Both the position numbers and the translations under genes were made by a program. A DNA stretch of 64,000 nucleotides from positions 1-64,000 of the forward strand of contig JALCRM010000008.1 of NCBI GenBank assembly GCA_022652545.1, written 5' to 3'. This DNA is from Lachnospiraceae bacterium (GTDB lineage Bacteria > Bacillota > Clostridia > Lachnospirales > Lachnospiraceae). Position 1 is the stretch's first letter. Each line of letters begins with the position of its first letter. The notes below the pieces were generated by a model, which saw nothing but the letters and a program-made list of their open reading frames with translations, was not told the DNA's origin and ran no database searches. Shown here piece by piece: positions 1 through 64,000 of this stretch.

Positions 1-167
1 TGGCCGGAAAGACTTGTTTTGTTATTGCACACCGTCTTTCTACGATCCGCAATGCGGATGAGATCCTTGTGGTAAACGGCGGAGATATTGTGGAACAGGG
101 GACACATGCGAGCCTTATGGAAAAAAAAGGCTTTTACTATGACCTTTACATGGCACAGTTTGAATGA
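1..167 (+). CDS. ABC exporter ATP-binding protein, C-terminal end (partial)
   Basis: The gene enters from the left edge and ends at TGA 165-167. The readable frame (from base 3) gives the last 54 residues of an ABC ATPase. The H-loop motif [11 protein letters not shown] is followed by the usual [15 protein letters not shown] strand and a C-terminal helix ending DLYMAQFE. This wording is typical of MsbA/MdlB-type exporters, in which membrane and nucleotide-binding domains are fused. The Walker A, Walker B and membrane parts lie outside the window, so the substrate cannot be judged. A clear terminator follows, separating it from the redox operon. Confidence 0.9.
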
Positions 168-215
168 CTGTTCATCCATATAAACCGGATCAGATAATAT
201 AAGGAATTGAGTTTT

Positions 216-256
216 AAAGACATATCCCCTGTTTTCAGGAGATATGTCTTTTTTAT
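216..256 (+). terminator. Rho-independent terminator of the ABC exporter gene
   Basis: An 11-bp perfect stem (AAAGACATATC at 216-226 with GATATGTCTTT at 241-251) encloses a smaller CCTG/CAGG stem and is followed by a T-rich tract to about 257. Confidence 0.85.
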
Positions 257-263
257 TTGCGCG

Positions 264-278
264 ATTCCATTTCGGAAT
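264..278. promoter_or_regulatory. ATTCC-N5-GGAAT palindrome, candidate LysR operator
   Basis: The perfect inverted repeat ATTCC-ATTTC-GGAAT lies about 115 bases upstream of the redox operon. The same arms and spacing occur at 7925-7939, in the array just in front of the LysR gene at 7978, and a near copy sits at 7944-7958. The dyad size and T-N11-A geometry suit a LysR-type regulator. Assignment to that protein is inference. Confidence 0.5.
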
Positions 279-392
279 GATTGTCAGAGGTAATTGAATT
301 GATTAAGAACAGGCCTCACTTCAAAATAAATATAAGCGGAACCGGATCTGTTTATCAACAGGATGAATTATTGGAAAGGTTGGGATCTGATT

Positions 393-2912
393 ATGGAAAT
401 CAGCAATATTTCTGAGGATCTCTGGCACATTGGCGTTTCGGAAGATCATTTACATCTGTTTGAAAACCAGGCACTTACAGAAAACGGGATCATGTACAGC
501 ACATATATTCTTGATGCAGGAGGCGCATATATTCTGATCGGATCGATACCGGAACGATATACGGCTGACTGGATCAGGGCCATCAAAGAAACTGTTGGGA
601 CAGCAGCTGTGAGCACGGCAGTCTTTTTTGGAACGGATGATGACCGCAGCTCCGCACAGGCTGTTCTGAATGAGTACCCGGAGCTTCAAATCATCGCGGG
701 TGCCAATGCAATATTCAAGCTGAAGGACTATGTCGGACGGGATTTTCATTCTGTGGAAATCAGAAGTGCGCGTACACTGGGCATCGGCAGCACAAGGATT
801 TTGTTCCAGCCGCTGCAGGATAAAACTGCCAGTCCGTGTTTATATGTATGCGACAGGCAAAGGGGTTATCTGTTTTCCGCAAATGCCTTCGGCGAAATCG
901 GATCATTCAGTGAAGCGGTGATCAATGCGGACAGGAACAACGAATATGCTTTGGAGGCGGTAAAGCTGTTCCGGTGCGGAGTAATCGAATCAATAGATAA
1001 TAAATCGGATTATTCCGTGAATACATTGATCTCTGACCAGAAAATTTCGATGATCTGCCCGGCATACGGGCCTGCTGTAAAAGGCAGTTCTGATGATCTG
1101 ATCGGTTTTTTTGAGGTCATTCAGGCTGAGAAGAAGGAGAATGTCAGACTGGCTATCGCATATGAGCCGGTCGGATTCACAAGGGAAATTGCTGAGAAGA
1201 TCGCGGCAGGAGTGTCTGAAGAAGGCAGCGTCCGGCCCGATTTAATTGAACTTTCGTCAGTGTCCCGTACAGAAGCAATTGAAAGGCTGAAGGATGCCGA
1301 TGCCTTTCTGTTCGGAGGCACACAGTTACATGGTGACATCAATAAGGGAATTTGGGATATTCTGACTACATTGAGAAAAGGTAACTTAAAAGACAAACCG
1401 GTTTCAATTTTCGGTTCAATGAACGCAGAGTGCGATGCCGCACAAAACCTGAGGCAAAGGCTTCAGCAGCTTGGAACAGCCCCTGTTGACAGAGGATTTA
1501 TGATTCCGGGAAAACCTGCGGAACGAGATCTCAGGAATGCATATGAATACGGATACAACTTCAGATGCATTATAGAAAAAAAGACGAATACGCGCAGGGC
1601 ACATTTGGTGAAGTGCCTGGTCTGCGGGGAAATATTTGATTCTTCGTTAGGTGTTTGTCCCGTTTGCGGTGCCGATCTCAGCTTTTGTGTCCCTGTGGAT
1701 GAGGACGAGATCACTTTTCAGAAACCGACCTTATTGAATTATCTGATTCTCGGCGGCGGTGTTGCGGCTGTCAATGCGGCAGATGCTATACGTCTTCGTG
1801 ACAGCAGTGCCGGTATTGTTATGATCTCGGCAGAGCCGCACCTGCCGATTAATCGGCCGATGCTGACCAAAAACATGGAGGTTTTGGAAGATCCTGACAC
1901 ATTGCTTCTGATCCATGACCGGAAGTGGTATGACGACAGAAAGATCCGCACCATATTAGGAGTAAGGGCTATACAGATCGACACGGAAAGAAAAGAAGTA
2001 ATACTGTCTGATGACCGCATCTTTTCATATGACAAACTTATCTATGCCGTTGGCTCCGAAAGTTTCATCCCGCCGTTTAGCGGTGCTGATCAAAAGGGAG
2101 TTATTACCATACGGCATATTCCGGATGCAGTGCTTTTGCAAAAGAAACTGATGACAGCCCAAAACGTTGTTGTCATAGGCGGCGGCGTCCTTGGACTGGA
2201 GGCGGCATACCAGATATACAGGACGGGTGTGCATCTTACCGTACTGGAAGCCACTCCGCAGTTTGTCGGCCGCCAGGTTGATGAAAAAACAGCCGGACTG
2301 ATTCAAAGCAAAATGGAATCAATGGGGGTAGTGTGCAGGACAGCGGTGAAAATCGCCGCAATTGAAGGAAGCGGGCAGGTCACAGGCGTAAGACTGGATG
2401 ACGGCACTGTATTTCCGGCAGATATTGTGGTTATTTCCTGTGGAAGTCATGCATCCGTTGAACTGGCCAAGGCGGCAGGGCTGGCAGTGGATCGTGCCGT
2501 AGTAGTCGATAAAACAATGCAGACAAGCATAAATGGAATTTATGCCTGCGGAGACTGCGCTCAGTATAACGGGATCAGTTATCAGCTGTGGTCAGAAGCT
2601 GCCGAGCAGGGGAAAACAGCCGGAGCGAATGCTGCAGGGGACTATGTTGAATATCCGGGAGTTCCGGCCGGACTTTCAATGGAGGCATTTACAATCAGTT
2701 TGTTTTCCATTGGAGATGTAGGAAAAAAGGCGGGTCTTACATATAAAAAAGTGGAAATTTCGGATGAGATCACAGGGAGACACGAATGCTACTGGTTCAG
2801 TGAAAATATACTTCGGGGAGCGGCAGTGATCGGAAGCCCGGACAAAACAGGTGATATTCAGAACGCTGTTATGACACATAAGCATTATCAGGAATCAGGG
2901 ACATTGATTTGA
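393..2912 (+). CDS. Flavodiiron-like/rubredoxin/NADH-reductase fusion with a degenerate diiron site
   Basis: An 839-residue multidomain flavoprotein. Residues 1-210 resemble the beta-lactamase-like domain of flavodiiron proteins, about 215-385 the flavodoxin domain, and about 405-430 a rubredoxin knuckle (CLVCGEIF...CPVCG). From about 449 to the end it is a two-dinucleotide FAD/NAD(P)H reductase: FAD loop ILGGGVAA, NAD loop VVIGGGVLGLEAA near 590, and GIYACGDCAQ near 714. In the family, electrons pass from NADH through FAD, rubredoxin iron and FMN to a diiron site reducing O2 or NO. Here the ligand stretch normally HxExDH reads GTDDDR, and the NDAFG aspartate is replaced (ANAFG), so the diiron site looks lost. 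An earlier ATG at 363 has no usable ribosome site; ATG 393 has GGGA seven bases upstream and fits the family start. It leads an operon with the next three genes. Confidence 0.8.
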   Translation: MEISNISEDLWHIGVSEDHLHLFENQALTENGIMYSTYILDAGGAYILIGSIPERYTADWIRAIKETVGTAAVSTAVFFGTDDDRSSAQAVLNEYPELQIIAGANAIFKLKDYVGRDFHSVEIRSARTLGIGSTRILFQPLQDKTASPCLYVCDRQRGYLFSANAFGEIGSFSEAVINADRNNEYALEAVKLFRCGVIESIDNKSDYSVNTLISDQKISMICPAYGPAVKGSSDDLIGFFEVIQAEKKENVRLAIAYEPVGFTREIAEKIAAGVSEEGSVRPDLIELSSVSRTEAIERLKDADAFLFGGTQLHGDINKGIWDILTTLRKGNLKDKPVSIFGSMNAECDAAQNLRQRLQQLGTAPVDRGFMIPGKPAERDLRNAYEYGYNFRCIIEKKTNTRRAHLVKCLVCGEIFDSSLGVCPVCGADLSFCVPVDEDEITFQKPTLLNYLILGGGVAAVNAADAIRLRDSSAGIVMISAEPHLPINRPMLTKNMEVLEDPDTLLLIHDRKWYDDRKIRTILGVRAIQIDTERKEVILSDDRIFSYDKLIYAVGSESFIPPFSGADQKGVITIRHIPDAVLLQKKLMTAQNVVVIGGGVLGLEAAYQIYRTGVHLTVLEATPQFVGRQVDEKTAGLIQSKMESMGVVCRTAVKIAAIEGSGQVTGVRLDDGTVFPADIVVISCGSHASVELAKAAGLAVDRAVVVDKTMQTSINGIYACGDCAQYNGISYQLWSEAAEQGKTAGANAAGDYVEYPGVPAGLSMEAFTISLFSIGDVGKKAGLTYKKVEISDEITGRHECYWFSENILRGAAVIGSPDKTGDIQNAVMTHKHYQESGTLI

Positions 2913-2979
2913 AAAGCGTGAGTTGCGGAAAGCGTGTTTCAGCCATACCGGATATGGAACAGATAATGGAGGATTGATC

Positions 2980-4818
2980 ATGAACGGAACTGTAATGAAA
3001 GCGCGTGTGCGGGAACTTCCGGGACCTATGGAGGCAGCATGTCCGTATGAACAGAGGTATTCATGCGATGTGGCAGTCATCGGGTGCGGTTTTGCAGGTT
3101 TAAATGCGGCGGTAACTGCGAAAGAAAACGGACAGTCGGTACTGGTCATTGATAAAGGACGTCCGGGATATTCGGGGCTGTCGCCCTGGCCGAGCAGTTT
3201 CCGCTGGTTTGATCCTGCAAGGGATGATGCGGAAGCCTGCAGAAATGTAATTATGAAGGGCGGCGAATATATAGCCAATCTGGATTGGTATAACATCTGG
3301 ATCAAAGAGTCAAAGAACATATATGAACGTCTGACAGAGTGGAAGATCCTGGCACAGTTTCCAAAGGCTTCCGAAGCAGGCGACTTTTTTGAACGGGAGG
3401 ATTTTGTCGGATACAGAGAGACGTTTGACAAATTCGATCGGCACCAAAGATGGACAGCTGTACTAAGGCAAAACGGGATACCGTATTTGGAACATACAAT
3501 GGTTTTTAAGCTTTTGTATAAGGACGGGAAAGTGAATGGCGTTGCCGGCTTTCACGTTCCCAGTGGGCAGTCTATCCTGGTTCAGGCAAAAGCGGTTGTG
3601 CTTGCAACGGGAGGAGGATGCTACAAGCCGACAGGATTTCCCGTCGGCGGTGATACTTTTGACGGGGAGTATATGTGTTATAAACTGGGTCTTCCGATTT
3701 CCGGTAAGGAATTCGAAGATTTCCACGGCAGTTCTTCTGTTGCTCCGGGCAGTGCTTTCTGGGTCAATAACTGGACATATCTGGAAAACATATGGCTTTG
3801 CGGCGGAGATATGCAAAAGGAAGACGTTCAGACTTATGTAAAAAGCAAGGGAATGGCAATGGTAATGAAACGTGTAAAGAGTGCAGCAGACGGTCTCCCT
3901 GTTGTTGATGGTTCGGAAATACAGTCAATTGCAGAAGCACCTTATACAAGGCGAGGAGCGTCCGTTCATTATGGCATGGATGGCGAGGAAATCCGTTCCG
4001 GGAAAATGAATGATGATATGCCTGCCGCGGACAGTTTTGGCGCAGCCGTCGGTATGTGTTCTCATCTTGCATCCGGCGTATTCTGCGGTTTGGATGATTT
4101 CAGCGGAAGCACGGGACTGGATGGGCTTTTCGTTGCAGGGGACGGTATACATTCGACCTCTGTTGCCGGCGCAGGCTATCCGTGCGGCGTGGGATTTACT
4201 TCCTGCTTCTGTTCAATTGACGGAGATCATGCAGGAAAAGCGGCTGCTGTGTATGCGTCAAAATCGGATATGCCGGAGATTACAGAAGATCAGATCAGCA
4301 CTTCGCTGAAAGAGATTTCTGAACCGATGAACAGAGAAAAAGGGATCGATCCCAATTGGGCATGTGATGTATTGCAGTCGATCATGGCACCATACTGGGT
4401 ATTGATAACCAAAAGTGAACCTGTTCTGAAGGCAGCGCTGACACAGATCGAATTTATGCGGGACAATGTCGTTCCAAATCTGATTGCACGCACGGGACAT
4501 GAACTGCGTCTCTGTCTGGAAATGAAACATAAGGTGCTTTCAGCAGAAATGAAATTGCGGGCAAGTCTGGCACGTAAAGAGAGCAGGGGAAATACCTATC
4601 GTACGGATTATCCATACCGTGATGATAAGAATTTTCTTTGCTACATCACATTGACCATGGATCCGGACGGGAAGATGACTTTACGCAAAGTTCCCGTCAA
4701 AGAATCCTGGACCGGTGATACAGCAGAACAATATAACAAACGGTACATTTATTACTTCCCCGGAGAAGCAGAGGCGGTCGGATTTGAAGAACAGAAGCCG
4801 GAGAAGGGAAGGAGGTAA
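2980..4818 (+). CDS. Fumarate reductase/APS reductase-like FAD flavoprotein subunit
   Basis: A 612-residue flavoprotein of the SdhA/FrdA/AprA superfamily. The FAD-binding GCGFAGLNAA loop is near residue 31, a second FAD region is VLATGGG, GLFVAGDGI lies towards the middle, and the C-terminal helical domain ends with the family-typical ESRGNTYRTDYPYRDDKN. Family members move electrons between a bound ferredoxin-type subunit and a small oxidised or reduced substrate. The next gene encodes such a subunit three bases downstream, so the pair is laid out like AprA/AprB. No sulfate adenylyltransferase gene is present here, so the substrate is left open. ATG 2980 has GGAGGA six bases upstream; an ATG-less extension to 2923 lacks one. 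Confidence 0.8.
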   Translation: MNGTVMKARVRELPGPMEAACPYEQRYSCDVAVIGCGFAGLNAAVTAKENGQSVLVIDKGRPGYSGLSPWPSSFRWFDPARDDAEACRNVIMKGGEYIANLDWYNIWIKESKNIYERLTEWKILAQFPKASEAGDFFEREDFVGYRETFDKFDRHQRWTAVLRQNGIPYLEHTMVFKLLYKDGKVNGVAGFHVPSGQSILVQAKAVVLATGGGCYKPTGFPVGGDTFDGEYMCYKLGLPISGKEFEDFHGSSSVAPGSAFWVNNWTYLENIWLCGGDMQKEDVQTYVKSKGMAMVMKRVKSAADGLPVVDGSEIQSIAEAPYTRRGASVHYGMDGEEIRSGKMNDDMPAADSFGAAVGMCSHLASGVFCGLDDFSGSTGLDGLFVAGDGIHSTSVAGAGYPCGVGFTSCFCSIDGDHAGKAAAVYASKSDMPEITEDQISTSLKEISEPMNREKGIDPNWACDVLQSIMAPYWVLITKSEPVLKAALTQIEFMRDNVVPNLIARTGHELRLCLEMKHKVLSAEMKLRASLARKESRGNTYRTDYPYRDDKNFLCYITLTMDPDGKMTLRKVPVKESWTGDTAEQYNKRYIYYFPGEAEAVGFEEQKPEKGRR

Positions 4819-4821
4819 CAT

Positions 4822-5124
4822 ATGAGCGTAGTGAGAATTGACATTAATAAATGCATCGGCTGTGAAAACTGCGTCAATATCTGTCCCATGGATGTTTTCT
4901 ATTTTGATCGCACTGCACATAAATCAGTTATGCGCTATCCGGAAAACTGTCAGAGCTGTGGACAGTGCTATATGAATTGCAAAGGACGTTCCCTCGGCAT
5001 GACAAACGATATATTCGGATATCCGCTGGTATCGACAAGAGGGCTCTCTGAATCTGAAATGAACCGGATCGTGGTCACGGAAAACGGCACCTTCGGGGAA
5101 ATTTCAAAAGGCATGCTTCCGTAA
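4822..5124 (+). CDS. Ferredoxin-type subunit with two [4Fe-4S] clusters
   Basis: A 100-residue protein with two cluster motifs, CIGCENCVNICP near residue 11 and CQSCGQCYMNC near residue 45. It starts three bases after the preceding flavoprotein gene behind a strong AGGAGG site, so the two products are probably made together and form a complex. The second motif lacks the usual proline after its last cysteine, as in AprB-like subunits. It likely carries electrons to or from the flavoprotein FAD, perhaps exchanging with the rubredoxin-containing fusion protein. It is shorter than typical AprB (about 150 residues). Confidence 0.85.
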   Translation: MSVVRIDINKCIGCENCVNICPMDVFYFDRTAHKSVMRYPENCQSCGQCYMNCKGRSLGMTNDIFGYPLVSTRGLSESEMNRIVVTENGTFGEISKGMLP

Positions 5125-5167
5125 ATTCAAACAAATTCTGATAATGTAAATAACAGGAGTGGTTGAT

Positions 5168-5674
5168 ATGCCCAAAACGACTTTTCAAAGGTTTATATTT
5201 ACCTGCTTTGGCGTACTTTTTATGGCGACGACCATGGCGTTCTTTAATAAGTATATTGTGATGGATCCGAAGTTCGGGCAGGACATGACATCAGCGGCAA
5301 AATATGCCGCACTGTGGAAGGCAACCGGAATTGCCTTTTCCCAGAAGGCACCGCTGGCTTTCATCCTGCAGTTTTTTATTGTCCAGAAATTTGCCGGCAA
5401 ACAGACGGCCAAGTTTCATCCGGATAATGTCGTGCTGGGGTACATGATCCGTACAGCGTTCAGCGTTATGATCATGTGCCCGATCATGAGCCTGTATTCA
5501 AATCTTTTTATTGCGGTGCAGTATCACTGGAGCTTTCTGGATCTTCTCTACAATTGGATCCCAAAAATGGTGATCAACGGTTTTTTTGCCTATGGCATTC
5601 AGATGCTGGTGTTGCAGCCGGTTAACCGTGCTGTTTTCAGAACACTTTTCAGAAGACAGCTGCAGAAGGCGTAG
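5168..5674 (+). CDS. Small membrane protein, DUF2798-like
   Basis: A 168-residue protein with about four hydrophobic segments arranged as two similar halves, each with an aromatic-rich helix and a conserved proline (APLAFILQF and NWIPKMVING), which is the DUF2798 layout as I remember it. No catalytic motif is visible. It follows the ferredoxin gene by 43 bases with AGGAG eight bases before ATG 5168, so it is probably in the same operon. It may anchor the redox proteins to the membrane or transport a substrate; neither is shown. A GTG nine bases earlier sits inside the ribosome site and is unlikely as start. Confidence 0.65.
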   Translation: MPKTTFQRFIFTCFGVLFMATTMAFFNKYIVMDPKFGQDMTSAAKYAALWKATGIAFSQKAPLAFILQFFIVQKFAGKQTAKFHPDNVVLGYMIRTAFSVMIMCPIMSLYSNLFIAVQYHWSFLDLLYNWIPKMVINGFFAYGIQMLVLQPVNRAVFRTLFRRQLQKA

Positions 5675-5891
5675 TCGGGTCTTTTGTACGGTCTTATGAA
5701 AGAAATTGCGGATATTGCCGGATGGAACAGATACTGAACAATAAAAAAGACAAGAATGTGTTCGGTACTTACAATCAATGGCTTTGTATCCTGTGTCGCG
5801 ACAGTATTGGATCTCACTTTTTGATTTCAGGAAAATGGAAAACCAACGAATATATCACCGGGAAGAGACGGATCGATAATGAAAACGGCAT

Positions 5892-6761
5892 TTAGGGATG
5901 CAGTTTTATCAGATAATCCGAAAAGGCTTTTGTGGCAGATGATATTTTATGGTCCTTGAGATATACCATGTAAATCGCAAGATTTATATCCGGCTCAAAC
6001 GGCTTGATCATACAGTGCTCCAAACGGAAGTGCTCAGCAGCCCTCCTGGTAAGAACGGCAATGCCCAGATCCTTTGAAAGCAGTTCATTCAGGACATCCG
6101 CTTTATCTACACGGAAGGAAATATGAAAATCCAGACTGCTCCTTTCGATCAACGGCTGCAGCAGAGAATTGTCTTCTGAAAACAGAATGAGAGGTTCTTT
6201 ATGAAGCTGTGGAAGGGTGATATTCTTCGCCGCTGCGAGGACGTGTCTTTCGGGGATCACTGCAACAAGCTGATCTTCGGCATACAGTCTTTTCTCAAAA
6301 GAAAGTTCGGTGGAATCCCAATCGCTTGTCAGAATAAAGTCGACCTTTTTTTGCTGCAGCCAGGAGAACAACTGCTGACAGTTGCCCTGCAGAAAAGTGT
6401 ATTGATATTCGGGATGCAGTTTTGCAAAACCCGAGAAAAATTTCAGAAAGGTATACAGTGTAACGACAGGAACATAGCCAATGACAATTTTTTTGATCAG
6501 AGGAAGTTTATTTAACAGATCAGCGGTATATTCCTGTTCAATATCGGTAAGCCTGACGGCGTAAGGAAGAAAACGCTGACCGAATTCGGAGAGCTGTACG
6601 CTGCGATTTGTGCGGATAAACAGTTCATTGCCAAGCTCTGCTTCCATAGACTGGATGTGCTTGGACAGCGTTGGCTGTGAGATATAGAGTACATCAGCGG
6701 CTTCCTGGAACTGCAGGAGCTGCGACAGTACTACAAATTCGTGCAGGTACTTTAAGTTCAT
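5892..6761 (-). CDS. LysR-family transcriptional regulator
   Basis: A 289-residue protein with an N-terminal winged helix-turn-helix (FQEAADVLYISQPTLSKHIQSME is its recognition region, quoted here only as a landmark: ISQPTLSKHI) and a C-terminal effector-binding domain. It is transcribed away from the membrane-protein gene at 6931 and convergently to the redox operon, which ends 217 bases away. ATG 6761 is preferred over GTG 6767 because GGTGAG lies about five bases before it. A well-formed promoter lies at 6804-6832. The target genes are unknown; the redox operon or the divergent gene are the nearest candidates. Confidence 0.85.
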   Translation of the reverse strand: MNLKYLHEFVVLSQLLQFQEAADVLYISQPTLSKHIQSMEAELGNELFIRTNRSVQLSEFGQRFLPYAVRLTDIEQEYTADLLNKLPLIKKIVIGYVPVVTLYTFLKFFSGFAKLHPEYQYTFLQGNCQQLFSWLQQKKVDFILTSDWDSTELSFEKRLYAEDQLVAVIPERHVLAAAKNITLPQLHKEPLILFSEDNSLLQPLIERSSLDFHISFRVDKADVLNELLSKDLGIAVLTRRAAEHFRLEHCMIKPFEPDINLAIYMVYLKDHKISSATKAFSDYLIKLHP

Positions 6762-6803
6762 GGACACTCACCCATATTCGGAAGTAAATCATAGAGAGGC
6801 ATC

Positions 6804-6832
6804 TTTATAAATTACCTTATCTGCCTTCTCAA
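6804..6832 (-). promoter_or_regulatory. Sigma-70-type promoter of the LysR gene
   Basis: On the minus strand TTGAGA (6827-6832) and TATAAA (6804-6809) are separated by exactly 17 bases, about 45 bases upstream of the LysR start codon. Confidence 0.6.
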
Positions 6833-6930
6833 AAAGCGATAGTATAATTTTAGCATGATTTTCAAAAGGTATACAAAGGAACCGGTAACTTCCGGACGCA
6901 ATATCGGACATATAAAAGCGGAGAAAAGCT

Positions 6931-7590
6931 ATGGGATTATATGGGGATGAACGCAAGAACGGAAAATTAAGCGGTTTTCTCAATAGGGATAGGCCGGAAA
7001 AATCATGGCATAGTTCATATTATCATCGCTTCTTTGAAGGGTATTCTGAGGTAAAACAGAAGGATGAAAAAGGCCATGAAGTGATATTGCGGATATATAC
7101 TGCGGATTATTTTCAACAGGATATCACAGACAGGCAGAGGATGATCCTGCGAATACAATATGTATTTGCCTGTATTTGCGCTGCCGCATGCTTCATCGGC
7201 GGTCTGATCACAAATGTTAAGAGCAATACAGTAACATGGATTGCCTTTCTCGGTGTCGTTCCGGTCATAGGCTTGATCATGCTGGCTGCTGCTTTGGCAG
7301 AATATCTTTTAGCTCCGAAAAAAATGAAACTGTATACCAAAAAATCTTCATCAGATGCCATGCAGACGGCGCTTCTTGTCAGTATGTTCGGGCTGCTGTC
7401 CTGTGCCGTATGCAAGATGATATATATGCTGATGGAAAACAGGAACGATGCATTTAATGAATCGATCAGCGCAGGTCTGCTTGTAATTGCATTTCTGATA
7501 CTTTTCAGCATGTATAAAAAGGAAAAGAGTATTCATTACACTGTCATACATAATGACACTGAAATTCCGGAGAACAGTTCTATGATGTAA
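6931..7590 (+). CDS. Membrane protein of unknown function
   Basis: A 219-residue protein I do not recognise. It has a charged soluble N-terminus of about 70 residues, then four predicted membrane helices (around 75-95, 102-122, 145-165 and 180-195) and a short charged tail. GGAGAA lies just upstream of the ATG, and a strong terminator follows 30 bases after the stop, so it appears to be transcribed alone. It is divergent from the LysR gene at 5892-6761, which could control it. Confidence 0.6.
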   Translation: MGLYGDERKNGKLSGFLNRDRPEKSWHSSYYHRFFEGYSEVKQKDEKGHEVILRIYTADYFQQDITDRQRMILRIQYVFACICAAACFIGGLITNVKSNTVTWIAFLGVVPVIGLIMLAAALAEYLLAPKKMKLYTKKSSSDAMQTALLVSMFGLLSCAVCKMIYMLMENRNDAFNESISAGLLVIAFLILFSMYKKEKSIHYTVIHNDTEIPENSSMM

Positions 7591-7621
7591 TAGCAGAGCA
7601 GATGCAGAAATTTGTTGAAGC

Positions 7622-7658
7622 AGGCATATCCCCGGCTGCACAGGGATATGCCTTTTTT
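7622..7658 (+). terminator. Rho-independent terminator
   Basis: AGGCATATCCC (7622-7632) pairs with GGGATATGCC (7643-7652) and runs directly into six T residues. It ends the membrane-protein gene at 6931-7590. Confidence 0.9.
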
Positions 7659-7915
7659 AACTGTTTCATTCTGGCATAAATGCGGAATGCATTTGAACTG
7701 CTCCCGGCATCATTCCCAAATGAAATAGACACAGGAAATAACATATATAGAAAAGAACGATTTTATTTTCTGCACGCATCCTAATACAATGGCAATATAG
7801 AGAAACGGGAAGCTGAATTCAAAGAAAATATAGCGAAAATGTTAACTTTTTATTATAAAGCCATCCGCAAGATGTGAAATATTTTGTAAAATAGCACAAG
7901 AAGATATTCACTCCG
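7659..7915. other. AT-rich intergenic stretch, presumably promoter-bearing
   Basis: This is the bulk of the 387-base gap between the membrane-protein gene and the next LysR gene. It is AT-rich and has no credible coding frame. The promoter of the long transport operon should lie here, but I cannot pick a convincing -35/-10 pair. Confidence 0.4.
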
Positions 7916-7958
7916 GGAATATCTATTCCAATACGGAATCACTATTCCAAAACAGAAT
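7916..7958. promoter_or_regulatory. 19-bp repeat array of ATTCC/GGAAT half-sites (operator)
   Basis: Two direct 19-bp units (7916-7934 and 7935-7953), each beginning GGAAT-N4-ATTCC, are followed by a partial third (AGAAT, 7954-7958). The array therefore contains ATTCC-N5-GGAAT dyads at 7925-7939 and, imperfectly, at 7944-7958. It ends 19 bases before the LysR start codon, where an autoregulatory operator would sit. Confidence 0.6.
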
Positions 7959-7977
7959 ATCAGTGCAGGAGGCGGAG

Positions 7978-8976
7978 ATGGCAGTCAACTTTGAATATTA
8001 CAAGGTTTTCTATTACATAGGCTTATATAAGAACATTACGAGAGCGGCAAATGAACTTTGCCTGAGCCAGCCGACGGTAACAAAAGAGGTTCATAAGTTT
8101 GAAGAAGAGATCGGGTGCAAGCTGTTTCAAAGAACTTCCAAAGGAATTTGTCTCAGCGCGGAGGGAAACTATCTGTTCCAGAAGATCAGCCCGGCGGTAG
8201 AGATCCTTCTTAACGCCGAAAGAGAAATGAATAATATAGCCAAGCTTGGAGAGGGCATTGTCGGGATCGGGATCGATAAGGACGTAACGGGTTACATTAT
8301 CCGAAACAAGCTTGATGAGTTCCAGAGAAATTACCCGAGTATCCATCTGGAAATGTCACAGGCACCACGCCACATGCTGGAGGCACAGTTGCTGCGTAAA
8401 CTGCTGGATGTTGCATTTCTGCTCCATCCGGCATACAGAGAACCTTTTACATCCAGCGAGTTCAAAAAGATCGGAAGCCATCCGTCATTTATATGGAAAC
8501 CGGATGTGAATATATACCGATTGACCATCTGTGAGGATGTTCTGGTTGCCGGAGGCGATTATCGCGAGATCGCTGCAAAGCAGACAGTACAGGGAAAGGA
8601 TTTATATCATATTCCGTTGATCTACCAGACAGAAGATAAGCGAACGGATTCAGAATACTACATTAAGCTGCTCCGGGAAGGCGGGAAAACCAGACCGTCG
8701 GACTATCTGAATAACGATGAGGCATCTGCCATTCGGATGCTGAAAGACGGATTCGGTATCGGTGTAGTATGCAGGATGGCTGTTCAGGAAGAACTGCGGA
8801 ATGGGTCGCTTAAGGAAATCCACCTGAGTGAGCCCCTGATGAAAAATGAACTCCTTATGCTGTACAGTCGTGACAGTTCACCCAATATTCAGGGTCAGAT
8901 CCTGATCAGTCGTTTCTTAAATGACCCGGATTTTGCTATAGAACCAATAGAAACAGAGCAGTATTTCAAACAATAG
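7978..8976 (+). CDS. LysR-family transcriptional regulator
   Basis: A 332-residue LysR-type protein with an N-terminal winged helix-turn-helix (ITRAANELCLSQPTVTKEV) and a periplasmic-binding-protein-like effector domain, a little longer than the ~300 typical of the family. ATG 7978 has AGGAGG five bases upstream; the earlier GTG at 7963 overlaps the operator region and has no such site. It is the first gene of the long forward operon, only 25 bases before the binding-protein gene. It probably senses the imported compound and acts at the array at 7916-7958. The related palindrome at 264-278 suggests a wider regulon. Confidence 0.88.
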   Translation: MAVNFEYYKVFYYIGLYKNITRAANELCLSQPTVTKEVHKFEEEIGCKLFQRTSKGICLSAEGNYLFQKISPAVEILLNAEREMNNIAKLGEGIVGIGIDKDVTGYIIRNKLDEFQRNYPSIHLEMSQAPRHMLEAQLLRKLLDVAFLLHPAYREPFTSSEFKKIGSHPSFIWKPDVNIYRLTICEDVLVAGGDYREIAAKQTVQGKDLYHIPLIYQTEDKRTDSEYYIKLLREGGKTRPSDYLNNDEASAIRMLKDGFGIGVVCRMAVQEELRNGSLKEIHLSEPLMKNELLMLYSRDSSPNIQGQILISRFLNDPDFAIEPIETEQYFKQ

Positions 8977-9001
8977 TTTTTCTATTATCAGGGAGGCAAA
9001 T

Positions 9002-10675
9002 ATGAACAGGAATTTCTTAACAAAGAGCCTGGCAGTAATACTTGCAGGTGCAATGACTGTTTCGATGGCAGCCTGCGGCAGTCTTACAACGGGAAGCTCG
9101 GATAGTACCGGCAATACAGCTGCCGCTGAGACTGCAGCTTCAGACAGCGGCACGGCAGTTTCGGAAGCGACAGTTTCCGCTTCTTCGTCGGGATCCACAG
9201 GAAGTCTTTATCCGGAAATCACGGTGGCTTTACCGAGTGACTGGAAGGATCTTTCGCCTGTTAACCTTAATCAGGACAGCAAACCTTATTTCATGTTCAA
9301 TATTTATGAAACGCTGTTTGATATTGTAGACGGTAAGTTTGTCGGCAATCTTGCTGAAAGTTACACGAATGTCGATGACAAGACCATGGATGTTACGATC
9401 TATGATTGCATCTATGATTCCGACGGCAATCACATTACCGCAGATGACGTTGTGAACAGCATTAACTGGGTACATGACAGCGGCAATGCCATTGGCTATG
9501 ACTATTTTGAGAGCGTCGAAAAGAAGGATGACTATACAGTCGAATTTCACTGGACTAAGAAACCTATGTCTATGGGCGTACTCGAGCAGATCATTGCAAG
9601 AGCGGCGATCTTCTCGACCAAGGCGCAGGGTGAGCACAATTTTGCGACAGATCCAGTAGGAACCGGTGATTATAAGGTGACCAAGTGCACAACCGGTTCG
9701 TCCATGACAATGGAAGCGCGTTCTGACTATTGGGGAAATGATCCGGCAATTGCGGCGAAACGTGCGCCTTATCACACCGCGACTGTGCAGAAAATCAATT
9801 TCCAGATCATTTCAGAATCCGCACAGGCGGCTATTGCATTGGAGACCAACAAGATCGATGTCTGCTCATATATAACAGCCGATACACTTCCGGAGTTCCA
9901 GGAAGGCGGACAGTATGCCGGCAATTATCAGGTTATTGAAGCAATGGCCAGCGATTACTATCAGATCAACCCTAACGGCGGAAGCAAATTTGGAAGTGAT
10001 GAGAACCTGATGAAAGCCATTTATTATGCGCTCGACAATACCAGTATTGCCAAAGCAATGGGAGGAAGCTATATCCCGGCAAAAGCATACGGCTCATCAT
10101 TCTTCTATGATTATGACAAGTCCTGGGAAAGTGAATCCAATTATATAAATACTTATGATCCTGCCAAGGCAAAGGAGTTTCTTTCCAAATCGAATTATAA
10201 AGGAGAAACGCTTCAGATGATCGGCCTCAGCACGGAAGCAGTGAAGAATGCGATGCAGATGATCCAGGTCCAGCTGCTTCAGGTAGGGATCAATGTCAAT
10301 ATCAATGCATATGACCAGAACACCATGGAAGCTACTATGGGCAGTAAAGACGGCTGGGATTTTGTGGTAAGTCTTACAGGCGGTCCCAGTTTGGTTAAGT
10401 CCCTCGGTGGTTATGGCAATACGATCAACGCAGATAATAACAACAAGTACTGGGTATCCGATGATCAGCTGCAGAGCCTGCTCGATACGGCCAATACGGA
10501 TGGAACGAATGACCAGGAACATCTTAAGGCTGCTCTTGATTATATCATGGATAAGGGCTACGGCTATGTAATTGCAGATGCCAGCAGTTCTATCGTGGCG
10601 ACGAAAAAACTTACCAAGATGTTCATGAGAGAAGGATATTACACGGTAGCAGCGTCAACTTACAGCAACAATTGA
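9002..10675 (+). CDS. ABC transporter substrate-binding lipoprotein (family 5)
   Basis: A 557-residue solute-binding protein of the OppA/DppA (SBP family 5) type. A lipoprotein signal peptide ends in the lipobox VSMAAC with Cys25 as the lipid-modified residue, followed by a Ser/Thr/Ala-rich linker. The mature domain carries family features such as YETLFD, LAESYTNVDD and the later AKEFLSKSNYKG. It captures ligand outside the cell and delivers it to the permeases encoded next. Family 5 proteins bind peptides but also glycosides and opines; the downstream lactonase and esterase argue for a non-peptide ligand here (inference). A paralogue lies at 61108. Confidence 0.9.
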   Translation: MNRNFLTKSLAVILAGAMTVSMAACGSLTTGSSDSTGNTAAAETAASDSGTAVSEATVSASSSGSTGSLYPEITVALPSDWKDLSPVNLNQDSKPYFMFNIYETLFDIVDGKFVGNLAESYTNVDDKTMDVTIYDCIYDSDGNHITADDVVNSINWVHDSGNAIGYDYFESVEKKDDYTVEFHWTKKPMSMGVLEQIIARAAIFSTKAQGEHNFATDPVGTGDYKVTKCTTGSSMTMEARSDYWGNDPAIAAKRAPYHTATVQKINFQIISESAQAAIALETNKIDVCSYITADTLPEFQEGGQYAGNYQVIEAMASDYYQINPNGGSKFGSDENLMKAIYYALDNTSIAKAMGGSYIPAKAYGSSFFYDYDKSWESESNYINTYDPAKAKEFLSKSNYKGETLQMIGLSTEAVKNAMQMIQVQLLQVGINVNINAYDQNTMEATMGSKDGWDFVVSLTGGPSLVKSLGGYGNTINADNNNKYWVSDDQLQSLLDTANTDGTNDQEHLKAALDYIMDKGYGYVIADASSSIVATKKLTKMFMREGYYTVAASTYSNN

Positions 10676-10697
10676 TCGGACGGAAAGAAGGTATTTC

Positions 10698-10733
10698 ATG
10701 AATGCCCCTACCATATGGGTACGGGGCATTCAT
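10698..10733 (+). promoter_or_regulatory. Stem-loop between binding-protein and permease genes
   Basis: A perfect 11-bp stem (10698-10708 with 10723-10733) encloses a further TACC/GGTA pair and has no T-run after it. It lies 22 bases after the binding-protein stop and just before the permease ribosome site. Such hairpins commonly stabilise the binding-protein message or reduce read-through so that the binding protein is in excess. A similar hairpin sits at the same place in the second importer (62823-62852). Confidence 0.65.
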
Positions 10734-10751
10734 TGGAATCGGAGGAATGTT

Positions 10752-11699
10752 ATGGCCAGATATATTATAAAGCGTCTGCTGATTATGGTTGTGATCGTGT
10801 GGTGTGCGGCGATTGTTGTTTTTACACTGATGTATCTTGCACCCGGAGATCCGGCCAGAATCCTCCTTGGGTCGGAAGCCGATGACAATGTCATACAGAT
10901 GAAAAGAGTCGCTCTCGGAATTGACAAACCTTATCTGATGCAGCTCGGCATTTTTATGTATAAAACCTTTGTTAAATTCGATTTCGGGACCTCATGGGTA
11001 TATAACGTACCGGTCATGTCTGAACTTGCGGAGAGGCTGCCCAGAACTATTCTGATCGGATTCAGCGCTATGATCCTGAACGTTGCGATAGGCGTTTTTC
11101 TTGGCATTAAAGCGGCTATTCATGAAGGAAAATGGCAGGATTCGACCATCATGATCATTGCAATGGCATTTATTTCCGCGCCGGATTTCTGGGTCGCACT
11201 GATGCTGATCATCCTGTTCGCACAAAAGCTGGGATGGCTTCCTGCATACGGCATAGAAAGCTGGAAATCGTATGTTCTTCCCATTATATGCAGCTGTTTC
11301 GGCGGGATAGCGGTAAATGCGAGACAGTCCAGATCCGCAATGCTGGAGGTGATCCGCGCAGACTATATCACAACCGCCCGGGCAAAAGGGCAGAAAGAGG
11401 ATGTAATCGTCAGGAAACACATGCTTCCCAATGCACTTATGCCTGTTATTACGAGTCTTGGAAACGGGCTTACCTCTATTGTGGCAGGTTCTCCGATCAT
11501 TGAAACGGTATTTGTCATTCCGGGAGTTGGCGCATATCTTTTGACCGGCCTGAATTCAAGAGATCTTCCGGTCGTCAGGAGCTGTGTTGTGTTTCTGGCC
11601 ATATTCAGCAGTATTGCGATGCTTCTGACAGATCTGGCCTATGCATTTCTTGATCCGCGGATCAAGGCACAGTACGCGAGCGGAAGGAGAACAAGATAA
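10752..11699 (+). CDS. ABC transporter permease, DppB/OppB type
   Basis: A 315-residue inner-membrane permease. It starts MARYIIKRLL, has the conserved APGDPAR segment after the first helix, six predicted membrane helices, and the EAA-loop region (YITTARAKGQKEDVIVRKHM) that docks the ATPases. ATG 10752 has GGAGGA six bases upstream. An upstream ATG at 10698 lies inside the stem-loop and is rejected. Its stop overlaps the next permease start by one base. Confidence 0.92.
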   Translation: MARYIIKRLLIMVVIVWCAAIVVFTLMYLAPGDPARILLGSEADDNVIQMKRVALGIDKPYLMQLGIFMYKTFVKFDFGTSWVYNVPVMSELAERLPRTILIGFSAMILNVAIGVFLGIKAAIHEGKWQDSTIMIIAMAFISAPDFWVALMLIILFAQKLGWLPAYGIESWKSYVLPIICSCFGGIAVNARQSRSAMLEVIRADYITTARAKGQKEDVIVRKHMLPNALMPVITSLGNGLTSIVAGSPIIETVFVIPGVGAYLLTGLNSRDLPVVRSCVVFLAIFSSIAMLLTDLAYAFLDPRIKAQYASGRRTR

Positions 11700-12568
11700 T
11701 GTCATCCGAAAACAAAAATATCAAACGGCAACCGGAATGGATCGCATTGTGCAGAAGAGTTGTGAAATCCGGCGGAGCAAAACTCGGAGCGATTATTTTT
11801 GCCATCATTCTGCTCTTTTGCATATTCGGGCCTCTGTTTTCTTCCTATGGCCCGAATGATATAGATCTGATGTCAATGTATGGAGGCCCCACGCTAAAGC
11901 ATCCTTTCGGAACCGATGCACTGGGACGCGACATGATGGCGAGACTGATGTACGGAGGAAGATATTCGATACTGCTGGGTATCATGGCTTCGTTCTGCTC
12001 TGCGTTTATCGGCATCGTGTTGGGAAGTATAGCCGGTTATTTCGGCGGCCATACGGAAACGATCATTATGAGAATCATGGATATCTGGTCTTCACTTCCC
12101 GGTATGCTGCTCTGCATTCTGGTCTCCGCTGTGATGGGATCCGGTTTTCTGTCTACGGTGCTTGCACTGACTGTCGGCAGCATTCCCGGAGGAACACGTA
12201 TGATCCGGGGGCAGGTATTGCAGGAGAGATCAAAAGAATATGTTGAAGCGGCTGAAGCGTTCAACTGTCCGAAATACAGTATTATGTTCCGGCATCTGTT
12301 GCCGAATTGCATTCAGCCGATGATCGTCATGGCTACGATGAGTATCGGATCGGTTATGATCCAGGCGGCCAGCCTTTCCTATATAGGGCTTGGTGTTCAG
12401 CCGCCAACACCTGAATGGGGAGCAATGCTGGCTGACGGACGCTCATATATCCGTACGTATCCGCACCTGCTGCTGGTACCCGGACTGGCGATCGCCGCAA
12501 CTGTGCTGGCCATCAATCTTCTCGGAGACGGACTGCGCTCGGCACTTGATCCAAAGCTCAGAGACTGA
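11699..12568 (+). CDS. ABC transporter permease, DppC/OppC type
   Basis: A 289-residue permease that pairs with the preceding one. It shows the family GTDALGRDMMARLMYGGR motif after the first helix and the EAA-loop segment VEAAEAFNCPKYSIMFRHLLPN, with six predicted helices. The ATG shares its A with the stop codon of the DppB-like gene, indicating translational coupling. Confidence 0.92.
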   Translation: MSSENKNIKRQPEWIALCRRVVKSGGAKLGAIIFAIILLFCIFGPLFSSYGPNDIDLMSMYGGPTLKHPFGTDALGRDMMARLMYGGRYSILLGIMASFCSAFIGIVLGSIAGYFGGHTETIIMRIMDIWSSLPGMLLCILVSAVMGSGFLSTVLALTVGSIPGGTRMIRGQVLQERSKEYVEAAEAFNCPKYSIMFRHLLPNCIQPMIVMATMSIGSVMIQAASLSYIGLGVQPPTPEWGAMLADGRSYIRTYPHLLLVPGLAIAATVLAINLLGDGLRSALDPKLRD

Positions 12569-12642
12569 ACCGACAATCATGGACCTGCCGCAGATACAGG
12601 ACAGGTTTCGGCACTGAAACGGTTAATGGCATGGAGAAAATA

Positions 12643-13635
12643 ATGAGCACAGACAATGAGAAGTTTCTTAACATAAAGAATCTGAAAGTGATCTATACAC
12701 AGGATCGGAAGGTTGTGCAGGCTGTTAACGGAATTTCCATTTCGGTTGATAAGGGCGAAACACTCGGTCTGGTAGGCGAAACAGGAGCCGGCAAAACGAC
12801 GATAGCAAAATCGATTCTCCGTATCCTCCCTGATCCCCCGGCAAAAATCCTGGAGGGAGAAATATGGATGGACGGAGAAGACATCCTGAAACATCCGGAG
12901 AACAAAATGCTGGAGATCCGTGGTGAAAAAATTGCCATGATTTTTCAGGATCCGATGACAGCATTGAATCCGCTGATGACTGTCGGCGATCAGATAACCG
13001 AAGTGGTATTGCTCCATAACAGGATCAACAGGCAGCAGGGGATGGAACGCGCCGGTGAAATGCTGGAAATGGTAGGTATTCCCAAGGAACGTTACGACGA
13101 ATATCCGCATCAGTTTTCCGGCGGTATGAAGCAGCGTGTTGTTATAGCTATGGCGCTGGCCTGTAATCCGGAACTTCTGCTGGCAGATGAGCCTACTACG
13201 GCCCTGGATGTCACCATTCAGGCTCAGGTGCTGGAACTGATCAAAGATCTTCAGTTGAAATTCCAGACAGCCATGATCCTGATCACGCATGATCTCGGTG
13301 TCATAGCTCAGACATGTGATAAAGTCGCGGTAATCTATGCGGGTGAAATCGTTGAATATACCGACAAAATCGAATTATTTGACAATCCGCTTCATCCCTA
13401 TACAAGAGGGCTGTTCGATTCGCTTCCGAGTATGAATGGTGATGAGGCAAGGCTGAAACCTATCCATGGCATGCCGCCGGATCCCACGGATCTGCCGGAA
13501 GGCTGTTATTTTTCTCCAAGATGTCCTTATGCAACCGAAGAATGCAGATTACATCATCCGACCATGCATGAATACCGGACAGGACACTTTGCATTGTGTG
13601 ATAAGGCAGCCGGGGAGGTAAATAAAGATGTCTGA
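12643..13635 (+). CDS. ABC transporter ATP-binding protein, DppD/OppD type
   Basis: A 330-residue ATPase with Walker A GETGAGKTT, Q-loop FQDPMTALNP, signature FSGGMKQRV, Walker B LLLADEPT, H-loop ITHDLG, and the C-terminal oligopeptide-transporter extension with PRCPYATEEC cysteines. ATG 12643 is chosen because GGAG lies six bases upstream; an ATG 12 bases earlier has no site. It overlaps the next ATPase gene by eight bases. Confidence 0.92.
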   Translation: MSTDNEKFLNIKNLKVIYTQDRKVVQAVNGISISVDKGETLGLVGETGAGKTTIAKSILRILPDPPAKILEGEIWMDGEDILKHPENKMLEIRGEKIAMIFQDPMTALNPLMTVGDQITEVVLLHNRINRQQGMERAGEMLEMVGIPKERYDEYPHQFSGGMKQRVVIAMALACNPELLLADEPTTALDVTIQAQVLELIKDLQLKFQTAMILITHDLGVIAQTCDKVAVIYAGEIVEYTDKIELFDNPLHPYTRGLFDSLPSMNGDEARLKPIHGMPPDPTDLPEGCYFSPRCPYATEECRLHHPTMHEYRTGHFALCDKAAGEVNKDV

Positions 13636-14590
13636 AGCAAAAACACTGATAGAGGTACAGCATCTGAAGAAATATTTTAAGGTTCCCAGCGGCATGAACC
13701 ACGCGGTTGATGACGTCTCTTTTACCATTAACAGAGGAGAGACATTGGGCGTTGTCGGAGAATCCGGCTGCGGAAAATCCACTTTGGGGCGCACATTGAT
13801 TCATCTGCAGGAGCCGACCGATGGGAAGATTTTTCTGGATGGGGAGGATGTTACAAACATTTCAGGAGAAAAACTGAAAATGGTCAGGGAAAAGGAACAG
13901 ATCATTTTTCAGGACCCATATTCTTCCCTGAATCCCAGGATCAAAATAGAATCTGCGGTCATGGAACCTTTGAAATGTTCCCATCGGTTTAAAGATAAAA
14001 ACCAAATGAAAGAGGAAGCCGGGAAACTGATGGAGCTTGTCGGCATTGATGAGCGTCTTCGCCAGAGCTACCCGCATGAACTTGACGGAGGGCGCAGACA
14101 GAGGGTATGCATAGCCAGAGCGTTGGCTTTAAATCCGGATTTTATCGTATGTGATGAACCGGTGTCTGCCCTGGACGTTTCCATTCAGGCGGCCGTACTG
14201 AATCTGCTCATGGATCTTCAGGATCAGAGAGGCCTTTCTTATATGTTTGTTACGCATGATCTGTCTGTTGTAAGACACATCTCAGATCATATCTGCGTTA
14301 TGTATCTTGGACAGATGGTGGAGAAATGTGAGACCAAAGAGCTGTTTGCGAATCATCTTCATCCCTATACAAAGGCTTTGCTGTCGGCAATTCCGTCTAC
14401 CAACGTACATGCGCCTATAAAACGGATCCAGCTGAAAGGCGAAATAACTTCGCCGATTAATCCCAAGCCGGGTTGCAGATTTGCCGCACGTTGCCCATAT
14501 GCAACAGAGGCCTGTCATCAGCCGCAGGAACTGATTGAGATCTCCAAAAATCACTTTGTTTCCTGCTGCAGAGTAAGAGAGATCAATTAG
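13628..14590 (+). CDS. ABC transporter ATP-binding protein, DppF/OppF type
   Basis: A 320-residue ATPase with Walker A GESGCGKST, Q-loop FQDPYSSLNP, Walker B FIVCDEPVSALD, H-loop VTHDLS and the C-terminal CRFAARCPYATEAC extension. The signature reads LDGGRRQRV rather than the usual LSGGQRQRV. This is a coherent variant I recall from some clostridial transporters rather than damage. It forms the heterodimeric motor with the preceding ATPase and overlaps its gene by eight bases. Confidence 0.92.
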   Translation: MSEAKTLIEVQHLKKYFKVPSGMNHAVDDVSFTINRGETLGVVGESGCGKSTLGRTLIHLQEPTDGKIFLDGEDVTNISGEKLKMVREKEQIIFQDPYSSLNPRIKIESAVMEPLKCSHRFKDKNQMKEEAGKLMELVGIDERLRQSYPHELDGGRRQRVCIARALALNPDFIVCDEPVSALDVSIQAAVLNLLMDLQDQRGLSYMFVTHDLSVVRHISDHICVMYLGQMVEKCETKELFANHLHPYTKALLSAIPSTNVHAPIKRIQLKGEITSPINPKPGCRFAARCPYATEACHQPQELIEISKNHFVSCCRVREIN

Positions 14591-14601
14591 GGAAGGGAAA
14601 A

Positions 14602-15783
14602 ATGGGAAAGACTTTTTTGTACATCAGTTCATGGGCGGAACATGGAGGAAAGCCGGGACTCGGGCTTTATGAATTTGATACGGCAAACGGGAAACTGCAG
14701 TTTATTGAAATGGCTGACGATAAAGAATCGTTCAACTGCTCTGTCGTAGACAATCGTAATAACAGAATGTATGTCTGCAATGAAGTTACGCATGTTTCAG
14801 GTGAGGCAGCAGAAACGGGCAGAATATTCACATATTCGATCGATCAGGCGTCCGGAAAAATCGGAGAAGTTGACAGAAGGGTTACCTATTGTCCGAACCC
14901 GGCCTGGCTTTCTTTTACTAAAGACAGGACCCGTATGCTGGTGGCTCATCATTCACAGTTCAATGCGATAGCCGGGCATGAAAGGAGTGCGGGGAAAGGC
15001 TTCCGGACGGAACTGACATGGAATGAAGCAGATGTACAGCTGTACAGACTTAACGAAGACGGAAAGCCCGGAGACCTTCTGGATAATATCAATCATATGG
15101 ATTATCAGGAAAGGGGAAGTATGGGCGCGCATCCGCATTGCGCGGTACTGTCGCCTTCTGAAAAAATCATTGCGGTCGCGGATAAGGGAAGCGGTTACCT
15201 TTATCTCTATGGACTGTCGGAGGATAGAAATTCTCTGCTGCTGCTGAATAAGCAGATGACGGATGTCCCCGGTGCTGCCCCGAGGTATTGTCTTTTTCAT
15301 CCCACTGCACCCTTTCTTTTTGTCAACCATGAAAAAGAGATAAGCGGAAAACTGAATGTGACTGCCTTCAGATACGATGAACAAGGTTCATTGGAAAGAA
15401 TATGTGTCAGGAATGCCCTTTCCGACGGAAGGGTTATTAATTCCGATATTCATAACGAACAGCAGGGATTCTGTATGAGCCCGGATGGAAAATATCTGTA
15501 TACATTGCTGAACGGGCCGGATGCCGTTGCGGTATTTGAAGTCGATGAAACCAGCGGAAGGATCGAATTATTGCAGAATGCGGCGGTGAAAGGTATCAGG
15601 CCGAGGGGACTTTCGATTTCACCGGACGGGAAATATGTATTGACGAGTTGCCTTGTCAGCGGGGACATCGGAGTATATGCGGTCCGTAAGGATGGGACCC
15701 TGGAATGCATCCATGAGTGTGCTGCAGTTCAAAAAGGCGCTTCATATATGTCATTTTTTGAAGGAAAGCAGCCGGCTTTTTGA
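14602..15783 (+). CDS. Seven-bladed beta-propeller lactonase-family protein
   Basis: A 393-residue protein of the 6-phosphogluconolactonase/YbhE-like lactonase family (Pfam Lactonase). Evidence is the repeated blade pattern, the MGAHPHCAVLSPSEK segment, PRYCLFHPTAPFLFVNHE and the late SPDGKYLYTL/SPDGKYVLTS strands. Members open cyclic esters such as 6-phosphogluconolactone or muconolactone-type rings. It lies 11 bases after the transporter ATPase gene and before two hydrolase genes, so it probably acts on a metabolite of the imported compound. A related gene is at 23671. Confidence 0.82.
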   Translation: MGKTFLYISSWAEHGGKPGLGLYEFDTANGKLQFIEMADDKESFNCSVVDNRNNRMYVCNEVTHVSGEAAETGRIFTYSIDQASGKIGEVDRRVTYCPNPAWLSFTKDRTRMLVAHHSQFNAIAGHERSAGKGFRTELTWNEADVQLYRLNEDGKPGDLLDNINHMDYQERGSMGAHPHCAVLSPSEKIIAVADKGSGYLYLYGLSEDRNSLLLLNKQMTDVPGAAPRYCLFHPTAPFLFVNHEKEISGKLNVTAFRYDEQGSLERICVRNALSDGRVINSDIHNEQQGFCMSPDGKYLYTLLNGPDAVAVFEVDETSGRIELLQNAAVKGIRPRGLSISPDGKYVLTSCLVSGDIGVYAVRKDGTLECIHECAAVQKGASYMSFFEGKQPAF

Positions 15784-15804
15784 TCGGAGGAGAGGAAGAA
15801 TCTG

Positions 15805-17064
15805 ATGAAATATTATGATGTAAAAAATACATTTATCAAAATAGAACGCATGATGGCTATGCTTTATGAGCCGGCGGAAAAAACTGATCTCGGCAATATC
15901 GCCATACTGATCATGCATTCAGACGGAGACTACCTGAATTTCGTGCCGGGACCGGAACTGGCCAAAAGGGGATATATCACGCTTTGCGCAAATGTTGTAG
16001 GAGCCTCCAAACCTCTTGATGAGAAACTGCTTGATGTAAAGGCGGCTGTTGAATATTTGAAGGCAATGCCGGGAATTCAAAAAGTCATTATTCTCGGACA
16101 TAGCGGCGGCGCGACACTGATGAGCTGCTACCAGGCCGTGGCTGAAAACGGCAATTCGTTCTATCAGGACGGAACCAGGATCGTTGATATGGAAAATGTA
16201 GGAGTCCTTCCGAAGGCCGACGGCTTTTTGTGTATAGATTCCAACTGGGGAAACGGAGCCATGACTCTGCTCAGTATAGATCCGGCTGTTGAGGACGAAC
16301 GCGGGGTCAGAATGAGAGATCCGGAGCTGGATATTTTTAATCCTCAGAATGGATATGATCCGGAAGGTTCACATTACTCCGAAGCATTTATACGAAAGTT
16401 TATGAGTGCGCAGAAAGAACGCGGAAAAAGACTGATCCACGCGGCACTCGGACGGCTTCAGGCAATACGTTCGGGAGAAGGCTTTTTTTCAGATGATGAG
16501 CCTCTGATCATTCCGGAAGGAGATCAGATCGCACCGAACAACAGGCTGTTTCCGGAGGACATATCGCTCGTTTCCCATACAAAAGGAAAGTGGCCGCTGA
16601 TACATGGGGATGGCAGCATATCTGAAGAAATTGTTCATTCCGTGAGGAGACCGCTCGGTGAAAAATCCTGGGCTGACAAATATCACGGCGGGGCACTCGT
16701 TACCTCGGTAAGAACCTTCCTGTCCTCACAGGCAGTGTATGCCGGAGAAGGCTACTATATCGATGAAAGCGGGATTTATGGGATTGATTATGACTCATCC
16801 TACTGCTGTACACCCGGAAATGCCGAACATATTCATGTTCCGCTGCTGATCATGGGGATGACTGCCGGGTATGAGTTTATGGCAGCTGAAGAGATCTACC
16901 GTCATGCAGCCAGTGAAGATAAGACAATGGCTTTCGTGAGCGGACTGAATCATCCTCTCAAAGTGGCAAAGAATTGCGAAAAATACCCAGGCGAGTTCGG
17001 AGACCCGGTCCTTCCCATGTTTGACTATATAAGTGAATGGATACAGAAAAGATACCTTGATTAA
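15805..17064 (+). CDS. Alpha/beta hydrolase
   Basis: A 419-residue cytoplasmic protein with an alpha/beta-hydrolase core: an N-terminal strand AILIMHSDGDYLNF and the nucleophile elbow GHSGGA near residue 98. A large lid insertion occupies roughly 130-330, and a likely catalytic histidine lies in SGLNHPL near the C-terminus. No signal peptide is present. The close family is not one I can name; it resembles esterases of plant-compound loci. It is encoded in the importer operon, 21 bases after the lactonase. Confidence 0.7.
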   Translation: MKYYDVKNTFIKIERMMAMLYEPAEKTDLGNIAILIMHSDGDYLNFVPGPELAKRGYITLCANVVGASKPLDEKLLDVKAAVEYLKAMPGIQKVIILGHSGGATLMSCYQAVAENGNSFYQDGTRIVDMENVGVLPKADGFLCIDSNWGNGAMTLLSIDPAVEDERGVRMRDPELDIFNPQNGYDPEGSHYSEAFIRKFMSAQKERGKRLIHAALGRLQAIRSGEGFFSDDEPLIIPEGDQIAPNNRLFPEDISLVSHTKGKWPLIHGDGSISEEIVHSVRRPLGEKSWADKYHGGALVTSVRTFLSSQAVYAGEGYYIDESGIYGIDYDSSYCCTPGNAEHIHVPLLIMGMTAGYEFMAAEEIYRHAASEDKTMAFVSGLNHPLKVAKNCEKYPGEFGDPVLPMFDYISEWIQKRYLD

Positions 17065-17133
17065 CAGGCATGGTTTTCTTCGGACTATGTTTTGCAGCAG
17101 TTACTGATTTCTGCCGCAGCAGAGGAATGCAAA

Positions 17134-18609
17134 ATGCAGGGATATATAAAGATAAAAACGAGTTCAGGTATATTGGATGGCTGCAGGGAGAACGGAAATA
17201 TCGATGTTTTTCGCGGGGTACCGTATGCGCAGCCTCCGGTCGGAGACAACCGGTTTCGCAGAGCAATAGAACTTGTAACGCCGGATGAAGAGAGGGACTG
17301 CACATGTTTCAGGCCGGCCTGCGTTCAGGAACAATTCGGCAATGCCGTCGCCTTTCCTACATCAGAAGACTGTCTTTATCTGAACATATGGGCTCCTGCG
17401 GAGAATAAAAGCGGACTCCCAGTAATGTTCTGGATCTTCGGGGGAGGTTTCAATAATGGGAGTGCCGCTGATCCGGATTTTGACGGGCGCAATATGGCTG
17501 CAAGAGGAGTTGTGCTGGTTACGGTCAGTTATCGGATCGGAGTGCTGGGCTTCCTGGCGCATCCTTCGCTTTCTGCGGACGACGCGGACGGACTGTCCGG
17601 GAATTACGGGCTTACGGATCAGATACTTGCGCTTCAGTGGGTGAAAAAGAATATTACTGCTTTTGGCGGTAACCCGGATAACATAACGATCTTCGGACAG
17701 TCGGCAGGTGGTATTTCATGCAGAATGCATCTTGTATCGCCGCTTTCGAGAGGTCTGTTCCGGCATGCGATCATTGAATCCGGTGGGGGCTTAAACGAAG
17801 CGGATCCTGTCCGGCCTGTCGGCGAGTATATGGAAATAGTCCGGGAGATCATGAAAAGACTGGGATGGAGTGAAGATGTATTGAAAACAGCTTCTCCCGA
17901 ACAGCTGAATCATGAGATGCAGCGCATGTCCAGGGAAGTACTGGGACCGAAGGAATTGTTTTTCTTTCAGCCGGTGATTGACGATTACGTTCTTCTTGAT
18001 GTTCCGGGGAACAGCATTGCAAAGGGCGAATATGACAGGAATGCGGATATCATCTGCGGAACTGTTCTGGGGGATTCCTGGATGTTTTCCAGAAAAGTCA
18101 GGGAGCAGATCGGCGATGACCCGGCTCGTGCGAAAGGGTTTGCAATGTCGCCCTTTGCTTCCTTTGCAAAAAACAATGTAATGCGTGGATTTCCGGCTAT
18201 CCATACCTATTTCATGGACCGGGTCATTCCGGATCCGCTCGATCCGGCTTCGTTGGGGCCCTTTCCCCATAACGGAAAAGGACCGGGAGGAAATAATACA
18301 ACGCCCCATGGAAGTGAAATACAGTATGTGTTTGGCACCTATGCCGAAAAACCCCGCAAATGGGAAGAGTATGATACCAGGCTGTCAGAAGCGATGATGT
18401 CGTACTGGGTCAATTTTGCGGCCAAGGGAGATCCAAACGGCGAAGGAACAGAAAACTGGACACCATATACTGATTCTTCTCCAAAAACCATGCAGTTTGG
18501 AAATAATGGATGGAATATGCGTACTCTCCCGGATACGGAAGAGGGAAAGAAAATAGCAGAATATACCGTCAGGCATCCAGGCATGCTGGAAAAATGGGAA
18601 GATAACTGA
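17134..18609 (+). CDS. Type-B carboxylesterase
   Basis: A 491-residue carboxylesterase of the type-B (PnbA/cholinesterase-like) family. It has the N-terminal FRGVPYAQPPVGDNRF motif, SEDCLYLNIW, an oxyanion loop GGGFNNGS, nucleophile motif FGQSAGG, and the late HGSEIQYVFG histidine. No signal peptide is visible, so it acts on imported esters in the cytoplasm. ATG 17134 follows GAGGA by eight bases; a TTG at 17092 is less likely. It ends the transport-hydrolase operon. A paralogue is at 57816. Confidence 0.9.
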   Translation: MQGYIKIKTSSGILDGCRENGNIDVFRGVPYAQPPVGDNRFRRAIELVTPDEERDCTCFRPACVQEQFGNAVAFPTSEDCLYLNIWAPAENKSGLPVMFWIFGGGFNNGSAADPDFDGRNMAARGVVLVTVSYRIGVLGFLAHPSLSADDADGLSGNYGLTDQILALQWVKKNITAFGGNPDNITIFGQSAGGISCRMHLVSPLSRGLFRHAIIESGGGLNEADPVRPVGEYMEIVREIMKRLGWSEDVLKTASPEQLNHEMQRMSREVLGPKELFFFQPVIDDYVLLDVPGNSIAKGEYDRNADIICGTVLGDSWMFSRKVREQIGDDPARAKGFAMSPFASFAKNNVMRGFPAIHTYFMDRVIPDPLDPASLGPFPHNGKGPGGNNTTPHGSEIQYVFGTYAEKPRKWEEYDTRLSEAMMSYWVNFAAKGDPNGEGTENWTPYTDSSPKTMQFGNNGWNMRTLPDTEEGKKIAEYTVRHPGMLEKWEDN

Positions 18610-18729
18610 ACAGAAGATTATATTATGGGATTTGGAATGGGCTTTCAGACTGTTGCAGGTTATAATCGGGGAGCCGGATAAGCTCTGCCTGTCAGCATCA
18701 GCAGATAAGGCAACTCTTGGGGAAATGCT

Positions 18730-19161
18730 ATGAAGAATAAGTATAATACCAGATTGTTTTCGATATTCCTGATTCTTCTGATTTTTATCGGCGTTTCAGT
18801 ATATTTCGGATTCTCACACAGGGCGGATGTGATTTTGAATATTTCAAAAGATGAGGTTCTGTCCTTTGCGCCGTCTTCCGGTCCCCAGCTGCAGATCCCG
18901 ATCTGTCAGATCGAATCAGCGGAACTGCTCACTTCATTTAAGCCTGCAAGTTATGAGGAAGAATATCAGGGCCGCGGATATACCTGTGGTATTTGCAAAA
19001 CGGATACCTCTGATAAATACTGTTTCTATTTTTATGACTCCTGCAGTCACTATATAAGATTGAAAACACAGTCAGCGGGATATGTCATATTTAATTATAT
19101 CAACAACGATACTACAGATGGTTTTTACAGCGGCCTCCTGAAACTGATATTAAAAGAATAA
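18730..19161 (+). CDS. Small membrane-anchored protein of unknown function
   Basis: A 143-residue protein with one N-terminal membrane helix (residues about 9-27) and a beta-rich remainder. The pattern ISKDEVLSFAPSSGPQLQIPICQIESAELL recalls bacterial PH-like (YdjO/PH_10-type) domains and is described here only as a resemblance. The soluble part would face outward. GGGGAAA precedes the ATG. No function can be assigned. Confidence 0.55.
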   Translation: MKNKYNTRLFSIFLILLIFIGVSVYFGFSHRADVILNISKDEVLSFAPSSGPQLQIPICQIESAELLTSFKPASYEEEYQGRGYTCGICKTDTSDKYCFYFYDSCSHYIRLKTQSAGYVIFNYINNDTTDGFYSGLLKLILKE

Positions 19162-19316
19162 AACCGCAGAGTCAGCAACAGTATGGCGGCATTTTCAGCA
19201 GGTATCTGAAATCCCGACGATCTTCTTTATAAGCGGATCCTCAATACGCACTACAGTCCGGCAGGTAAACGATGTATATTTATCATGTATATCGGAACGC
19301 AGGAGGGCAGTTGCAT

Positions 19317-19949
19317 ATGGATCTTTTTTTAACGTTGCTGAGCGGTATTGCCTGGACAGTTGTTTATATTGAATGCATCAGGAAAGGTTTTAAGGAAAAA
19401 ACATGCTGCATGCCTCTGTTTGCACTCGGGCTCAATGTGGCGTGGGAATTTATCTATACGATGGGGTATATTGCGCAAAGGAATTTCGGCGCGCAGGGCA
19501 TCATCAACATAGTCTGGTCCTGCTGTGATGTGATCATTCTGGTCACCTGTTTTAAATTCGGCGCGGAGTACTTTCCGGTCAAAGAGAAAAAACATTTTAT
19601 CTTTTTCTGTATTCTCTGCCTCTTTTCCTGTTTTGCTTTACAGATGGCTTTTTACCTTCCGTTCAGTCGTCATGATGCCGCACAGTATTCAGCCTTTGCG
19701 CAGAATGTCGTCATGTCGGTGCTGTTTGTGTTTATGCTCCTTCGCAGAGGCAGTACCAGAGGACAGTCTATGACGATCGCTGTCGCAAAATGGATCGGAA
19801 CGCTGGCGCCGACGATACAGAGGGGCATTCTCAGGGAGTTCAATATCTATGTTTTGCTGTGCGGGATCATTTGCACTGTGTGGGATATTCTATATATCCT
19901 GATGCTGTGGAAGAAGAGCGGCACAAATAATCAGGACGGAGCTGTGTGA
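19317..19949 (+). CDS. Seven-helix membrane protein resembling transmembrane terpene cyclases
   Basis: A 210-residue polytopic protein with about seven hydrophobic helices. Near its second helix it has LNVAWEFIYTMGY and in its last helix VWDILYI. An N-x-x-W-E near the start and a W/F-D-x-x-Y near the end are the hallmarks, as I recall them, of the Pyr4/PaxB-type transmembrane terpene cyclases, whose Glu and Asp are the proposed catalytic acids. Bacterial members of this fold are mostly uncharacterised. ATG 19317 has AGGAGGG about nine bases upstream. No prenyl synthase is nearby, so the enzymatic role is inference; it could be a non-catalytic relative. Confidence 0.55.
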   Translation: MDLFLTLLSGIAWTVVYIECIRKGFKEKTCCMPLFALGLNVAWEFIYTMGYIAQRNFGAQGIINIVWSCCDVIILVTCFKFGAEYFPVKEKKHFIFFCILCLFSCFALQMAFYLPFSRHDAAQYSAFAQNVVMSVLFVFMLLRRGSTRGQSMTIAVAKWIGTLAPTIQRGILREFNIYVLLCGIICTVWDILYILMLWKKSGTNNQDGAV

Positions 19950-19978
19950 CAATATCACAGTAAGGGAATCAGACCTGA

Positions 19979-20842
19979 TCAGCTTTCCTCTATGTCAATG
20001 ATGATCGGATGTTCTTTCATTTTGTCATTCGGATAATGCAGCACCAGCTTCTGCAGTCCGTCTGCGGTTTGCAGGATCATGCCGTGGCCGCCGTTTTCAG
20101 CAAATAGCGGGTCCTTTCGCTGTTTCCATGGACCTGTAATTTTTCCGCTTTCTGAGACGGCAAGCCCGATGGCATATCCGTGCATGCCCCAGCTGGACCA
20201 GATCATATGGAGCGAATGCGTATCTCCTTGATAATAGGCATAAGGTCCGTCTGAAAAATACACGTTACTGTCTATGCCGAACTCAGTTTTGGCAAACGGG
20301 ACCGGCTTTGCCCATACCGCCTCATCTGCGTAAAAAAGCGTCACAGGTGTGCCTGCGGACTGCCTGAGATCGTCCGAGAGCGGCATTGCGCAGACAGCGC
20401 CGCGAAGTTCTTCCGGAAAACTGTGACTGAACAGAAGGAATGGTTTTCCGTTATCATCGATCAGCAGGGAGCCGTCGATACAACTCCAGTCTTTTGGCGT
20501 TACCGTATCGTTTGTCAGAGGCTTGAACGGGCCTAAAGGAGAGGACGAGATAAGGAGCTGTATTCCCTTTTTGCGTCCTTTCGCACCGAAAGTGGAGATC
20601 AGGTAGAAATTGTTTTTGTAATATACACACTCAGGAGCCCAGTAGCATTCCGTTGCCCAGAAGGTCCCGTCATTGTGGAAGATCTCAAACGGGCCATCCC
20701 ATTCCTTCAGGCTGCTGCCGGTATATACATCAAATCCTTCTGCAGGGCCCCACGCCGTCTGGCTGCGTGTGCCGTACATGTAATAGATGCCATCGTGAAG
20801 AAGGATAAAAGGATCCCGGATATAGATTTCCTGCGCTTTCAT
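19979..20842 (-). CDS. Family 43 glycoside hydrolase
   Basis: A 287-residue five-bladed propeller glycosidase. The catalytic base region is YIRDPFILLHDGIYYMYGT and the pKa-modulating aspartate is in CIDGSLLIDDNGK. Where the general-acid glutamate is usually found (EGP) the protein has SDGP, as in a GH43 subgroup I recall from gut Firmicutes. No signal peptide, so it cleaves imported short xylosides or arabinosides. ATG 20842 has AAGGAGGA six bases upstream and lies one base after the symporter stop, so the two are co-translated. Confidence 0.85.
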   Translation of the reverse strand: MKAQEIYIRDPFILLHDGIYYMYGTRSQTAWGPAEGFDVYTGSSLKEWDGPFEIFHNDGTFWATECYWAPECVYYKNNFYLISTFGAKGRKKGIQLLISSSPLGPFKPLTNDTVTPKDWSCIDGSLLIDDNGKPFLLFSHSFPEELRGAVCAMPLSDDLRQSAGTPVTLFYADEAVWAKPVPFAKTEFGIDSNVYFSDGPYAYYQGDTHSLHMIWSSWGMHGYAIGLAVSESGKITGPWKQRKDPLFAENGGHGMILQTADGLQKLVLHYPNDKMKEHPIIIDIEES

Positions 20843-20843
20843 A

Positions 20844-22211
20844 CTATTCCTCCTTGAGGTCGCTCTCTTTTTTCTGGTACAATGCACGGAATTTTTCTCT
20901 CAGTTCATTGGTGACCGGGTACGCCCGGAGACTGATGAGAATTATGATCGCCATTGCAGCAGGGACAATAAAGCGGATCCCGTTGATTCCTGCCAGTGTT
21001 GCCTGATTCTGCCCACCGACGGCGCCGGCAATATAGCCGGTTACAGTCAGCACAAGACTGATGATCCCGCTTGTGACTGCAATGCCGCATTTGTTTGAAA
21101 AACCTTTTAATGCCGCCATAATCCCGTTCATCATGCTGTTCTTCTCAAAATAGATCAGGTCAGTCATTTCCGTCATCAGCATAGAATTGAAAGCCATCGA
21201 CATCGTCGCAAAGAAAGAGGCTGCACCGGAAACAACGAACAGAAGCGGAAGATTTTTTCCGGCAAAATAAGTCAGTACGCTGCAGAGGAGAACAGCGATC
21301 TGCGATACGGAAAAGGCCTTTCTGACGCCTTTGCACAATCTCATGATCACCGGCAGACCTACGGCGATGCCAAGCAGTCCGACAAGCGAGATATCAAGCA
21401 TGTAGAAAGAAATCAGATCGGGCCTGCAGATGTAGTACATCATATAGTATACGGAAGAGGACATCATGCAGTTATAGGCAATGAAGGCTGCGAGCCAGGT
21501 CACAATGACAGGGATCAGGCCCTTTACGGAAAACAGTTCCCGTATCTCCTCCCGGACCGGTTTTTCCGACTTTTTCTGCATTACATATTTTTCACTGGTT
21601 CTGGCAAAACAGATCCAGCAGGAGACAGTCATCAGCGCCCCTGCCAGCGCCATCACGATCATATATCCTTTTGCCGTGTTTTGACCGCCGAAAAAGGAGA
21701 CCGCCACCAGCGCAAAAGAAGTGGCAAGAGTTGTGAAAATGCCCATTGTAAAGGTATATGCAGAGATCATACGGTTTCTTTGATCCGCCCGGTCTGTTAC
21801 GGCATTGATCAGCGCTCCGCAGGGGATTTCCATAGCCGTCCGCAGCATTCCGAAACCGACATAGAATACAGCTGTCCATATGATCTTACCGGTGTCACTG
21901 ATATTGGGGGATGCGAAAAGAAGAACCGTAACAATGGAAAGCGGAAGAGGAACGAACAGAAGATAAGGACGGTACCGTCCCCATCTTGATTTTGTCCGGT
22001 CTGCAAGCACGCCCATCATGGGGTCATTGATCGCATCCCAGATGGATGCAAGTACCATGATGATTCCGACGGCGGCGACCGGTACTTTGAAAGTGTCAGT
22101 CAGAAAGATCATCAGATAGGAGCCGACGACGGCCCCCATGATCTGATAGCCGCTTCCCTGTGCAAAGGCATACGACCAGACAGTCGATGTTTTCAGCTTT
22201 TCATCCTTCAT
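20844..22211 (-). CDS. GPH-family sugar:cation symporter
   Basis: A 455-residue twelve-helix transporter of the glycoside-pentoside-hexuronide:cation family. Landmarks are FLTDTFKVPVAAVG, the conserved DAINDPMMGVLADRT loop after helix 2, RWGRYRPYLL, and the CGALINAVTDRADQRNRM loop. It imports a glycoside for the adjacent GH43 enzyme. AAGGAGGT precedes ATG 22211. Order on the minus strand is AraC regulator, symporter, glycosidase. Confidence 0.92.
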   Translation of the reverse strand: MKDEKLKTSTVWSYAFAQGSGYQIMGAVVGSYLMIFLTDTFKVPVAAVGIIMVLASIWDAINDPMMGVLADRTKSRWGRYRPYLLFVPLPLSIVTVLLFASPNISDTGKIIWTAVFYVGFGMLRTAMEIPCGALINAVTDRADQRNRMISAYTFTMGIFTTLATSFALVAVSFFGGQNTAKGYMIVMALAGALMTVSCWICFARTSEKYVMQKKSEKPVREEIRELFSVKGLIPVIVTWLAAFIAYNCMMSSSVYYMMYYICRPDLISFYMLDISLVGLLGIAVGLPVIMRLCKGVRKAFSVSQIAVLLCSVLTYFAGKNLPLLFVVSGAASFFATMSMAFNSMLMTEMTDLIYFEKNSMMNGIMAALKGFSNKCGIAVTSGIISLVLTVTGYIAGAVGGQNQATLAGINGIRFIVPAAMAIIILISLRAYPVTNELREKFRALYQKKESDLKEE

Positions 22212-22308
22212 ACTATACCTCCTTGTGATATCGATGATTCAGTATAGTAGCAGGGATCGCATTCCTCTCCCACATACAGAATGGTCAAAGATCCGATTTA
22301 TTTTGTCC

Positions 22309-23421
22309 TCATTTCGGCGCTCTGTGTTTTTTTCGATAATAGGATGGAGTGCAGTTATATCGGGATTTAAAGCGCTTTGTAAAATAGTCGACAGAGTCAT
22401 ATCCGACTTTTTGAGACAGCTCCTGTATGGTAAGATCGCTGTCCAGCAGGTACTCCTCCGCATGCCTCAGCCGGATGTTCTGAAGAATCGTACAATAATT
22501 GCTTTTCATGTTTTTACGAAAAAGTTTGCTGAGATAGGCGGTGCTGTAGTGAAAGAAGCCGGCAAGATAATCCAGCGTCACGGTATCATAATGCTGGTTC
22601 ATGTATTCCAGGATCAGGGTAAAGTCATTTTCAGCCGTTTTCTTTTTGTCATAGCCGTAATACTGGATCGTCTCGCTGTAATGGCGCAGTAAGGTACAGA
22701 ACAGGACCTGGAGATAGCTGTTGCGCAGGATGGAACTGTAGTTGTCGCTGTTGTTGGATTCGATGGCGATATTCCGGATCAGCATACGGATATCTTCATT
22801 GTTGTCTGTGTGAAACAGAAGATAATTTGACTGTACGGTCTCATACAAAGTGTTTTTGAAAAAGGCGGCAAGCAGGTCATCCTTCACCATGAAATAACCG
22901 AATATCGCATCAAACGTCGACTTGCGGACCATGATACTGATAATGAAACTGTCCGAGTCAACGATCACACTGTGCGGCGTAAACGGCGAAATAACGCAGA
23001 ATTCCCCTTCATTCATGGTCCTTTCTTCATTTGTTATGATCTGTCGGCAATGCCCTCTGTACACATAGTTCAGTTCAAGACAATTCTGTTTATGAATGCC
23101 GTCGTCCACATAGGGCAGATGCTGATAGGCATAGATATCTTTTCCGTAGGGGATGACGGTGCTTTCACTGATGACATCGCCCTGATGCAAGCGGGCATTA
23201 TCCGGAAAGATGATCGGCATGTTCAGCATATATTCCTCAAACTGTCGGTCATTCATGTGCCGGGGGTCCTTTCTGGCCGGCAGCCGGGGCGCATTTTCGA
23301 ACTGATACCCGCTCTTTTCAAGGAGCGATACCGCTTCCATGAAACGCAGAGTCCCGCCATACTTTTTATGATGCTCCGCCAGCGTGTTTTTCACGTCCCT
23401 GATCGTCATATCCTGCCGCAT
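22309..23421 (-). CDS. AraC-family transcriptional regulator
   Basis: A 370-residue regulator. An N-terminal cupin sensor region (LELNYVYRGHCRQII, GEFCVISPFTPHSV) is followed by a C-terminal pair of helix-turn-helices (LDYLAGFFHYSTAYLSKLF and VGYDSVDYFTKRFKSRY). It most likely senses the sugar taken up by the GPH symporter and activates the symporter-GH43 genes, which begin 97 bases downstream on the same strand. Confidence 0.88.
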   Translation of the reverse strand: MRQDMTIRDVKNTLAEHHKKYGGTLRFMEAVSLLEKSGYQFENAPRLPARKDPRHMNDRQFEEYMLNMPIIFPDNARLHQGDVISESTVIPYGKDIYAYQHLPYVDDGIHKQNCLELNYVYRGHCRQIITNEERTMNEGEFCVISPFTPHSVIVDSDSFIISIMVRKSTFDAIFGYFMVKDDLLAAFFKNTLYETVQSNYLLFHTDNNEDIRMLIRNIAIESNNSDNYSSILRNSYLQVLFCTLLRHYSETIQYYGYDKKKTAENDFTLILEYMNQHYDTVTLDYLAGFFHYSTAYLSKLFRKNMKSNYCTILQNIRLRHAEEYLLDSDLTIQELSQKVGYDSVDYFTKRFKSRYNCTPSYYRKKHRAPK

Positions 23422-23482
23422 ATTTTCACCTTCAGCTTTATGGGCGCACCGGTCCCGGTGCCGTGCAACATGGGATTATAAT

Positions 23483-23519
23483 AAAAACAGCAGGTCAGGC
23501 CGTAACAGGCGCTGTTTTT
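23483..23519. promoter_or_regulatory. Hairpin upstream of the AraC gene
   Basis: AAAAACAGC (23483-23491) pairs with GCTGTTTTT (23511-23519) in the region between the AraC gene and the divergent lactonase. With T-runs on either strand it could act as a weak terminator or as a structured leader for AraC. A TATAAT-like element (23476-23481) overlaps its edge on the minus strand. Confidence 0.4.
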
Positions 23520-23670
23520 ATAAATTCAGATTATAGCATACCTTATGCGGCCGGGCGCCGGCGCTTCCGGAGACGGCAGGCATTCCCTGCACTTTTGCCG
23601 CATGGTTGCCCGGATTCCGCAGATGGTATAAGTGACCCGGATGCCACGGAGTACATGGAGGACAAAACAA

Positions 23671-24729
23671 TTGGAGAGCGTATTTTATCTGAGCGGCTAT
23701 GCCGGGCCGCAGGAGGCAGGGATCCTTCGGATCGCCGCTGATTTTGAGGCGGGCAGGCTGGAAATCATGCAAAGCGTCAGGGGGATCCTGAACCCTTCCT
23801 GGGTGCTGCCGCATCCCGGCGGACAGCTCCTCTACGCGGTAGAGGAGTGTGATCCGGACGGAAAACTTACGGCATTCTTCGTGAGCGGGGAGAAACTGCA
23901 GAAAGCCTGCACGCTTCCCACCGGGGGTGCGGATCCCTGTCACCTCTCTTTGTATGAAAGTGCAGGGCTCCTCTGCGCCGCCAATTACACGAGCGGGAGC
24001 CTTGCGGTCTTCCGGCTCGACAGCAGCGGGCTTCCGCTGGAGCGCAGCGGCCTGATCGTCCACAGCGGACACGGGAAAGACCCGGCCCGGCAGGAAGGTC
24101 CGCACATTCATTTTTCCGCGCTGCATGACGGAGAACTGTATGTGACGGATCTCGGACTGGACCGGATCGACAGGTATACGGCAGGTCCGGCCGGCGCAGA
24201 AAACGCCGACAGATCGACAGCCGGAGGCCTGCGGCCGGCAGGCAGAAGCATACTGTTTCCCGAGGGGAGCGGGCCCCGGCATCTGGTATTCCATCCGGAC
24301 AGGCCGGAACTGCTGTATGTTTTATGCGAGCTCTCCTGCATGCTGCATTGTTTTGTCAGGGAAGGAGACGGAGCATACAGACGGTTCCAGTCCCTGTGCG
24401 TGATCCCCGGCGGACCCGTACCCGGCAGCACCGCTGCCGCAGTCCGTTTCTCGGCGGACGGGACCGCACTCTTTACTTCCTGCAGGAGCTGCGATGTCGT
24501 GTCGGCGTTTGCCGTACACGGGGACGGGACCCTGGAACTTCGCGGGAGCTGCGCGGCGGGAGGCAGGACGCCGAGGGACCTCGGCGTATTCGGCGACTAT
24601 CTGGCCGTAGCCTGCCAGGACAGCAGAGTGCTGACAGTGCTGCATTATGACCGCCTTTCCGGAAGGCTGGAGCCTTCCGGCATGTCCGTCAAAACAGAGT
24701 GCAGGCCCTCCTGCGTTGCGCCGCTTTGA
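23671..24729 (+). CDS. Beta-propeller lactonase-family protein (YncE/6-phosphogluconolactonase-like)
   Basis: A 352-residue protein of the same lactonase propeller family as 14602-15783 but much diverged. Landmarks are PSWVLPHPGGQLLYAVEE, GADPCHLSLYES, the QEGPHIHFSAL strand with its histidines, SGPRHLVFHPDRPELLYV and GRTPRDLGVFGDYL. The start is taken as TTG 23671, with GGAGG nine bases upstream, because the protein then opens MESVFYLSGYAG; the in-frame codons before it have no site. Its GC content is higher than that of the genes to its left. It is divergent from the AraC gene and convergent with malic enzyme. Confidence 0.8.
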   Translation: MESVFYLSGYAGPQEAGILRIAADFEAGRLEIMQSVRGILNPSWVLPHPGGQLLYAVEECDPDGKLTAFFVSGEKLQKACTLPTGGADPCHLSLYESAGLLCAANYTSGSLAVFRLDSSGLPLERSGLIVHSGHGKDPARQEGPHIHFSALHDGELYVTDLGLDRIDRYTAGPAGAENADRSTAGGLRPAGRSILFPEGSGPRHLVFHPDRPELLYVLCELSCMLHCFVREGDGAYRRFQSLCVIPGGPVPGSTAAAVRFSADGTALFTSCRSCDVVSAFAVHGDGTLELRGSCAAGGRTPRDLGVFGDYLAVACQDSRVLTVLHYDRLSGRLEPSGMSVKTECRPSCVAPL

Positions 24730-24739
24730 AATTAAAAAT

Positions 24740-24777
24740 GGGAGCCGCCCGCGTACTTTCGTACACAGGCGGATCCC
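24740..24777 (-). terminator. Terminator of the malic enzyme gene
   Basis: GGGAGCCGCC (24740-24749) pairs with GGCGGATCCC (24768-24777) with one mismatch and an inner GTAC/GTAC pair. On the minus strand the stem is followed by ATTTTTAATTT. It probably also blocks read-through from the convergent lactonase. Confidence 0.6.
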
Positions 24778-24828
24778 GCTTAAGTCTTTACTTTTGAAAA
24801 TCTGTTTTGCAGATCCGCAGACCCGGTG

Positions 24829-24907
24829 TCAGATCTTTGCGACGCCGGCTTCGCAGACGGAGGAAACCTGCGTCAGATCCTGGCAACGCCGGTCTCACGG
24901 GCGGCGG
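24829..24907. repeat. Imperfect 43-bp direct repeat at the malic enzyme 3' end
   Basis: The last ~35 bases of malic enzyme recur just after its stop, 43 bases away. Both copies, on the minus strand, can be read as a short peptide ending GVA-(R/K)-I-stop. It looks like a small tandem duplication that has drifted. Confidence 0.4.
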
Positions 24908-26045
24908 CGGAAACTGCCTTTGCCACTGCTTTGGCAACGGACTTGTCGAGCGCCGAAGGAATGATATATTCCGGGGTCAGCTGGTCTTCAGGGATGTAAT
25001 CCGCAATGGCTCTTGCAGCTGCGATCTTCATCGTGTCGTTGATGTCGCTTGCGCGGACATCCAGCGCGCCGCGGAAGATGCCGGGGAATGCGAGAACGTT
25101 GTTGATCTGGTTCGGGAAGTCGCTGCGGCCTGTGCCGATGATCGCGGCGCCGGCAGCCTTTGCTTCGTCAGGCATGATCTCAGGTACCGGGTTGGCCATC
25201 GGGAAGAGGATGGGATCCGGATTCATGCTCTTTACCATCTCTTCGGTCACGCAGTGCGGAGCGGAAACGCCGATAAATACATCTGCGCCCTTCAGGACTT
25301 CCGCAAGTGTGCCCTTGCGCATTTCCTTGTTCGTGATGGCGGCCATTTCGTCCTTCTCGGGATTCATGTTGTCGCGGCCCTGGTAGATTGCGCCGTGGCG
25401 GTCACACATAACGACATCCTTCAGGCCCATTGCGATGAGCAGGCGGATGATCGCCGTGCCTGCAGCGCCGGCGCCGCTCGTTACGACGCGCAGGTCGCCG
25501 ATATCGCGGCCGGTCAGTTTGCAGGCATTCAGCATGGCGGAAAGTACGACGACAGCCGTGCCGTGCTGGTCATCGTGGAAGATCGGGATGTCGCAGCAGG
25601 CCTTCAGCTTCCGCTCGATCTCAAAGCAGCGGGGAGCGGAGATATCCTCGAGGTTGACTCCGCCGAAACTGCCGGCAAGCAGGCGGACGGTATTTACAAT
25701 ATCATCGACTTCCTTGGAACGGATGCAGAGCGGGAAAGCATCGACATCGCCGAAAGCCTTGAACAGTGCGCACTTGCCTTCCATAACGGGCATGCCCGCT
25801 TCCGGGCCGATGTCACCGAGGCCGAGTACGGCGGTACCGTCGGTCACGACGGCTACCAGGTTGTTTCTTCTGGTCAGGTCATAGCTCTTGTTGACATCCT
25901 TCTGGATCTCCAGGCAGGGCTGTGCGACACCGGGGGTATATGCCAGGGAAAGATCTTCCCTTGTCACCAGCGGTACGCGGCAGTTCATCTCGATCTTGCC
26001 TTTCCATTGATAGTGGAGCTTGAGCGATTCTTCTGCGTAGTTCAT
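24873..26045 (-). CDS. NAD(P)-dependent malic enzyme
   Basis: A 390-residue short-form bacterial malic enzyme converting malate to pyruvate and CO2 with reduction of NAD(P). Landmarks are SLAYTPGVAQPCLEI, TDGTAVLGLGDIGPEAGMPVM, IPIFHDDQHGTAVV (metal-binding aspartates), the nucleotide loop GAGAAGTAI, and IIGTGRSDFPNQINN. Length is normal for the family. AAGGAG lies about seven bases before ATG 26045. It lies 101 bases downstream of the broken lactate dehydrogenase gene on the same strand, with a hairpin between. Confidence 0.95.
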   Translation of the reverse strand: MNYAEESLKLHYQWKGKIEMNCRVPLVTREDLSLAYTPGVAQPCLEIQKDVNKSYDLTRRNNLVAVVTDGTAVLGLGDIGPEAGMPVMEGKCALFKAFGDVDAFPLCIRSKEVDDIVNTVRLLAGSFGGVNLEDISAPRCFEIERKLKACCDIPIFHDDQHGTAVVVLSAMLNACKLTGRDIGDLRVVTSGAGAAGTAIIRLLIAMGLKDVVMCDRHGAIYQGRDNMNPEKDEMAAITNKEMRKGTLAEVLKGADVFIGVSAPHCVTEEMVKSMNPDPILFPMANPVPEIMPDEAKAAGAAIIGTGRSDFPNQINNVLAFPGIFRGALDVRASDINDTMKIAAARAIADYIPEDQLTPEYIIPSALDKSVAKAVAKAVSAAARETGVARI

Positions 26046-26088
26046 GAATGTTCTCCTTTGCTGAGTGATATGTTTCTGCAGGCCGGAC

Positions 26089-26114
26089 CCCGTACAGTCC
26101 TGCGGCTGTACGGG
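26089..26114 (-). promoter_or_regulatory. Intercistronic hairpin between ldh and malic enzyme
   Basis: CCCGTACAG (26089-26097) pairs perfectly with CTGTACGGG (26106-26114). It has no T-run, so it is more likely an mRNA-stability or partial-attenuation structure than a full terminator. Confidence 0.45.
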
Positions 26115-26146
26115 CAGCCCTGCTGTGTAACTGTTTTCCGTATGCC

Positions 26147-27094
26147 TCAGATATCGAGCTGTGCAATGATTTCCTTCAGAGCATTGGCGCTGGCGGTGAA
26201 GGCTTTCTCTTCATCAGGCGTCATGGGAGGTGTGGCGATGTTTTCCACGCCGCCCGCACCGATGATGCAGGGAACGCTTACGCAGACGTCGGAAACACCG
26301 TATTCACCGTGCAGCATTGTGGAGCAGGTCAGCACGGAACGGCCGTTCCGCATGATCGCTTCGCAGATGCGGCGGGCGACAAGGGCGATGGCATAGAAGG
26401 TCGCGCCTTTGAGACGGATGACCTGGCCGCCTGCTTCGTGAACGTCCTTGAGGACGGCGTCCTTGTCAGGCATAACGGCACTCTTGTTGCGGCTGCTGCT
26501 GAGGTAGGTCTCGAGGGGCATTCCGCCGACAGCGGTAAGGGACCACGGGATCATGGAAGAATCGCCGTGCTCGCCGAGAACGAAGGAGTGGATATTCTTC
26601 GGGGAGACATTGATGCTCTTTGCAATGTTGTCGCGAAGGCGTGCGGTGTCAAGCAGTGTGCCGGAGCCGATGACCTGGTTCTCCGGAAGGCCGGTGACCT
26701 TGAGGATCGTATAGGTGATGATATCGACGGGATTGCTGACGACAACGTATCTGGCATCGGGGCAGTATTTCATGATCTGCGGCATAACGCTCTTGATGAT
26801 ACGTACATTGCCCTGTGCCAGGTCGATCCTGGTCTGTCAGGGCTTCCTTGCGCTGCCTACCGTGACGATGACGATATCGGAACCCACCGTGTCTGAATAA
26901 TCGCCGGAAATGATCTTGGAAGCCGGCAGGAACGCGCTGCCCTGTTCAATGTCCATGGCTTCGCCGTTTGCTTTGTCCTTGTTGATATCCACAAGGACTA
27001 TTTCTGCAGCGGTTCCGCTGAGGCACAGTGTATAGGCGATCGTTGCACCGACATTGCCTGCACCGAGTACTGTGATTTTACTTGTTTTGTTCAT
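26147..27094 (-). pseudogene. ldh: L-lactate dehydrogenase gene interrupted by one in-frame TGA
   Basis: The frame is otherwise intact for 315 codons, the normal length of L-lactate dehydrogenase. The N-terminus has the NAD loop GAGNVGATIAY. The C-terminal part has SNPVDIITY, the proton-relay motif GEHGDSS, and ARRICEAIMRNG. Codon 86 (26837-26839 on the minus strand) is TGA where the family has the Gly of SARKPGQTR; the flanking sequence continues in frame as QTRIDLAQGN. A GGA-to-TGA change explains it. The gene would yield an 85-residue NAD-loop fragment, or reinitiation at an internal ATG (26785). Other genes here use TGA as a stop, so recoding is unlikely. A sequencing error cannot be excluded. 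AAGGAGGT precedes ATG 27094. Confidence 0.88.
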
Positions 27095-27116
27095 GATCGA
27101 ACCTCCTTGGCCGATT

Positions 27117-27168
27117 GTATGCCTTTGGCATACAGAATGAATGTTATGGAACGAACTGTTGTGGAACG
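27117..27168. promoter_or_regulatory. Hairpin and 15-bp direct repeats upstream of ldh
   Basis: Just upstream of the ldh ribosome site lies an inverted repeat, TGTATGCC-N3-GGCATACA (27117-27135 region). Further upstream are two direct copies of TGTTRTGGAACG at 27142-27153 and 27157-27168, spaced 15 bases start to start. They look like binding sites for a regulator of the ldh-malic enzyme unit. Confidence 0.4.
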
Positions 27169-27201
27169 GACTGAAATACTGCAAATAATGGAGATAAACG
27201 G

Positions 27202-27648
27202 TTAAAGCATATCCTGCATATCTTCCAGCGGCTTCTGGCCGTCAGAGAGATGGATGTAGGCTATGATGCAGAGCGAGGCGCGGGAAAGCTTTGTAAATGC
27301 GGGCGTTTCGCTTAAAACGGGACCGCCGGCCGGCAGAAATACATACGAACAGGTGACCGGCAGAAAGGAAAAGCGGTCATCGTCGTTCTGCACAGTGCCG
27401 TAGAAAAACATCGGCACGGATCCTGCCTGCAGGTCACCTGCTGCCTGGACCGGTGCGCTCAGCATGGCCGCAGCGGGGAAAATCATCGCTGCGCTGCTGC
27501 AAGTTCCTGCATTGCCGTGAAGAGACTCTGCGACAAAATAAGGAAATGCAGCCGAAAAAAACAGCAGGGCACTGATCAGCAGGCCGGCTGTCAAATACTT
27601 TATTCCCGATGGACTTGTTTTGTAAACAGGTTTTTGCATCATTTTCAT
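27202..27648 (-). CDS. Hypothetical protein with an N-terminal membrane helix
   Basis: A 148-residue frame starting at ATG 27648 (MKMMQKPVYK...). It has a membrane helix at about residues 19-45 and a moderately hydrophobic remainder that I do not recognise. There is no obvious ribosome site, although a TATAAT sequence lies directly upstream of the ATG. It follows the MBOAT gene by about 90 bases on the same strand. Its reality as a gene is uncertain. Confidence 0.35.
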   Translation of the reverse strand: MKMMQKPVYKTSPSGIKYLTAGLLISALLFFSAAFPYFVAESLHGNAGTCSSAAMIFPAAAMLSAPVQAAGDLQAGSVPMFFYGTVQNDDDRFSFLPVTCSYVFLPAGGPVLSETPAFTKLSRASLCIIAYIHLSDGQKPLEDMQDML

Positions 27649-27740
27649 TATAGCATAATCGGAATGGGGAATGCGCATGCAACCGCCCGTGCGCGCTGCG
27701 ATCAAAAGGCAGATCTCTGCTCTGCGCCGAAGGCACGGGA

Positions 27741-29300
27741 TCAGAAACCGGCGTAGATCATGCCGGCTGCATCGAACCCGGACCCGTATTCCCCGAACAG
27801 TACAATTACCGCAACTGCTGCGTAGATCAATGACCATCTGACCACCCTGGTATGAGAGGAGTACCGGGAGTAAAGGTCTTTTTTCTTTTCCTTCAGTATG
27901 TCGGCAGTCACAATGGCTGCGATCCCGAACGCCAGGGTCACGCTTTCCGCAGGCTCGAGGTCCAGGCCGTTTTGCATGATCACCGAAGCAGCTTCGGAAA
28001 ATTTCGGCCGGAAAAGAATACTTTTGAACATGACGCCGGCCTGCTGCAGATCGTCCGCCCTGAAAAGCATTTCTCCCATGGAAACGATGATCATCAGCTT
28101 AAGGAATCTGAAGATCCTGAAGCCGGTGCTTTCCAGGCTGAATCCGATCCTCTTTGAAGCCTGAAGCAGCGGCTTTTCAAGGATCAGTTCTGCCAGTATC
28201 AGGCAGAAATAATAAAGCCCGTATAAGACATAGTTGATCCTGGGTCCGTGCCACAGTCCGTTTGAAAGCCACACCAGAAAAAGCGGGACGACCGAGCCGG
28301 CCAGCATTCCGGCCTCCCGGCCGAATCTTGTTTTGACAGCCTTTGTCAGCTTCACATTCGGCCGGCTGAGAGAAACAGGATAGAAAATGTAATCCCGCAG
28401 AAAGGTCCCCAGCGTTATATGCCATCTTCTCCAGAAATCGCTGGCGTTTTTTGCGAAAAACGGCTGACGGAAATTCTCCGGCAGCCGGACGCCGAATATC
28501 CTTGCGCTGCCGATCACGATGTCGATCGTCCCAGCAAAGTCGGCGTACAGCTGCAGCGTATACAGGATCGCACCGAGAAAACAGAGGGTACCGTTCGAAG
28601 TGTAGCTTTTGAAGATGCGGGTGACAGGAAAATACAGATAATCAGCGACGACCAGTTCCTGAAACATGCCCCAGAGTATCCGCAGGTATCCGCGTTTCAG
28701 ATCTTCCTTTGAAACAGGTTTTCCCTCGATCGCAGGCCGCAGGGAGCCGTCATAGCGCGCGATCGGCCCTTCCAGCAGAGTCGGGAAAAAGCACAGATAA
28801 AGGGCCAGATCTGCCAGGGAGGCTTCAGCCTCGATCCTGCCGCTGCAGACATCCGATATATAGGAGATCGCCATCAGCGTGTAGTACGAAAGGCCGACGG
28901 GAAGCACCGCTGAGGATAAAACAGGGGACACAGAGTCTGCATGGAAAACCCTGAGCAGCGGGGCTGCGGCGCCGGAGACCCAGCCATAGTACTTCAGCAT
29001 GAACAGAACAGCCAGCAGGAGCACGATCCCGAGCGCGCTTACGGCCTTTTTTCTGCCGGCCGTTGCTTTCTTTGTCTGCGTCCCTCTGTTCAGGTCAATA
29101 TTCTGGATCCAGATGCCGGTGTGATGAGCGATCATGACAGCGGCAAAGAGATATACCACCGCGGGTCCGCTCAGCAGACAGAAAAACAGGCAGCCGGAAG
29201 CCAGCAGAACGTATTTCCTTATTCCAGCCGGCACAGCCTGATACACAATGATTACGATCGGCAGAAAACATGCGGCATAAGCCAAAGTCGGATAACTCAA
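27741..29300 (-). CDS. MBOAT-family membrane O-acyltransferase (AlgI/DltB type)
   Basis: A 519-residue polytopic membrane protein with the MBOAT hallmark KNASDFWRRWHITLGTFLRDYIFYP and the catalytic-histidine region SNGLWHGPRINYVLYG. Family members pass acyl groups across the membrane for O-acetylation or O-acylation of extracellular polymers. The start is TTG 29300, with GGAGG eight bases upstream. It lies 24 bases after an SGNH-type protein gene, the usual partner in AlgI/AlgJ- or Dlt-like systems. Confidence 0.92.
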   Translation of the reverse strand: MSYPTLAYAACFLPIVIIVYQAVPAGIRKYVLLASGCLFFCLLSGPAVVYLFAAVMIAHHTGIWIQNIDLNRGTQTKKATAGRKKAVSALGIVLLLAVLFMLKYYGWVSGAAAPLLRVFHADSVSPVLSSAVLPVGLSYYTLMAISYISDVCSGRIEAEASLADLALYLCFFPTLLEGPIARYDGSLRPAIEGKPVSKEDLKRGYLRILWGMFQELVVADYLYFPVTRIFKSYTSNGTLCFLGAILYTLQLYADFAGTIDIVIGSARIFGVRLPENFRQPFFAKNASDFWRRWHITLGTFLRDYIFYPVSLSRPNVKLTKAVKTRFGREAGMLAGSVVPLFLVWLSNGLWHGPRINYVLYGLYYFCLILAELILEKPLLQASKRIGFSLESTGFRIFRFLKLMIIVSMGEMLFRADDLQQAGVMFKSILFRPKFSEAASVIMQNGLDLEPAESVTLAFGIAAIVTADILKEKKKDLYSRYSSHTRVVRWSLIYAAVAVIVLFGEYGSGFDAAGMIYAGF

Positions 29301-29324
29301 TGTGCTCTCCTCCGGGCAGCGCCC

Positions 29325-30311
29325 TTATTCATTGGCCCATCCGGCGTATTTTACTTCATCTCTGTGGTCTGTAAGTCTGTATTTCTTCTGCAGATATCTG
29401 CCCAGATATTTGCTCACCTTTGCAGCGCCCGCGCGGTTCAGATGATCTCCGCCGTCAAAGGTATCCTTTTTCCAGTCGATTTTTACTTTCTGCTTATATT
29501 CAGGCAGATTCATGTCAATGTATCTTCGCCTGTTGTTTTCCGCCCACTCCCTGATCCCCTTGTCCTTACCGAAATCCCAGTCGTTAGTGGTCGGTATGGA
29601 GACCAGGATCAGATCAGTACCGTTCTGCCTGCATAAGGCATTGATCTTATTCAGATAAACCAGATTGTCATCCGGGATCGGCTGTTTTTCCACAGTCTGG
29701 TCTGAGTATTGGGACGGCAGCTGTTCCAGGGCGTAAACCGTATCTTTCCCCGTACTGCCGTGAAAGTTTCCTGTTTCACTGTCCGTTTCCGGGAGCAGCA
29801 GGTACTTGTATACGGCGTGGTTCCGCAGGACCGGAAATGCCGCGGCATATGCATTAAAGATGACGGCATCCTTATATTGTCCCGAAAGGTTATCCAGGTA
29901 CTCGGTCTTCAGGCCTTCGTCCTTGTAAAAGGAATTGGTTTCCAGAATGACTGCCTTGGGGTGCTGCTTAAGCAGGGCTTTTCTGAGTACCGCATAACTG
30001 TCAGCAAGCCTCAGGGCAGGGGTGCCGAGGTTATGAGACGTGATCCCTCTGCTGTTCCAGAGGACTTCCGGGGAAAGCCCGTAGTATACCGTGCTGTTTC
30101 CCGAGATCAGTATGTCCAGAGGCCACTCTGCCTTTTCTTCTTTGTCAAAACAGTACAAATCCCGGCTGGCTTCCACGATATTATAGACAGGGTCCGGATG
30201 AGGTGCTGTGACGGCAGACAAAAGTACCATCAAAACAGCCAGTATAAGAAGAAAATATACTGCTTCACGGTGCTTAACGAAGGTTGTTTTTATGAACTGG
30301 AGCGGTCGCAT
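29325..30311 (-). CDS. SGNH/DHHW-type membrane-anchored acyl-transfer partner
   Basis: A 328-residue protein with an N-terminal membrane anchor (about residues 18-37) and an extracellular SGNH-like domain. The nucleophile strand is DILISGNSTVYYGLSP, and the late catalytic Asp/His pair is in FDGGDHLNRAGAAKV. Such proteins act with the MBOAT protein to transfer acyl groups to a cell-surface polymer, as AlgJ/AlgX or DltD do. It is the first gene of the pair. The polymer acylated is unknown. Confidence 0.8.
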   Translation of the reverse strand: MRPLQFIKTTFVKHREAVYFLLILAVLMVLLSAVTAPHPDPVYNIVEASRDLYCFDKEEKAEWPLDILISGNSTVYYGLSPEVLWNSRGITSHNLGTPALRLADSYAVLRKALLKQHPKAVILETNSFYKDEGLKTEYLDNLSGQYKDAVIFNAYAAAFPVLRNHAVYKYLLLPETDSETGNFHGSTGKDTVYALEQLPSQYSDQTVEKQPIPDDNLVYLNKINALCRQNGTDLILVSIPTTNDWDFGKDKGIREWAENNRRRYIDMNLPEYKQKVKIDWKKDTFDGGDHLNRAGAAKVSKYLGRYLQKKYRLTDHRDEVKYAGWANE

Positions 30312-30422
30312 GGTGAAAATATAGTCTATATGGAAAGCGCAGTCAACCTTGGGGACGGCAAGCGTCCGCCCGTGCAGGCCGCCTGCCGTGGTTCAAGCAT
30401 TTGATTTCCATGTGAAAATGCT

Positions 30423-30489
30423 CTTCAAGACTGGTTTGTTCGCGGCGATAGTGTCGTGACCTCCGAACAATCAGCGCCGCGCCTCGACC
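30423..30489. repeat. Hairpin repeat family, copy A
   Basis: About 65 bases with conserved ends and a variable centre: TTTGTTCGCGGCGA at 30435-30448 and GCCGCGCCTCGA at 30476-30487. CGCGGC can pair with GCCGCG. The same ends and a similar preceding TTCAAGAC occur twice in tandem at 57292-57430. The copy lies in the gap between the SGNH gene and a small forward gene. Confidence 0.6.
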
Positions 30490-30609
30490 TTATAATGACA
30501 GCCCTTGAGGTCAGCGCACGCCGCCGGTCCAAAGTCTGAGGTAGTATAATGTTTTCAGATGATCCCGCATTTGCGGCAGACGAAAAACAGAGAGGACAGA
30601 AAGGACAGC

Positions 30610-30849
30610 ATGCATCTGACAGGTTTCTGGAAAAAGAAGAGTTCCGGCGCAGCGCGGCAGGATTACGACCGAGAAAACGAGGTGCCTGTGATCCGGGCCA
30701 GCATCTGCAACGGAGAACAGGTAGCAGGCTTCCGCAACATACGGACCGGGCATTTTTCGGAAGTCACTGTGATCCGCAGCGATGCCGATCTGCGAGAATT
30801 CGCGGAGACGTATGGACTCGGGACGGAAGACATTCGCAAGGAATACTAG
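30610..30849 (+). CDS. Small conserved-looking hypothetical protein
   Basis: A 79-residue soluble protein beginning MHLTGFWKKKSSG, with a basic N-terminus and a compact remainder (PVIRASICNGEQVAGFRN, TVIRSDADLREFAETYGL). The wording recalls a small clostridial family of unknown function. AAGGA lies about five bases before ATG 30610, and a terminator follows. No function is assigned. Confidence 0.6.
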   Translation: MHLTGFWKKKSSGAARQDYDRENEVPVIRASICNGEQVAGFRNIRTGHFSEVTVIRSDADLREFAETYGLGTEDIRKEY

Positions 30850-30938
30850 GGAACATCGTGGTTATCCGGTCATTCAGTCATCCATGCGCGGGCAGAAGGG
30901 TTCCGTGTCCGGAGCATACGCAGAGTAACAGGGCAGGA

Positions 30939-30976
30939 GGTCAAAATCGAAAGTATGATTTTGACCTTCTCTTTTT
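30939..30976 (+). terminator. Rho-independent terminator
   Basis: GGTCAAAATC (30939-30948) pairs with GATTTTGACC (30957-30966), followed by TTCTCTTTTTA. It ends the small gene at 30610-30849. The GGTCAAAA/TTTTGACC stem recurs in the terminator at 57651-57691. Confidence 0.8.
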
Positions 30977-31112
30977 ATATTCCGCAATATGGCAGCATGG
31001 ACAATGGTAAAAGCGATTCCGCGGAAATGATTTGCTGCCGGGAGCATATAAAATGCAATCATGAAAGGCTGGCTGGACCACGCGCCGGCAATGAATGAAC
31101 GGAGGAAGCAAA

Positions 31113-31454
31113 ATGACGAACAGAGAACTGGTACAGGCTTTTTACAAGGAGTTTTTCAATGACCACATCATTGCTGCAGCCGAGAAGTATGTGAGAGAGG
31201 ACTATAAACAGCATAATCCGGGCGTGGGACAGGGAAGACAGGCACTGATGACGGCGTTTGGCGAAAAGTTCCGGACGCAGTCGGATTTTCACCTGGATAT
31301 AAAGATGATCATTTCGGAAGACGACATGGTCGCCGTATACCTCAAGAATACAGCGCCGGACGGGACCGTAAGATGCAGGGTCGTCGACATTTACCGCGTA
31401 GAGAACGGACAGCTTGCGGAGCACTGGGATGTGCTGCAGCCGACCGGAAAGTAA
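31113..31454 (+). CDS. SnoaL-like/NTF2-fold protein
   Basis: A 113-residue protein of the SnoaL-like NTF2 fold: YKEFFNDHIIAAAEKYVREDYKQHNPGVGQG at the start and the closing VDIYRVENGQLAEHWDVLQP. Family members act as small cyclases, isomerases or binding proteins for ring compounds. ATG 31113 has GGAGGA about seven bases upstream. Its stop codon is inside the first unit of the tandem repeats that separate it from the flavoprotein gene. Confidence 0.85.
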   Translation: MTNRELVQAFYKEFFNDHIIAAAEKYVREDYKQHNPGVGQGRQALMTAFGEKFRTQSDFHLDIKMIISEDDMVAVYLKNTAPDGTVRCRVVDIYRVENGQLAEHWDVLQPTGK

Positions 31455-31571
31455 ACACGGCGGAGCGTGCCGTCAACATAAGTAAACACGGCGGAGCGTG
31501 CCGTCAACATAAGTAAACACGGCGGAGCATGCCGTCAACATAAGTAAACACGGCAGAGCGTGCCGTCAATA
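31451..31571. repeat. 31-bp tandem repeat, four units, each a small hairpin
   Basis: Units start at 31451, 31482, 31513 and 31544, exactly 31 bases apart, with one or two substitutions between them. Each contains ACGGC-N7-GCCGT, which can fold as a hairpin. The first unit supplies the TAA stop of the SnoaL-like gene. The array ends just before the ribosome site of the next gene. Confidence 0.85.
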
Positions 31572-31598
31572 TTTATCAGGAGAAGGGAGATCAGGATC

Positions 31599-33059
31599 AT
31601 GGCTGACTATACAACACAGATCTGCGTCATCGCAGGAGGACCTGCCGGTCTGTCGGCAGCAGTGCAGGCAGCGGAAAACGGGGCGGAAGTCATCCTCGTC
31701 GAAAAGAACGCCGCAGTCGGCGGTGCCGCCAACATGGGCATGGGCCCGCTGGGCATCGGGACAAAATATCAGAAAAGGCAGATGGTGGACATCTCCGTGG
31801 AGAAAGCATTCAACATGTTCATGGAGTACACCCACTACAATATCGACGGACGGCTTGTAAAGCGCTATTTCGAGCAGTCTGCGGAAACGATCGACTGGCT
31901 CGAGGACATGGGCGTCGAGTTTGAAGGAGCCTTCAAATACTTTACCAAGTCGGAACCCACCTGGCATATCGTGAAATCCGACCAGGGCATCGGGCCGCGC
32001 GCGGCTTCCTTCATGAACAAGGCGCTGTATGCACGCGCCCAGGAACTCGGCGTGAAATTCCTTATGGAAACACCTGCCAGGAAGATCCTGAAAAAGGACG
32101 GCAAAGTCTGCGGCGTGCAGGCTGTGGACAAAAACGGCAAAGAGATTGAGATCGCCTGCAGTGCCGTGATCGTCGCGGCAGGCGGCGCAGGTGCCAGCCC
32201 GGAGACCATCAAGGCCGAGACCGGCTACACATGGGGAAAGGATATGTTCAACTTCGCCATCCCCGGCAACACGGGTGACGGCATCCGCATGGCATGGGAA
32301 GCAGGCGCGGACCACGTGCCGGTCAGGATCGAACAGGCGGCCAGCCTCGAAGGGATCGATGACCTGCCGGGCAGCGTAGCCAACATACTCGGACAGCCCA
32401 ACCTGCTTGTCAATCTCTTCGGCAAGCGTTTCATGGATGAGGAACAGATGCAGAACACGACTTTCCTCTCCAATGCGGTCTCTCATCAGAAACACAGAGT
32501 GGCGTTCAGCATTGTGGACAGTTCCATCGTGAAGTATTACATGCGCAACGGCGTGGATGAGATCTGTCTGGTGCGCTCCAACCCGGATGTTTCCGATTTC
32601 CCGGATGCCGTGAAGATGGCCAAGGAAAACGGCAACAAAGGTCTGTTCATTGCAGACAGCATCGAACAGCTGGCGGAGATGACGGGCATCGACAAGGAAA
32701 GCCTGCTCGAGACAGTGGACAATTACAACGACTACTGCGACAGCGTCGATGAAGAGTTCTTCAAACGCAAAAGATATCTGCGTCCCATCCTGAAGGCTCC
32801 GTTCTATGCGGGACAGTTCCGTCCGGGCGGATACGGCACGGTCGGCGGCATCCGCATCAATGAGAACTGCGAGGCCTGCGACGCCGAGTTCGAGCCTGTG
32901 CCCGGCCTGTATGCCGCGGGCGCGGACGCCTGCAACATCTATGACGACAGCTATATGTTCCTGCTGCCGGGCAACTCCATGGGCTTTGCGGTCAACACCG
33001 GCAGGATCGCCGGAATGACGGCAGCGGAGTATGTCCAGGACCAGGAAAATGCGGATTGA
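31599..33059 (+). CDS. FAD-dependent fumarate-reductase-like oxidoreductase
   Basis: A 486-residue flavoprotein of the fumarate reductase/succinate dehydrogenase flavoprotein superfamily (FAD_binding_2), without heme or FMN-binding domains. The FAD loop IAGGPAGLSAAVQAAE is at residue ~10, VIVAAGGAGA in the middle, and PGLYAAGADACNIYDDSYMFLLPGNSMGFAV near the end. Such soluble reductases reduce activated C=C or C-O bonds in fumarate, urocanate, cinnamates or isoflavan-type compounds. Tetrahydrodaidzein reductase is of this family and similar length (established knowledge; no specific identity claimed). It heads a run with two Fe-S proteins that could feed it electrons. Confidence 0.85.
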   Translation: MADYTTQICVIAGGPAGLSAAVQAAENGAEVILVEKNAAVGGAANMGMGPLGIGTKYQKRQMVDISVEKAFNMFMEYTHYNIDGRLVKRYFEQSAETIDWLEDMGVEFEGAFKYFTKSEPTWHIVKSDQGIGPRAASFMNKALYARAQELGVKFLMETPARKILKKDGKVCGVQAVDKNGKEIEIACSAVIVAAGGAGASPETIKAETGYTWGKDMFNFAIPGNTGDGIRMAWEAGADHVPVRIEQAASLEGIDDLPGSVANILGQPNLLVNLFGKRFMDEEQMQNTTFLSNAVSHQKHRVAFSIVDSSIVKYYMRNGVDEICLVRSNPDVSDFPDAVKMAKENGNKGLFIADSIEQLAEMTGIDKESLLETVDNYNDYCDSVDEEFFKRKRYLRPILKAPFYAGQFRPGGYGTVGGIRINENCEACDAEFEPVPGLYAAGADACNIYDDSYMFLLPGNSMGFAVNTGRIAGMTAAEYVQDQENAD

Positions 33060-33086
33060 CGTAAATGACAGTTCGGAGGTTATCTG

Positions 33087-35201
33087 ATGGCGTCCATAAC
33101 GATTGACGGAAAACAGCTGACAGTTCCAGACGGGAAGAATGTGCTGGAGTGCGCACTGGACGCGGGGATCTACATCCCGCACCTGTGCCATCACAAGGAT
33201 CTGGAGCCGATCGGCTCCTGCAGAATGTGCATCGTCGAGGTAGAAGGCCGGGAGGGAGTGACTCCTTCCTGCATGCTGAAGGCCAGGGACGGGCTCGTTA
33301 TACACACGGATACGGAAGCAGTGAAGAAACTGCGCCTTCTGGCGCTCGAACTGCTGCTTACGGGACATCCGGAGGACTGCTCGACCTGTCCGAAATACGG
33401 ACACTGCGAACTGCAGATGCTGATCCAGTACATCGGGCCCAAGACCGGCAGGATGAAGATGCGTTCGAAGGGCTTCCAGGAGGACGAGCGCAATCCGCTC
33501 CTTATCCACGACATGAACCGCTGTATCCTGTGCGGCCGCTGTGTGCGGGCGTGCAATGAGCTGCGGGGCGTGAAGGTGCTGCAGTATGAGAAGCGCGACA
33601 TGGAAGTCTATGTCGGCGCGCTGGGGAACCGGCTCCTGACGGATGCGGACTGCCGCTTCTGCGGTGCCTGTGCCGAGGTCTGTCCGACAGGCGCCATCCG
33701 TGACCGGAACGACGATCCGGATGTGCCGAAAGAGGACAGGATCGTGCCGTGCAAACACGCGTGCCCTGCGCACACGAATATTCCCGGCTATATCCGTTTC
33801 ATTCGCGAAGGAAATTACGATGCGGCCGCGGCGCTGATCCGGGAAAAACTTGTTTTTCCTGCCACGCTCGGCTATATCTGCACACACGCCTGCGAGCTGG
33901 ACTGCAAGCGCGGGCAGGTGAACGAAGCAATGTCCATCCGGAACCTGAAGCGCTACGCGGCGGAACAGGACACCGGGAAGTATTGGAAAAACAAGGGGAA
34001 ACAGCTCCCGGACACCGGCAGGAAGGTCTGTGTTGTGGGTGCCGGTCCTGCGGGACTGACAGCGGCCTACTATCTGCGCAAGCAGGGACACGATGTCACG
34101 GTGAAGGAAGCGCTTCCGCAGCCCGGCGGCATGCTGCGCTACGGGATCCCGGGCTACAGACTGCCCAGGGAAGTCGTGGACAGGGAGATCTCCGTGATCA
34201 CGGAGCAGGGCGTGCGGATCGAAACATCGCAGAAGGTGGAAGATCTCGCCGGTCTGCGCAGTGAGTTCGACGCGGTGCTCGTGACGGTGGGCAACCACCA
34301 GGGCGTGCGCCTGCCCATGCAGGGCAAGGACCTGCCGGGCGTACTTCTCAACATCTCTTTCCTGCAGGCGGCAGCCATGGGAGAAGAGACCGGCCTCGGC
34401 AGATCTGTTGTGGTGCTCGGGGGCGGCAATGTCGCTTTCGACTGCGCAAGGACCGCAAAGCGTCTGGGCGCGGAGGAGATCCATGTGGCGTGCCTCGAAG
34501 CGCGCGACAAGATGACCTCCGACGACGAAGAGATCGAACAGGCGAAGGAAGAAGGCATTTATGTACACCCCGCCCGTACCTTTGAGCGGATCACCGGCGA
34601 AGAGCATGTGACCGGCGTGGACTTCATGAACGTCAAATCATTTTCCTTCGATGAAAATCACCGTCCCGTGATCGTCAAGGAAGAGGGCTCGGAGAGCCAT
34701 ATCGACTGCGATACCGTCATTTTTGCGACGGGGCAGCGTGCCGATCTCACGGAGGCCTGCGGACTGACGCTCGGACGCGCCAATTCCGTGGCAGTCAAAG
34801 ACATTGACCGTGACAAAACATCTTCCGTGCCGGGTGTTTTCGCGGCAGGCGATGTGATCTACGGCACAAAATCCGTAGTCATGGCCGTGGAATCCGGACG
34901 TGAGGCTGCAAGCCAGATCGACCTGTACCTGGGAGGGGACGGCGATATCAGCGAGCATCTGGCGCCGGAGCAAAAGGCAGATCCCTGCATCGGACAGATC
35001 CACGGTTTTGCCTCGCTCAGCCGCGCAAAGACGGAGATCGATCCCGCGGCGGAAAGACAGGACAATATGGATCTTTTCGACCACGGATTCTGCAAAGAGG
35101 CAGTCTGCGGGGAATCGGAGCGCTGCCTGCAGTGTGACCTGCGGCTTCAGATCTCGGCGCCGCGCACCTGGAACACTTTTGAAAAGGAGGCGCAGCAATG
35201 A
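33087..35201 (+). CDS. NADPH-dependent Fe-S oxidoreductase (NuoG-like N-terminus + GltD-like)
   Basis: A 704-residue electron-transfer protein. In order it has a plant-type [2Fe-2S] domain (GSCRMCIVEVEG), a NuoG-like His/Cys cluster (HPEDCSTCPKYGHC near residue 92), two [4Fe-4S] motifs (CILCGRCVRACNE and CRFCGACAEVCPTG), then a glutamate-synthase-small-subunit-like domain (CPAHTNIPGYIRFI). This ends with FAD loop VVGAGPAGLTAAYYL and NAD(P) loop VVLGGGNVAFDCARTA. It would collect electrons from NAD(P)H and distribute them through its clusters. It overlaps the next gene by four bases (ATGA), implying one complex. Confidence 0.88.
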   Translation: MASITIDGKQLTVPDGKNVLECALDAGIYIPHLCHHKDLEPIGSCRMCIVEVEGREGVTPSCMLKARDGLVIHTDTEAVKKLRLLALELLLTGHPEDCSTCPKYGHCELQMLIQYIGPKTGRMKMRSKGFQEDERNPLLIHDMNRCILCGRCVRACNELRGVKVLQYEKRDMEVYVGALGNRLLTDADCRFCGACAEVCPTGAIRDRNDDPDVPKEDRIVPCKHACPAHTNIPGYIRFIREGNYDAAAALIREKLVFPATLGYICTHACELDCKRGQVNEAMSIRNLKRYAAEQDTGKYWKNKGKQLPDTGRKVCVVGAGPAGLTAAYYLRKQGHDVTVKEALPQPGGMLRYGIPGYRLPREVVDREISVITEQGVRIETSQKVEDLAGLRSEFDAVLVTVGNHQGVRLPMQGKDLPGVLLNISFLQAAAMGEETGLGRSVVVLGGGNVAFDCARTAKRLGAEEIHVACLEARDKMTSDDEEIEQAKEEGIYVHPARTFERITGEEHVTGVDFMNVKSFSFDENHRPVIVKEEGSESHIDCDTVIFATGQRADLTEACGLTLGRANSVAVKDIDRDKTSSVPGVFAAGDVIYGTKSVVMAVESGREAASQIDLYLGGDGDISEHLAPEQKADPCIGQIHGFASLSRAKTEIDPAAERQDNMDLFDHGFCKEAVCGESERCLQCDLRLQISAPRTWNTFEKEAQQ

Positions 35202-36463
35202 GCACTACATTTGAGCAGGTGACAGCAGGGAAAACACCGGCACAGGTCCTGGAAGCCCTGGAGGCGTCGGAGGTCCGCGAGTACGGGATATACGCAGACC
35301 GGATCGGCGGACACATCGCCAAAGCGCGGCAGCTGTGCGGGGAAGACGGTACGGAGATCAGCGGTGTTACGGCTGCTCTGAACAATGCGGACACGGACTA
35401 CGTGCAGCTTTCGCTGCTTGCGGAAGATCCGGCGAAAGTACTGCTGGGACTCAGGATCCTTGCGTTTGCGCTGGGGACTGACTGTATGACTCTTTACCTG
35501 CCGGCAGCCTTTGCACCGGCGGCCGTAACTGCACAGGCAGCCGGCACGTCACCGGCAGCCGCGGGGAAGGCGGCAGAACTGGCTTCACGGCTGCAGCCGC
35601 TTGCGGAAGAAGCCGGCGTGGCGCTGAAAACAGGCATCGTCGACATGCGTGCCGAGAGGTACGCAGTCCATATCCATATCGTAACGGCGGCGGATATTGC
35701 GGATTGTTTTGACGGAGGGATCTCCGATACGGTCCTCCTGTCCGTGAACGGGCAGGAACCGCAAAAGGTCGCGCGCAAGGCGGCGGTAGGAGAACTGGCG
35801 GACCTTGCGAAAGCGAAGGCCGTCTACATGAATTACCGTTACATGACGCCTGAAGAAGCGGCGAAGGTGACGGCAGACAGTGTCATGAACGGTCTTGTCA
35901 CGGTACTGACCGGCAGCGACTGCGTCGTCGCGGACTGCGAGAAACGGCTGCTGGCCGATCGCGCGCAGAGCTGCGGAAAGTGCGTGTTCTGCAGAGAAGG
36001 CCTGATACAGCTCGGCTACATGCAGAAGGAGATCACGCAGGGCAGAGGAAAGCCGGAGTATCTCGACCTTTCCCGCGAGATCGGCGAAGCCATGTGCGTT
36101 TCCGATCTGTGCAGCCTGGGACAGGAGACTGCGAAGAAAGCGCTGAGCGGAATGGAAACGTTCGCCGCGGAGTACGGCGAGCATATCCGGAAAAAGAACT
36201 GCCCGGCCGGAGTCTGCATGTCCAAGGAACATTACTACATCGATCCGAAGCTCTGCACAGGCTGCGGCGACTGCGAGGACGTCTGCCCCGCTGACAGCAT
36301 AGAAGGCAGGCCGCAGTACATCTACATGATCGATGATCTCGGCTGTACGCGGTGCGGCAAGTGCATCGAAGCCTGCGGAGAACAGGCGATACAGAAAACA
36401 GCCGGCAGGCTGCCCAAGCTGCCGGACCGCCTCACAAGGGTGGGCAGGTTCCACGCCCGTTGA
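35198..36463 (+). CDS. NuoF-like Fe-S protein lacking FMN/NADH motifs, with two extra [4Fe-4S] clusters
   Basis: A 421-residue protein. The middle has the NuoF cluster-N3 motif SCGKCVFCREG with a later Cys (CSLGQ), and the C-terminus a two-cluster ferredoxin domain (CTGCGDCEDVCP, CTRCGKCIEACG). The N-terminal part retains a NuoF-like stretch (DPAKVLLGLRILAFALG). I cannot find the glycine-rich NADH loop (GRGGAGFP type) or the acidic FMN segment. It may thus be a scaffold relaying electrons from the upstream NADPH oxidoreductase, to which it is translationally coupled. The run of Ala/Gly-rich sequence at 105-130 looks like a linker. Confidence 0.8.
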   Translation: MSTTFEQVTAGKTPAQVLEALEASEVREYGIYADRIGGHIAKARQLCGEDGTEISGVTAALNNADTDYVQLSLLAEDPAKVLLGLRILAFALGTDCMTLYLPAAFAPAAVTAQAAGTSPAAAGKAAELASRLQPLAEEAGVALKTGIVDMRAERYAVHIHIVTAADIADCFDGGISDTVLLSVNGQEPQKVARKAAVGELADLAKAKAVYMNYRYMTPEEAAKVTADSVMNGLVTVLTGSDCVVADCEKRLLADRAQSCGKCVFCREGLIQLGYMQKEITQGRGKPEYLDLSREIGEAMCVSDLCSLGQETAKKALSGMETFAAEYGEHIRKKNCPAGVCMSKEHYYIDPKLCTGCGDCEDVCPADSIEGRPQYIYMIDDLGCTRCGKCIEACGEQAIQKTAGRLPKLPDRLTRVGRFHAR

Positions 36464-36528
36464 AGACGGGCATCGTCAAAACATGATCCACGGATGCTGA
36501 AAACACACCACAAAAGGAGAACGGCACG

Positions 36529-37488
36529 ATGAATATACTGGGAATTTCATTCGGAAAGAGGATGGGCAATACGGATATCCTGGTAAAACAGGCGCTGTAC
36601 GGAGCAAGGGAAGCGGCTCCGGACGCGGAGATCCGTTTTGTCAATACAGTCAACATGAACATCGGGAGATGCCGCGGGTGCGGCGCCTGCTCCAGGACAC
36701 TGGAAAAGGGCGGCGACAACGACTGCGTATTCAAGGATGATTTCCAGAAGCTCGAGGAAGAAGTGCGCTGGGCGGACTGCATCATTCTCGGGGCACCGGT
36801 CTACGTGCTGCAGCCCTGCGGACAGTTCAAGGATTTTGTGGACAGGTTCTCCTGCCGCCATGATTATTCCGCCATCACCTGGGTCCTCGACAAACGCAGA
36901 AGCGGTGAGATGCCCGGCGATCCGGACGCGTTCCCGATGGAGCGCTTGAAGAAGAGATATATCTCCTACATTTCCGTAGGCGGAGCAGTTACGAACAACT
37001 GGGTGTCCATGGGCAATGCGACCCTGCATCTGTTCGGCTTCCCTCCGATGATGAAGGTGATCGGCAATTACCGCGCCAACAAGATGGGCACGACGGCCAA
37101 CCCGATCCTGGACGCGGAACTCATGGCCAATATCAAAGAGATGGGCAGACAGACGGCCGAAGCCTACGGCAAAAAGGACGAGAACATCAAGTGGTTCGGC
37201 GAAGAGGGAGTGTGCCCTGTCTGCCACAACAATCTCCTGACAGTCAACGGCACGACGACCGTCGAATGCCCCGTCTGCGGGATCGAAGGGAAACTTTCCG
37301 TGGAAGGCGACAAAGTCCATGTGACATTTTCAAAGGAACAGCAGGAAAGGGCAAGGGGCACGTTCAAAGGGCTGCGCGAACACACGACCGAGATCCAGAG
37401 CTTCGGCGGGATCTGCATGCCCAAGATCATGGCCAACAAGGAATACCTGGACAGGGAAATGGATAAGTTCCGCAAGTTCGAGATCTGA
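36529..37488 (+). CDS. Flavodoxin-like NADPH:FMN reductase with C-terminal zinc ribbon (paralogue 1)
   Basis: A 319-residue protein. The N-terminal ~200 residues are an FMN-reductase flavodoxin fold (ILGISFGKRMGNTD phosphate loop, CRGCGACSR cysteines, ILGAPVYVLQPCGQFKDFVDR). The C-terminal part has a zinc-ribbon (CPVCHNNLL...ECPVCGIEGKL). The internal Cys motif is common in iron-sulfur flavoprotein-like members. It follows the Fe-S genes by 65 bases and could be the electron acceptor of that complex. A close paralogue is at 52408. Confidence 0.85.
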   Translation: MNILGISFGKRMGNTDILVKQALYGAREAAPDAEIRFVNTVNMNIGRCRGCGACSRTLEKGGDNDCVFKDDFQKLEEEVRWADCIILGAPVYVLQPCGQFKDFVDRFSCRHDYSAITWVLDKRRSGEMPGDPDAFPMERLKKRYISYISVGGAVTNNWVSMGNATLHLFGFPPMMKVIGNYRANKMGTTANPILDAELMANIKEMGRQTAEAYGKKDENIKWFGEEGVCPVCHNNLLTVNGTTTVECPVCGIEGKLSVEGDKVHVTFSKEQQERARGTFKGLREHTTEIQSFGGICMPKIMANKEYLDREMDKFRKFEI

Positions 37489-37527
37489 TCTTCCGGGACC
37501 GGGAGTTCTCCTTACGGAGGGCCGGGA

Positions 37528-39474
37528 ATGAAGCTGACGGATCTGCCGCTGCGCCAGCGGCGCCTCCTCGAGAGGCTGCAGAATCAGACAGGATATATGA
37601 CGGGCAGTGCGCTGGCGGACTATCTGAATGTGTCCGTGCGCACTGTGCGCAGCGACCTGACATTCATCAATGACAGGCTGCGCGAAGAAGGCGTGCAGGT
37701 GGAAGCACGTCCGAGATACGGCTACAGACTGGACGAGAAGTGCCGCAGTTTTCTGAACAGTCAGAGCAGGGGTGGAAATTCCTGGCTGACGAGGGAGGAG
37801 AGACTGCGGCATATTGTCGTGCTGCTCTGCATGCAGGATGAACCGCTCGATCTGTACGACCTAAGCGACAGCATGTACATCAGCCAGACAACGCTGGAAA
37901 ACGACCTTACGGCGCTGCGCAGAACGTATCTCGAAGAACCGGGAAGCCTTGCGCTGCTGCGCGTGCGGAACACCATCTGTTTTGCACAGGATGAACGCGG
38001 AAGGCGCGCGCTGCTCTGCCGGCTGTACAGCGGGAACTGGAACTACAACGGGCGGGGAAACAGATATTTTGACGACCGTTTTCTCAGGGACAGCGCGGTC
38101 GCCGCGATCCTGCCTGTCACGGGAGCCTGTCTGAACGAGGCGCACCTGCAGGTCGAAGACGTCAACATGGTCGTTCTGAACCTGATGATCGCGATCGCGG
38201 CGGAGCGCATCCGCGCGGGCCATGTGCTGCCTCCCGCGGAAGCACCGTGCCCGGATCCTGCGTCTGTACAGGCGGGAAATGCGATCCTGGACAGGCTGGA
38301 ACCGGTCCTCGGCTGCGCTTTTTCCGCCGCGGAGCGGGACGAGATCTGCCGGCATATCGCCTGCAGCCGCATGCTGGACAGCAACAGGCTGCACTTCGAT
38401 ACGCTGCCGGAGTTTTTCGACGCCGGCACGCTGCAGCTGGAGGAGGCCTATCTGCACAGGATCAGGGAAGTCTTCCGCATCGACCTTCTGCCCTACGAGG
38501 ATTTCCGGATCACCCTGCTGCAGTTCATCCGCAGCCTTTCGCTGCCGGAGAGCAATTTCAACAGGGTCGAGGTCTCGGACTCGCAGCTGCAGACACACCT
38601 GCGCATAGAACTGGAAATGGCGTTTATGTTCCAGGAGTTTGCGGTATCCGCGTTCGGAAGGTATCTGAAAGCAGAGGAACTGGTCTATCTGGCGTTCTGC
38701 CTGAGCGGTGCGATCCGCCTGTATTTCCGGGAGATGCCGCCCCTGCGCACGGTCATCCTGTGTCAGTACAACCTGACTGCGGCATGGTTTCTGAAGGAGC
38801 GCGTCCTGCACGATTACGGAGGACACATCCGGATGCTGGCGCTGCTGCCGATGTACCGCAAGGACAGCTATGATTTTTCGGATACGGACCTGATACTGAC
38901 GACGGCCAACAAGGCGATCGGCGGGGAGTACGGGAAAAAATCCCTGACGATCTCGCCGCTGTTCACGGAAGAAGACGGGGCCAGGATCGGAGAGTACATC
39001 ATGCAGTATCATCTGCAGACACTGCTGCCTGCGCCGGCGGGAGCGCTGCGGAGACTGTTCGGTGAAGCCACCTGGTATGAGCACGTGGAGTCGGAAAGCT
39101 ATGACGAGGTACTGGAAAAACTGATACAGGAGCAGATCCTGAACGGCAATGTGACCGCAGAGTACCGGCGGGAGGTGCGCAGCCGGGAAGCCCTGATGCC
39201 GTTCGCTTCCGGCGGCCCCATCGTACTCGTGCACGGTTTCAGCCCGGCCAGGCAGACACACCTTTCCGTGGCGATCATGGAGCATCGCCTGCGGAAAAAC
39301 GGATCCCGGATCCGCACGGTGCTGCTGCTGACTCTGCGGCCGCAGGACTGCGGCATTCTGTTCAGGCTGTTCCGCCTGCTCGGCGGGAGCCGGTTCTCAC
39401 CGGAGGATACCCGCCACATGAAGACCGGTCAGGAATTCACCGACAGCCTGCTGCCTTATTTTGACGGAGACTGA
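37528..39474 (+). CDS. PRD-containing transcriptional regulator (MtlR/BglG-activator type)
   Basis: A 648-residue multidomain regulator: N-terminal DeoR/HTH_11-type winged helix (TGSALADYLNVSVRTVRSDL), a second Mga-like HTH (MYISQTTLENDLTALR), two PTS-regulation domains (about 180-400), an EIIB-like domain (TVILCQYNLTAAWFLKERV) and an EIIA-like domain (PIVLVHGFSPARQTHLS). Such proteins are controlled by phosphorylation from the PTS and normally activate sugar catabolic genes. GGAGGG lies eight bases before the ATG. It converges with the kinase gene, the two 3' ends overlapping by 19 bases. Confidence 0.85.
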   Translation: MKLTDLPLRQRRLLERLQNQTGYMTGSALADYLNVSVRTVRSDLTFINDRLREEGVQVEARPRYGYRLDEKCRSFLNSQSRGGNSWLTREERLRHIVVLLCMQDEPLDLYDLSDSMYISQTTLENDLTALRRTYLEEPGSLALLRVRNTICFAQDERGRRALLCRLYSGNWNYNGRGNRYFDDRFLRDSAVAAILPVTGACLNEAHLQVEDVNMVVLNLMIAIAAERIRAGHVLPPAEAPCPDPASVQAGNAILDRLEPVLGCAFSAAERDEICRHIACSRMLDSNRLHFDTLPEFFDAGTLQLEEAYLHRIREVFRIDLLPYEDFRITLLQFIRSLSLPESNFNRVEVSDSQLQTHLRIELEMAFMFQEFAVSAFGRYLKAEELVYLAFCLSGAIRLYFREMPPLRTVILCQYNLTAAWFLKERVLHDYGGHIRMLALLPMYRKDSYDFSDTDLILTTANKAIGGEYGKKSLTISPLFTEEDGARIGEYIMQYHLQTLLPAPAGALRRLFGEATWYEHVESESYDEVLEKLIQEQILNGNVTAEYRREVRSREALMPFASGGPIVLVHGFSPARQTHLSVAIMEHRLRKNGSRIRTVLLLTLRPQDCGILFRLFRLLGGSRFSPEDTRHMKTGQEFTDSLLPYFDGD

Positions 39475-41027
39475 AGGCCGGCCAGCGTTCCGTGCAGCTG
39501 CAGCAGGTCTGCGTCCAGGTCGCGGTACATCCGCACATAATACGGATACAGCTCGTCGTATGCCCGCTCCCATGAAGGATCGGGCTCTATGATCTCCCTT
39601 ACTTTGATCACTTCGCGCACCGCTTCGGTGAGACTTTGGAAAACACCGACGGCATCGCCGGCGATGAGGGCGTCCCCGACCGGCACATCGCCGGAATTTC
39701 CGTCCAGCAGATAGACGGGCATGTGCAGCATGGATGCCTTGATCCTGCACCAGGTGCGGCTTTTCGCGCCGCCTCCGCAGATGCGCAGGAGATCGGCCTG
39801 CGCGCCTGCTTCCCTTACCGTCTCCATGACATGGCGCAGGGCATAGGCCGTGCCTTCGAAAACGGAACGTGTCAGTTCCGCCCGCGTGCTTTCCATACGC
39901 AGGCCGATCAGCATGCCGCGCGCATAGTCGTTCCAGATCGGCGCGCGCTCGCCCAGCAGATAGGGGAAGAAAAACAGGCCTCCGGAGCCGGGGGCTGCCT
40001 GCAGCGCCTGCCCGTTCAGATAGTCGTAGATATTGACACCGCGGGCGGCGGCTTCCTCCTGTTCCCTTAGGGCCAGTTTGCTGATGTACCAGGAAAGAGA
40101 GGCGCCGCTGGCCTGGATCGGCGCATCGAAGATCCACGGCATGCCCTCGATCGCGCAGGGCCTCGTGACGACGGGCAGGTCCGGTGCACTTTTCACGCGG
40201 CTGCCTACGAAAACGAGAGAGGTGGTCCCGGAGGATTCTCCGGCTTCGCCGATGCGGCTCATGCCGGTCGCATACATGGACGCCATGGCGTCGCTGCAGC
40301 CGGCCAGCACCGGTATCCCGGCGGGGAGGCCGGTCTCTTCGGAGGCGGCCGGGGTCACGCTGCCGACGATCTCGTTGATGAGGCGCGGCGCGGGCAGGAC
40401 GCGGTCGAGGTCCGTGCCGATGGCCTTCCCGATCTCCGCAGACCATTCGAGCGTCCCGGAGTCCATGCACTGTGTGCGCAGCGCCTGGTCGATGTCGGAG
40501 ACGGCCTCGCCGGTCAGCCTGTAAACAATAAAGGAACTGGCCTGCAGGAAGCAGGCTGTTTTGTCAAACAGCTCCGGTTCGTGTGTTTTGTACCAGAGGA
40601 GCTTTCCCGGGAGAAAGGCGACCGAAGGCTGCCCTGCCGCGATGGAGATATAGCGTTCGCGGCCGATGCTTTCGACAATGGAACGGAGCTCGGCGCCGGA
40701 GCGGCTGTCCTGATAGGTGATGGCTCTGCGCAGGGGCCGGCCTTCCCGGTCCAGCGGCAGCAGGGATACGGTATGCGAACTGATGCATATTCCCCTGATG
40801 CGCGCCGTGGCCCGGCTTCCGGCGGCGGCCGTGAGCGAGCGGAATATTTCCTTTGCGCTCTGCCACCATTCTTCCGCGTCCTGCTCCTGCATGCCGGGGC
40901 CCGGGGAATAGAAACGGTTCGGGCGCGCAGCCTCCGCGGCAACGCTTCCGTCGCTGCCGAGGATCACTGCCTTGATATTTGTCGTCCCGCAGTCCATGCC
41001 GAGAACGTAGCTTTCTGCAAGTGCCAT
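39456..41027 (-). CDS. FGGY-family carbohydrate kinase (xylulokinase-like)
   Basis: A 523-residue FGGY sugar kinase. The ATP-binding GMDCGTTNIKAVI motif is at the N-terminus. The second domain has IPVLAGCSDAMASMYATG, a substrate/phosphate region GESSGTTSLVF, and the late signature FEGTAYALRHVMETVR with ICGGGAKSRTWCRIKASM. It phosphorylates a ketose or polyol; xylulose-type sugars are the most common substrates of this sequence type, but specificity cannot be read. GGAGGT precedes ATG 41027. It is co-directional with and 26 bases after the alcohol dehydrogenase gene. Confidence 0.88.
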   Translation of the reverse strand: MALAESYVLGMDCGTTNIKAVILGSDGSVAAEAARPNRFYSPGPGMQEQDAEEWWQSAKEIFRSLTAAAGSRATARIRGICISSHTVSLLPLDREGRPLRRAITYQDSRSGAELRSIVESIGRERYISIAAGQPSVAFLPGKLLWYKTHEPELFDKTACFLQASSFIVYRLTGEAVSDIDQALRTQCMDSGTLEWSAEIGKAIGTDLDRVLPAPRLINEIVGSVTPAASEETGLPAGIPVLAGCSDAMASMYATGMSRIGEAGESSGTTSLVFVGSRVKSAPDLPVVTRPCAIEGMPWIFDAPIQASGASLSWYISKLALREQEEAAARGVNIYDYLNGQALQAAPGSGGLFFFPYLLGERAPIWNDYARGMLIGLRMESTRAELTRSVFEGTAYALRHVMETVREAGAQADLLRICGGGAKSRTWCRIKASMLHMPVYLLDGNSGDVPVGDALIAGDAVGVFQSLTEAVREVIKVREIIEPDPSWERAYDELYPYYVRMYRDLDADLLQLHGTLAGLQSPSK

Positions 41028-41053
41028 GTCAAAACCTCCGGTAATGCCGTCTG

Positions 41054-42106
41054 TCAGTCCCAGGGATGCAGTACGACTTTGATGGCTTCCCCGCTTCTGG
41101 TCAGCTGTATGCCCTTGTTGATCTCATCGAGCGGGAGTACGTGCGTGATGAATTTGCCGGAAGGGAATTCCGGTGAGACGGCCAGTCTGAAAGCGCGCAT
41201 GGACTGGTCGTAGGAAGCGCCGAAGTGGCCTTTGATCCAGATGTTGTTGTAATGGATGAGATTGCAGTCGAGCTCCGTCATGGATCCCTTCGGAACGCCG
41301 CCGAAGAAAACGACCAGGCCGCCCTTGCGCACCATATGGATGCTCTGCGTCTGCGTGGCATTTACGGGCGTTGCGGAGATGACCTTGTCCGCGCCTTTCC
41401 GGCCGGTGAGCTGCAGCACGGCCTCGATGGGATCTGTTTCGGAACTGTCGATGATCTCGTCGACTCCGAACTGACGCGCCATTTCGAGGCGTCGGCGGTT
41501 GATGTCGATCATGATGACGCGGTGCGCGCCGCGGATCTTCGAGAGCTGTGCCATGAAATCGCCGATCGGGCCCGCACCGATGATCACGACGGTATCCGGG
41601 TACCCCACCCGGATGTTTTCCAGGCAGGCGTAGACAGAAGTCAGAGGCTCCGCGAGGCTGGCCGCTTCAAAGGAAACATTTTCCGGGATGCGGTAGATCC
41701 CTCCGCGGCGGATCTTTTCTCCCTTTACGGCGATGTACTGGGCAAAACCGCCTGTGCCGGCAAGTTTTGTCACTTCCGTATTGGAGCAGTTTTCGGAATG
41801 CCCGCTGATGCACTCCTCGCACTCCATGCAGTAGGTGCCGGGAAAGAGGAAAAGCCGGTCACCGACCTTATAGCGGGTCTCTTCGCTGCCGGTCTCGTCG
41901 ACGATGCCCGTGATCTCGTGCCCGTAAATAAAAGGATAGGCGCCTTTCCTGGAGTCTGTGGTCAGGTTCCGTATGTCGGACCCGCACAGGCCTACCGCCA
42001 TGATTTTCAGGATAAGGCCGTCCGGTTCACAGACGGGTCTGTCGACGGTCTCCACGCGGACGTCGCCGGGTCCGTACATCAATGCCGCTTTCATCTTTGT
42101 GCTCAT
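41054..42106 (-). CDS. Zinc-dependent alcohol/polyol dehydrogenase (MDR family)
   Basis: A 350-residue medium-chain dehydrogenase. Catalytic-zinc region GLCGSDI and GHEITG, structural-zinc cysteines CMECEECISGHSENC, and NAD loop VVIIGAGPIGDFMAQLS. It resembles sorbitol/threonine dehydrogenases, oxidising a polyol or hydroxyl sugar to the ketone. That would give a ketose for the kinase encoded next, a sensible two-step route. The start codon follows an AGGAGGT-like site. Confidence 0.9.
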   Translation of the reverse strand: MSTKMKAALMYGPGDVRVETVDRPVCEPDGLILKIMAVGLCGSDIRNLTTDSRKGAYPFIYGHEITGIVDETGSEETRYKVGDRLFLFPGTYCMECEECISGHSENCSNTEVTKLAGTGGFAQYIAVKGEKIRRGGIYRIPENVSFEAASLAEPLTSVYACLENIRVGYPDTVVIIGAGPIGDFMAQLSKIRGAHRVIMIDINRRRLEMARQFGVDEIIDSSETDPIEAVLQLTGRKGADKVISATPVNATQTQSIHMVRKGGLVVFFGGVPKGSMTELDCNLIHYNNIWIKGHFGASYDQSMRAFRLAVSPEFPSGKFITHVLPLDEINKGIQLTRSGEAIKVVLHPWD

Positions 42107-42477
42107 ACAGGTACCTCCTAAAGTCCATAAAGGGAAATGTTTCGGGGAATGTTCCGTTGCATTTACTGCCTACTTGCCTGCCTGCTTACTGCCTGCTTGC
42201 CTGCTGCCGCCGCGCCCCGGCTCCGCATGGGCCGGCCGCCGCTGACAGTCTCAGTATAGGGAAGGCTCTTCACCTGTTTCAAATCCATAATTGCCGCATA
42301 TATGGTGCAAAACATGGTTTGAGGCCGGACGTTCCGTCTCATAGAATGGGAACAGCGGCCGGGATCCTGACAGGCAGAGGGAAAACGGCAGCGGACCGGG
42401 ATCACGGTCATTGAGCACAGTCATTGTCAGGCAGTATTGACAGACATTGAGCACACCACACAGGCAGGAGGACACTT
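42107..42477. promoter_or_regulatory. Divergent intergenic region with CATTGAGCACA repeats
   Basis: The 371-base gap between the divergent alcohol dehydrogenase and aldolase genes must hold both promoters. It contains a low-complexity stretch of repeated CTGCC/CTTGC motifs (about 42160-42215). Close to the aldolase gene are two direct copies of CATTGAGCACA (42409-42419 and 42445-42455, 36 bases apart) with TTGTCA/TTGACA motifs between, a plausible activator-site pair. I see no coding frame. Confidence 0.4.
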
Positions 42478-43125
42478 ATGAAATACGAAGAGATCAGACA
42501 GCAGGTACTGGACGCGATTCTGGAGGCTTCCGAAAAGGGCCTGATCAAGGGCACTTCCGGAAATATCGCAATGCGGGATCCCAAAGATCCGATCATTGCC
42601 ATCACACCGAGCGGGATTCCTTATAAGGGCATGACAGCCGAAGACATCGCCGTCGTGGAGCTTGAGACAGGAAAATGGATCGACGGGCGGTTCAAACCCT
42701 CTTCGGAACTGCCGATGCACAGGGCAGTTATGCTGGCGAGAAGCGATGTAAATGCTACGGTGCACACGCACGCCATGTTCGCGACGATCATGGCCATGGG
42801 CGGAGAAAATGAACTGCAGCCGATCACACCTCCGCAGTGTGAATTCACACCGGTAGGCATCGTACCTTTCACCATGCCGGGCAGCGACGAAGTCGCTGAG
42901 CGCGTTGTGGAGAAGCTGGGCGCAGCAGGCAGGGCGGTGCTCATCAAGAACCACGGGATGTTCTGCTGCGGCCGGAGTATGAAGGCGGCCATGGCAGCAA
43001 CGGAGTATGTGGAAGAAATGGCGGTCACGACCTTCTATGCAAAACTGCTCGGCGTGTATGAGCCGATGCCGGAAGAGGGCGTGAAGAAGATGAAAGCACT
43101 CATCGCGAAGGACCAGGCGGTCTGA
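42478..43125 (+). CDS. Class II aldolase/adducin-family protein (L-fuculose-phosphate aldolase-like)
   Basis: A 215-residue zinc aldolase of the FucA/AraD family. GTSGNIAMRD forms the phosphate site, the acid/base Glu is in SSELPMH, and zinc histidines are in HTHAMFAT and NHGMFC. It splits a phosphorylated ketose to dihydroxyacetone phosphate plus an aldehyde, or epimerises a pentulose phosphate. It could act after the FGGY kinase encoded divergently. AGGAGG precedes the ATG. Confidence 0.88.
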   Translation: MKYEEIRQQVLDAILEASEKGLIKGTSGNIAMRDPKDPIIAITPSGIPYKGMTAEDIAVVELETGKWIDGRFKPSSELPMHRAVMLARSDVNATVHTHAMFATIMAMGGENELQPITPPQCEFTPVGIVPFTMPGSDEVAERVVEKLGAAGRAVLIKNHGMFCCGRSMKAAMAATEYVEEMAVTTFYAKLLGVYEPMPEEGVKKMKALIAKDQAV

Positions 43126-43152
43126 CGAATACAGGCAAAACAGGAGGAAGGA

Positions 43153-43169
43153 GCCGGCGCAACGCCGGC
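43153..43169 (+). promoter_or_regulatory. Hairpin before the hydroxyacid dehydrogenase ribosome site
   Basis: GCCGGCG-CAA-CGCCGGC is a perfect 7-bp hairpin, followed after CTGCCGA by AAGGAGG and the next start codon. The layout (GC hairpin, then CTGCC, then SD) resembles a shortened form of the leader elements at 49969-59433. Confidence 0.45.
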
Positions 43170-43188
43170 CTGCCGAAGGAGGCACAGG

Positions 43189-44241
43189 ATGAAAAAAATG
43201 GCTTTATGCACACCGCTGTCCGAGGAGGCGCTGTCCGAATTCAGGAAGAGCTGCGATATCACGGTCTGCGGGGAACTGAAACACGGCAGAGGCAATGTGA
43301 CGGAGGAAATGACGAAGGAAGAATGTGCCGGGAATGAGCTGATCGTGCTCGGCGATGAATATGCAGGCGCGGAGACAATACGGTTCTGGGCAGAAAAGGG
43401 CATGAAATTCATCGGCGTCGCCAAAGGCACTCCGGCCACGGTGGATTACGATGCCATCCGTGAAGCAGGCCTCACGCTCTCCTACACGCCGGGACGCAAC
43501 CGCGTGGCCGTCGCCGAATACGCGATGGGCCTTATGATCGCGCTGGCGCGGAAGATCACGATCTCCGCGGCCGGTCTGAAGAACGGGGAACATACGGGAC
43601 CTGCTAAGGAGAACATCTACGATGTGCCGGATGTGAAGAACGTCACGTTCGGATCGCTGGATGAACATCATCCCTTTACCGACTACGGCATCGGTTTTGA
43701 ACTGTACGGCAAGAAACTGGGCATCGCCGGATACGGTGCGATCGGCAGGGAAGTCGCAGTGCGTGCCAAAGCCTTCGGGATGGAAATCCTGGCCTACGAT
43801 CCCTACCTCGATCCTGCGAAAGTCGAAGCGGACGGCTGCCGACCGGTGGATCTCGATACCATGCTCGCGGAAGCGGACATAGTCAGTATCCATCTGCCTG
43901 TTTTGCCTTCCACAAAGAATTCCGTGAACAGAGACTGGTTCTCAAAGATGAAGAAGACGGCTTTCATTGTAAATACGGCGCGCGCGGCCGTGATCGACCA
44001 GAAGGATTTCGTGGAGGCGCTGGAAAACGGAGACATCGCGGGAGCTGCCGTCGATGTGTACTGGGAAGAGCCGGTCCCGGCCAATCACCCTCTTCTGAAG
44101 ATGCGGAACGTGGTCTGCACGCCGCATATGGCCGGTCTCACGACGGATGTCGACGGCTGGTCCGGCAGGATGATGGCGGAGGAGATCCGCAGCTACCTGA
44201 ACGGACAGCCGTGCAAGTATCTCTGGAAAGGTGGAAAGTGA
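43189..44241 (+). CDS. D-isomer-specific 2-hydroxyacid dehydrogenase
   Basis: A 350-residue NAD-dependent dehydrogenase of the D-2-hydroxyacid/phosphoglycerate dehydrogenase family. It has the NAD loop GIAGYGAIGREVA, the catalytic Arg in NTARAAVID, Glu in YWEEPVPANHPL and His in CTPHMAGLT. It would interconvert a 2-keto acid and a D-2-hydroxy acid. AAGGAGG precedes ATG 43189. It lies between the aldolase and the ene-reductase genes in an apparent operon (gaps of 63 and 2 bases). Confidence 0.92.
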   Translation: MKKMALCTPLSEEALSEFRKSCDITVCGELKHGRGNVTEEMTKEECAGNELIVLGDEYAGAETIRFWAEKGMKFIGVAKGTPATVDYDAIREAGLTLSYTPGRNRVAVAEYAMGLMIALARKITISAAGLKNGEHTGPAKENIYDVPDVKNVTFGSLDEHHPFTDYGIGFELYGKKLGIAGYGAIGREVAVRAKAFGMEILAYDPYLDPAKVEADGCRPVDLDTMLAEADIVSIHLPVLPSTKNSVNRDWFSKMKKTAFIVNTARAAVIDQKDFVEALENGDIAGAAVDVYWEEPVPANHPLLKMRNVVCTPHMAGLTTDVDGWSGRMMAEEIRSYLNGQPCKYLWKGGK

Positions 44242-44243
44242 TC

Positions 44244-46214
44244 ATGGAAGACAAGATCTGCTGTGGCATTCAAAAATATCCCCATCTGTTTGCCCCGCTG
44301 CGCATCGGCAGCGTACGTCTGAAGAACCGTATCCTGTCGGCGCCTACGAGCCCTGCCATGGTCGACACACAGGGGCATTTTACGCCCGGGATGATCGCCT
44401 ACCTCGGAGAAAAGGCGGAAGGCGGCGCTTCCGTCGTTACGTACGGCGAATCCATCGTCCATTCGGCCACGGGCAAATCGCACAATATCCAGCTGCAGCT
44501 GGATTCGGACGGTGTGAAGCAGGGGCTTGCGGAGGCGTCGCGGGCCATCCACAACGGCGGTGCGATCGCCAATATCCAGCTTTCGCACGGCGGAAAGTAC
44601 GGCGGTCTCGTCAGTGTCGCCGGGACGCGGGGCAAAGACCATCCGGCCTACGGCCCCTGCGATGAAGTGACGCCGCAGGGGATCGTCCATGCCATGCCGG
44701 TCGAAATGATCGAAGAGATCATCGCTTCCTACGGAAAGGCCGCGAAACTGGTGCAGGACTGCGGCTTTGACATGCTCGAGGTCCATGCGGCGCACGGCTG
44801 GCTGTTTTCACAGTTTCTGTCTCCCGTCATGAACCGCAGAAATGACGAATTCGGCGGAAACGCCGAAAACAGGGCCAGATTCCTGCTGCGCACGCTCGAT
44901 GAGGTCCGCAGGGCGGTCGGCCCTCGTTTTCCGATCGAGATCCGTCTTTCGGGAGACGACCTCGCGGACAACGGCATGACCATGGAACAGTGCATCGAAG
45001 TTGCACAGATGGTCGAAGACAAGGTCGACCTGATCAATGTGTCCTGCGGCAACCACGAAGATCCTGCCATGTTCTGCCGTACACACCCGTCCTCTTTTTA
45101 CCCGCACGGCGTAAACGTATATCTGGCTGCCGAAGTGAAAAAACATGTGAAGAAGCCCGTTTCCTGCGTCGGTTCGCTGAACGATCCCGCGCAGATGGAG
45201 GAGATCCTGGCTTCGGGGCAGGCGGACTGCGTGGAACTCGGGCGCGCCCTGCTGGCCGACCCGCAGCTGCCTTCCAAGACCTTTGCCGGCCGTGCGGAGG
45301 AGATCACGCCGTGCATCCGCTGCTATGAGTGTTTCGGCGAAACGATAAAGACCGAAACGATACGCTGCACGGTCAATCCTGTCATGGGACAGGAACGCGC
45401 AGCCGCAGGAGGAGTCAGGCCTGCGGCAGTCAGAAAGAAAGTGCTGGTGGCGGGCGGCGGCCCGGGCGGGATGGAAGCCGCGGTGACCGCGGCACAGAGG
45501 GGGCACGAGGTCACGATCGTCGAGAAGAGCAGCCGGCTCGGGGGCAATCTCCATCCTGCGGGAGCGGCTTACTTCAAGCAGGATATCACACAGCTGCGTG
45601 AAGTGATGGAAGAGAGAGTGCGGAAGGCCGGCGTGAAGGTGGTCACGGATACGGAAGTGACGCCGGAATTTGTAAAGGCTGCGGATGCGGATGTGCTGAT
45701 CGTGGCGATCGGTTCACACGAACTGAAGCCGCCCATCAAGGGCATCGATCTGCCGAACGTCGTCATGGCCGTGGATGCGGAGCTGCATCCGGAAAAACTC
45801 GGACACAGGGTGGCCATTATGGGCGGCGGCCTGGTCGGCAGCGAAGCGGCGGTCTCTTTCTGTCACGAGGGACATGAAGTGACGGTGATCGAAATGAAGC
45901 CGGAAGCCGCTGCGGAGGTCAACCCCTTCTATCGCGGCGGCCTGCTTGCCGAACTGGACAGATCCGCACAGGTACTGGTCAGCACGAAGGTGCTGGAGAT
46001 CGTGCCGGAGGGCGTGCGAGTGGAAGCGGACGGAAAGGAAAGCCTTGTCAGTGCGGACATGGTCGTCTGCGCGCTGGGATTCCGCGCGCCGTATGCCGAG
46101 GTGGACGCGCTCTGCGCGGAAGCCGGGGAATCGGTGATCATCGGAGACTGCAAAAACGTGGGACAGATAGGCGGGGCCATCAGCGACGGCTATTATGCGG
46201 CGCTCCGGATCTGA
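44244..46214 (+). CDS. Old Yellow Enzyme-family NADH:flavin oxidoreductase (2,4-dienoyl-CoA reductase type)
   Basis: A 656-residue Fe-S flavoenzyme. An N-terminal FMN TIM barrel (FAPLRIGSVRLKNRI, VHAAHGWLFSQFLSP, NRRNDEFGG) is followed by a [4Fe-4S] motif near residue 356 (CIRCYECF...CTVNP) and a C-terminal FAD/NADH-binding half (VAGGGPGGMEAAVTA and MGGGLVGSEAAVSF). The family reduces activated C=C bonds; FadH, bile-acid and daidzein reductases are examples of the same architecture. ATG 44244 is two bases after the previous stop. With the flavoproteins nearby it supports a polyphenol- or enoate-reducing role (inference). Confidence 0.9.
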   Translation: MEDKICCGIQKYPHLFAPLRIGSVRLKNRILSAPTSPAMVDTQGHFTPGMIAYLGEKAEGGASVVTYGESIVHSATGKSHNIQLQLDSDGVKQGLAEASRAIHNGGAIANIQLSHGGKYGGLVSVAGTRGKDHPAYGPCDEVTPQGIVHAMPVEMIEEIIASYGKAAKLVQDCGFDMLEVHAAHGWLFSQFLSPVMNRRNDEFGGNAENRARFLLRTLDEVRRAVGPRFPIEIRLSGDDLADNGMTMEQCIEVAQMVEDKVDLINVSCGNHEDPAMFCRTHPSSFYPHGVNVYLAAEVKKHVKKPVSCVGSLNDPAQMEEILASGQADCVELGRALLADPQLPSKTFAGRAEEITPCIRCYECFGETIKTETIRCTVNPVMGQERAAAGGVRPAAVRKKVLVAGGGPGGMEAAVTAAQRGHEVTIVEKSSRLGGNLHPAGAAYFKQDITQLREVMEERVRKAGVKVVTDTEVTPEFVKAADADVLIVAIGSHELKPPIKGIDLPNVVMAVDAELHPEKLGHRVAIMGGGLVGSEAAVSFCHEGHEVTVIEMKPEAAAEVNPFYRGGLLAELDRSAQVLVSTKVLEIVPEGVRVEADGKESLVSADMVVCALGFRAPYAEVDALCAEAGESVIIGDCKNVGQIGGAISDGYYAALRI

Positions 46215-46452
46215 AAGAGCGAGGGCCGGCGCCCGCGGCGTCTGCAGCAGCCCGGCCGCTGTGCAGCGTTCCGCGGGCAAGGTCAAAAATAAGGCGGTTT
46301 TTTTGACCACGGCAGCAGGCGCTCCTGAAAATCATCAAAATGACCAGTGCGTTTGGTGTTTTGCGTGAAATAAGATCCGCCCTGATTTTGATAAGGTATA
46401 AGCGTAGTTTCATGCGGAGCCGCATACCGGCTGCCGCGGAAGAAAGAGGAGC
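46215..46452. other. Intergenic region with a GGTCAAAA hairpin
   Basis: This 238-base gap carries a GGTCAAAAA...TTTTTTTGACC inverted repeat (about 46280-46308), not followed by a T-run, and no coding frame. It may be a weak terminator after the ene-reductase gene. A promoter for the transporter gene is expected but I cannot pick one. Confidence 0.4.
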
Positions 46453-47655
46453 ATGATGCAGCAGGGAAAGGTCCTTTCACAGGACGGACAGAAAAAGAAG
46501 GAGTTCGGGGTCATTCTCTCGGTCGTGGGTATCTCCTTTATCCAGGGCCTTCAGTACGCGGCTTCGCCGGTACTGGGTGCCATCAGCGCGCACTATCCGC
46601 AGGTCGGCGTCGGTACGGTCCAGATGCTGCTCACGGTGCCGGGGATCCTGGCGATCGCCGTGGCGCTGCTTTCCGGGCGCCTGGTCACGAAGGTCAGCAA
46701 GAAGCAGCTCCTTATCACGGCGGGACTCCTGGCCGGCATTACCGGCTTCCTGCCGTTCCTTTCCGACAGTTTCACCCTGCTGTTTGTTTCGCGGGTGCTG
46801 TACGGCATTCCTCTCGGACTGGCCACTGCTTTGAATTCAGCGGTCGTGGCCGAGTTTTTCACTGGAGAGAAGCGCACGCGCGTCATGGGTATCCAGGCGG
46901 CGAGCGTGGGCGCGGGCATCGCGGTGGTCACATCCGTCAGCGGCATGCTGGGAGCCGTCGATTTTCACACTTCCTATTTCATCAATATCATCGGCTTCAT
47001 CAGCTTTGCCGTGATCCTGCTGTGCCTCCCGGAGACCGGGAAGGTAGTGGTGACGGAGAGCGAGCCGATCCGGCTGAACCGCACGGTCTTCATCGTTGCG
47101 CTGTTCGGCTTCCTGGAATTTTTCTTCCTGATGACCTTTACGACAAATATCGCCATGCACCTGTCGGGAAAACTTGCAGGCAGCTCTGCCGCTTCCGGCT
47201 GGATCACCGGCGTTTTCTCCGCGGCACAGATCGCGGTCGGTCTGGTGCTTGGCAATGTGACGAAACTTACAAAAAAAATGACGCTGCCGGCAGCGATGCT
47301 GTGCTTCTGTGCGGGCGGTGTCATCCTGATCCTTTTTTCCGGGAATCTTCCCATGCTGATGGCGGGCGCCGTGCTCTGCGGATTTTCGCAGGGGATCTTC
47401 CTGCCTACGGCTTATGTCGATGAGACCAGTGCAGTCAATCCGGCGTCAGCCTCGATGGCTTCCGCTGTTTTTACCAGTGCCACCTGTCTCGGACAGCTCC
47501 TGTCGCCGACCTGCACCAACGCGGCGGCTTCGGCTCTGCTCGGCAGTGCTTCCACCACGCATGTTTATACGGTGGCCGCTGTCGGTATGGCCCTTTCCGC
47601 AGTTGCTCTTACGGTCTGGAAAAACAGGGAAAACGCGGGACATGCCGCTGATTGA
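46453..47655 (+). CDS. Major facilitator superfamily transporter
   Basis: A 400-residue twelve-helix MFS protein with the loop 2-3 motif GRLVTKVSKKQLL and the mirrored NVTKLTKKMTLP loop after helix 8. It probably imports an aromatic or organic-acid substrate, or exports a product, of the adjoining catabolic genes. AAAGAGGAG precedes two adjacent ATGs (46453 and 46456); either could be the start. Confidence 0.9.
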   Translation: MMQQGKVLSQDGQKKKEFGVILSVVGISFIQGLQYAASPVLGAISAHYPQVGVGTVQMLLTVPGILAIAVALLSGRLVTKVSKKQLLITAGLLAGITGFLPFLSDSFTLLFVSRVLYGIPLGLATALNSAVVAEFFTGEKRTRVMGIQAASVGAGIAVVTSVSGMLGAVDFHTSYFINIIGFISFAVILLCLPETGKVVVTESEPIRLNRTVFIVALFGFLEFFFLMTFTTNIAMHLSGKLAGSSAASGWITGVFSAAQIAVGLVLGNVTKLTKKMTLPAAMLCFCAGGVILILFSGNLPMLMAGAVLCGFSQGIFLPTAYVDETSAVNPASASMASAVFTSATCLGQLLSPTCTNAAASALLGSASTTHVYTVAAVGMALSAVALTVWKNRENAGHAAD

Positions 47656-47664
47656 CCCAAGTGG

Positions 47665-48042
47665 TCATTCGCACTCTGCCACGGCAAAAGCCACGGCATA
47701 GTCGGTGTCGTAGGAGAGCGAGAGATGGATCGCGGTAATGTGCAGTTCCCGGGAAAGGGACAGCGCCTTTCCGTGCAGGTGTACGGCGGGCCGGCCGCTG
47801 ACCTCTTCCAGGATCTCGATCTCACCGGTGCGCAGGGCATCGCCGGGCACGCCGAAGGCTTTGAAAACCGCTTCCTTGCCGGCGAAATGCGTGGCATAGG
47901 AGGAAACGGGATCCGGCCGGGCATCGAGCAGCTTTCTCTCTGCATCTGAAAAGGTATGGAGGGCGAAGGAACTGCCGGGATCGGACAGCAGCCCGGCGAT
48001 CCGGCTGATCCGGAGGATGTCACAGCCTGTACCATGGATCAT
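47665..48042 (-). CDS. acpS: Holo-[acyl-carrier-protein] synthase
   Basis: A 125-residue AcpS-type phosphopantetheinyl transferase. It has the N-terminal metal-binding GTGCDILRISRI and the catalytic FAGKEAVFKAFG with its glutamate, at the expected spacing. It moves phosphopantetheine from CoA to a serine of an acyl carrier protein. AAGGAG precedes ATG 48042. It lies convergent to the MFS gene and divergent from the hydrolase-acyltransferase-kinase-ACP genes. A dedicated role in modifying the ACP at 53410 is attractive, though this may simply be the housekeeping copy. Confidence 0.93.
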   Translation of the reverse strand: MIHGTGCDILRISRIAGLLSDPGSSFALHTFSDAERKLLDARPDPVSSYATHFAGKEAVFKAFGVPGDALRTGEIEILEEVSGRPAVHLHGKALSLSRELHITAIHLSLSYDTDYAVAFAVAECE

Positions 48043-48199
48043 AGCCAGACTCCTTTTGCCGAAACGGCATGGCGGAATAACGGTTGCGGTTACAGATCCA
48101 GTTTAGCGGATGCTTTCAATTTTGCAAGAAGGCGGAATATCAGCCGGATGCAACAGAAAATACAGAACAATACGGGACAGGAAAAACAGGAGGCGGCAG

Positions 48200-49960
48200 A
48201 TGGCAGAGTACGAACAGATCAGGAAGAAGATCAGGATAGGGGAGGAAGAAGTCGAGATCGTCATGAATCCCATGATGAGACCTTCCACCAAAGAAGAGCT
48301 GGAGGCAATGTCTCCGGAGGAGAGGCTGCACGCAAAATTCATGTCGCCCCTCGATACACATACCTACGAAGCGGAAGACGGGATCCTGTGCATGCAGGAC
48401 GTTCCCGTAAAGATGCGCGACGGCGTCGAGATCTATGCAGATATCTACCTTCCCTCCGATGACAGCGGGAAGCCCATGAAGCATCTTCCGCTCCTGATCT
48501 CCTGGAGCTTTTACGGCAAGCGTCCCTTCGACGGACAGAGCGACTGGCAGATCATGGGCGTTAAGCCCGGCACGGTTTCCAACATGTCCAAGTTCGAGAG
48601 CCCGGATCCCGGATACTGGTGTCGCAACGGCTATGCGGTGGCCAATGTGGATCCCCGCGGCATCGGCCACTCCGGCGGCGACTACGTGCAGTTCGGCACG
48701 CAGGACGGCAAGGACGGTTACGATTTCATCGAGTGGGCGGCTGAGCAGGACTGGTGCAACGGACGTGTGGGAATGAGCGGAAACAGCTGCGTCGCCATGA
48801 CGCAGTGGAGAGTGGCAGCCCAGTGCCCGCCGCATCTCTGCGCGATCGCACCCTGGGAGTCCACGACGGATATCTACAGGGAGTCCATCTATGAAGGCGG
48901 CATCCCGGCGCACACCTTTGTCCGCACGGTTATGGCGGACGCCTGCGGGCCCAACCTCATCGACAGCACGCCCGACACTGCGGAGCAGCTGTACCAGAAC
49001 ATCAACTGTACATACTGGCAGGATAAGATACCGGATTTCAAAAAGGTCCGCATCCCCGTTTACGAGACTGCCTGCTGGAACCATTTCCACCTGCGCGGAT
49101 CCTTCAACGCGTTCCGCAAATGCCGCTCCACGAAGAAGTGGATGCGTGCACACAGGAATTTCGAGTGGCCCGATCACTACAGCCCCGAGAACCTCGAAGA
49201 TGAGAAACGCTTCTTTGACCGCTACCTGAAGCTCATCCGGAACGGCTGGGAGATGACACCCCGGTATCGCATCGAAGTGCAGGACACGGGGGACTTCAAC
49301 TATCAGGAGAACCGTCCGGAGAACGAATTCCCGCTGGCGCGCACGCAGTACGAGAAACTTTATCTCGATGCCGCGCATATGTCCATGCAGAAGGAACTTC
49401 CGGAGCAGCAGGCTTCCTTCAAATATGACGGACAGACCGGAGAAGCTGATTTTGACTATACGTTCCTCGAAGATACGGAACTCACCGGCTACCTCAAGCT
49501 CCACCTCTGGGTGGCGGCAGAGTCCTACAACGACATGGACCTGTTCATCAACGTCAAGAAGATGAGCACGGACGGGAAGGAACTTCCGATCACCCTTTTC
49601 GGGGAAGATCATCCCGGCATCTGGGGCAAAATGAGAGTCTCCCGCAGGAAGCTCGACGAGGAGCTTTCCACCGACTTCAATCCCGTACAGGCCTTTACGG
49701 ATACGGAAAAACTGGAGCCCGGGCAGATCGTGCCGGTCGATATCGAGATCATGCCGACCAGCCGCTTCTGGCACAAGGGACAGAAGATCCGCGTCCAGAT
49801 CGCAGGCCGCTATATCCGCGGCGACTGGTTCGAAGCACTTTCCTGGGATACGGACAACCGGGGGAACCACATCGTGTATACGGGCGGTGAGCACGACTCT
49901 TACCTGCAGATCCCGGTGATCCCGCCGAGATTCCAGGACGGCGATACGATCATCCGCTGA
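48200..49960 (+). CDS. CocE/NonD-family hydrolase (X-Pro dipeptidyl-peptidase-like)
   Basis: A 586-residue serine hydrolase. The alpha/beta-hydrolase core includes VKMRDGVEIYADIYLP, NVDPRGIGHSGG, and nucleophile motif GMSGNS near residue 192. A C-terminal jelly-roll domain holds FLEDTELTGYLKLHLWVAAES and RIRVQIAGR-like strands. Family members cleave cocaine-type esters, X-Pro peptides or glutaryl amides. No signal peptide, so intracellular. AGGAGG lies six bases before ATG 48200; the upstream in-frame extension has none. It opens the operon leading to the acyltransferase, kinase and ACP genes. Confidence 0.85.
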   Translation: MAEYEQIRKKIRIGEEEVEIVMNPMMRPSTKEELEAMSPEERLHAKFMSPLDTHTYEAEDGILCMQDVPVKMRDGVEIYADIYLPSDDSGKPMKHLPLLISWSFYGKRPFDGQSDWQIMGVKPGTVSNMSKFESPDPGYWCRNGYAVANVDPRGIGHSGGDYVQFGTQDGKDGYDFIEWAAEQDWCNGRVGMSGNSCVAMTQWRVAAQCPPHLCAIAPWESTTDIYRESIYEGGIPAHTFVRTVMADACGPNLIDSTPDTAEQLYQNINCTYWQDKIPDFKKVRIPVYETACWNHFHLRGSFNAFRKCRSTKKWMRAHRNFEWPDHYSPENLEDEKRFFDRYLKLIRNGWEMTPRYRIEVQDTGDFNYQENRPENEFPLARTQYEKLYLDAAHMSMQKELPEQQASFKYDGQTGEADFDYTFLEDTELTGYLKLHLWVAAESYNDMDLFINVKKMSTDGKELPITLFGEDHPGIWGKMRVSRRKLDEELSTDFNPVQAFTDTEKLEPGQIVPVDIEIMPTSRFWHKGQKIRVQIAGRYIRGDWFEALSWDTDNRGNHIVYTGGEHDSYLQIPVIPPRFQDGDTIIR

Positions 49961-49968
49961 CACAACCT

Positions 49969-50060
49969 CAGCATCGGTGCTGACGCACCGGCTGCAACAG
50001 CGGCACGAAGTGTTGCCGATGTTCATTTCGGAGAACCTGAAGGTTCTCCTCATGGAGGAA
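49969..50060 (+). repeat. SD-proximal double-hairpin leader element, copy 1
   Basis: CGGTGC-TGAC-GCACCG (49975-49990) followed by an extra imperfect hairpin and then GGAGAACC/GGTTCTCC (50030-50048), ending CTCATGGAGG immediately before ATG 50064. The same two-hairpin plus ribosome-site layout recurs at 51130, 52337 and twice at 59219-59433. Confidence 0.65.
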
Positions 50061-50063
50061 AGA

Positions 50064-51125
50064 ATGAACGAATTTATTGCGCAGATGACGGAAAAGGCCA
50101 AAAGGGATCCGAAGCGCGTGGCCTTCCCCGAAAGTGACAATGTGAATGTACTGAAGACCGCCGAACAGGTAGCGGCGCAGAAGATCGGCTATCCCATGCT
50201 GATCGGCAGCAGGCCGCAGATCGAGGCGCTGGCAGCGGAAAACGGGATAAGCTGCGAAGGCTTTTCCTGGTTCGACAACACGGACGAACAGGCCCTGCAG
50301 GGACTTGCCGAAAAGGTAGAGGCCGTACAGAAGGCGGAAGAGGAAAAGGCTGCGGCCGAAGGTAGGCTCGAAGAATACAGCGCTACGCACGTTCCCTTTT
50401 CAGCGAAGGCAGTTGTCCGCAAATCCAAAGACGCGATACGCTGCGCCATGTTTTTACTGAAGGCGCATGAAACAGACTGTGTGGCGGCGGGCAAGGACCA
50501 TTCGACGGGCGATGTCGTGCACGAAGCCGGCAGTATCGTCGGCATGCAGGAAGGGGTGGAATCTCCTTCCAGCATCGGGATCGCGGATGTGCCGGGTTTT
50601 GCCTACGGCGAGAAGGGCATGTTCGGCATCGCGGACTGCGCGATCACGGCACAGCCGGATGCAAAGGATCTGGCGGGCATTGCCATCGCTTCCGCAGATA
50701 CGGTGACGCGCCTCCTCGGCTGGACGCCGCGCGTGGCCATGCTCGCTTTTTCCACCGACGGCAGCGCCGAGCATGAGAGCATCGACGTCATCCGGGAAGG
50801 CATAAGGCTGGTGCATGAGCGCCGCCCCGACATTCTCTGTGACGGGGAATTCCAGCTGGATGCAGCGCTGCTGCCGGAAGTGGCCGCGCACAAGGTCCAC
50901 AGGGACAGTCCTGTGGCTGGCAAGGCCAACATCCTGATCTTCCCCAACCTGCATGCCGGCAACATCGGTGTGAAGCTGATCCAGATCTTCGGCCATGCGA
51001 ATGCATACGGCCCGGTGCTGCAGGGCTTTGCGCAGCCGGTCTGCGATTTTTCCCGCTCCGCGCCGGTCGACGAGATGCTCGGAAACGTAGCAATGCTGAT
51101 CATCCGTGCAGGGGATGCGGAGTGA
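50064..51125 (+). CDS. Phosphate acyltransferase (phosphotransacetylase/phosphotransbutyrylase family)
   Basis: A 353-residue PTA/PTB-family enzyme converting acyl-CoA plus phosphate to acyl phosphate. Landmarks are RVAFPESDN at the start, GKDHSTGDVVHEAGSIVG, the mid LAFSTDGSAEHES and closing GFAQPVCDFSRSAPVDEMLGNVAML. A charged Ala/Glu-rich insertion (about residues 90-110) is unusual. ATG 50064 follows GGAGGAA by six bases; an upstream in-frame extension runs through the leader element and is rejected. Paired with the kinase encoded next, it would yield ATP from an acyl thioester. Confidence 0.88.
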   Translation: MNEFIAQMTEKAKRDPKRVAFPESDNVNVLKTAEQVAAQKIGYPMLIGSRPQIEALAAENGISCEGFSWFDNTDEQALQGLAEKVEAVQKAEEEKAAAEGRLEEYSATHVPFSAKAVVRKSKDAIRCAMFLLKAHETDCVAAGKDHSTGDVVHEAGSIVGMQEGVESPSSIGIADVPGFAYGEKGMFGIADCAITAQPDAKDLAGIAIASADTVTRLLGWTPRVAMLAFSTDGSAEHESIDVIREGIRLVHERRPDILCDGEFQLDAALLPEVAAHKVHRDSPVAGKANILIFPNLHAGNIGVKLIQIFGHANAYGPVLQGFAQPVCDFSRSAPVDEMLGNVAMLIIRAGDAE

Positions 51126-51129
51126 TCAA

Positions 51130-51183
51130 AAAGCCGCAGCATCGGTGTCGGAGCACGGCGCCGGCTGTCCAACGGAGGTAAAA
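51130..51183 (+). repeat. Leader element, copy 2 (short form)
   Basis: GCAGCATCGGTGTCGGAGCA and GGCGCCGGCTGTCC form an imperfect first hairpin, but the second hairpin of the other copies is missing. The copy ends ACGGAGGTAAAA directly at ATG 51184. Confidence 0.5.
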
Positions 51184-52287
51184 ATGGGATACAGGGTATT
51201 TGCGGTCAATCCGGGGTCCACTTCCACGAAGATCGCACTGTTTGACGGAGAAGAGTGCCTCTTTTCCAGGAATGTAAGTCATGAAGCGGAAAAACTGGCC
51301 GAATTCGGAACGGTCGCGGAGCAGCTTCCGTACCGCCGGGACATGATCCTGGAACTGCTTAAGGAAAACGGCATCAGCCTCGAGGGCGTGGATGCCTTTG
51401 TGGGACGCGGCGGCGGCCTGTTGTCGATGGAAGGCGGCGTATACGAGATCGACGGTCTGGTGCTGGAGCACGCAAGGACCTGTGCGAACGGCGTCATCCA
51501 TCCGGCGACGCTCGGCCCGCAGATCGCGGATGCTCTGGCAAAACAGTACGGCGCCCGGGAATTCGTCGTGAATCCTCCGGATGTCGATGAGCTGCAGGAC
51601 CTGGCGCGTATGACCGGGATCGACGGCGTTTACAGGACTGTCCATCTGCATGCACTGAACCTCAAGGAAACGGCGATCCGTCATGCGGCTTCGATGGGTC
51701 GGAAATATGAAGAATGCAATTTTGTCGTCTGTCACATCGGAGGCGGGGTGTCCGTATCGGCGCACCGCCGCGGCCGTATGGTGGACGGCTATGACATCGT
51801 AGGCGGCGAAGGCCCGATGTCCCCGACCAGGTGCGGAGCGGTTTCGGCAAGCGACCTGATGACCTATATGAAGGACGGGGAAAAGACGCCGAAGGACATT
51901 CTGGCACTCTGCCACAAGTCCGGCGGCTTCGTATCTCTCCTCGGCACATCGGATGCGCGCGAGGTGACGGCCCGCGCCGAAGCCGGCGACAAAAAAGCCG
52001 AAATGGCCTGGAACACGATGATCTATCAGATCGCCAAAGGGATCGGCGCGATGGCATCCGTACTGAAGGGCGACGTGGACGGGATCCTGCTGGGCGGCGG
52101 CATGGTGCACAGCGAAGACCTGGTGGAACAGATCCGCGGCTACTGCGGCTATATCGCACCTGTCACGGCTTATCCCGGCGAGTTTGAGATGGAAGCCATG
52201 GCAGCGGGCGCGATCCGCGTGCTGAAGGGCGAAGAGCAGGCAAAACATTACACGGGGAAACCCGGCTGGAACGGATTCGGGTTCTGA
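51184..52287 (+). CDS. Butyrate kinase-family acyl kinase
   Basis: A 367-residue member of the butyrate/acetate kinase family: the N-terminal phosphate loop NPGSTSTKIALFD, GRGGGLLSMEGGVYEI, CHIGGGVSVSAHRRGRMVDG and the late GILLGGGMVHS. It transfers phosphate from an acyl phosphate to ADP, yielding ATP and a short or branched acid. The sequence is of the Buk rather than AckA type. GGAGG precedes ATG 51184. Confidence 0.93.
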   Translation: MGYRVFAVNPGSTSTKIALFDGEECLFSRNVSHEAEKLAEFGTVAEQLPYRRDMILELLKENGISLEGVDAFVGRGGGLLSMEGGVYEIDGLVLEHARTCANGVIHPATLGPQIADALAKQYGAREFVVNPPDVDELQDLARMTGIDGVYRTVHLHALNLKETAIRHAASMGRKYEECNFVVCHIGGGVSVSAHRRGRMVDGYDIVGGEGPMSPTRCGAVSASDLMTYMKDGEKTPKDILALCHKSGGFVSLLGTSDAREVTARAEAGDKKAEMAWNTMIYQIAKGIGAMASVLKGDVDGILLGGGMVHSEDLVEQIRGYCGYIAPVTAYPGEFEMEAMAAGAIRVLKGEEQAKHYTGKPGWNGFGF

Positions 52288-52304
52288 TCAAAACAGGAGG
52301 TAAG

Positions 52305-52407
52305 TTTGAAAGTGCCGCTGATGCAGCACTTTCAAACCGCAGCATCGGTGCTGACGCACCGGCTGCCCACTTCGGAGGATCTGAAGATCCTCCTCATGGA
52401 GGTAAAG
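52305..52407 (+). repeat. Leader element, copy 3, preceded by an extra hairpin and SD
   Basis: First comes TTTGAAAGTGC (52305-52315) paired with GCACTTTCAAA (52326-52336). Then the standard hairpins follow: CGGTGC-TGAC-GCACCG (about 52345-52360), then GGAGGATC/GATCCTCC, ending CTCATGGAGG five bases before ATG 52408. A second SD-plus-TTGAAAGT (52296-52313) precedes the element and resembles the GGAGG plus ATGAAAGT at its end, as if the element had been inserted with duplication of the start region. Confidence 0.6.
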
Positions 52408-53406
52408 ATGAAAGTACTCGGTATTTCTTTCGGAAGAGTGAACCAGCGCAGCGACATCATGGTCAAGGAAGCGCTGTTTGCGGCAAAGCGCGCAGGCGCC
52501 GATGTGGAATTCTACAACGCCGTGCGTATGAATATCACGCACTGCCACGCCTGCGATTACTGCAGCCGCTGCAGGGACAAAGGCGATGTCGAAATCGGCT
52601 GTGCGTTCAAGGACGATTACCAGACGCTTGAGGAAGCTTATTACAACTGCGATGCGATCGTCATCGGCGCACCGGTCTACGCTGTCGGCATCGTCGGACA
52701 GTTCAAGAATTTCCTGGACCGCATCTGCCCGTCCCACGACCGCGCAGCCCTTCTTGAGGAGAACAAGAAGAGGGCGGCGGAAGGGAAACCGCTGCTGGAT
52801 GAGCGCTATTTCAAGGACCGCTACAGCGCCTATATTTCCGTGGGCGGGGCGCAGACGCACAACTGGGTGGCGTTCGGCCTGCCGATGCTGCATCTGTTTG
52901 ACTTTTCTTTTGCCATGAAATGCGTAGGGCACGTGGATGCGTATGACCAGGGGCGCACAGGCAGTCCGCTGCTGGATGACGCGCTGATGAAGAAGTGCGC
53001 CGACCTCGGCACGGCGCTTGCGCAGGCGGTAGGGAAGCCTTACGATGAAGTGACGACCTGGGCGGGCGATGACAACGGTGTATGCCCGGTGTGCCACAAT
53101 CCGCTGCTTTCCTTCAACGGCACCACGGATGTGGAGTGCCCGGTCTGCGGGATCCACGGAAAGCTCAGCGTTGACGGCGAAAAGGCCATGGTCACCTGGC
53201 CGGACAGCGAGATCGCAAGAGCCCGCAATACGATCCCCGGACTGTACGAACACTGCAACGAGATCCATAACATGATCGTGGTGTGTGTGCCGAAGCTCGT
53301 AGCCAATAAGGAACTGATACAGGAGAAGATGAAGAAATACACGAATTTCGACGAAACAATCAGGCAGATCGCGGCGGAAACAGCCGCACAGAACAAGGAG
53401 GCGTGA
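52408..53406 (+). CDS. Flavodoxin-like NADPH:FMN reductase with C-terminal zinc ribbon (paralogue 2)
   Basis: A 332-residue paralogue of the protein at 36529, with the same order of parts: VLGISFGRVNQRSD phosphate loop, CHACDYCSRCRDKGD cysteines (one more Cys than paralogue 1), VIGAPVYAVGIVGQFKNFLDR, and a zinc ribbon CPVCHNPLL...ECPVCGIHGKL near the C-terminus. ATG 52408 has GGAGG five bases upstream. It lies between the acyl kinase and ACP genes, so it may reduce an acyl or ring intermediate of that pathway. Nothing in the sequence fixes the substrate. Confidence 0.85.
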   Translation: MKVLGISFGRVNQRSDIMVKEALFAAKRAGADVEFYNAVRMNITHCHACDYCSRCRDKGDVEIGCAFKDDYQTLEEAYYNCDAIVIGAPVYAVGIVGQFKNFLDRICPSHDRAALLEENKKRAAEGKPLLDERYFKDRYSAYISVGGAQTHNWVAFGLPMLHLFDFSFAMKCVGHVDAYDQGRTGSPLLDDALMKKCADLGTALAQAVGKPYDEVTTWAGDDNGVCPVCHNPLLSFNGTTDVECPVCGIHGKLSVDGEKAMVTWPDSEIARARNTIPGLYEHCNEIHNMIVVCVPKLVANKELIQEKMKKYTNFDETIRQIAAETAAQNKEA

Positions 53407-53409
53407 GAA

Positions 53410-53649
53410 ATGGAAGAAAGGGCAAAGATCGTAGAAACACTGATCGAAAAAACGGGATCCATCATGAAGGTATCCGGGCTTACCGAAGAGTCTGTGTTTG
53501 CGGACCTGGATATGAAATCCGTTAACTATTCGGCGCTGATCAACATTCTGGAAGATGAATTCGATGTGGAGATCAACTACATGGAATTCAAGAGGAAAGC
53601 GACGATAGCCGAAGCGGCCGACTATGTGGCGGCGCTGATCGACGGCTGA
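53410..53649 (+). CDS. Acyl carrier protein with an atypical attachment motif
   Basis: A 79-residue acidic four-helix carrier protein. Helix 2 reads MKSVNYSALINILEDEFDVEI where ordinary ACPs have (A)DSLDTVELVMALEEEFGVEI, so the phosphopantetheine serine is present (about residue 38) but the preceding Asp is Lys. It starts three bases after the flavodoxin gene behind AGGAGG. It is the last gene before a strong terminator and lies outside any fatty-acid synthesis cluster, implying a dedicated catabolic or biosynthetic carrier. AcpS is encoded 5 kb upstream. Confidence 0.8.
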   Translation: MEERAKIVETLIEKTGSIMKVSGLTEESVFADLDMKSVNYSALINILEDEFDVEINYMEFKRKATIAEAADYVAALIDG

Positions 53650-53676
53650 ACACGAAAAGGCTTCATAAGCATACGG

Positions 53677-53713
53677 AAAGCGGTGCAGTCCGGTCGGACT
53701 GCACCGCTTTTTA
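53677..53713 (+). terminator. Strong Rho-independent terminator after the ACP gene
   Basis: A perfect 15-bp stem (53677-53691 with 53696-53710) with a GGTC loop runs into TTTTTAT. It ends the 48.2-53.6 kb operon. Confidence 0.95.
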
Positions 53714-53715
53714 TA

Positions 53716-53755
53716 TAGTACGCCCGGAGGGCGCACTATTCTGATGAACAATCAG
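53716..53755. repeat. Two small hairpins after the terminator
   Basis: ATAGTACGCCC-GGA-GGGCGCACTAT (53716-53740) has a single mismatch, and CTGAT-GAACA-ATCAG follows at 53741-53755. They mark the left edge of the decayed patch and could be the remnant end of a mobile element; I see no transposase. Confidence 0.4.
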
Positions 53756-53867
53756 ATGCGGTGAAGCTGCTGCCGACAGGGCACAGAATTATTTTCCTCC
53801 GGCAGACAGAGGTAAAGACGGGCGTCTGCGTAAAATCGGCAATTCGATAAAAGAAGAAGCCAGAAAA

Positions 53868-54407
53868 ATGCGCAGGGAGGGCCGCACAATTCGCGAAATT
53901 GCTGCTTTATTGGGGATTTCTGCAGGCTATGCGCAGGCGTTTGTAAAGGATATAGCGGCGGAGAAACAAAATGAACGGAACACGGAGGCCGTTTCTGATC
54001 ACCAAGGCGGTCAAAAGGGTAACTATGAGCAGGGCGACAGAATGAAATTCGAAAACTACAAATCCGAAATATGCCACGAGCTTAAGCGAAAAGGAGACAT
54101 ACAGTTCATTGTTTCATATCTGAAAACCGATCAGGTAAGAAAACTATATGATCAGCACATGTATCTTCAATGCTTATATCTGTTGGCAATGATCGACTAT
54201 TTATGCCGGATCAATGATCTGCCGCTTTGCAGAGAGTATGATGACCTCCGGGCCTGTAAGATCAGACAGACGGTTTATCCGGCGAGCGTTGAGATCATGT
54301 ATAAGGTTCTCAACGATGAGAAAATATTAAGTGAAGCCAGGGAGAGATCCATTCCGGAGTTCATGCAGCATAACATAGTTGAGAGTGAGGTGAGAGACAT
54401 TGCCTGA
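53868..54407 (+). CDS. Helix-turn-helix-containing hypothetical protein
   Basis: A 179-residue frame whose first ~35 residues form a resolvase- or sigma-like helix-turn-helix (TIREIAALLGISAGYAQAF). The rest (from MKFENYKSEICHELKRKG, residue 59) is helical and resembles a small family usually encoded directly upstream of DUF6036-like nucleotidyltransferases. The second ATG at 54042 has AGGGCGA upstream and may be the true start (122 residues); the HTH part has no ribosome site and may be a remnant. The stop overlaps the truncated nucleotidyltransferase start by eight bases. Confidence 0.55.
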   Translation: MRREGRTIREIAALLGISAGYAQAFVKDIAAEKQNERNTEAVSDHQGGQKGNYEQGDRMKFENYKSEICHELKRKGDIQFIVSYLKTDQVRKLYDQHMYLQCLYLLAMIDYLCRINDLPLCREYDDLRACKIRQTVYPASVEIMYKVLNDEKILSEARERSIPEFMQHNIVESEVRDIA

Positions 54408-54561
54408 AGCAAAAATCAACCGTGAGAATATCGATGATTACCTGAAGGCATTTGCGAAAGAGTATCGAAAAATCAATGGCCCCGGAATGCTTTTGGAAAT
54501 TGTTCTGACGGGGGGAGCCTCTGTTTTGCATGTAATCAGCGTAAGTGTCATGGGCTTATAA
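54400..54561 (+). pseudogene. Truncated nucleotidyltransferase-like gene (DUF6036/AbiEii type)
   Basis: From TTG 54400 the frame reads PEAKINRENIDDYLKAFAKE and EIVLTGGASVL, the N-terminal part of a nucleotidyltransferase family in which a (I/T)GGAxxL strand begins the catalytic domain. It then departs from the family and stops at 54559-54561 after 53 codons. The catalytic Asp motif and the rest are absent. GAGGTGAG precedes the TTG. Two-gene loci of this type are thought to be toxin-antitoxin or defence modules. Confidence 0.6.
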
Positions 54562-54566
54562 GCCAA

Positions 54567-54626
54567 AATAAGTGTAGTAAGAATACATTTATTCGCTGTA
54601 ATAAATGTACTAAATCCGCACTTATT
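54567..54626. repeat. AT-rich inverted repeat
   Basis: AATAAGTG plus TACATTTATT (54567-54593) is mirrored by AATAAATGTA plus CACTTATT (54600-54626). The outer 8 bp and inner 10 bp are perfect and the nine bases between differ. A third ATGTATTTAT follows. It sits at the breakpoint where the nucleotidyltransferase is cut and upstream of the ATPase gene, so it is either an operator or a mobile-element scar. Confidence 0.5.
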
Positions 54627-54689
54627 CATTGATAAAAAATGTATTTATGCGTGATACTGTACATATAAACGTCCGGCGGAGGTATGTAT

Positions 54690-55991
54690 ATGTATCGTTA
54701 TGCCATGGAAAAGCTTTATCAATGGAAAAAGAGCAGTCGCCGCAAGCCGCTGATCATCGAAGGCGCCCGCCAGGTCGGAAAGACCTGGATCATGAAGAAA
54801 TTCGGCAGCGAAGCATACGCAGATACCGTATACATCAATTTTGATGCAAATTCCAGGATGGCGGAACTGTTTGCGGCAGACCTGAACACAGACCGTCTCA
54901 TTATGGGGATCGAACTTTATGCCGGGCACAAGATCGATCCGGACAATACACTGCTTATTTTTGATGAAGTGCAGGAAGTACCGAAAGCGCTTTCATCCCT
55001 CAAATATTTCTATGAAAACGCGCCGCAATACCATATCATCTGCGCCGGCTCTCTCCTCGGCATTGCCCTGCACGGCGGCACCTCTTTCCCTGTCGGCAAA
55101 GTTGACTTTCTCAAACTCGGCCCTCTGTCTTACAGGGAATTCCTGATGGCGACCGGAAACGGGCGTTTTGCGGAGCTGCTGGATAAACAGGATTATGAGA
55201 TGATCGCACCTTTCAGGCAGACATATATTGATCAGCTAAAGTACTACTATTTTGTCGGCGGTATGCCGGAGGCGGTACAGAGCTTTGCGGAAAATAAAGA
55301 TTTTGATGAAGTGCGTGACATACAGAAACGTATTCTCTCCGCTTACGAACAGGATTTTTCCAAGCATGCTCCTTATGAGACGTTGCCGAAGATCCGCATG
55401 ATCTGGAACAGCATTCCCCCCCAGTTGGCCAAGGAAAACAAGAAGTTCATCTACGGACTGGTCCGTGAAGGGGGAAGAGCGAAGGAATATGAAACCGCCA
55501 TTATGTGGCTTACCGACTGTGGCCTTGTACATAAGATCAGCCGGATAAATACGGCGGGTATACCGCTGAAGGCCTATGAGGATCTGCGGACCTTCAAACT
55601 GTTTATCCTGGATGTCGGGCTGCTTGGCTGCATGACAGGGCTGCGTCAGGACACGCTGCTGGACGGCAACGACCTGTTTACCGAGTTCAAAGGGGCACTC
55701 ACTGAGCAGTATGTCTGTCAGCAGCTTGAGACCATTGAAGACCTGGGCATTTACTATTACACAAATGAACGAGGCTCCTGCGAGGTAGACTTTGTCCTTG
55801 ACGCAGGCAGCAGGATCATCCCGCTGGAAGCCAAGGCTGAGACAAATCTCAAAGCCAAGAGTCTTCGGATGTTCAAAGAAAGGTTTGCACCGGAAATTTC
55901 AGTCCGTACTTCCATGGCGGCTTACAAAAGGGAAGACTGGCTCATTAATCTTCCGCTGTATGCGGTGGAGGAGATCCAATGGAAAAAGTGA
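54690..55991 (+). CDS. AAA ATPase with DUF4143 domain
   Basis: A 433-residue protein with Walker A IIEGARQVGKTWIM, Walker B LLIFDEVQE, sensor ICAGSLLG, and a C-terminal DUF4143 domain with a PD-(D/E)XK-like stretch (CEVDFVLDAGSRIIPLEAKAE). These ATPases are common in gut bacteria, often scattered and laterally moved, with unknown function. ATG 54690 has GGAGG seven bases upstream; the ATG six bases earlier abuts the site. Its 3' end overlaps the next gene by 13 bases in another frame. Confidence 0.9.
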   Translation: MYRYAMEKLYQWKKSSRRKPLIIEGARQVGKTWIMKKFGSEAYADTVYINFDANSRMAELFAADLNTDRLIMGIELYAGHKIDPDNTLLIFDEVQEVPKALSSLKYFYENAPQYHIICAGSLLGIALHGGTSFPVGKVDFLKLGPLSYREFLMATGNGRFAELLDKQDYEMIAPFRQTYIDQLKYYYFVGGMPEAVQSFAENKDFDEVRDIQKRILSAYEQDFSKHAPYETLPKIRMIWNSIPPQLAKENKKFIYGLVREGGRAKEYETAIMWLTDCGLVHKISRINTAGIPLKAYEDLRTFKLFILDVGLLGCMTGLRQDTLLDGNDLFTEFKGALTEQYVCQQLETIEDLGIYYYTNERGSCEVDFVLDAGSRIIPLEAKAETNLKAKSLRMFKERFAPEISVRTSMAAYKREDWLINLPLYAVEEIQWKK

Positions 55992-57079
55992 AGGTCGGCA
56001 TCATAGGCTGCGGAGCGATCAGTGACGTATACATGACGAATATCACACGGCACTGCGGCAATCTCGAACTTGCGGCGGTAGCCAACCGCAGTGCGGACAA
56101 AGCAAAGGCCGCCGCTGAAAAATTCCATATTCCGGTCGCCTGCAGCACAGAGGAACTGCTGGGAATGGAAGAGATCCGCATTGTGCTGGACCTGACAGTA
56201 CCGGCTGCACATTACGGCGTGAACAGGCAGATCCTGGAGGCAGGGAAGAATCTCTACAGTGAAAAGCCGTTTGCCATCAGGACAGAGGAAGCAAATGAAC
56301 TGATCGGACTGGCTGCAGCGAAGGGACTGATGGCTGCCGGCGCACCGGATACGTTTTTAGGCGCCGGTGCACAGACGGCACGCGCACTGCTGGATGCAGG
56401 CAGGATCGGGAAGCCTTTCGGATTTACAGCGAACATGACCTGTCCGGGACATGAACTGTGGCACCCGAATCCCGGTTTCTATTATCAGAAAGGCGGCGGC
56501 CCGATGTTTGACATGGGGCCCTACTATATGACAACCCTTGTCTGCCTTCTCGGACCGGTGAAGAGGATCTCCGCTTTCCTGACATCCGGCTGGCCGGTAC
56601 GGAACATCCTCGGAAAGATGACGGAGACTGAAGTGCCCACGCATTATACGGGTACAATGGAATTTGCAAACGGTGCGGTCGGCACGGTGACCATGAGTTT
56701 TGACACCTGGTACTCATCTCTCCCGCGGCTGGAGATCTATGGGACGGAAGGTACACTGGTCCTGCCGGATCCGAACTGTTTCGGCGGACAGGTGCGGCTG
56801 TTCGACGGAAAGCAGAACCGTATGCAGGAGGTTGCACCGCTGTTCCCCCAGGCCCCGGATCCTTCCTGTAACATGCGGGGACTGGGCGTCAGCGATATGG
56901 CATGTGCGCTGACGGATGGCCGTGGCAGCAGGCTCCGCTCCGATGTTTTGCTCCATGTGGTGGAGATCCTGAATGCGTTTGAGATCTCTGCGCGGGAGAA
57001 CAGGCCCTGCGAACTGCAGACGACCTGCGACAGGCCGGAACCGATGGACAGCGACTGGGCGCTTTGGGAAGTAATGTAA
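55979..57079 (+). CDS. Gfo/Idh/MocA-family oxidoreductase (candidate C-glycoside 3-oxidase/dehydrogenase)
   Basis: A 366-residue NAD(P)-dependent dehydrogenase: nucleotide loop GIIGCGAISDVYM at the N-terminus, the active-site lysine in YSEKPFAI near residue 97, and the substrate region GGGPMFDMGPYYM. In C-glycoside pathways a protein of this family oxidises the sugar C3 before carbon-carbon cleavage (DgpA in the puerarin system). The deglycosylase-like pair at 59436-60871 lies 2.4 kb downstream, which makes this role plausible but not certain. GGAGG precedes the ATG within the ATPase gene. Confidence 0.85.
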   Translation: MEKVKVGIIGCGAISDVYMTNITRHCGNLELAAVANRSADKAKAAAEKFHIPVACSTEELLGMEEIRIVLDLTVPAAHYGVNRQILEAGKNLYSEKPFAIRTEEANELIGLAAAKGLMAAGAPDTFLGAGAQTARALLDAGRIGKPFGFTANMTCPGHELWHPNPGFYYQKGGGPMFDMGPYYMTTLVCLLGPVKRISAFLTSGWPVRNILGKMTETEVPTHYTGTMEFANGAVGTVTMSFDTWYSSLPRLEIYGTEGTLVLPDPNCFGGQVRLFDGKQNRMQEVAPLFPQAPDPSCNMRGLGVSDMACALTDGRGSRLRSDVLLHVVEILNAFEISARENRPCELQTTCDRPEPMDSDWALWEVM

Positions 57080-57650
57080 AACATCCGCCTGTGAAACATG
57101 GCGGATGCGAAGCTGCTTGCGCAGCTTCAGTGTGACAGTATTGGCTTGACCAAGGTAGAGCACCCGCCTGTGGGATAGGGCTAATTTACCGGAGGAGCAT
57201 GTCTGATTCACTTGAGGAACATGGCTTTATCTGCATTGGTAAATTGTGAAGATCCATCAGTATCCGCCGGATATTTCTCCTGCGATACAGTGTTTTCAAG
57301 ACGTGGTTTGTTCGCGGCGAAAGCATCTGGCTTTTGGATGGTCAAGGCCGCGCCTCGACAGGTGTTTTAAGGCATAGCTTGTTCGCGGCGAAAGCTTTTG
57401 GGGTCATGAATGACCGGTGCCGCGCCTCGATATGTTCTTCGGAAGCATTTTTGATCGTTTAGGGGCAATTTTGGGGTTCAAACGATCAAAATCGCCCCCG
57501 GCAGGCACACTTCACACCTCGGAAGCTTTTTTGATCGTACCGAAGGGCTGGAGGATGTAAAAGCCGGACGGACAAAGGACGGTAAAACGGCAATAGATAA
57601 TATAAGAGGCAGGATCTGCTGAATCGCGGAAATAAAAATGTTTTTCGGTC
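57080..57650. other. Long structured intergenic region
   Basis: Most of the 736-base gap between the oxidoreductase and esterase genes. It holds, in order, two adjacent perfect hairpins (CATCCGCC/GGCGGATG at 57082-57107 and GAAGCTGC/GCAGCTTC at 57109-57128), two copies of the hairpin repeat (57292-57430), and two direct copies of TCGGAAGC(A/T)TTTTTGATCGT (about 57429-57459 and 57520-57539), of which the first can also pair with AAACGATCAAAA near 57480. No credible protein frame is present. Its content looks RNA-structural. Confidence 0.5.
57292..57430. repeat. Hairpin repeat family, copies B and C in tandem
   Basis: Copies at 57292-57359 and 57364-57430, 72 bases apart. Each begins GTTTT(C/A)AAG, passes TTGTTCGCGGCGAAAGC and ends GCCGCGCCTCGA. 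CGCGGC pairs with GCCGCG. The centres differ but each can form its own stem (AAAGC/GCTTT in B, GGTCAT/ATGACC in C). Copy A lies at 30423-30489. Confidence 0.65.
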
Positions 57651-57691
57651 GGAGGTCAAAAACGTATCCATTCTTTTTGACCTCCTTTTTT
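57651..57691 (+). terminator. Rho-independent terminator
   Basis: GGAGGTCAAAAA (57651-57662) pairs perfectly with TTTTTGACCTCC (57674-57685) and is followed by six T residues. It lies upstream of the esterase gene with no clear open frame before it, so it may end a non-coding transcript from the repeat region or act as a leader terminator. Confidence 0.8.
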
Positions 57692-57769
57692 GTGCACTGA
57701 AAAAAGGAGAGCGGACGCGGTGCAACATAGACATTTCCCTGATAGAGCGGCAGCTCTGCGGATGCTACT

Positions 57770-57788
57770 ATTTCCCTATAAGGGAAAT
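57770..57788. promoter_or_regulatory. ATTTCCC-N5-GGGAAAT operator-like palindrome
   Basis: A perfect 7+7 inverted repeat around TATAA, 28 bases before the esterase start. A matching half-site, ATTTCCCT, lies at 57732-57739. The position suits a repressor site controlling the esterase-deglycosylase-importer genes. Confidence 0.5.
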
Positions 57789-57815
57789 TTTGATCTTTAT
57801 TCGGGAGGCGACAAA

Positions 57816-59216
57816 ATGAGCAGACAGGTAAAGACAGAAGGCGGGATCGTGGAAGGTGTTTCCGGCAGCGGCTGTACGGTATTCATGGGGATTCCCTATG
57901 CGGCTCCGCCGACAGGCGAACTGCGCTGGAAGGCACCGCAGCCGGCGGCAGCATGGCAGGGAGTGTTCAAGGCAGACAGGTTTGCGGCTATCTGTCCGCA
58001 GCGTATGCCGGAACCGGGCGACTCTTTCATGGGCAGGTACCATAAAGAGTTTTATAACGATCCGGAATTTCTGCGGGAGATGAGCGAAGACTGTCTGTAC
58101 CTCAATATCTGGGTGCCGGAGCGCGACGGCGCAGCGGCCGAAACAGACAGTGCGGCAGCAACAGACGGCGCAGCGGCAGAAAACCCGGCAGCGGGAAAAC
58201 TGCCGGTGGCCTTTTACATTCACGGCGGCGGTTTCAGCGGCGGGTACAGTTCCGAGACGGAATTCGGCGGCGAGGCGTTCTGCCGCAAAGGTGTCATCCT
58301 GGTGACGATCGCTTACCGTCTCGGTATCTTCGGCTTTCTCGCACATCCCTGGCTGGATGCGGAGAATGAGAGGGCCATTTCCGGCAATTACGGGATTCTG
58401 GATCAGATAGCGGCGCTGTGCTGGGTGAGCCGTAATATTGCAGCCTTCGGAGGAGATCCGGAGAATATCACTGTTTTCGGACAGTCGGCAGGTTCCATGA
58501 GCACGCAGGTGCTGGTCTCCAGCCCGCTGACCGGTTCGATGCCGGCAAAGGCGATCCTGCAGAGCGGACTTAGCTGCGAGGAAAATATTCTCGCAACGCC
58601 GACGCTTGCGGAAGAAGAGGAATTCGGGAAAAAATATGTCGCATACACGAAAGCGGCGACACTCCCGGACCTCAGGAAGATGACGGCGGATGAACTCCTT
58701 GGGGCCAAGGATCTTTTCGATGCGGAAATGTGGAAAAGCGGTGCAGGCCTGGTCATGGTGCCGAATGTGGACGGCTATGTCCTGCCGGCATCGGTGAAAG
58801 AAGTCTATAGGGGCGGCACGATGAAAAAGATCCCGTACATGGCAGGCTGCGTGGACAGCGATATAGGGACCGTACCCGAAGACCTCAAGGCGGACCGCCC
58901 GGGCATCATTCTGGATGAATGCCTGCGCTGGAGCAGACGCGTTGAAGAAGTGACGGGAAAGCCCGCGTACGTTTATGAATTCAAAAGGAAACTGCCGGGC
59001 GATGACTGGGGGGCTTTCCATTCCTCGGAACTCTGGTACATGTTCGGCACACTGGGCCGCTGCTGGAGACCCATGACGGAAGCGGACAGAAAACTCAGCG
59101 AAGACATGGTGACATACTGGACTGACTTCATGAAGACGGGTTCTCCGGATCCGGAACAGAACAACTGGAAGCCCTGCGGTGCAGAGGAACAGTACGTGCA
59201 GAAATTCGATGTCTAA
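57816..59216 (+). CDS. Type-B carboxylesterase
   Basis: A 466-residue paralogue of the esterase at 17134: FMGIPYAAPPTGELRWK, SEDCLYLNIWVPE, oxyanion loop GGGFSGGY and nucleophile motif FGQSAGS. Late HSSELWYMFG supplies the probable catalytic histidine. An Ala/Asp/Glu-rich low-complexity stretch (about residues 107-127) interrupts the region before the oxyanion loop and is absent from the paralogue. No signal peptide. ATG 57816 has GGGAGG eight bases upstream. It probably removes ester substituents from the glycosides processed by the downstream genes. Confidence 0.9.
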   Translation: MSRQVKTEGGIVEGVSGSGCTVFMGIPYAAPPTGELRWKAPQPAAAWQGVFKADRFAAICPQRMPEPGDSFMGRYHKEFYNDPEFLREMSEDCLYLNIWVPERDGAAAETDSAAATDGAAAENPAAGKLPVAFYIHGGGFSGGYSSETEFGGEAFCRKGVILVTIAYRLGIFGFLAHPWLDAENERAISGNYGILDQIAALCWVSRNIAAFGGDPENITVFGQSAGSMSTQVLVSSPLTGSMPAKAILQSGLSCEENILATPTLAEEEEFGKKYVAYTKAATLPDLRKMTADELLGAKDLFDAEMWKSGAGLVMVPNVDGYVLPASVKEVYRGGTMKKIPYMAGCVDSDIGTVPEDLKADRPGIILDECLRWSRRVEEVTGKPAYVYEFKRKLPGDDWGAFHSSELWYMFGTLGRCWRPMTEADRKLSEDMVTYWTDFMKTGSPDPEQNNWKPCGAEEQYVQKFDV

Positions 59217-59218
59217 AA

Positions 59219-59433
59219 CATGACGCTGAGCGCCGATGCGCCCATCGTCATGTGGCAGCAACGGTGCCGAAAGCGGCACCGGCTGCCCGATTCGGAGAAT
59301 CTGGCGATTCTCCTCACGGAGGTAAAAACATGACGCTGAGCGCCGATGCGCCCATCGTCATGTGGCAGCAACGGTGCCGAAAGCGGCACCGGCTGCCCGA
59401 TTCGGAGAATCTGACGATTCTCCTCAGGAGGTA
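59219..59433 (+). repeat. Leader element, copies 4 and 5 in 110-bp tandem
   Basis: Two nearly identical copies (59219-59328 and 59329-59433). Each contains CATGACG/CGTCATG enclosing GCGC/GCGC, then CGGTGCCG-AAAG-CGGCACCG flanked by GGCAGC/GCTGCC, then GGAGAATC/GATTCTCC and a GGAGGT ribosome site. Copy 4 ends in SD plus ATG, so a 36-codon leader frame (starting 59220) and another (starting 59330) can be read, the second overlapping the start of the DUF6379 gene. Confidence 0.75.
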
Positions 59434-59435
59434 TT

Positions 59436-59882
59436 ATGCCTACACAATATATGAAACTCGGATTTGAAGAAAGAGTGCTGCGGCCGGACGGCTTTTATCA
59501 TCTGCTGCTGAACGGGAAAAAGGTGGGGTTCAACCTTGACCTCAGGATCAACTATTATCGCGGCATGCAGCTTTCCACCGTGGAGACGCTGAAGGTGACG
59601 GTGGACGGGATGGAGATCCCTTCCGGACTGATGATGGCGCAGCTGAACGGAAAGTGTTTCGGCACGGATGAGCTGAAGCAGATGTACCAGGAGTACTGGG
59701 GGATCAAGGATCCCATGCATCTGCGGATATTCAACGGCGGACTGCCGGACGGGGAGCATGAGGTGTCCGTAAAACTGATCTTCAAGTCTCCGTATATGAA
59801 GTTTACCGAGGGCGTGTACGGCCTGGTCGACGGGTCCTGTTCAAAGCGGCTGACGATAGCCGAAGGGAGGGAGTTCGCATGA
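59436..59882 (+). CDS. C-deglycosylation enzyme beta-subunit-like protein (DUF6379 type)
   Basis: A 148-residue beta-rich protein: residues GFEERVLRPDGFYHLLLNGK at the start, then GFNLDLRINYYRGMQLSTVE, a central WGIKDPMHLRIFNGGLPDGEHEV and closing MKFTEGVYG. Size, order and wording match, as I recall them, the small subunit of bacterial C-glycoside deglycosidases (DgpC, DfgB, CarC types). That subunit pairs with a TIM-barrel subunit to cleave the C-C bond of 3-oxo-C-glycosides. The TIM-barrel gene overlaps its stop by four bases (ATGA), the arrangement expected for the heteromer. AGGAGG precedes the ATG. Confidence 0.8.
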   Translation: MPTQYMKLGFEERVLRPDGFYHLLLNGKKVGFNLDLRINYYRGMQLSTVETLKVTVDGMEIPSGLMMAQLNGKCFGTDELKQMYQEYWGIKDPMHLRIFNGGLPDGEHEVSVKLIFKSPYMKFTEGVYGLVDGSCSKRLTIAEGREFA

Positions 59883-60871
59883 AAGCAGATCTTGACCTGG
59901 GCGTATCGCTGTACGGCTTTACACAGCGTTTCGTGGAACGTGACGACTACGGATTTGAAGAAATGTTTCGCGGGCTGAATGCTCTCGGTATCCGCAAATT
60001 CGAACTGGTCGGTGCGCAGATGTTCCGCAGCTATCCGATCCCTTCCGACGAGGAAATAGCAGAGGTACTGGAACTGGCGGCAAAATATAACGTCGAACCT
60101 TTCAGCTACGGCGGCTATATCGATTTTGCCAAGCGTACGGACAGGGATCTTACGGACGAGGAAATGCTGCGCGAGATCACATACGATCTGATGACGGCTC
60201 ACAGGTTGGGCTGCAGGTATCTGCGCGAACCTGTGCCGGCAAGGCTGATGCCTGCCGCAGCGGCGATGGCGGAAAGGTATCAGGTCGCGATCGGCTATGA
60301 GATCCATGCGCCGCAGCGTCCGAGCGACCCGGATGTACAGGAACTGCTGCATGTTTTCGAAAAACTGGACAGCCCCTGGGTGGGCTTCGTGCCGGACTTC
60401 GGCTGCTATATCGAACGTCCGAACAAGCTGTCGGTCGACCGCTTTCTCGGCCTCGGCGCAAAGCCGGAAAACCTGCAGTACATCATCGACCACAGGTGGG
60501 ACGGCAGCACCGAAGCGGAGATGACCGCAAAGATGGCGGAAATGGGCGGCGGCGAAGCGGAGAAGATGGCGGTCAGCGAATGGTTCGGCTATCTTTCCTT
60601 TGCGCCGGCGGACCTCGACGGGTTTCGCACGGTCCTGCCCTTTGCCAGATATTTTCACGGAAAGTTCTACCATATCGGCGAGGACTGCGTCGAAACGACG
60701 ATCCCCTATGAAAAACTGATCCGTATGGCGGTGGAATCCGGTTTTGACGGCACGCTCATGATCGAATACGAGGGGCATACCTTCTATCTGGATGACGCGG
60801 AAGAACAGATCGCACGCCACATCAGGATGGAGAAGAGGATCCTCGCGGATCTGCAGGCAGAAAACCTATAA
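59879..60871 (+). CDS. C-deglycosylation enzyme alpha-subunit-like protein (xylose-isomerase-like TIM barrel)
   Basis: A 330-residue sugar-phosphate isomerase/epimerase-type TIM barrel. Metal-ligand candidates on successive strands are Glu141 (AIGYEIHAP), Asp173 (GFVPDFGCY), His265 (FYHIGED) and Glu296 (LMIEYEGH), matching the Glu-Asp-His-Glu set of the fold. Family knowledge: DgpB/DfgA-type subunits of this size bind a divalent metal and, with the DUF6379 partner, deglycosylate 3-oxo-C-glucosides by beta-elimination. The paired gene order strongly supports this function; other isomerase roles cannot be excluded by sequence alone. Confidence 0.8.
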   Translation: MKADLDLGVSLYGFTQRFVERDDYGFEEMFRGLNALGIRKFELVGAQMFRSYPIPSDEEIAEVLELAAKYNVEPFSYGGYIDFAKRTDRDLTDEEMLREITYDLMTAHRLGCRYLREPVPARLMPAAAAMAERYQVAIGYEIHAPQRPSDPDVQELLHVFEKLDSPWVGFVPDFGCYIERPNKLSVDRFLGLGAKPENLQYIIDHRWDGSTEAEMTAKMAEMGGGEAEKMAVSEWFGYLSFAPADLDGFRTVLPFARYFHGKFYHIGEDCVETTIPYEKLIRMAVESGFDGTLMIEYEGHTFYLDDAEEQIARHIRMEKRILADLQAENL

Positions 60872-60921
60872 GGTCAAAATTCGACAATCAAAAATGACTT
60901 CCTTTTGAACGCCGGCAAAAA

Positions 60922-61084
60922 AGCAGTCAGAAAAGCGGACTGCTGAGTGCAGGCGGAGGCGGAGTAGTGAAACGCGTATTTTGCTAAACTTGGTTTCGGT
61001 CAGGGGGACAGGGCACAACAGCGAAGGCGCCCTGCCTGGAATGAACGGTCCGCAGAGGACCGGAACCATGCAGCTTACAGCTGC
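60922..61084 (+). promoter_or_regulatory. Leader hairpins before the binding-protein gene
   Basis: AGCAGTC/GACTGCT (60922-60944), CGGTCC/GGACCG (61046-61062) and GCAGC-TTACA-GCTGC (61070-61084) precede the ribosome site AAGGAGG of the binding-protein gene. The last two mimic the hairpin-hairpin-SD order of the leader elements, though the sequence is different. Confidence 0.4.
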
Positions 61085-61107
61085 GGAAAGCAAAAAGGAG
61101 GAAGATC

Positions 61108-62790
61108 ATGAATCTGAAGAAGGTGACAGCACTGGCACTTGTCGGTGCAATGGCGCTTTCCCTTGCGGCATGCGGGAGCACAGGCACAACGGCTTCCACG
61201 GCAGCGACGGGAGCAGGTGCATCCGGATCGGCAGCCAGCGCGGCTGCGGCTGCGACGAGCTCCGATACGACGGGGACTGTCAGCGGCGCGAAAGGTGCAA
61301 ACCAGGATGCGGCCAATACGACGGCCACAGACGAAACACTTACCATCGGGCTGGCTTCCGAGCCGTCGGCGCTCTGGGGAGCTCCGGTCGGCAAGACTGA
61401 GAACGAGGCACAGATCATTTTCAGCGCACTGACGGACAGACTCGTCAAGGTCGACCATACCACCGGGGAAGTCAAACCGGATCTGGCTACTTCCTGGGAA
61501 TGGGTAGACAGCAAACACTGCAAATTCAATCTCCGCACGGATGTCACGATGACGGACGGCACGCCCCTTACGGCGGATGATGTCGTGTATTCGGTGAGCG
61601 TCTGGACCGGCGCTTCCGCAAATACCGACACCGGACGTTTCATCGATGCCGCGACGACCAAGGCAGACGACGACCACACCGTGACGATCGGTTTCAATAC
61701 CCCGGCACCGGACCTGCTTTCCATGCTGGACTGGAGCAATTTCGGCATCGTCAGTGAGGACGAGGTCAATGCGGCTGGCGGCGCGGAAGCCGCGGCCAAC
61801 AACCCGGTCCTGGGCTCCGGCAAGTACAAGTTCAAGGAATGGAAGCGCGGCCAGTCCATCACCCTGGAAAGAAACGATAACTACTGGGACAAGGACTGGA
61901 AGGGCTATTACAAGACGATCGTATTCACCTTCACCAGTGACGCAGCGGCACGTGCAATGGCGGTACAGTCCGGTGACAGCCAGGTGGCCTACGACATGCC
62001 GGTCAGCCAGGCTTCCACATATCTTGCAAGTACTGATGTCCAGACCGTCATGTACACATTCGGACAGGTGGGACACCTCTGGTACAACATGTCCGACGGA
62101 CACGACGCGACCCAGAACCAGAAGGTCCGCGAAGCCATCGACAAGGCGCTGGACTACGATGCGATCGCGCAGGTAGGTACCGCAGGGACAGGCAAGGCAG
62201 CGCTCGGTTATTTTGACACCGACAGCAAGTACTACAACCAGACATACACCGAGGACGAGAGAAAGGTGGACGTCGAGGGTGCCAAGGCACTTCTGAAGGA
62301 AGCAGGCTATGAAAGCGGCCTTGAACTTACCGCGATCGGCCTTCAGGATGTCGTTCCGGTCTACACGGTCATGCAGGAGAACCTGCGTGCGGTAGGCATC
62401 ACGCTCAATATCAAGACAACAGATACAGCGCAGTTCGTACAGGATGCTTTCGGCGGCAACTATGACATCATCGACGTAGGTGAACTTACGGATGCCAGAT
62501 ATCCTACCCTGCTTCCGTTCCTGAGAAGCGCCAACATCGCTTCCGGCTATGTCATCGGCGGTCCCAAGGCCACGACGGACGCTATCGATTCCGCCATCGA
62601 GACAGCCATTGAAGAGACCGATGAAGCAAAGGCCAAGGAAGAACTCGGCGCGATCGAGCAGACGATGAAGGAACAGACCATCGTGTCCAACCTTTATCCT
62701 GAAATGCACGCTTCGGTCATTGCCAAGGATCTGAAGGGCTACACCACGATCGAAAGAGGTTTCATGGATCCCACGAATTTCTATAAATAA
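61108..62790 (+). CDS. ABC transporter substrate-binding lipoprotein (family 5)
   Basis: A 560-residue paralogue of the protein at 9002. The signal peptide ends in the lipobox LSLAAC with Cys22 lipid-modified, followed by a long Ala/Ser/Thr/Gly-rich linker to about residue 75. The mature domain contains ETLTIGLASEPSALWG, DLATSWEWVDSKHC and the late EQTMKEQTIVSNLYPEMH. It delivers ligand to the permeases that follow, presumably the glycoside handled by the deglycosylase genes just upstream. AAGGAGG precedes the ATG. Confidence 0.9.
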   Translation: MNLKKVTALALVGAMALSLAACGSTGTTASTAATGAGASGSAASAAAAATSSDTTGTVSGAKGANQDAANTTATDETLTIGLASEPSALWGAPVGKTENEAQIIFSALTDRLVKVDHTTGEVKPDLATSWEWVDSKHCKFNLRTDVTMTDGTPLTADDVVYSVSVWTGASANTDTGRFIDAATTKADDDHTVTIGFNTPAPDLLSMLDWSNFGIVSEDEVNAAGGAEAAANNPVLGSGKYKFKEWKRGQSITLERNDNYWDKDWKGYYKTIVFTFTSDAAARAMAVQSGDSQVAYDMPVSQASTYLASTDVQTVMYTFGQVGHLWYNMSDGHDATQNQKVREAIDKALDYDAIAQVGTAGTGKAALGYFDTDSKYYNQTYTEDERKVDVEGAKALLKEAGYESGLELTAIGLQDVVPVYTVMQENLRAVGITLNIKTTDTAQFVQDAFGGNYDIIDVGELTDARYPTLLPFLRSANIASGYVIGGPKATTDAIDSAIETAIEETDEAKAKEELGAIEQTMKEQTIVSNLYPEMHASVIAKDLKGYTTIERGFMDPTNFYK

Positions 62791-62822
62791 AGCACAGTAA
62801 AGAGCGGATTTAAGGCAGCGGG

Positions 62823-62852
62823 GGCGCCATGGAGAGTATTCTTCATGGCGCC
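62823..62852 (+). promoter_or_regulatory. Stem-loop between binding-protein and permease genes
   Basis: GGCGCCATG (62823-62831) pairs perfectly with CATGGCGCC (62844-62852), with no T-run. It stands 33 bases after the binding-protein stop, the same place as the hairpin at 10698-10733 in the first importer operon. Confidence 0.65.
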
Positions 62853-62921
62853 ACGCCGCAAACAGGCACAACAGAGACAGAAGACACAGCAGGAAACAGG
62901 CAGCAAGACAGGAGATACCCC

Positions 62922-63896
62922 ATGGCAAAATACGTAATAAAGCGATTGCTTCTCCTTATTCCCATTCTGCTCGGCGTTTCGGCAATCATCTTTGTGCTGA
63001 AGACGCTGACGCCCGGTGACCCGGCACGGCAGATCCTCGGCAACGACGCGACGGAAGAGCAGATCTCAGCAAAACGCGAGGAACTGGGACTCAATGACCC
63101 GGTCATCGTCCAGTACGTCCGTTACGTAGGAAACATCGTGACGAGAGGCGATTTCGGAACGTCCTACCGGACGAATGAGCCTGTCCTCAGCGAGATCATA
63201 CCGAGACTGTGGACCAGCGCCAAGATCACTCTGGGTGCGGTGGCCATAGGAGCTATTCTGGGTATACTCCTCGGCATTCTTTCCGCCCTGCGCAAATATA
63301 CCTGGGTCGACTCCCTGGTGCTCGTTATTTCGATGTTTTTCCAGTCCGTCCCGGAATTTGTCGTCGGCCTCGTGCTGATCACCGTCTTTGCGGTCAAGCT
63401 CCACATTCTGCCGGCGGCAGGCATAGACACGCCGCTCGGCTATATCATGCCCATGCTCTGCATAGGGCTCTCCTCGGTCGCGAGCTATACGCGTATCACC
63501 CGATCCTCCATGCTGGAGGTGCTGAGTGAGGACTATATCCGCACGGCGAGGGCGAAGGGACAGACGGAAAAAAATATCACCTACCACCACGCACTGCGGA
63601 ACGCGATGATCCCGGTCGCGCAGAGCATCGGTACCAGCCTCGGCAACTCGATCGGCGGCGGCATGGTTCTCGAGACCGTGTTCAGTGTACCCGGCGTCGG
63701 CAAGTACATCGTGGATTCCATCAACCAGCGCAACTATCCGTCGGTACTCGGCGGTGCCCTGGTCATCGCGATCGTACTGACTGTCATCAATCTCCTTGTC
63801 GATCTGAGCTTTATCCTGATCGACCCGAGACTCAAGTCCACGATCATCTCCGGCGGTGCTTCAAAGCCGAAGAAGGCCAAAGTGGCGGAAGCATAG
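62922..63896 (+). CDS. ABC transporter permease, DppB/OppB type
   Basis: A 324-residue permease: MAKYVIKRLLLLIP start, TPGDPARQILG after the first helix, six predicted helices, and the EAA-loop region YIRTARAKGQTEKNITYHH. ATG 62922 has AGGAGA about seven bases upstream. The frame open upstream to 62829 runs through the stem-loop and is not used. It belongs to the second importer with the binding protein at 61108. Confidence 0.92.
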   Translation: MAKYVIKRLLLLIPILLGVSAIIFVLKTLTPGDPARQILGNDATEEQISAKREELGLNDPVIVQYVRYVGNIVTRGDFGTSYRTNEPVLSEIIPRLWTSAKITLGAVAIGAILGILLGILSALRKYTWVDSLVLVISMFFQSVPEFVVGLVLITVFAVKLHILPAAGIDTPLGYIMPMLCIGLSSVASYTRITRSSMLEVLSEDYIRTARAKGQTEKNITYHHALRNAMIPVAQSIGTSLGNSIGGGMVLETVFSVPGVGKYIVDSINQRNYPSVLGGALVIAIVLTVINLLVDLSFILIDPRLKSTIISGGASKPKKAKVAEA

Positions 63897-63912
63897 GGGA
63901 GGAAAACTGACT

Positions 63913-64000
63913 ATGTCCAAGATGCATACTCCCGCGATGGAGAAAATCGAAAAAAAGAACGCCAGAAGAAAGAAACCGCTTGTGGCCACACCGAGTTACG
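63913..64000 (+). CDS. ABC transporter permease, DppC type, N-terminal start (partial)
   Basis: The first 29 codons of a gene running off the right edge: a charged N-terminus MSKMHTPAMEKIEKKNARRK. It follows the DppB-like gene by 16 bases behind AGGGGAGG. The identity as the partner permease rests on gene order alone, since no membrane helix has been reached. Confidence 0.55.
   Translation, partial: MSKMHTPAMEKIEKKNARRKKPLVATPSY

Follow-up and report, generated by a model that had tools for sequence, protein, structure and literature searches.

The window, that is, the whole stretch of 64,000 nucleotides that was analysed, contains two adjoining genes, 59436 and 59879 (genes are named here by their start positions), which overlap by four bases (ATGA) and stand beside an esterase gene and an ABC importer (Table 1). 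The sequence-only reading had placed here a DUF6379-type protein of 148 residues and a 330-residue TIM barrel, and had proposed that they form a C-glycoside deglycosidase (CGD). With two-gene enzymes of this type, gut bacteria split the resistant C-C bond that joins a sugar to a plant polyphenol. Its reading frames at 55979, 59436 and 59879 and the four-base overlap were borne out. So was the nature of the small protein, which in a Pfam profile search matches PF19906 with 102.5 bits (cut-off 27.6); the Pfam name of this "DUF6379" protein is CGDB. The larger protein belongs to the AP_endonuc_2 family, and its closest solved relatives are CGD alpha subunits. In a sequence search of the PDB, the best solved match of the beta subunit is DgpB (E = 2.6e-27), while the alpha subunit matches 9m3a_A (E = 5.9e-65) and DgpC (E = 5.2e-54) best, and its matches at E <= 0.01 (8/8 distinct sequences) are CGD alphas or a fused CGD. 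That is, the best solved matches of both genes are CGDs and not members of other families. Note that the identity to the closest solved relative is 37% for alpha (9m3a) and 38% for beta (DgpB). We were not able to find any NCBIfam family for either gene at E <= 0.001.

Table 1. Features of the locus and related genes of the same contig (C8)
Feature	Position	Strand	Remarks
Gfo/Idh/MocA oxidoreductase	55979..57079	+	366 aa; not DgpA-like by best match; unit membership doubtful
Type-B carboxylesterase (PF00135)	57816..59216	+	no obvious signal peptide (by eye)
Structured leader, two tandem copies	59213..59434	+	99% identical over 102 nt; ends in Shine-Dalgarno of beta gene
Predicted CGD beta subunit (DgpB/DfgB/CarC type, PF19906)	59436..59882	+	148 aa; Tyr41 = PuCGD Tyr39
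Predicted CGD alpha subunit (DgpC/DfgA/CarB type, AP_endonuc_2 TIM barrel)	59879..60871	+	330 aa
SBP_bac_5 protein, oligopeptide-type ABC importer	61108..62790	+	LAAC lipobox read by eye
OppB-type permease	62922..63896	+	Pfam/NCBIfam matches
OppC-type permease and two ATPases	C8:63913-66783, beyond window		same importer
DgpA-like oxidase candidate	C8:74971, beyond window		7xr9 DgpA best, only 110 bits, residues 1-282 of 421
DgpA2-like oxidase candidate	C8:99266, beyond window		P581a DgpA2-isoorientin complex 465 bits, E 1e-138, best solved match

The active-site residues of CGDs (2 Glu/Asp/His/Lys metal set, catalytic His and second Glu) were taken from the available text of PMC8563793. By alignment, the metal site of the alpha subunit consists of Glu141, Asp173, His260, Lys262 and Glu296, and the catalytic His143 is present together with Glu298. 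In the beta subunit, Tyr41 aligns with Tyr39 of PuCGD. The metal site had been proposed to be Glu141/Asp173/His265/Glu296; it is indeed intact, but the metal ligand is His260, and His265 is another histidine. Among the related sequences, the residues E141, H143, D173, H263, K265, E299 and E301 (DgpC numbering) are present in 62/62 alpha rows and Tyr39 in 61/61 beta rows; two partial alphas and one partial beta are left out of this alignment, and two of the alpha rows and three of the beta rows are PDB fragments. According to the available text of PMC10628242, the Y39F replacement in PuCGE abolishes the cleavage of C-glycosides and not that of O-glycosides. Since Tyr39 is invariant in every row, it cannot tell C- from O-specialists. 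By family membership and intact residues, the predicted product of 59436 and 59879 is a C-glycoside deglycosidase.

The predicted fold of a fused relative is of moderate quality (pLDDT 75.9, pTM 0.65), and each of its domains matches CGD chains. Compared with the fused CGD of Microbacterium testaceum as a single unit, the model gave an rmsd of 19.6 Å over 509-511 columns; because this whole-chain superposition failed, the alpha-beta geometry is not confirmed by it.

Among the characterised enzymes, the window pair resembles PuCGD, the DgpB-DgpC enzyme of strain PUE (7bvr, 7exz), in its two-subunit make-up, in all active-site residues and in the length of the lid insert (87 residues from the metal Asp to the His in the window alpha vs 90). 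It differs from PuCGD in sequence (30% identity for alpha, 38% for beta), in belonging to a separate clade that has no solved member among the tree rows, and in having no dgpA beside it. Two other CGD structures are W974-1 DgpB2/C2 (9m3a) and P581a DgpB1/C1 (9m3b). Although the 9m3a alpha is the best PDB match of the window alpha, the latter lies outside the 9m3a clade; the alpha of another pair of the same contig (77194/77714) is 62% identical to it. As for 9m3b, two betas of this genome are 56% identical to it (that of pair 83587/84623 and that of a pair on contig C1), whereas the window beta is 27% identical. The M. testaceum enzyme (8qrz, 8un2) is a single chain of beta and alpha, like the natural beta-alpha fusions that occur in the clade of the window pair (L016, L018, which has two, and L020), whereas the window pair consists of two genes and is distant from it in sequence (64.5 bits).

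The step of sugar oxidation had been assigned to gene 55979. Its membership in the Gfo/Idh/MocA family stands, but it is not a DgpA-like oxidase: the best PDB match is 3evn (80.5 bits), and DgpA reaches 52 bits. With an overlap of 13 bases with the ATPase gene upstream of it and a gap of 736 bases to the esterase, its place in the CGD unit is doubtful. Most likely, the C3-oxidase for the pair comes from elsewhere on the contig, that is, from 99266 or 74971. The latter belongs to a run of DgpA-like, 3-keto-lyase-like, DgpB-like and DgpC-like genes 14 kb downstream (74971, 76272, 77194 and 77714), in which 76272 matches 8tcd, a 3-keto-beta-glucopyranoside-1,2-lyase (E = 1.7e-16). In other genomes, DgpA accompanies relatives of the pair. 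In Bacillus (L017) it lies directly upstream of a related pair (620 bits to DgpA1), and in Anaerobium (L016) it heads the run beta, alpha, fused relative, beta, alpha (526 bits to DgpA/DgpA1). Gfo genes near the CGDs of genome G017 (5/15 within 7 kb, p = 0.055; 5 vs 0) are not enriched.

The window pair is the first of eight CGD pairs in an island of 47 kb (C8:59436-106424) that extends largely past the end of the window; with the ninth pair, on contig C1, there are nine in a genome of 2.67 Mb. The stretch 55979-60871, as delimited in the sequence-only reading, cuts into this larger eight-pair unit. Eight of the nine PF19906 genes of the genome fall in C8:59463-105269 and four of its six PF01408 genes in C8:55988-99628 (rough, post hoc binomial values of 3e-11 and 2e-6, respectively). 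The island also holds two type-B esterases, an apiosidase-family protein, a GH43, four AraC-GH39 proteins and two ABC importers. C-glycoside deglycosidases are a known kind of enzyme; it is their density here that is unusual. Another member of the Lachnospiraceae, Catenibacillus decagia, likewise has multiple sets of CGD genes and multiple DgpA (according to the available text of PMC11170127, its 6.6 Mb hold six clusters of dgpBC and 11 homologs of DgpA), whereas here eight of the nine pairs lie within the 47 kb. In a congeneric genome of 2.6 Mb we counted 33 PF19906 genes. Among the titles and abstract openings listed from the open-licence literature, we found no description of an array of eight CGD pairs or of a genome that carries CGDs by the tens.

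The eight island alphas are mutually 24-37% identical, and all of them have intact sites. An origin of the island by tandem duplication was rejected, as the nine alphas have to be placed in the tree nine times separately (bootstrap range 9-9, with the bootstrap not fully settled). Even for the two closest alphas, p4 and p9 (50% identity), a Bacillus sequence joins p9 before p4. Judged from the tree, the CGD pairs of the island are thus of separate descent and not tandem copies. A search of PLSDB gave 22 records, all below 60% identity and 15 of them listed at 28-31%, and so no support for a recent transfer by plasmids.

The type-B esterase (PF00135; its start is 57816 rather than 57690 according to the gene finder) and the family-5 importer, with its SBP_bac_5 protein, two permeases and two ATPases extending to 66783, are found beside the pair as had been proposed. 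The flavoenzymes noted in the window, which may act on polyphenols, are present as well (44244, 31599, 33087 and 35198); 44244 resembles BaiCD, although its 442 bits fall short of the 825 that this model requires. Of the proposed route of import, ester removal, oxidation and cleavage, the adjoining parts are present, and 55979 as the oxidation step is not supported. In six loci of 11-21 kb that contain related CGDs (L016, L017, L018, L019, L021 and L022), no gene had an esterase or the SBP_bac_5 protein as its best hit (blastp, E <= 1e-10), so that a joint route rests on proximity. Nor did the arrangement of esterase, importer and CGD occur in these six loci. Note that the gene calls of L022 were poor in the first comparison; a better reading gave the same result. 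We only infer a role of esterase 57816 in the route. That an importer lies close to dgpABC is nothing new, since the cluster of strain PUE includes transporters (PMC8398226, available text).

Among the context families that were compared in the vicinity of the CGDs of G017, only SBPs of the DUF3502 type are enriched (13 vs 0, p = 0.006, uncorrected), and GH39-AraC proteins are not (5 vs 0). MATE exporters looked recurrent near CGDs, but they are common in these genomes (35 domain matches in G000, 69 in G017 and 39 in G038) and their excess is not significant (10 vs 1 in G017, p = 0.09); they were therefore discarded as evidence. The single apiosidase-family gene of G017 lies on a contig without any PF19906 gene. 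Scans of 55500-63000 gave 3 promoter sites vs 3.7 expected and 10 terminators vs 6.9 expected (sd 2.8).

Very probably, 59436 and 59879 encode a heteromeric, metal-dependent CGD whose oxidase lies elsewhere in the island and whose role is the use of plant glycosides. From the characterised homologs we infer that the two products form a complex and are catalytic. A separate C3-oxidase would first make the 3-oxo sugar; the metal of the alpha subunit and His143 would then abstract the proton at C2, and beta-elimination would break the linkage to the aglycone, which Tyr41 of the beta subunit would hold in a position where even a C-C bond could yield. Most likely, the bacterium would use varied plant glycosides in this way, C-glycosides included, and each CGD of the island may cover a different aglycone or linkage. 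On the other hand, the pair may in vivo be mainly a beta-eliminase of 3-oxo O-glycosides, with C-glycosides as a minor or absent substrate. PuCGE cleaves 3-keto glucosides of both the O and the C type, and a generalist role has been suggested by its authors (PMC10628242, available text); the lyase match of island gene 76272 also speaks for this. We nevertheless consider it unlikely, as Tyr41 is kept, PuCGD Tyr39 matters for C-cleavage and hardly for O-cleavage, and in Anaerobium and Bacillus a true DgpA accompanies relatives of the pair.

It is improbable that the importer (61108 and following genes), the esterase 57816, the oxidase 55979 and the CGD form one dedicated pathway. These genes do adjoin on one strand, their generic families fit, the same leader stands before the CGD pair and before the second esterase (66906), and a weak relative of 55979 (32%) in a G017 locus (L075) stops some 3.5 kb short of a CGD pair. 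However, 55979 is not DgpA-like, the six loci lack the corresponding best hits, and in G017 an esterase homolog was found near CGDs in one of 26 CGD stretches. An assembly or binning artefact as the source of the dense island seems very improbable to us. The assembly has 27 contigs and is 81% complete, and the composition of C8:1-20 kb is foreign (46.4% GC); yet C8:24-120 kb is typical of the genome (tetranucleotide distance 0.081-0.100 vs 0.067-0.107 for its 21 stretches), the divergence of the island alphas excludes duplicated sequence, and CGD clusters occur elsewhere, e.g. in G364, where a stretch of 34 kb holds six PF19906 genes. Scarcely credible, finally, is a generic sugar isomerase or epimerase beside a small protein that has nothing to do with it. 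The AP_endonuc_2 family is broad, but the solved matches of the alpha at E <= 0.01 are all CGDs, the full CGD site is present, and in each of 30 loci of G017 and G038 the alpha adjoins or is fused to a beta, with fusions in both orders.

CGDs help to decide whether aglycones are released from C-glycosides such as puerarin, orientin and mangiferin, and to our knowledge few of them have been assayed. The eight-pair island and the 33-copy relative are therefore a ready panel for asking how the alpha-beta pocket sets the choice of C6 or C8, of O or C, and of the aglycone. Tentatively, and with more doubt than conviction, we suggest that oxidation and elimination may be the lineage's general strategy for opening glycosides, in which a small number of C3-oxidases would jointly supply an array of separately descended CGDs that are each adapted to a different aglycone or linkage, with pentose- and ester-removing enzymes in front. 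A 2024 paper in Nature reportedly deals with 3-keto glycan breakdown. If the suggestion is true, the 33-copy congener would be a specialist that subsists largely on glycosides that are opened by 3-oxo beta-elimination and not by hydrolysis. The island and this relative also raise the ecological question of which diet maintains 33 such genes in 2.6 Mb.

As for the leader before the beta gene, no Rfam family reached the gathering score in L010-L013 or E <= 1 in L124-L131, with only one T-box-like and one HgcC-like match elsewhere, and we found no description of it in the titles and abstract openings listed from the open-licence literature. The element is dispersed, covarying and RNA-like, and it provides the ribosome-binding site of the beta gene.

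The open reading frames proposed in a sequence-only reading of this DNA were borne out, with their coordinates, when we rechecked the sequence. In profile searches, the gene at 59436-59882 matches PF19906, the beta subunit of C-glycoside deglycosidases (CGDs), with 102.5 bits, and DgpB is its top solved relative in the PDB. The gene at 59879-60871 is an AP_endonuc_2 TIM barrel, and the 8 distinct PDB sequences that match it at E <= 0.01 comprise only CGD alpha subunits and a fused CGD. The two genes overlap in an ATGA, where the beta stop shares bases with the alpha start codon.

The active-site residues of AgCGD2, listed in PMC8563793 as E147, H149, D179, H269, K271, E305 and E307, align with E141, H143, D173, H263, K265, E299 and E301 of DgpC and with E141, H143, D173, H260, K262, E296 and E298 of the window alpha. 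His265, previously named as a metal residue, is a different histidine from the aligned H260. All 62 alpha rows keep the seven residues, and all 61 beta rows keep Tyr39. Being invariant, Tyr39 backs competence for C-cleavage but cannot separate C- from O-specialists. In PuCGE, Y39F lowers C-glycoside activity about 12,000-fold and activity on an O-glycoside only 2.4-fold (PMC10628242). The rows were drawn from the genome's nine pairs, two congeners (G017 and G038), named loci and PDB fragments, after three incomplete sequences (two alphas, one beta) had been set aside.

In a tree of the 62 rows, the window alpha groups with Anaerobium acetethylicum, a Eubacteriaceae MAG (70% identity), two Clostridiales MAGs, Bacillus, a member of the Bacteroidota (Paraflavisolibacter) and a Bifidobacteriaceae MAG. 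With members from these different groups the clade spans phyla. Its loci were retrieved using this same sequence as query, which favours their presence in the tree. It adjoins the DgpC/9m3a clade (support 93/73, unstarred). Judged by sequence, the window pair stands as a sound new CGD, and its clade has no solved member among the tree rows. One-chain beta-alpha fusions occur in Anaerobium, the Bifidobacteriaceae MAG (two copies) and the LaPlata MAG; a fused CGD of solved structure is already known from M. testaceum.

For the fused Anaerobium relative, an AlphaFold2 model built with five sequences reached a pLDDT of 75.9 and a pTM of 0.65. Foldseek ranks CGD alphas first, the top four with a TM by target of 0.90-0.92, and matches CGD betas separately (0.79-0.83; 7bvr and 9m3a chains). 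Taken as a whole, the chain failed to superpose on the fused structures 8un2/8qrz (rmsd 19.6 A). The model confirms the folds, but not the geometry of the heteromer.

The strongest evidence that this type of CGD acts in C-glycoside opening is the placement of DgpA, the C3-oxidase, beside its relatives. In Bacillus, a genuine DgpA (620 bits to DgpA1) immediately precedes the related beta-alpha pair. In Anaerobium, a run starts with DgpA (526 bits), followed by beta and alpha genes like those of one pair of our genome (p6), the fused relative of the window pair, and beta and alpha genes like those of another (p8). Family, intact residues, alpha-beta pairing, fusions and DgpA near the relatives' pairs are seen in the sequence. 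By analogy with characterised homologs, C3 of the sugar would be oxidised first, the metal and His143 would assist deprotonation at C2, and beta-elimination would yield a 3-oxo-glycal (PMC8563793 and PMC10628242).

The local route suggested earlier, of importer, esterase, oxidase and CGD, is only partly right: the CGD pair stands, and the gene at 55979 is a poor candidate for a DgpA-type oxidase. Its top solved match is 3evn, with only 52 bits to DgpA; it shares 13 bases with the ATPase gene before it, and 736 bases separate it from the esterase. The genome holds six PF01408 genes, four of them within C8:55988-99628 (C8 being the contig of the window). The one at 99266 scores 465 bits against the P581a DgpA2-isoorientin complex and that at 74971 110 bits against DgpA; 70976 has its best matches among other Gfo/Idh/MocA members (4iq0).

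The genome (2.67 Mb, 27 contigs, 81% complete) carries nine PF19906 beta genes, each adjoined by an alpha partner. Eight lie in C8:59463-105269, on a contig of 126,806 bases of which the window is bases 1-64000, and one on another contig, C1. Tandem copying as the source of this island is ruled out by the low identities between alphas (22-50% for the nine of the genome, 24-37% for the eight of the island) and by the nine separate placements that the nine alphas require in the tree. The nearest outside rows to the genome's alphas are 45-70% identical, with eight different sequences for the eight island alphas, in a comparison of 53 rows from three sources rather than a full survey. On these sequence comparisons, separate CGD lineages have been gathered in the island. 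Its composition matches that of the host, so by that measure it did not arrive very recently.

With the genome itself included, PF19906 genes are carried by 7 of 62 genomes in the genus (33, 9 (own), 5, 2, 2, 1 and 1 genes), by 26 of 299 in the family (25 above cut-off; maxima 14, 9 (own), 8 and 6) and by 4 of 398 in a phylum sample (others 2, 1 and 1). Eight named carriers, picked for carrying a relative, have 2-14 each. The congener with 33 genes, G017 (2.6 Mb, 96% complete, 14 contigs), has alpha-beta as well as beta-alpha fusions; none of its 34 alphas exceeds 78% identity with the nearest paralog, so the count does not come from a duplicated assembly. C. decagia, with six dgpBC clusters, has the largest published count we found (PMC11170127). 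The island of eight pairs and the congener with 33 copies are what is notable here.

Features of the island and copies of the leader element
Feature	Position	Remark
DgpA-like gene, 3-keto-lyase-like TIM barrel, CGD pair, MATE		one run, with 76272 and 77194/77714
TIM barrel	76272	related to 3-keto-beta-glucopyranoside-1,2-lyases
DgpBC-type pair	77194/77714	alpha scores 464 bits against 9m3a and 380 against DgpC
PF13204 apiosidase-family protein	86533	
GH43	87971	
AraC-GH39 proteins	80961, 89644, 92255, 106464	four
GH35/DUF5597-type protein		
Type-B esterases		two
SBP_bac_5 importer	61108-66783	
DUF3502-type importer		
Leader copies, window	49965-50058, 51113-51176, 52298-52402, 59213-59323, 59319-59434	second weak
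Leader copy, contig	C8:66793-66902	

In Bacillus, G017 and a Clostridiales MAG (L021), too, CGDs have GH43 homologs (47-55%) no further than about 9 kb away; the single apiosidase-family gene of G017 is on a contig without PF19906 genes. We would go only as far as the fair inference that outer pentoses or esters are taken off ahead of C-C cleavage. An 888-aa protein at C8:108892-111558 (L012:16892-19555) has as its sole match a sub-threshold GH2-type sugar-binding domain near the C-terminus (24.1 bits, cut-off 27) and is possibly an undescribed glycosidase of the island.

Close to the island is a reductive module: a FAD_binding_2 protein, an Fe-S/pyridine-nucleotide oxidoreductase and a NuoF-like Fe-S protein at 31599-36463, and a BaiCD-like OYE flavoenzyme at 44244-46214 (442 bits, under the model's cut-off). 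Window positions 1-20000 (GC 46.4%, tetranucleotide distance 0.160 vs 0.067-0.107 for 21 stretches of the same genome) appear to be either an island of foreign origin or the chimeric end of a contig. Going by translation start and gene order alone, the genes at 9002-18609 look like those of an esterase and an importer of the oligopeptide type.

Two copies of a 102-nt unit (z-scores -8.0 and -6.8) fill the space that separates the esterase gene from the beta gene. They belong to a dispersed element of about 110 nt with three hairpins, whose 3' end is a Shine-Dalgarno sequence immediately ahead of start codons. The genome gave 54 blastn matches and, in the sequence searched, 67 distinct nhmmer copies, 6 of the 67 mostly within called genes. 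Among 63 copies with an intact 3' end, 49 have within the next 16 nt the start codon of a frame of 80 codons or more, 4 were scored as preceding another unit, and 10 were read likewise by eye; such starts follow 16% of 4000 random places and 376 of 1418 GGAGG motifs (element copies included). Three congeners (G006, G027 and G059) hold relatives of the same plan, and 7 of their 9 loci run into an open frame at most 16 nt past the match (start position provisional), the other 2 ending too early to show one. We found no match in the G017 or G038 sequence searched, and none to Rfam among the loci searched.

The element is possibly an undescribed family of RNA or mobile leaders, or it may have arisen at the DNA level, as mobile palindromes. 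Covariation is strong: in an alignment of 30 copies, 98.3% of cells are paired and 16 of 34 pairs show changes on both sides. Such cells number 102; shuffles gave 31.4, with 0 of 500 reaching the observed value, and slid controls gave 1-6. These controls are not probabilities, since the alignment also supplied the structure and its copies share descent. Further pair types show no excess (24 vs 24.7). In a short covarying helix, CCN pairs with the beginning of the ribosome-binding site, tying up part of it; the pair at N is A-U in 24 copies, G-C in 3, U-A in 2 and other in 1.

The FMN-reductase frame at 52306-53406 most likely starts at 52408, because a leader copy ends in its Shine-Dalgarno sequence. 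On contig C2, just 5' of a leader-element array, L129:837-1050 matches a T-box leader with 37.1 bits, under the gathering score of 93.
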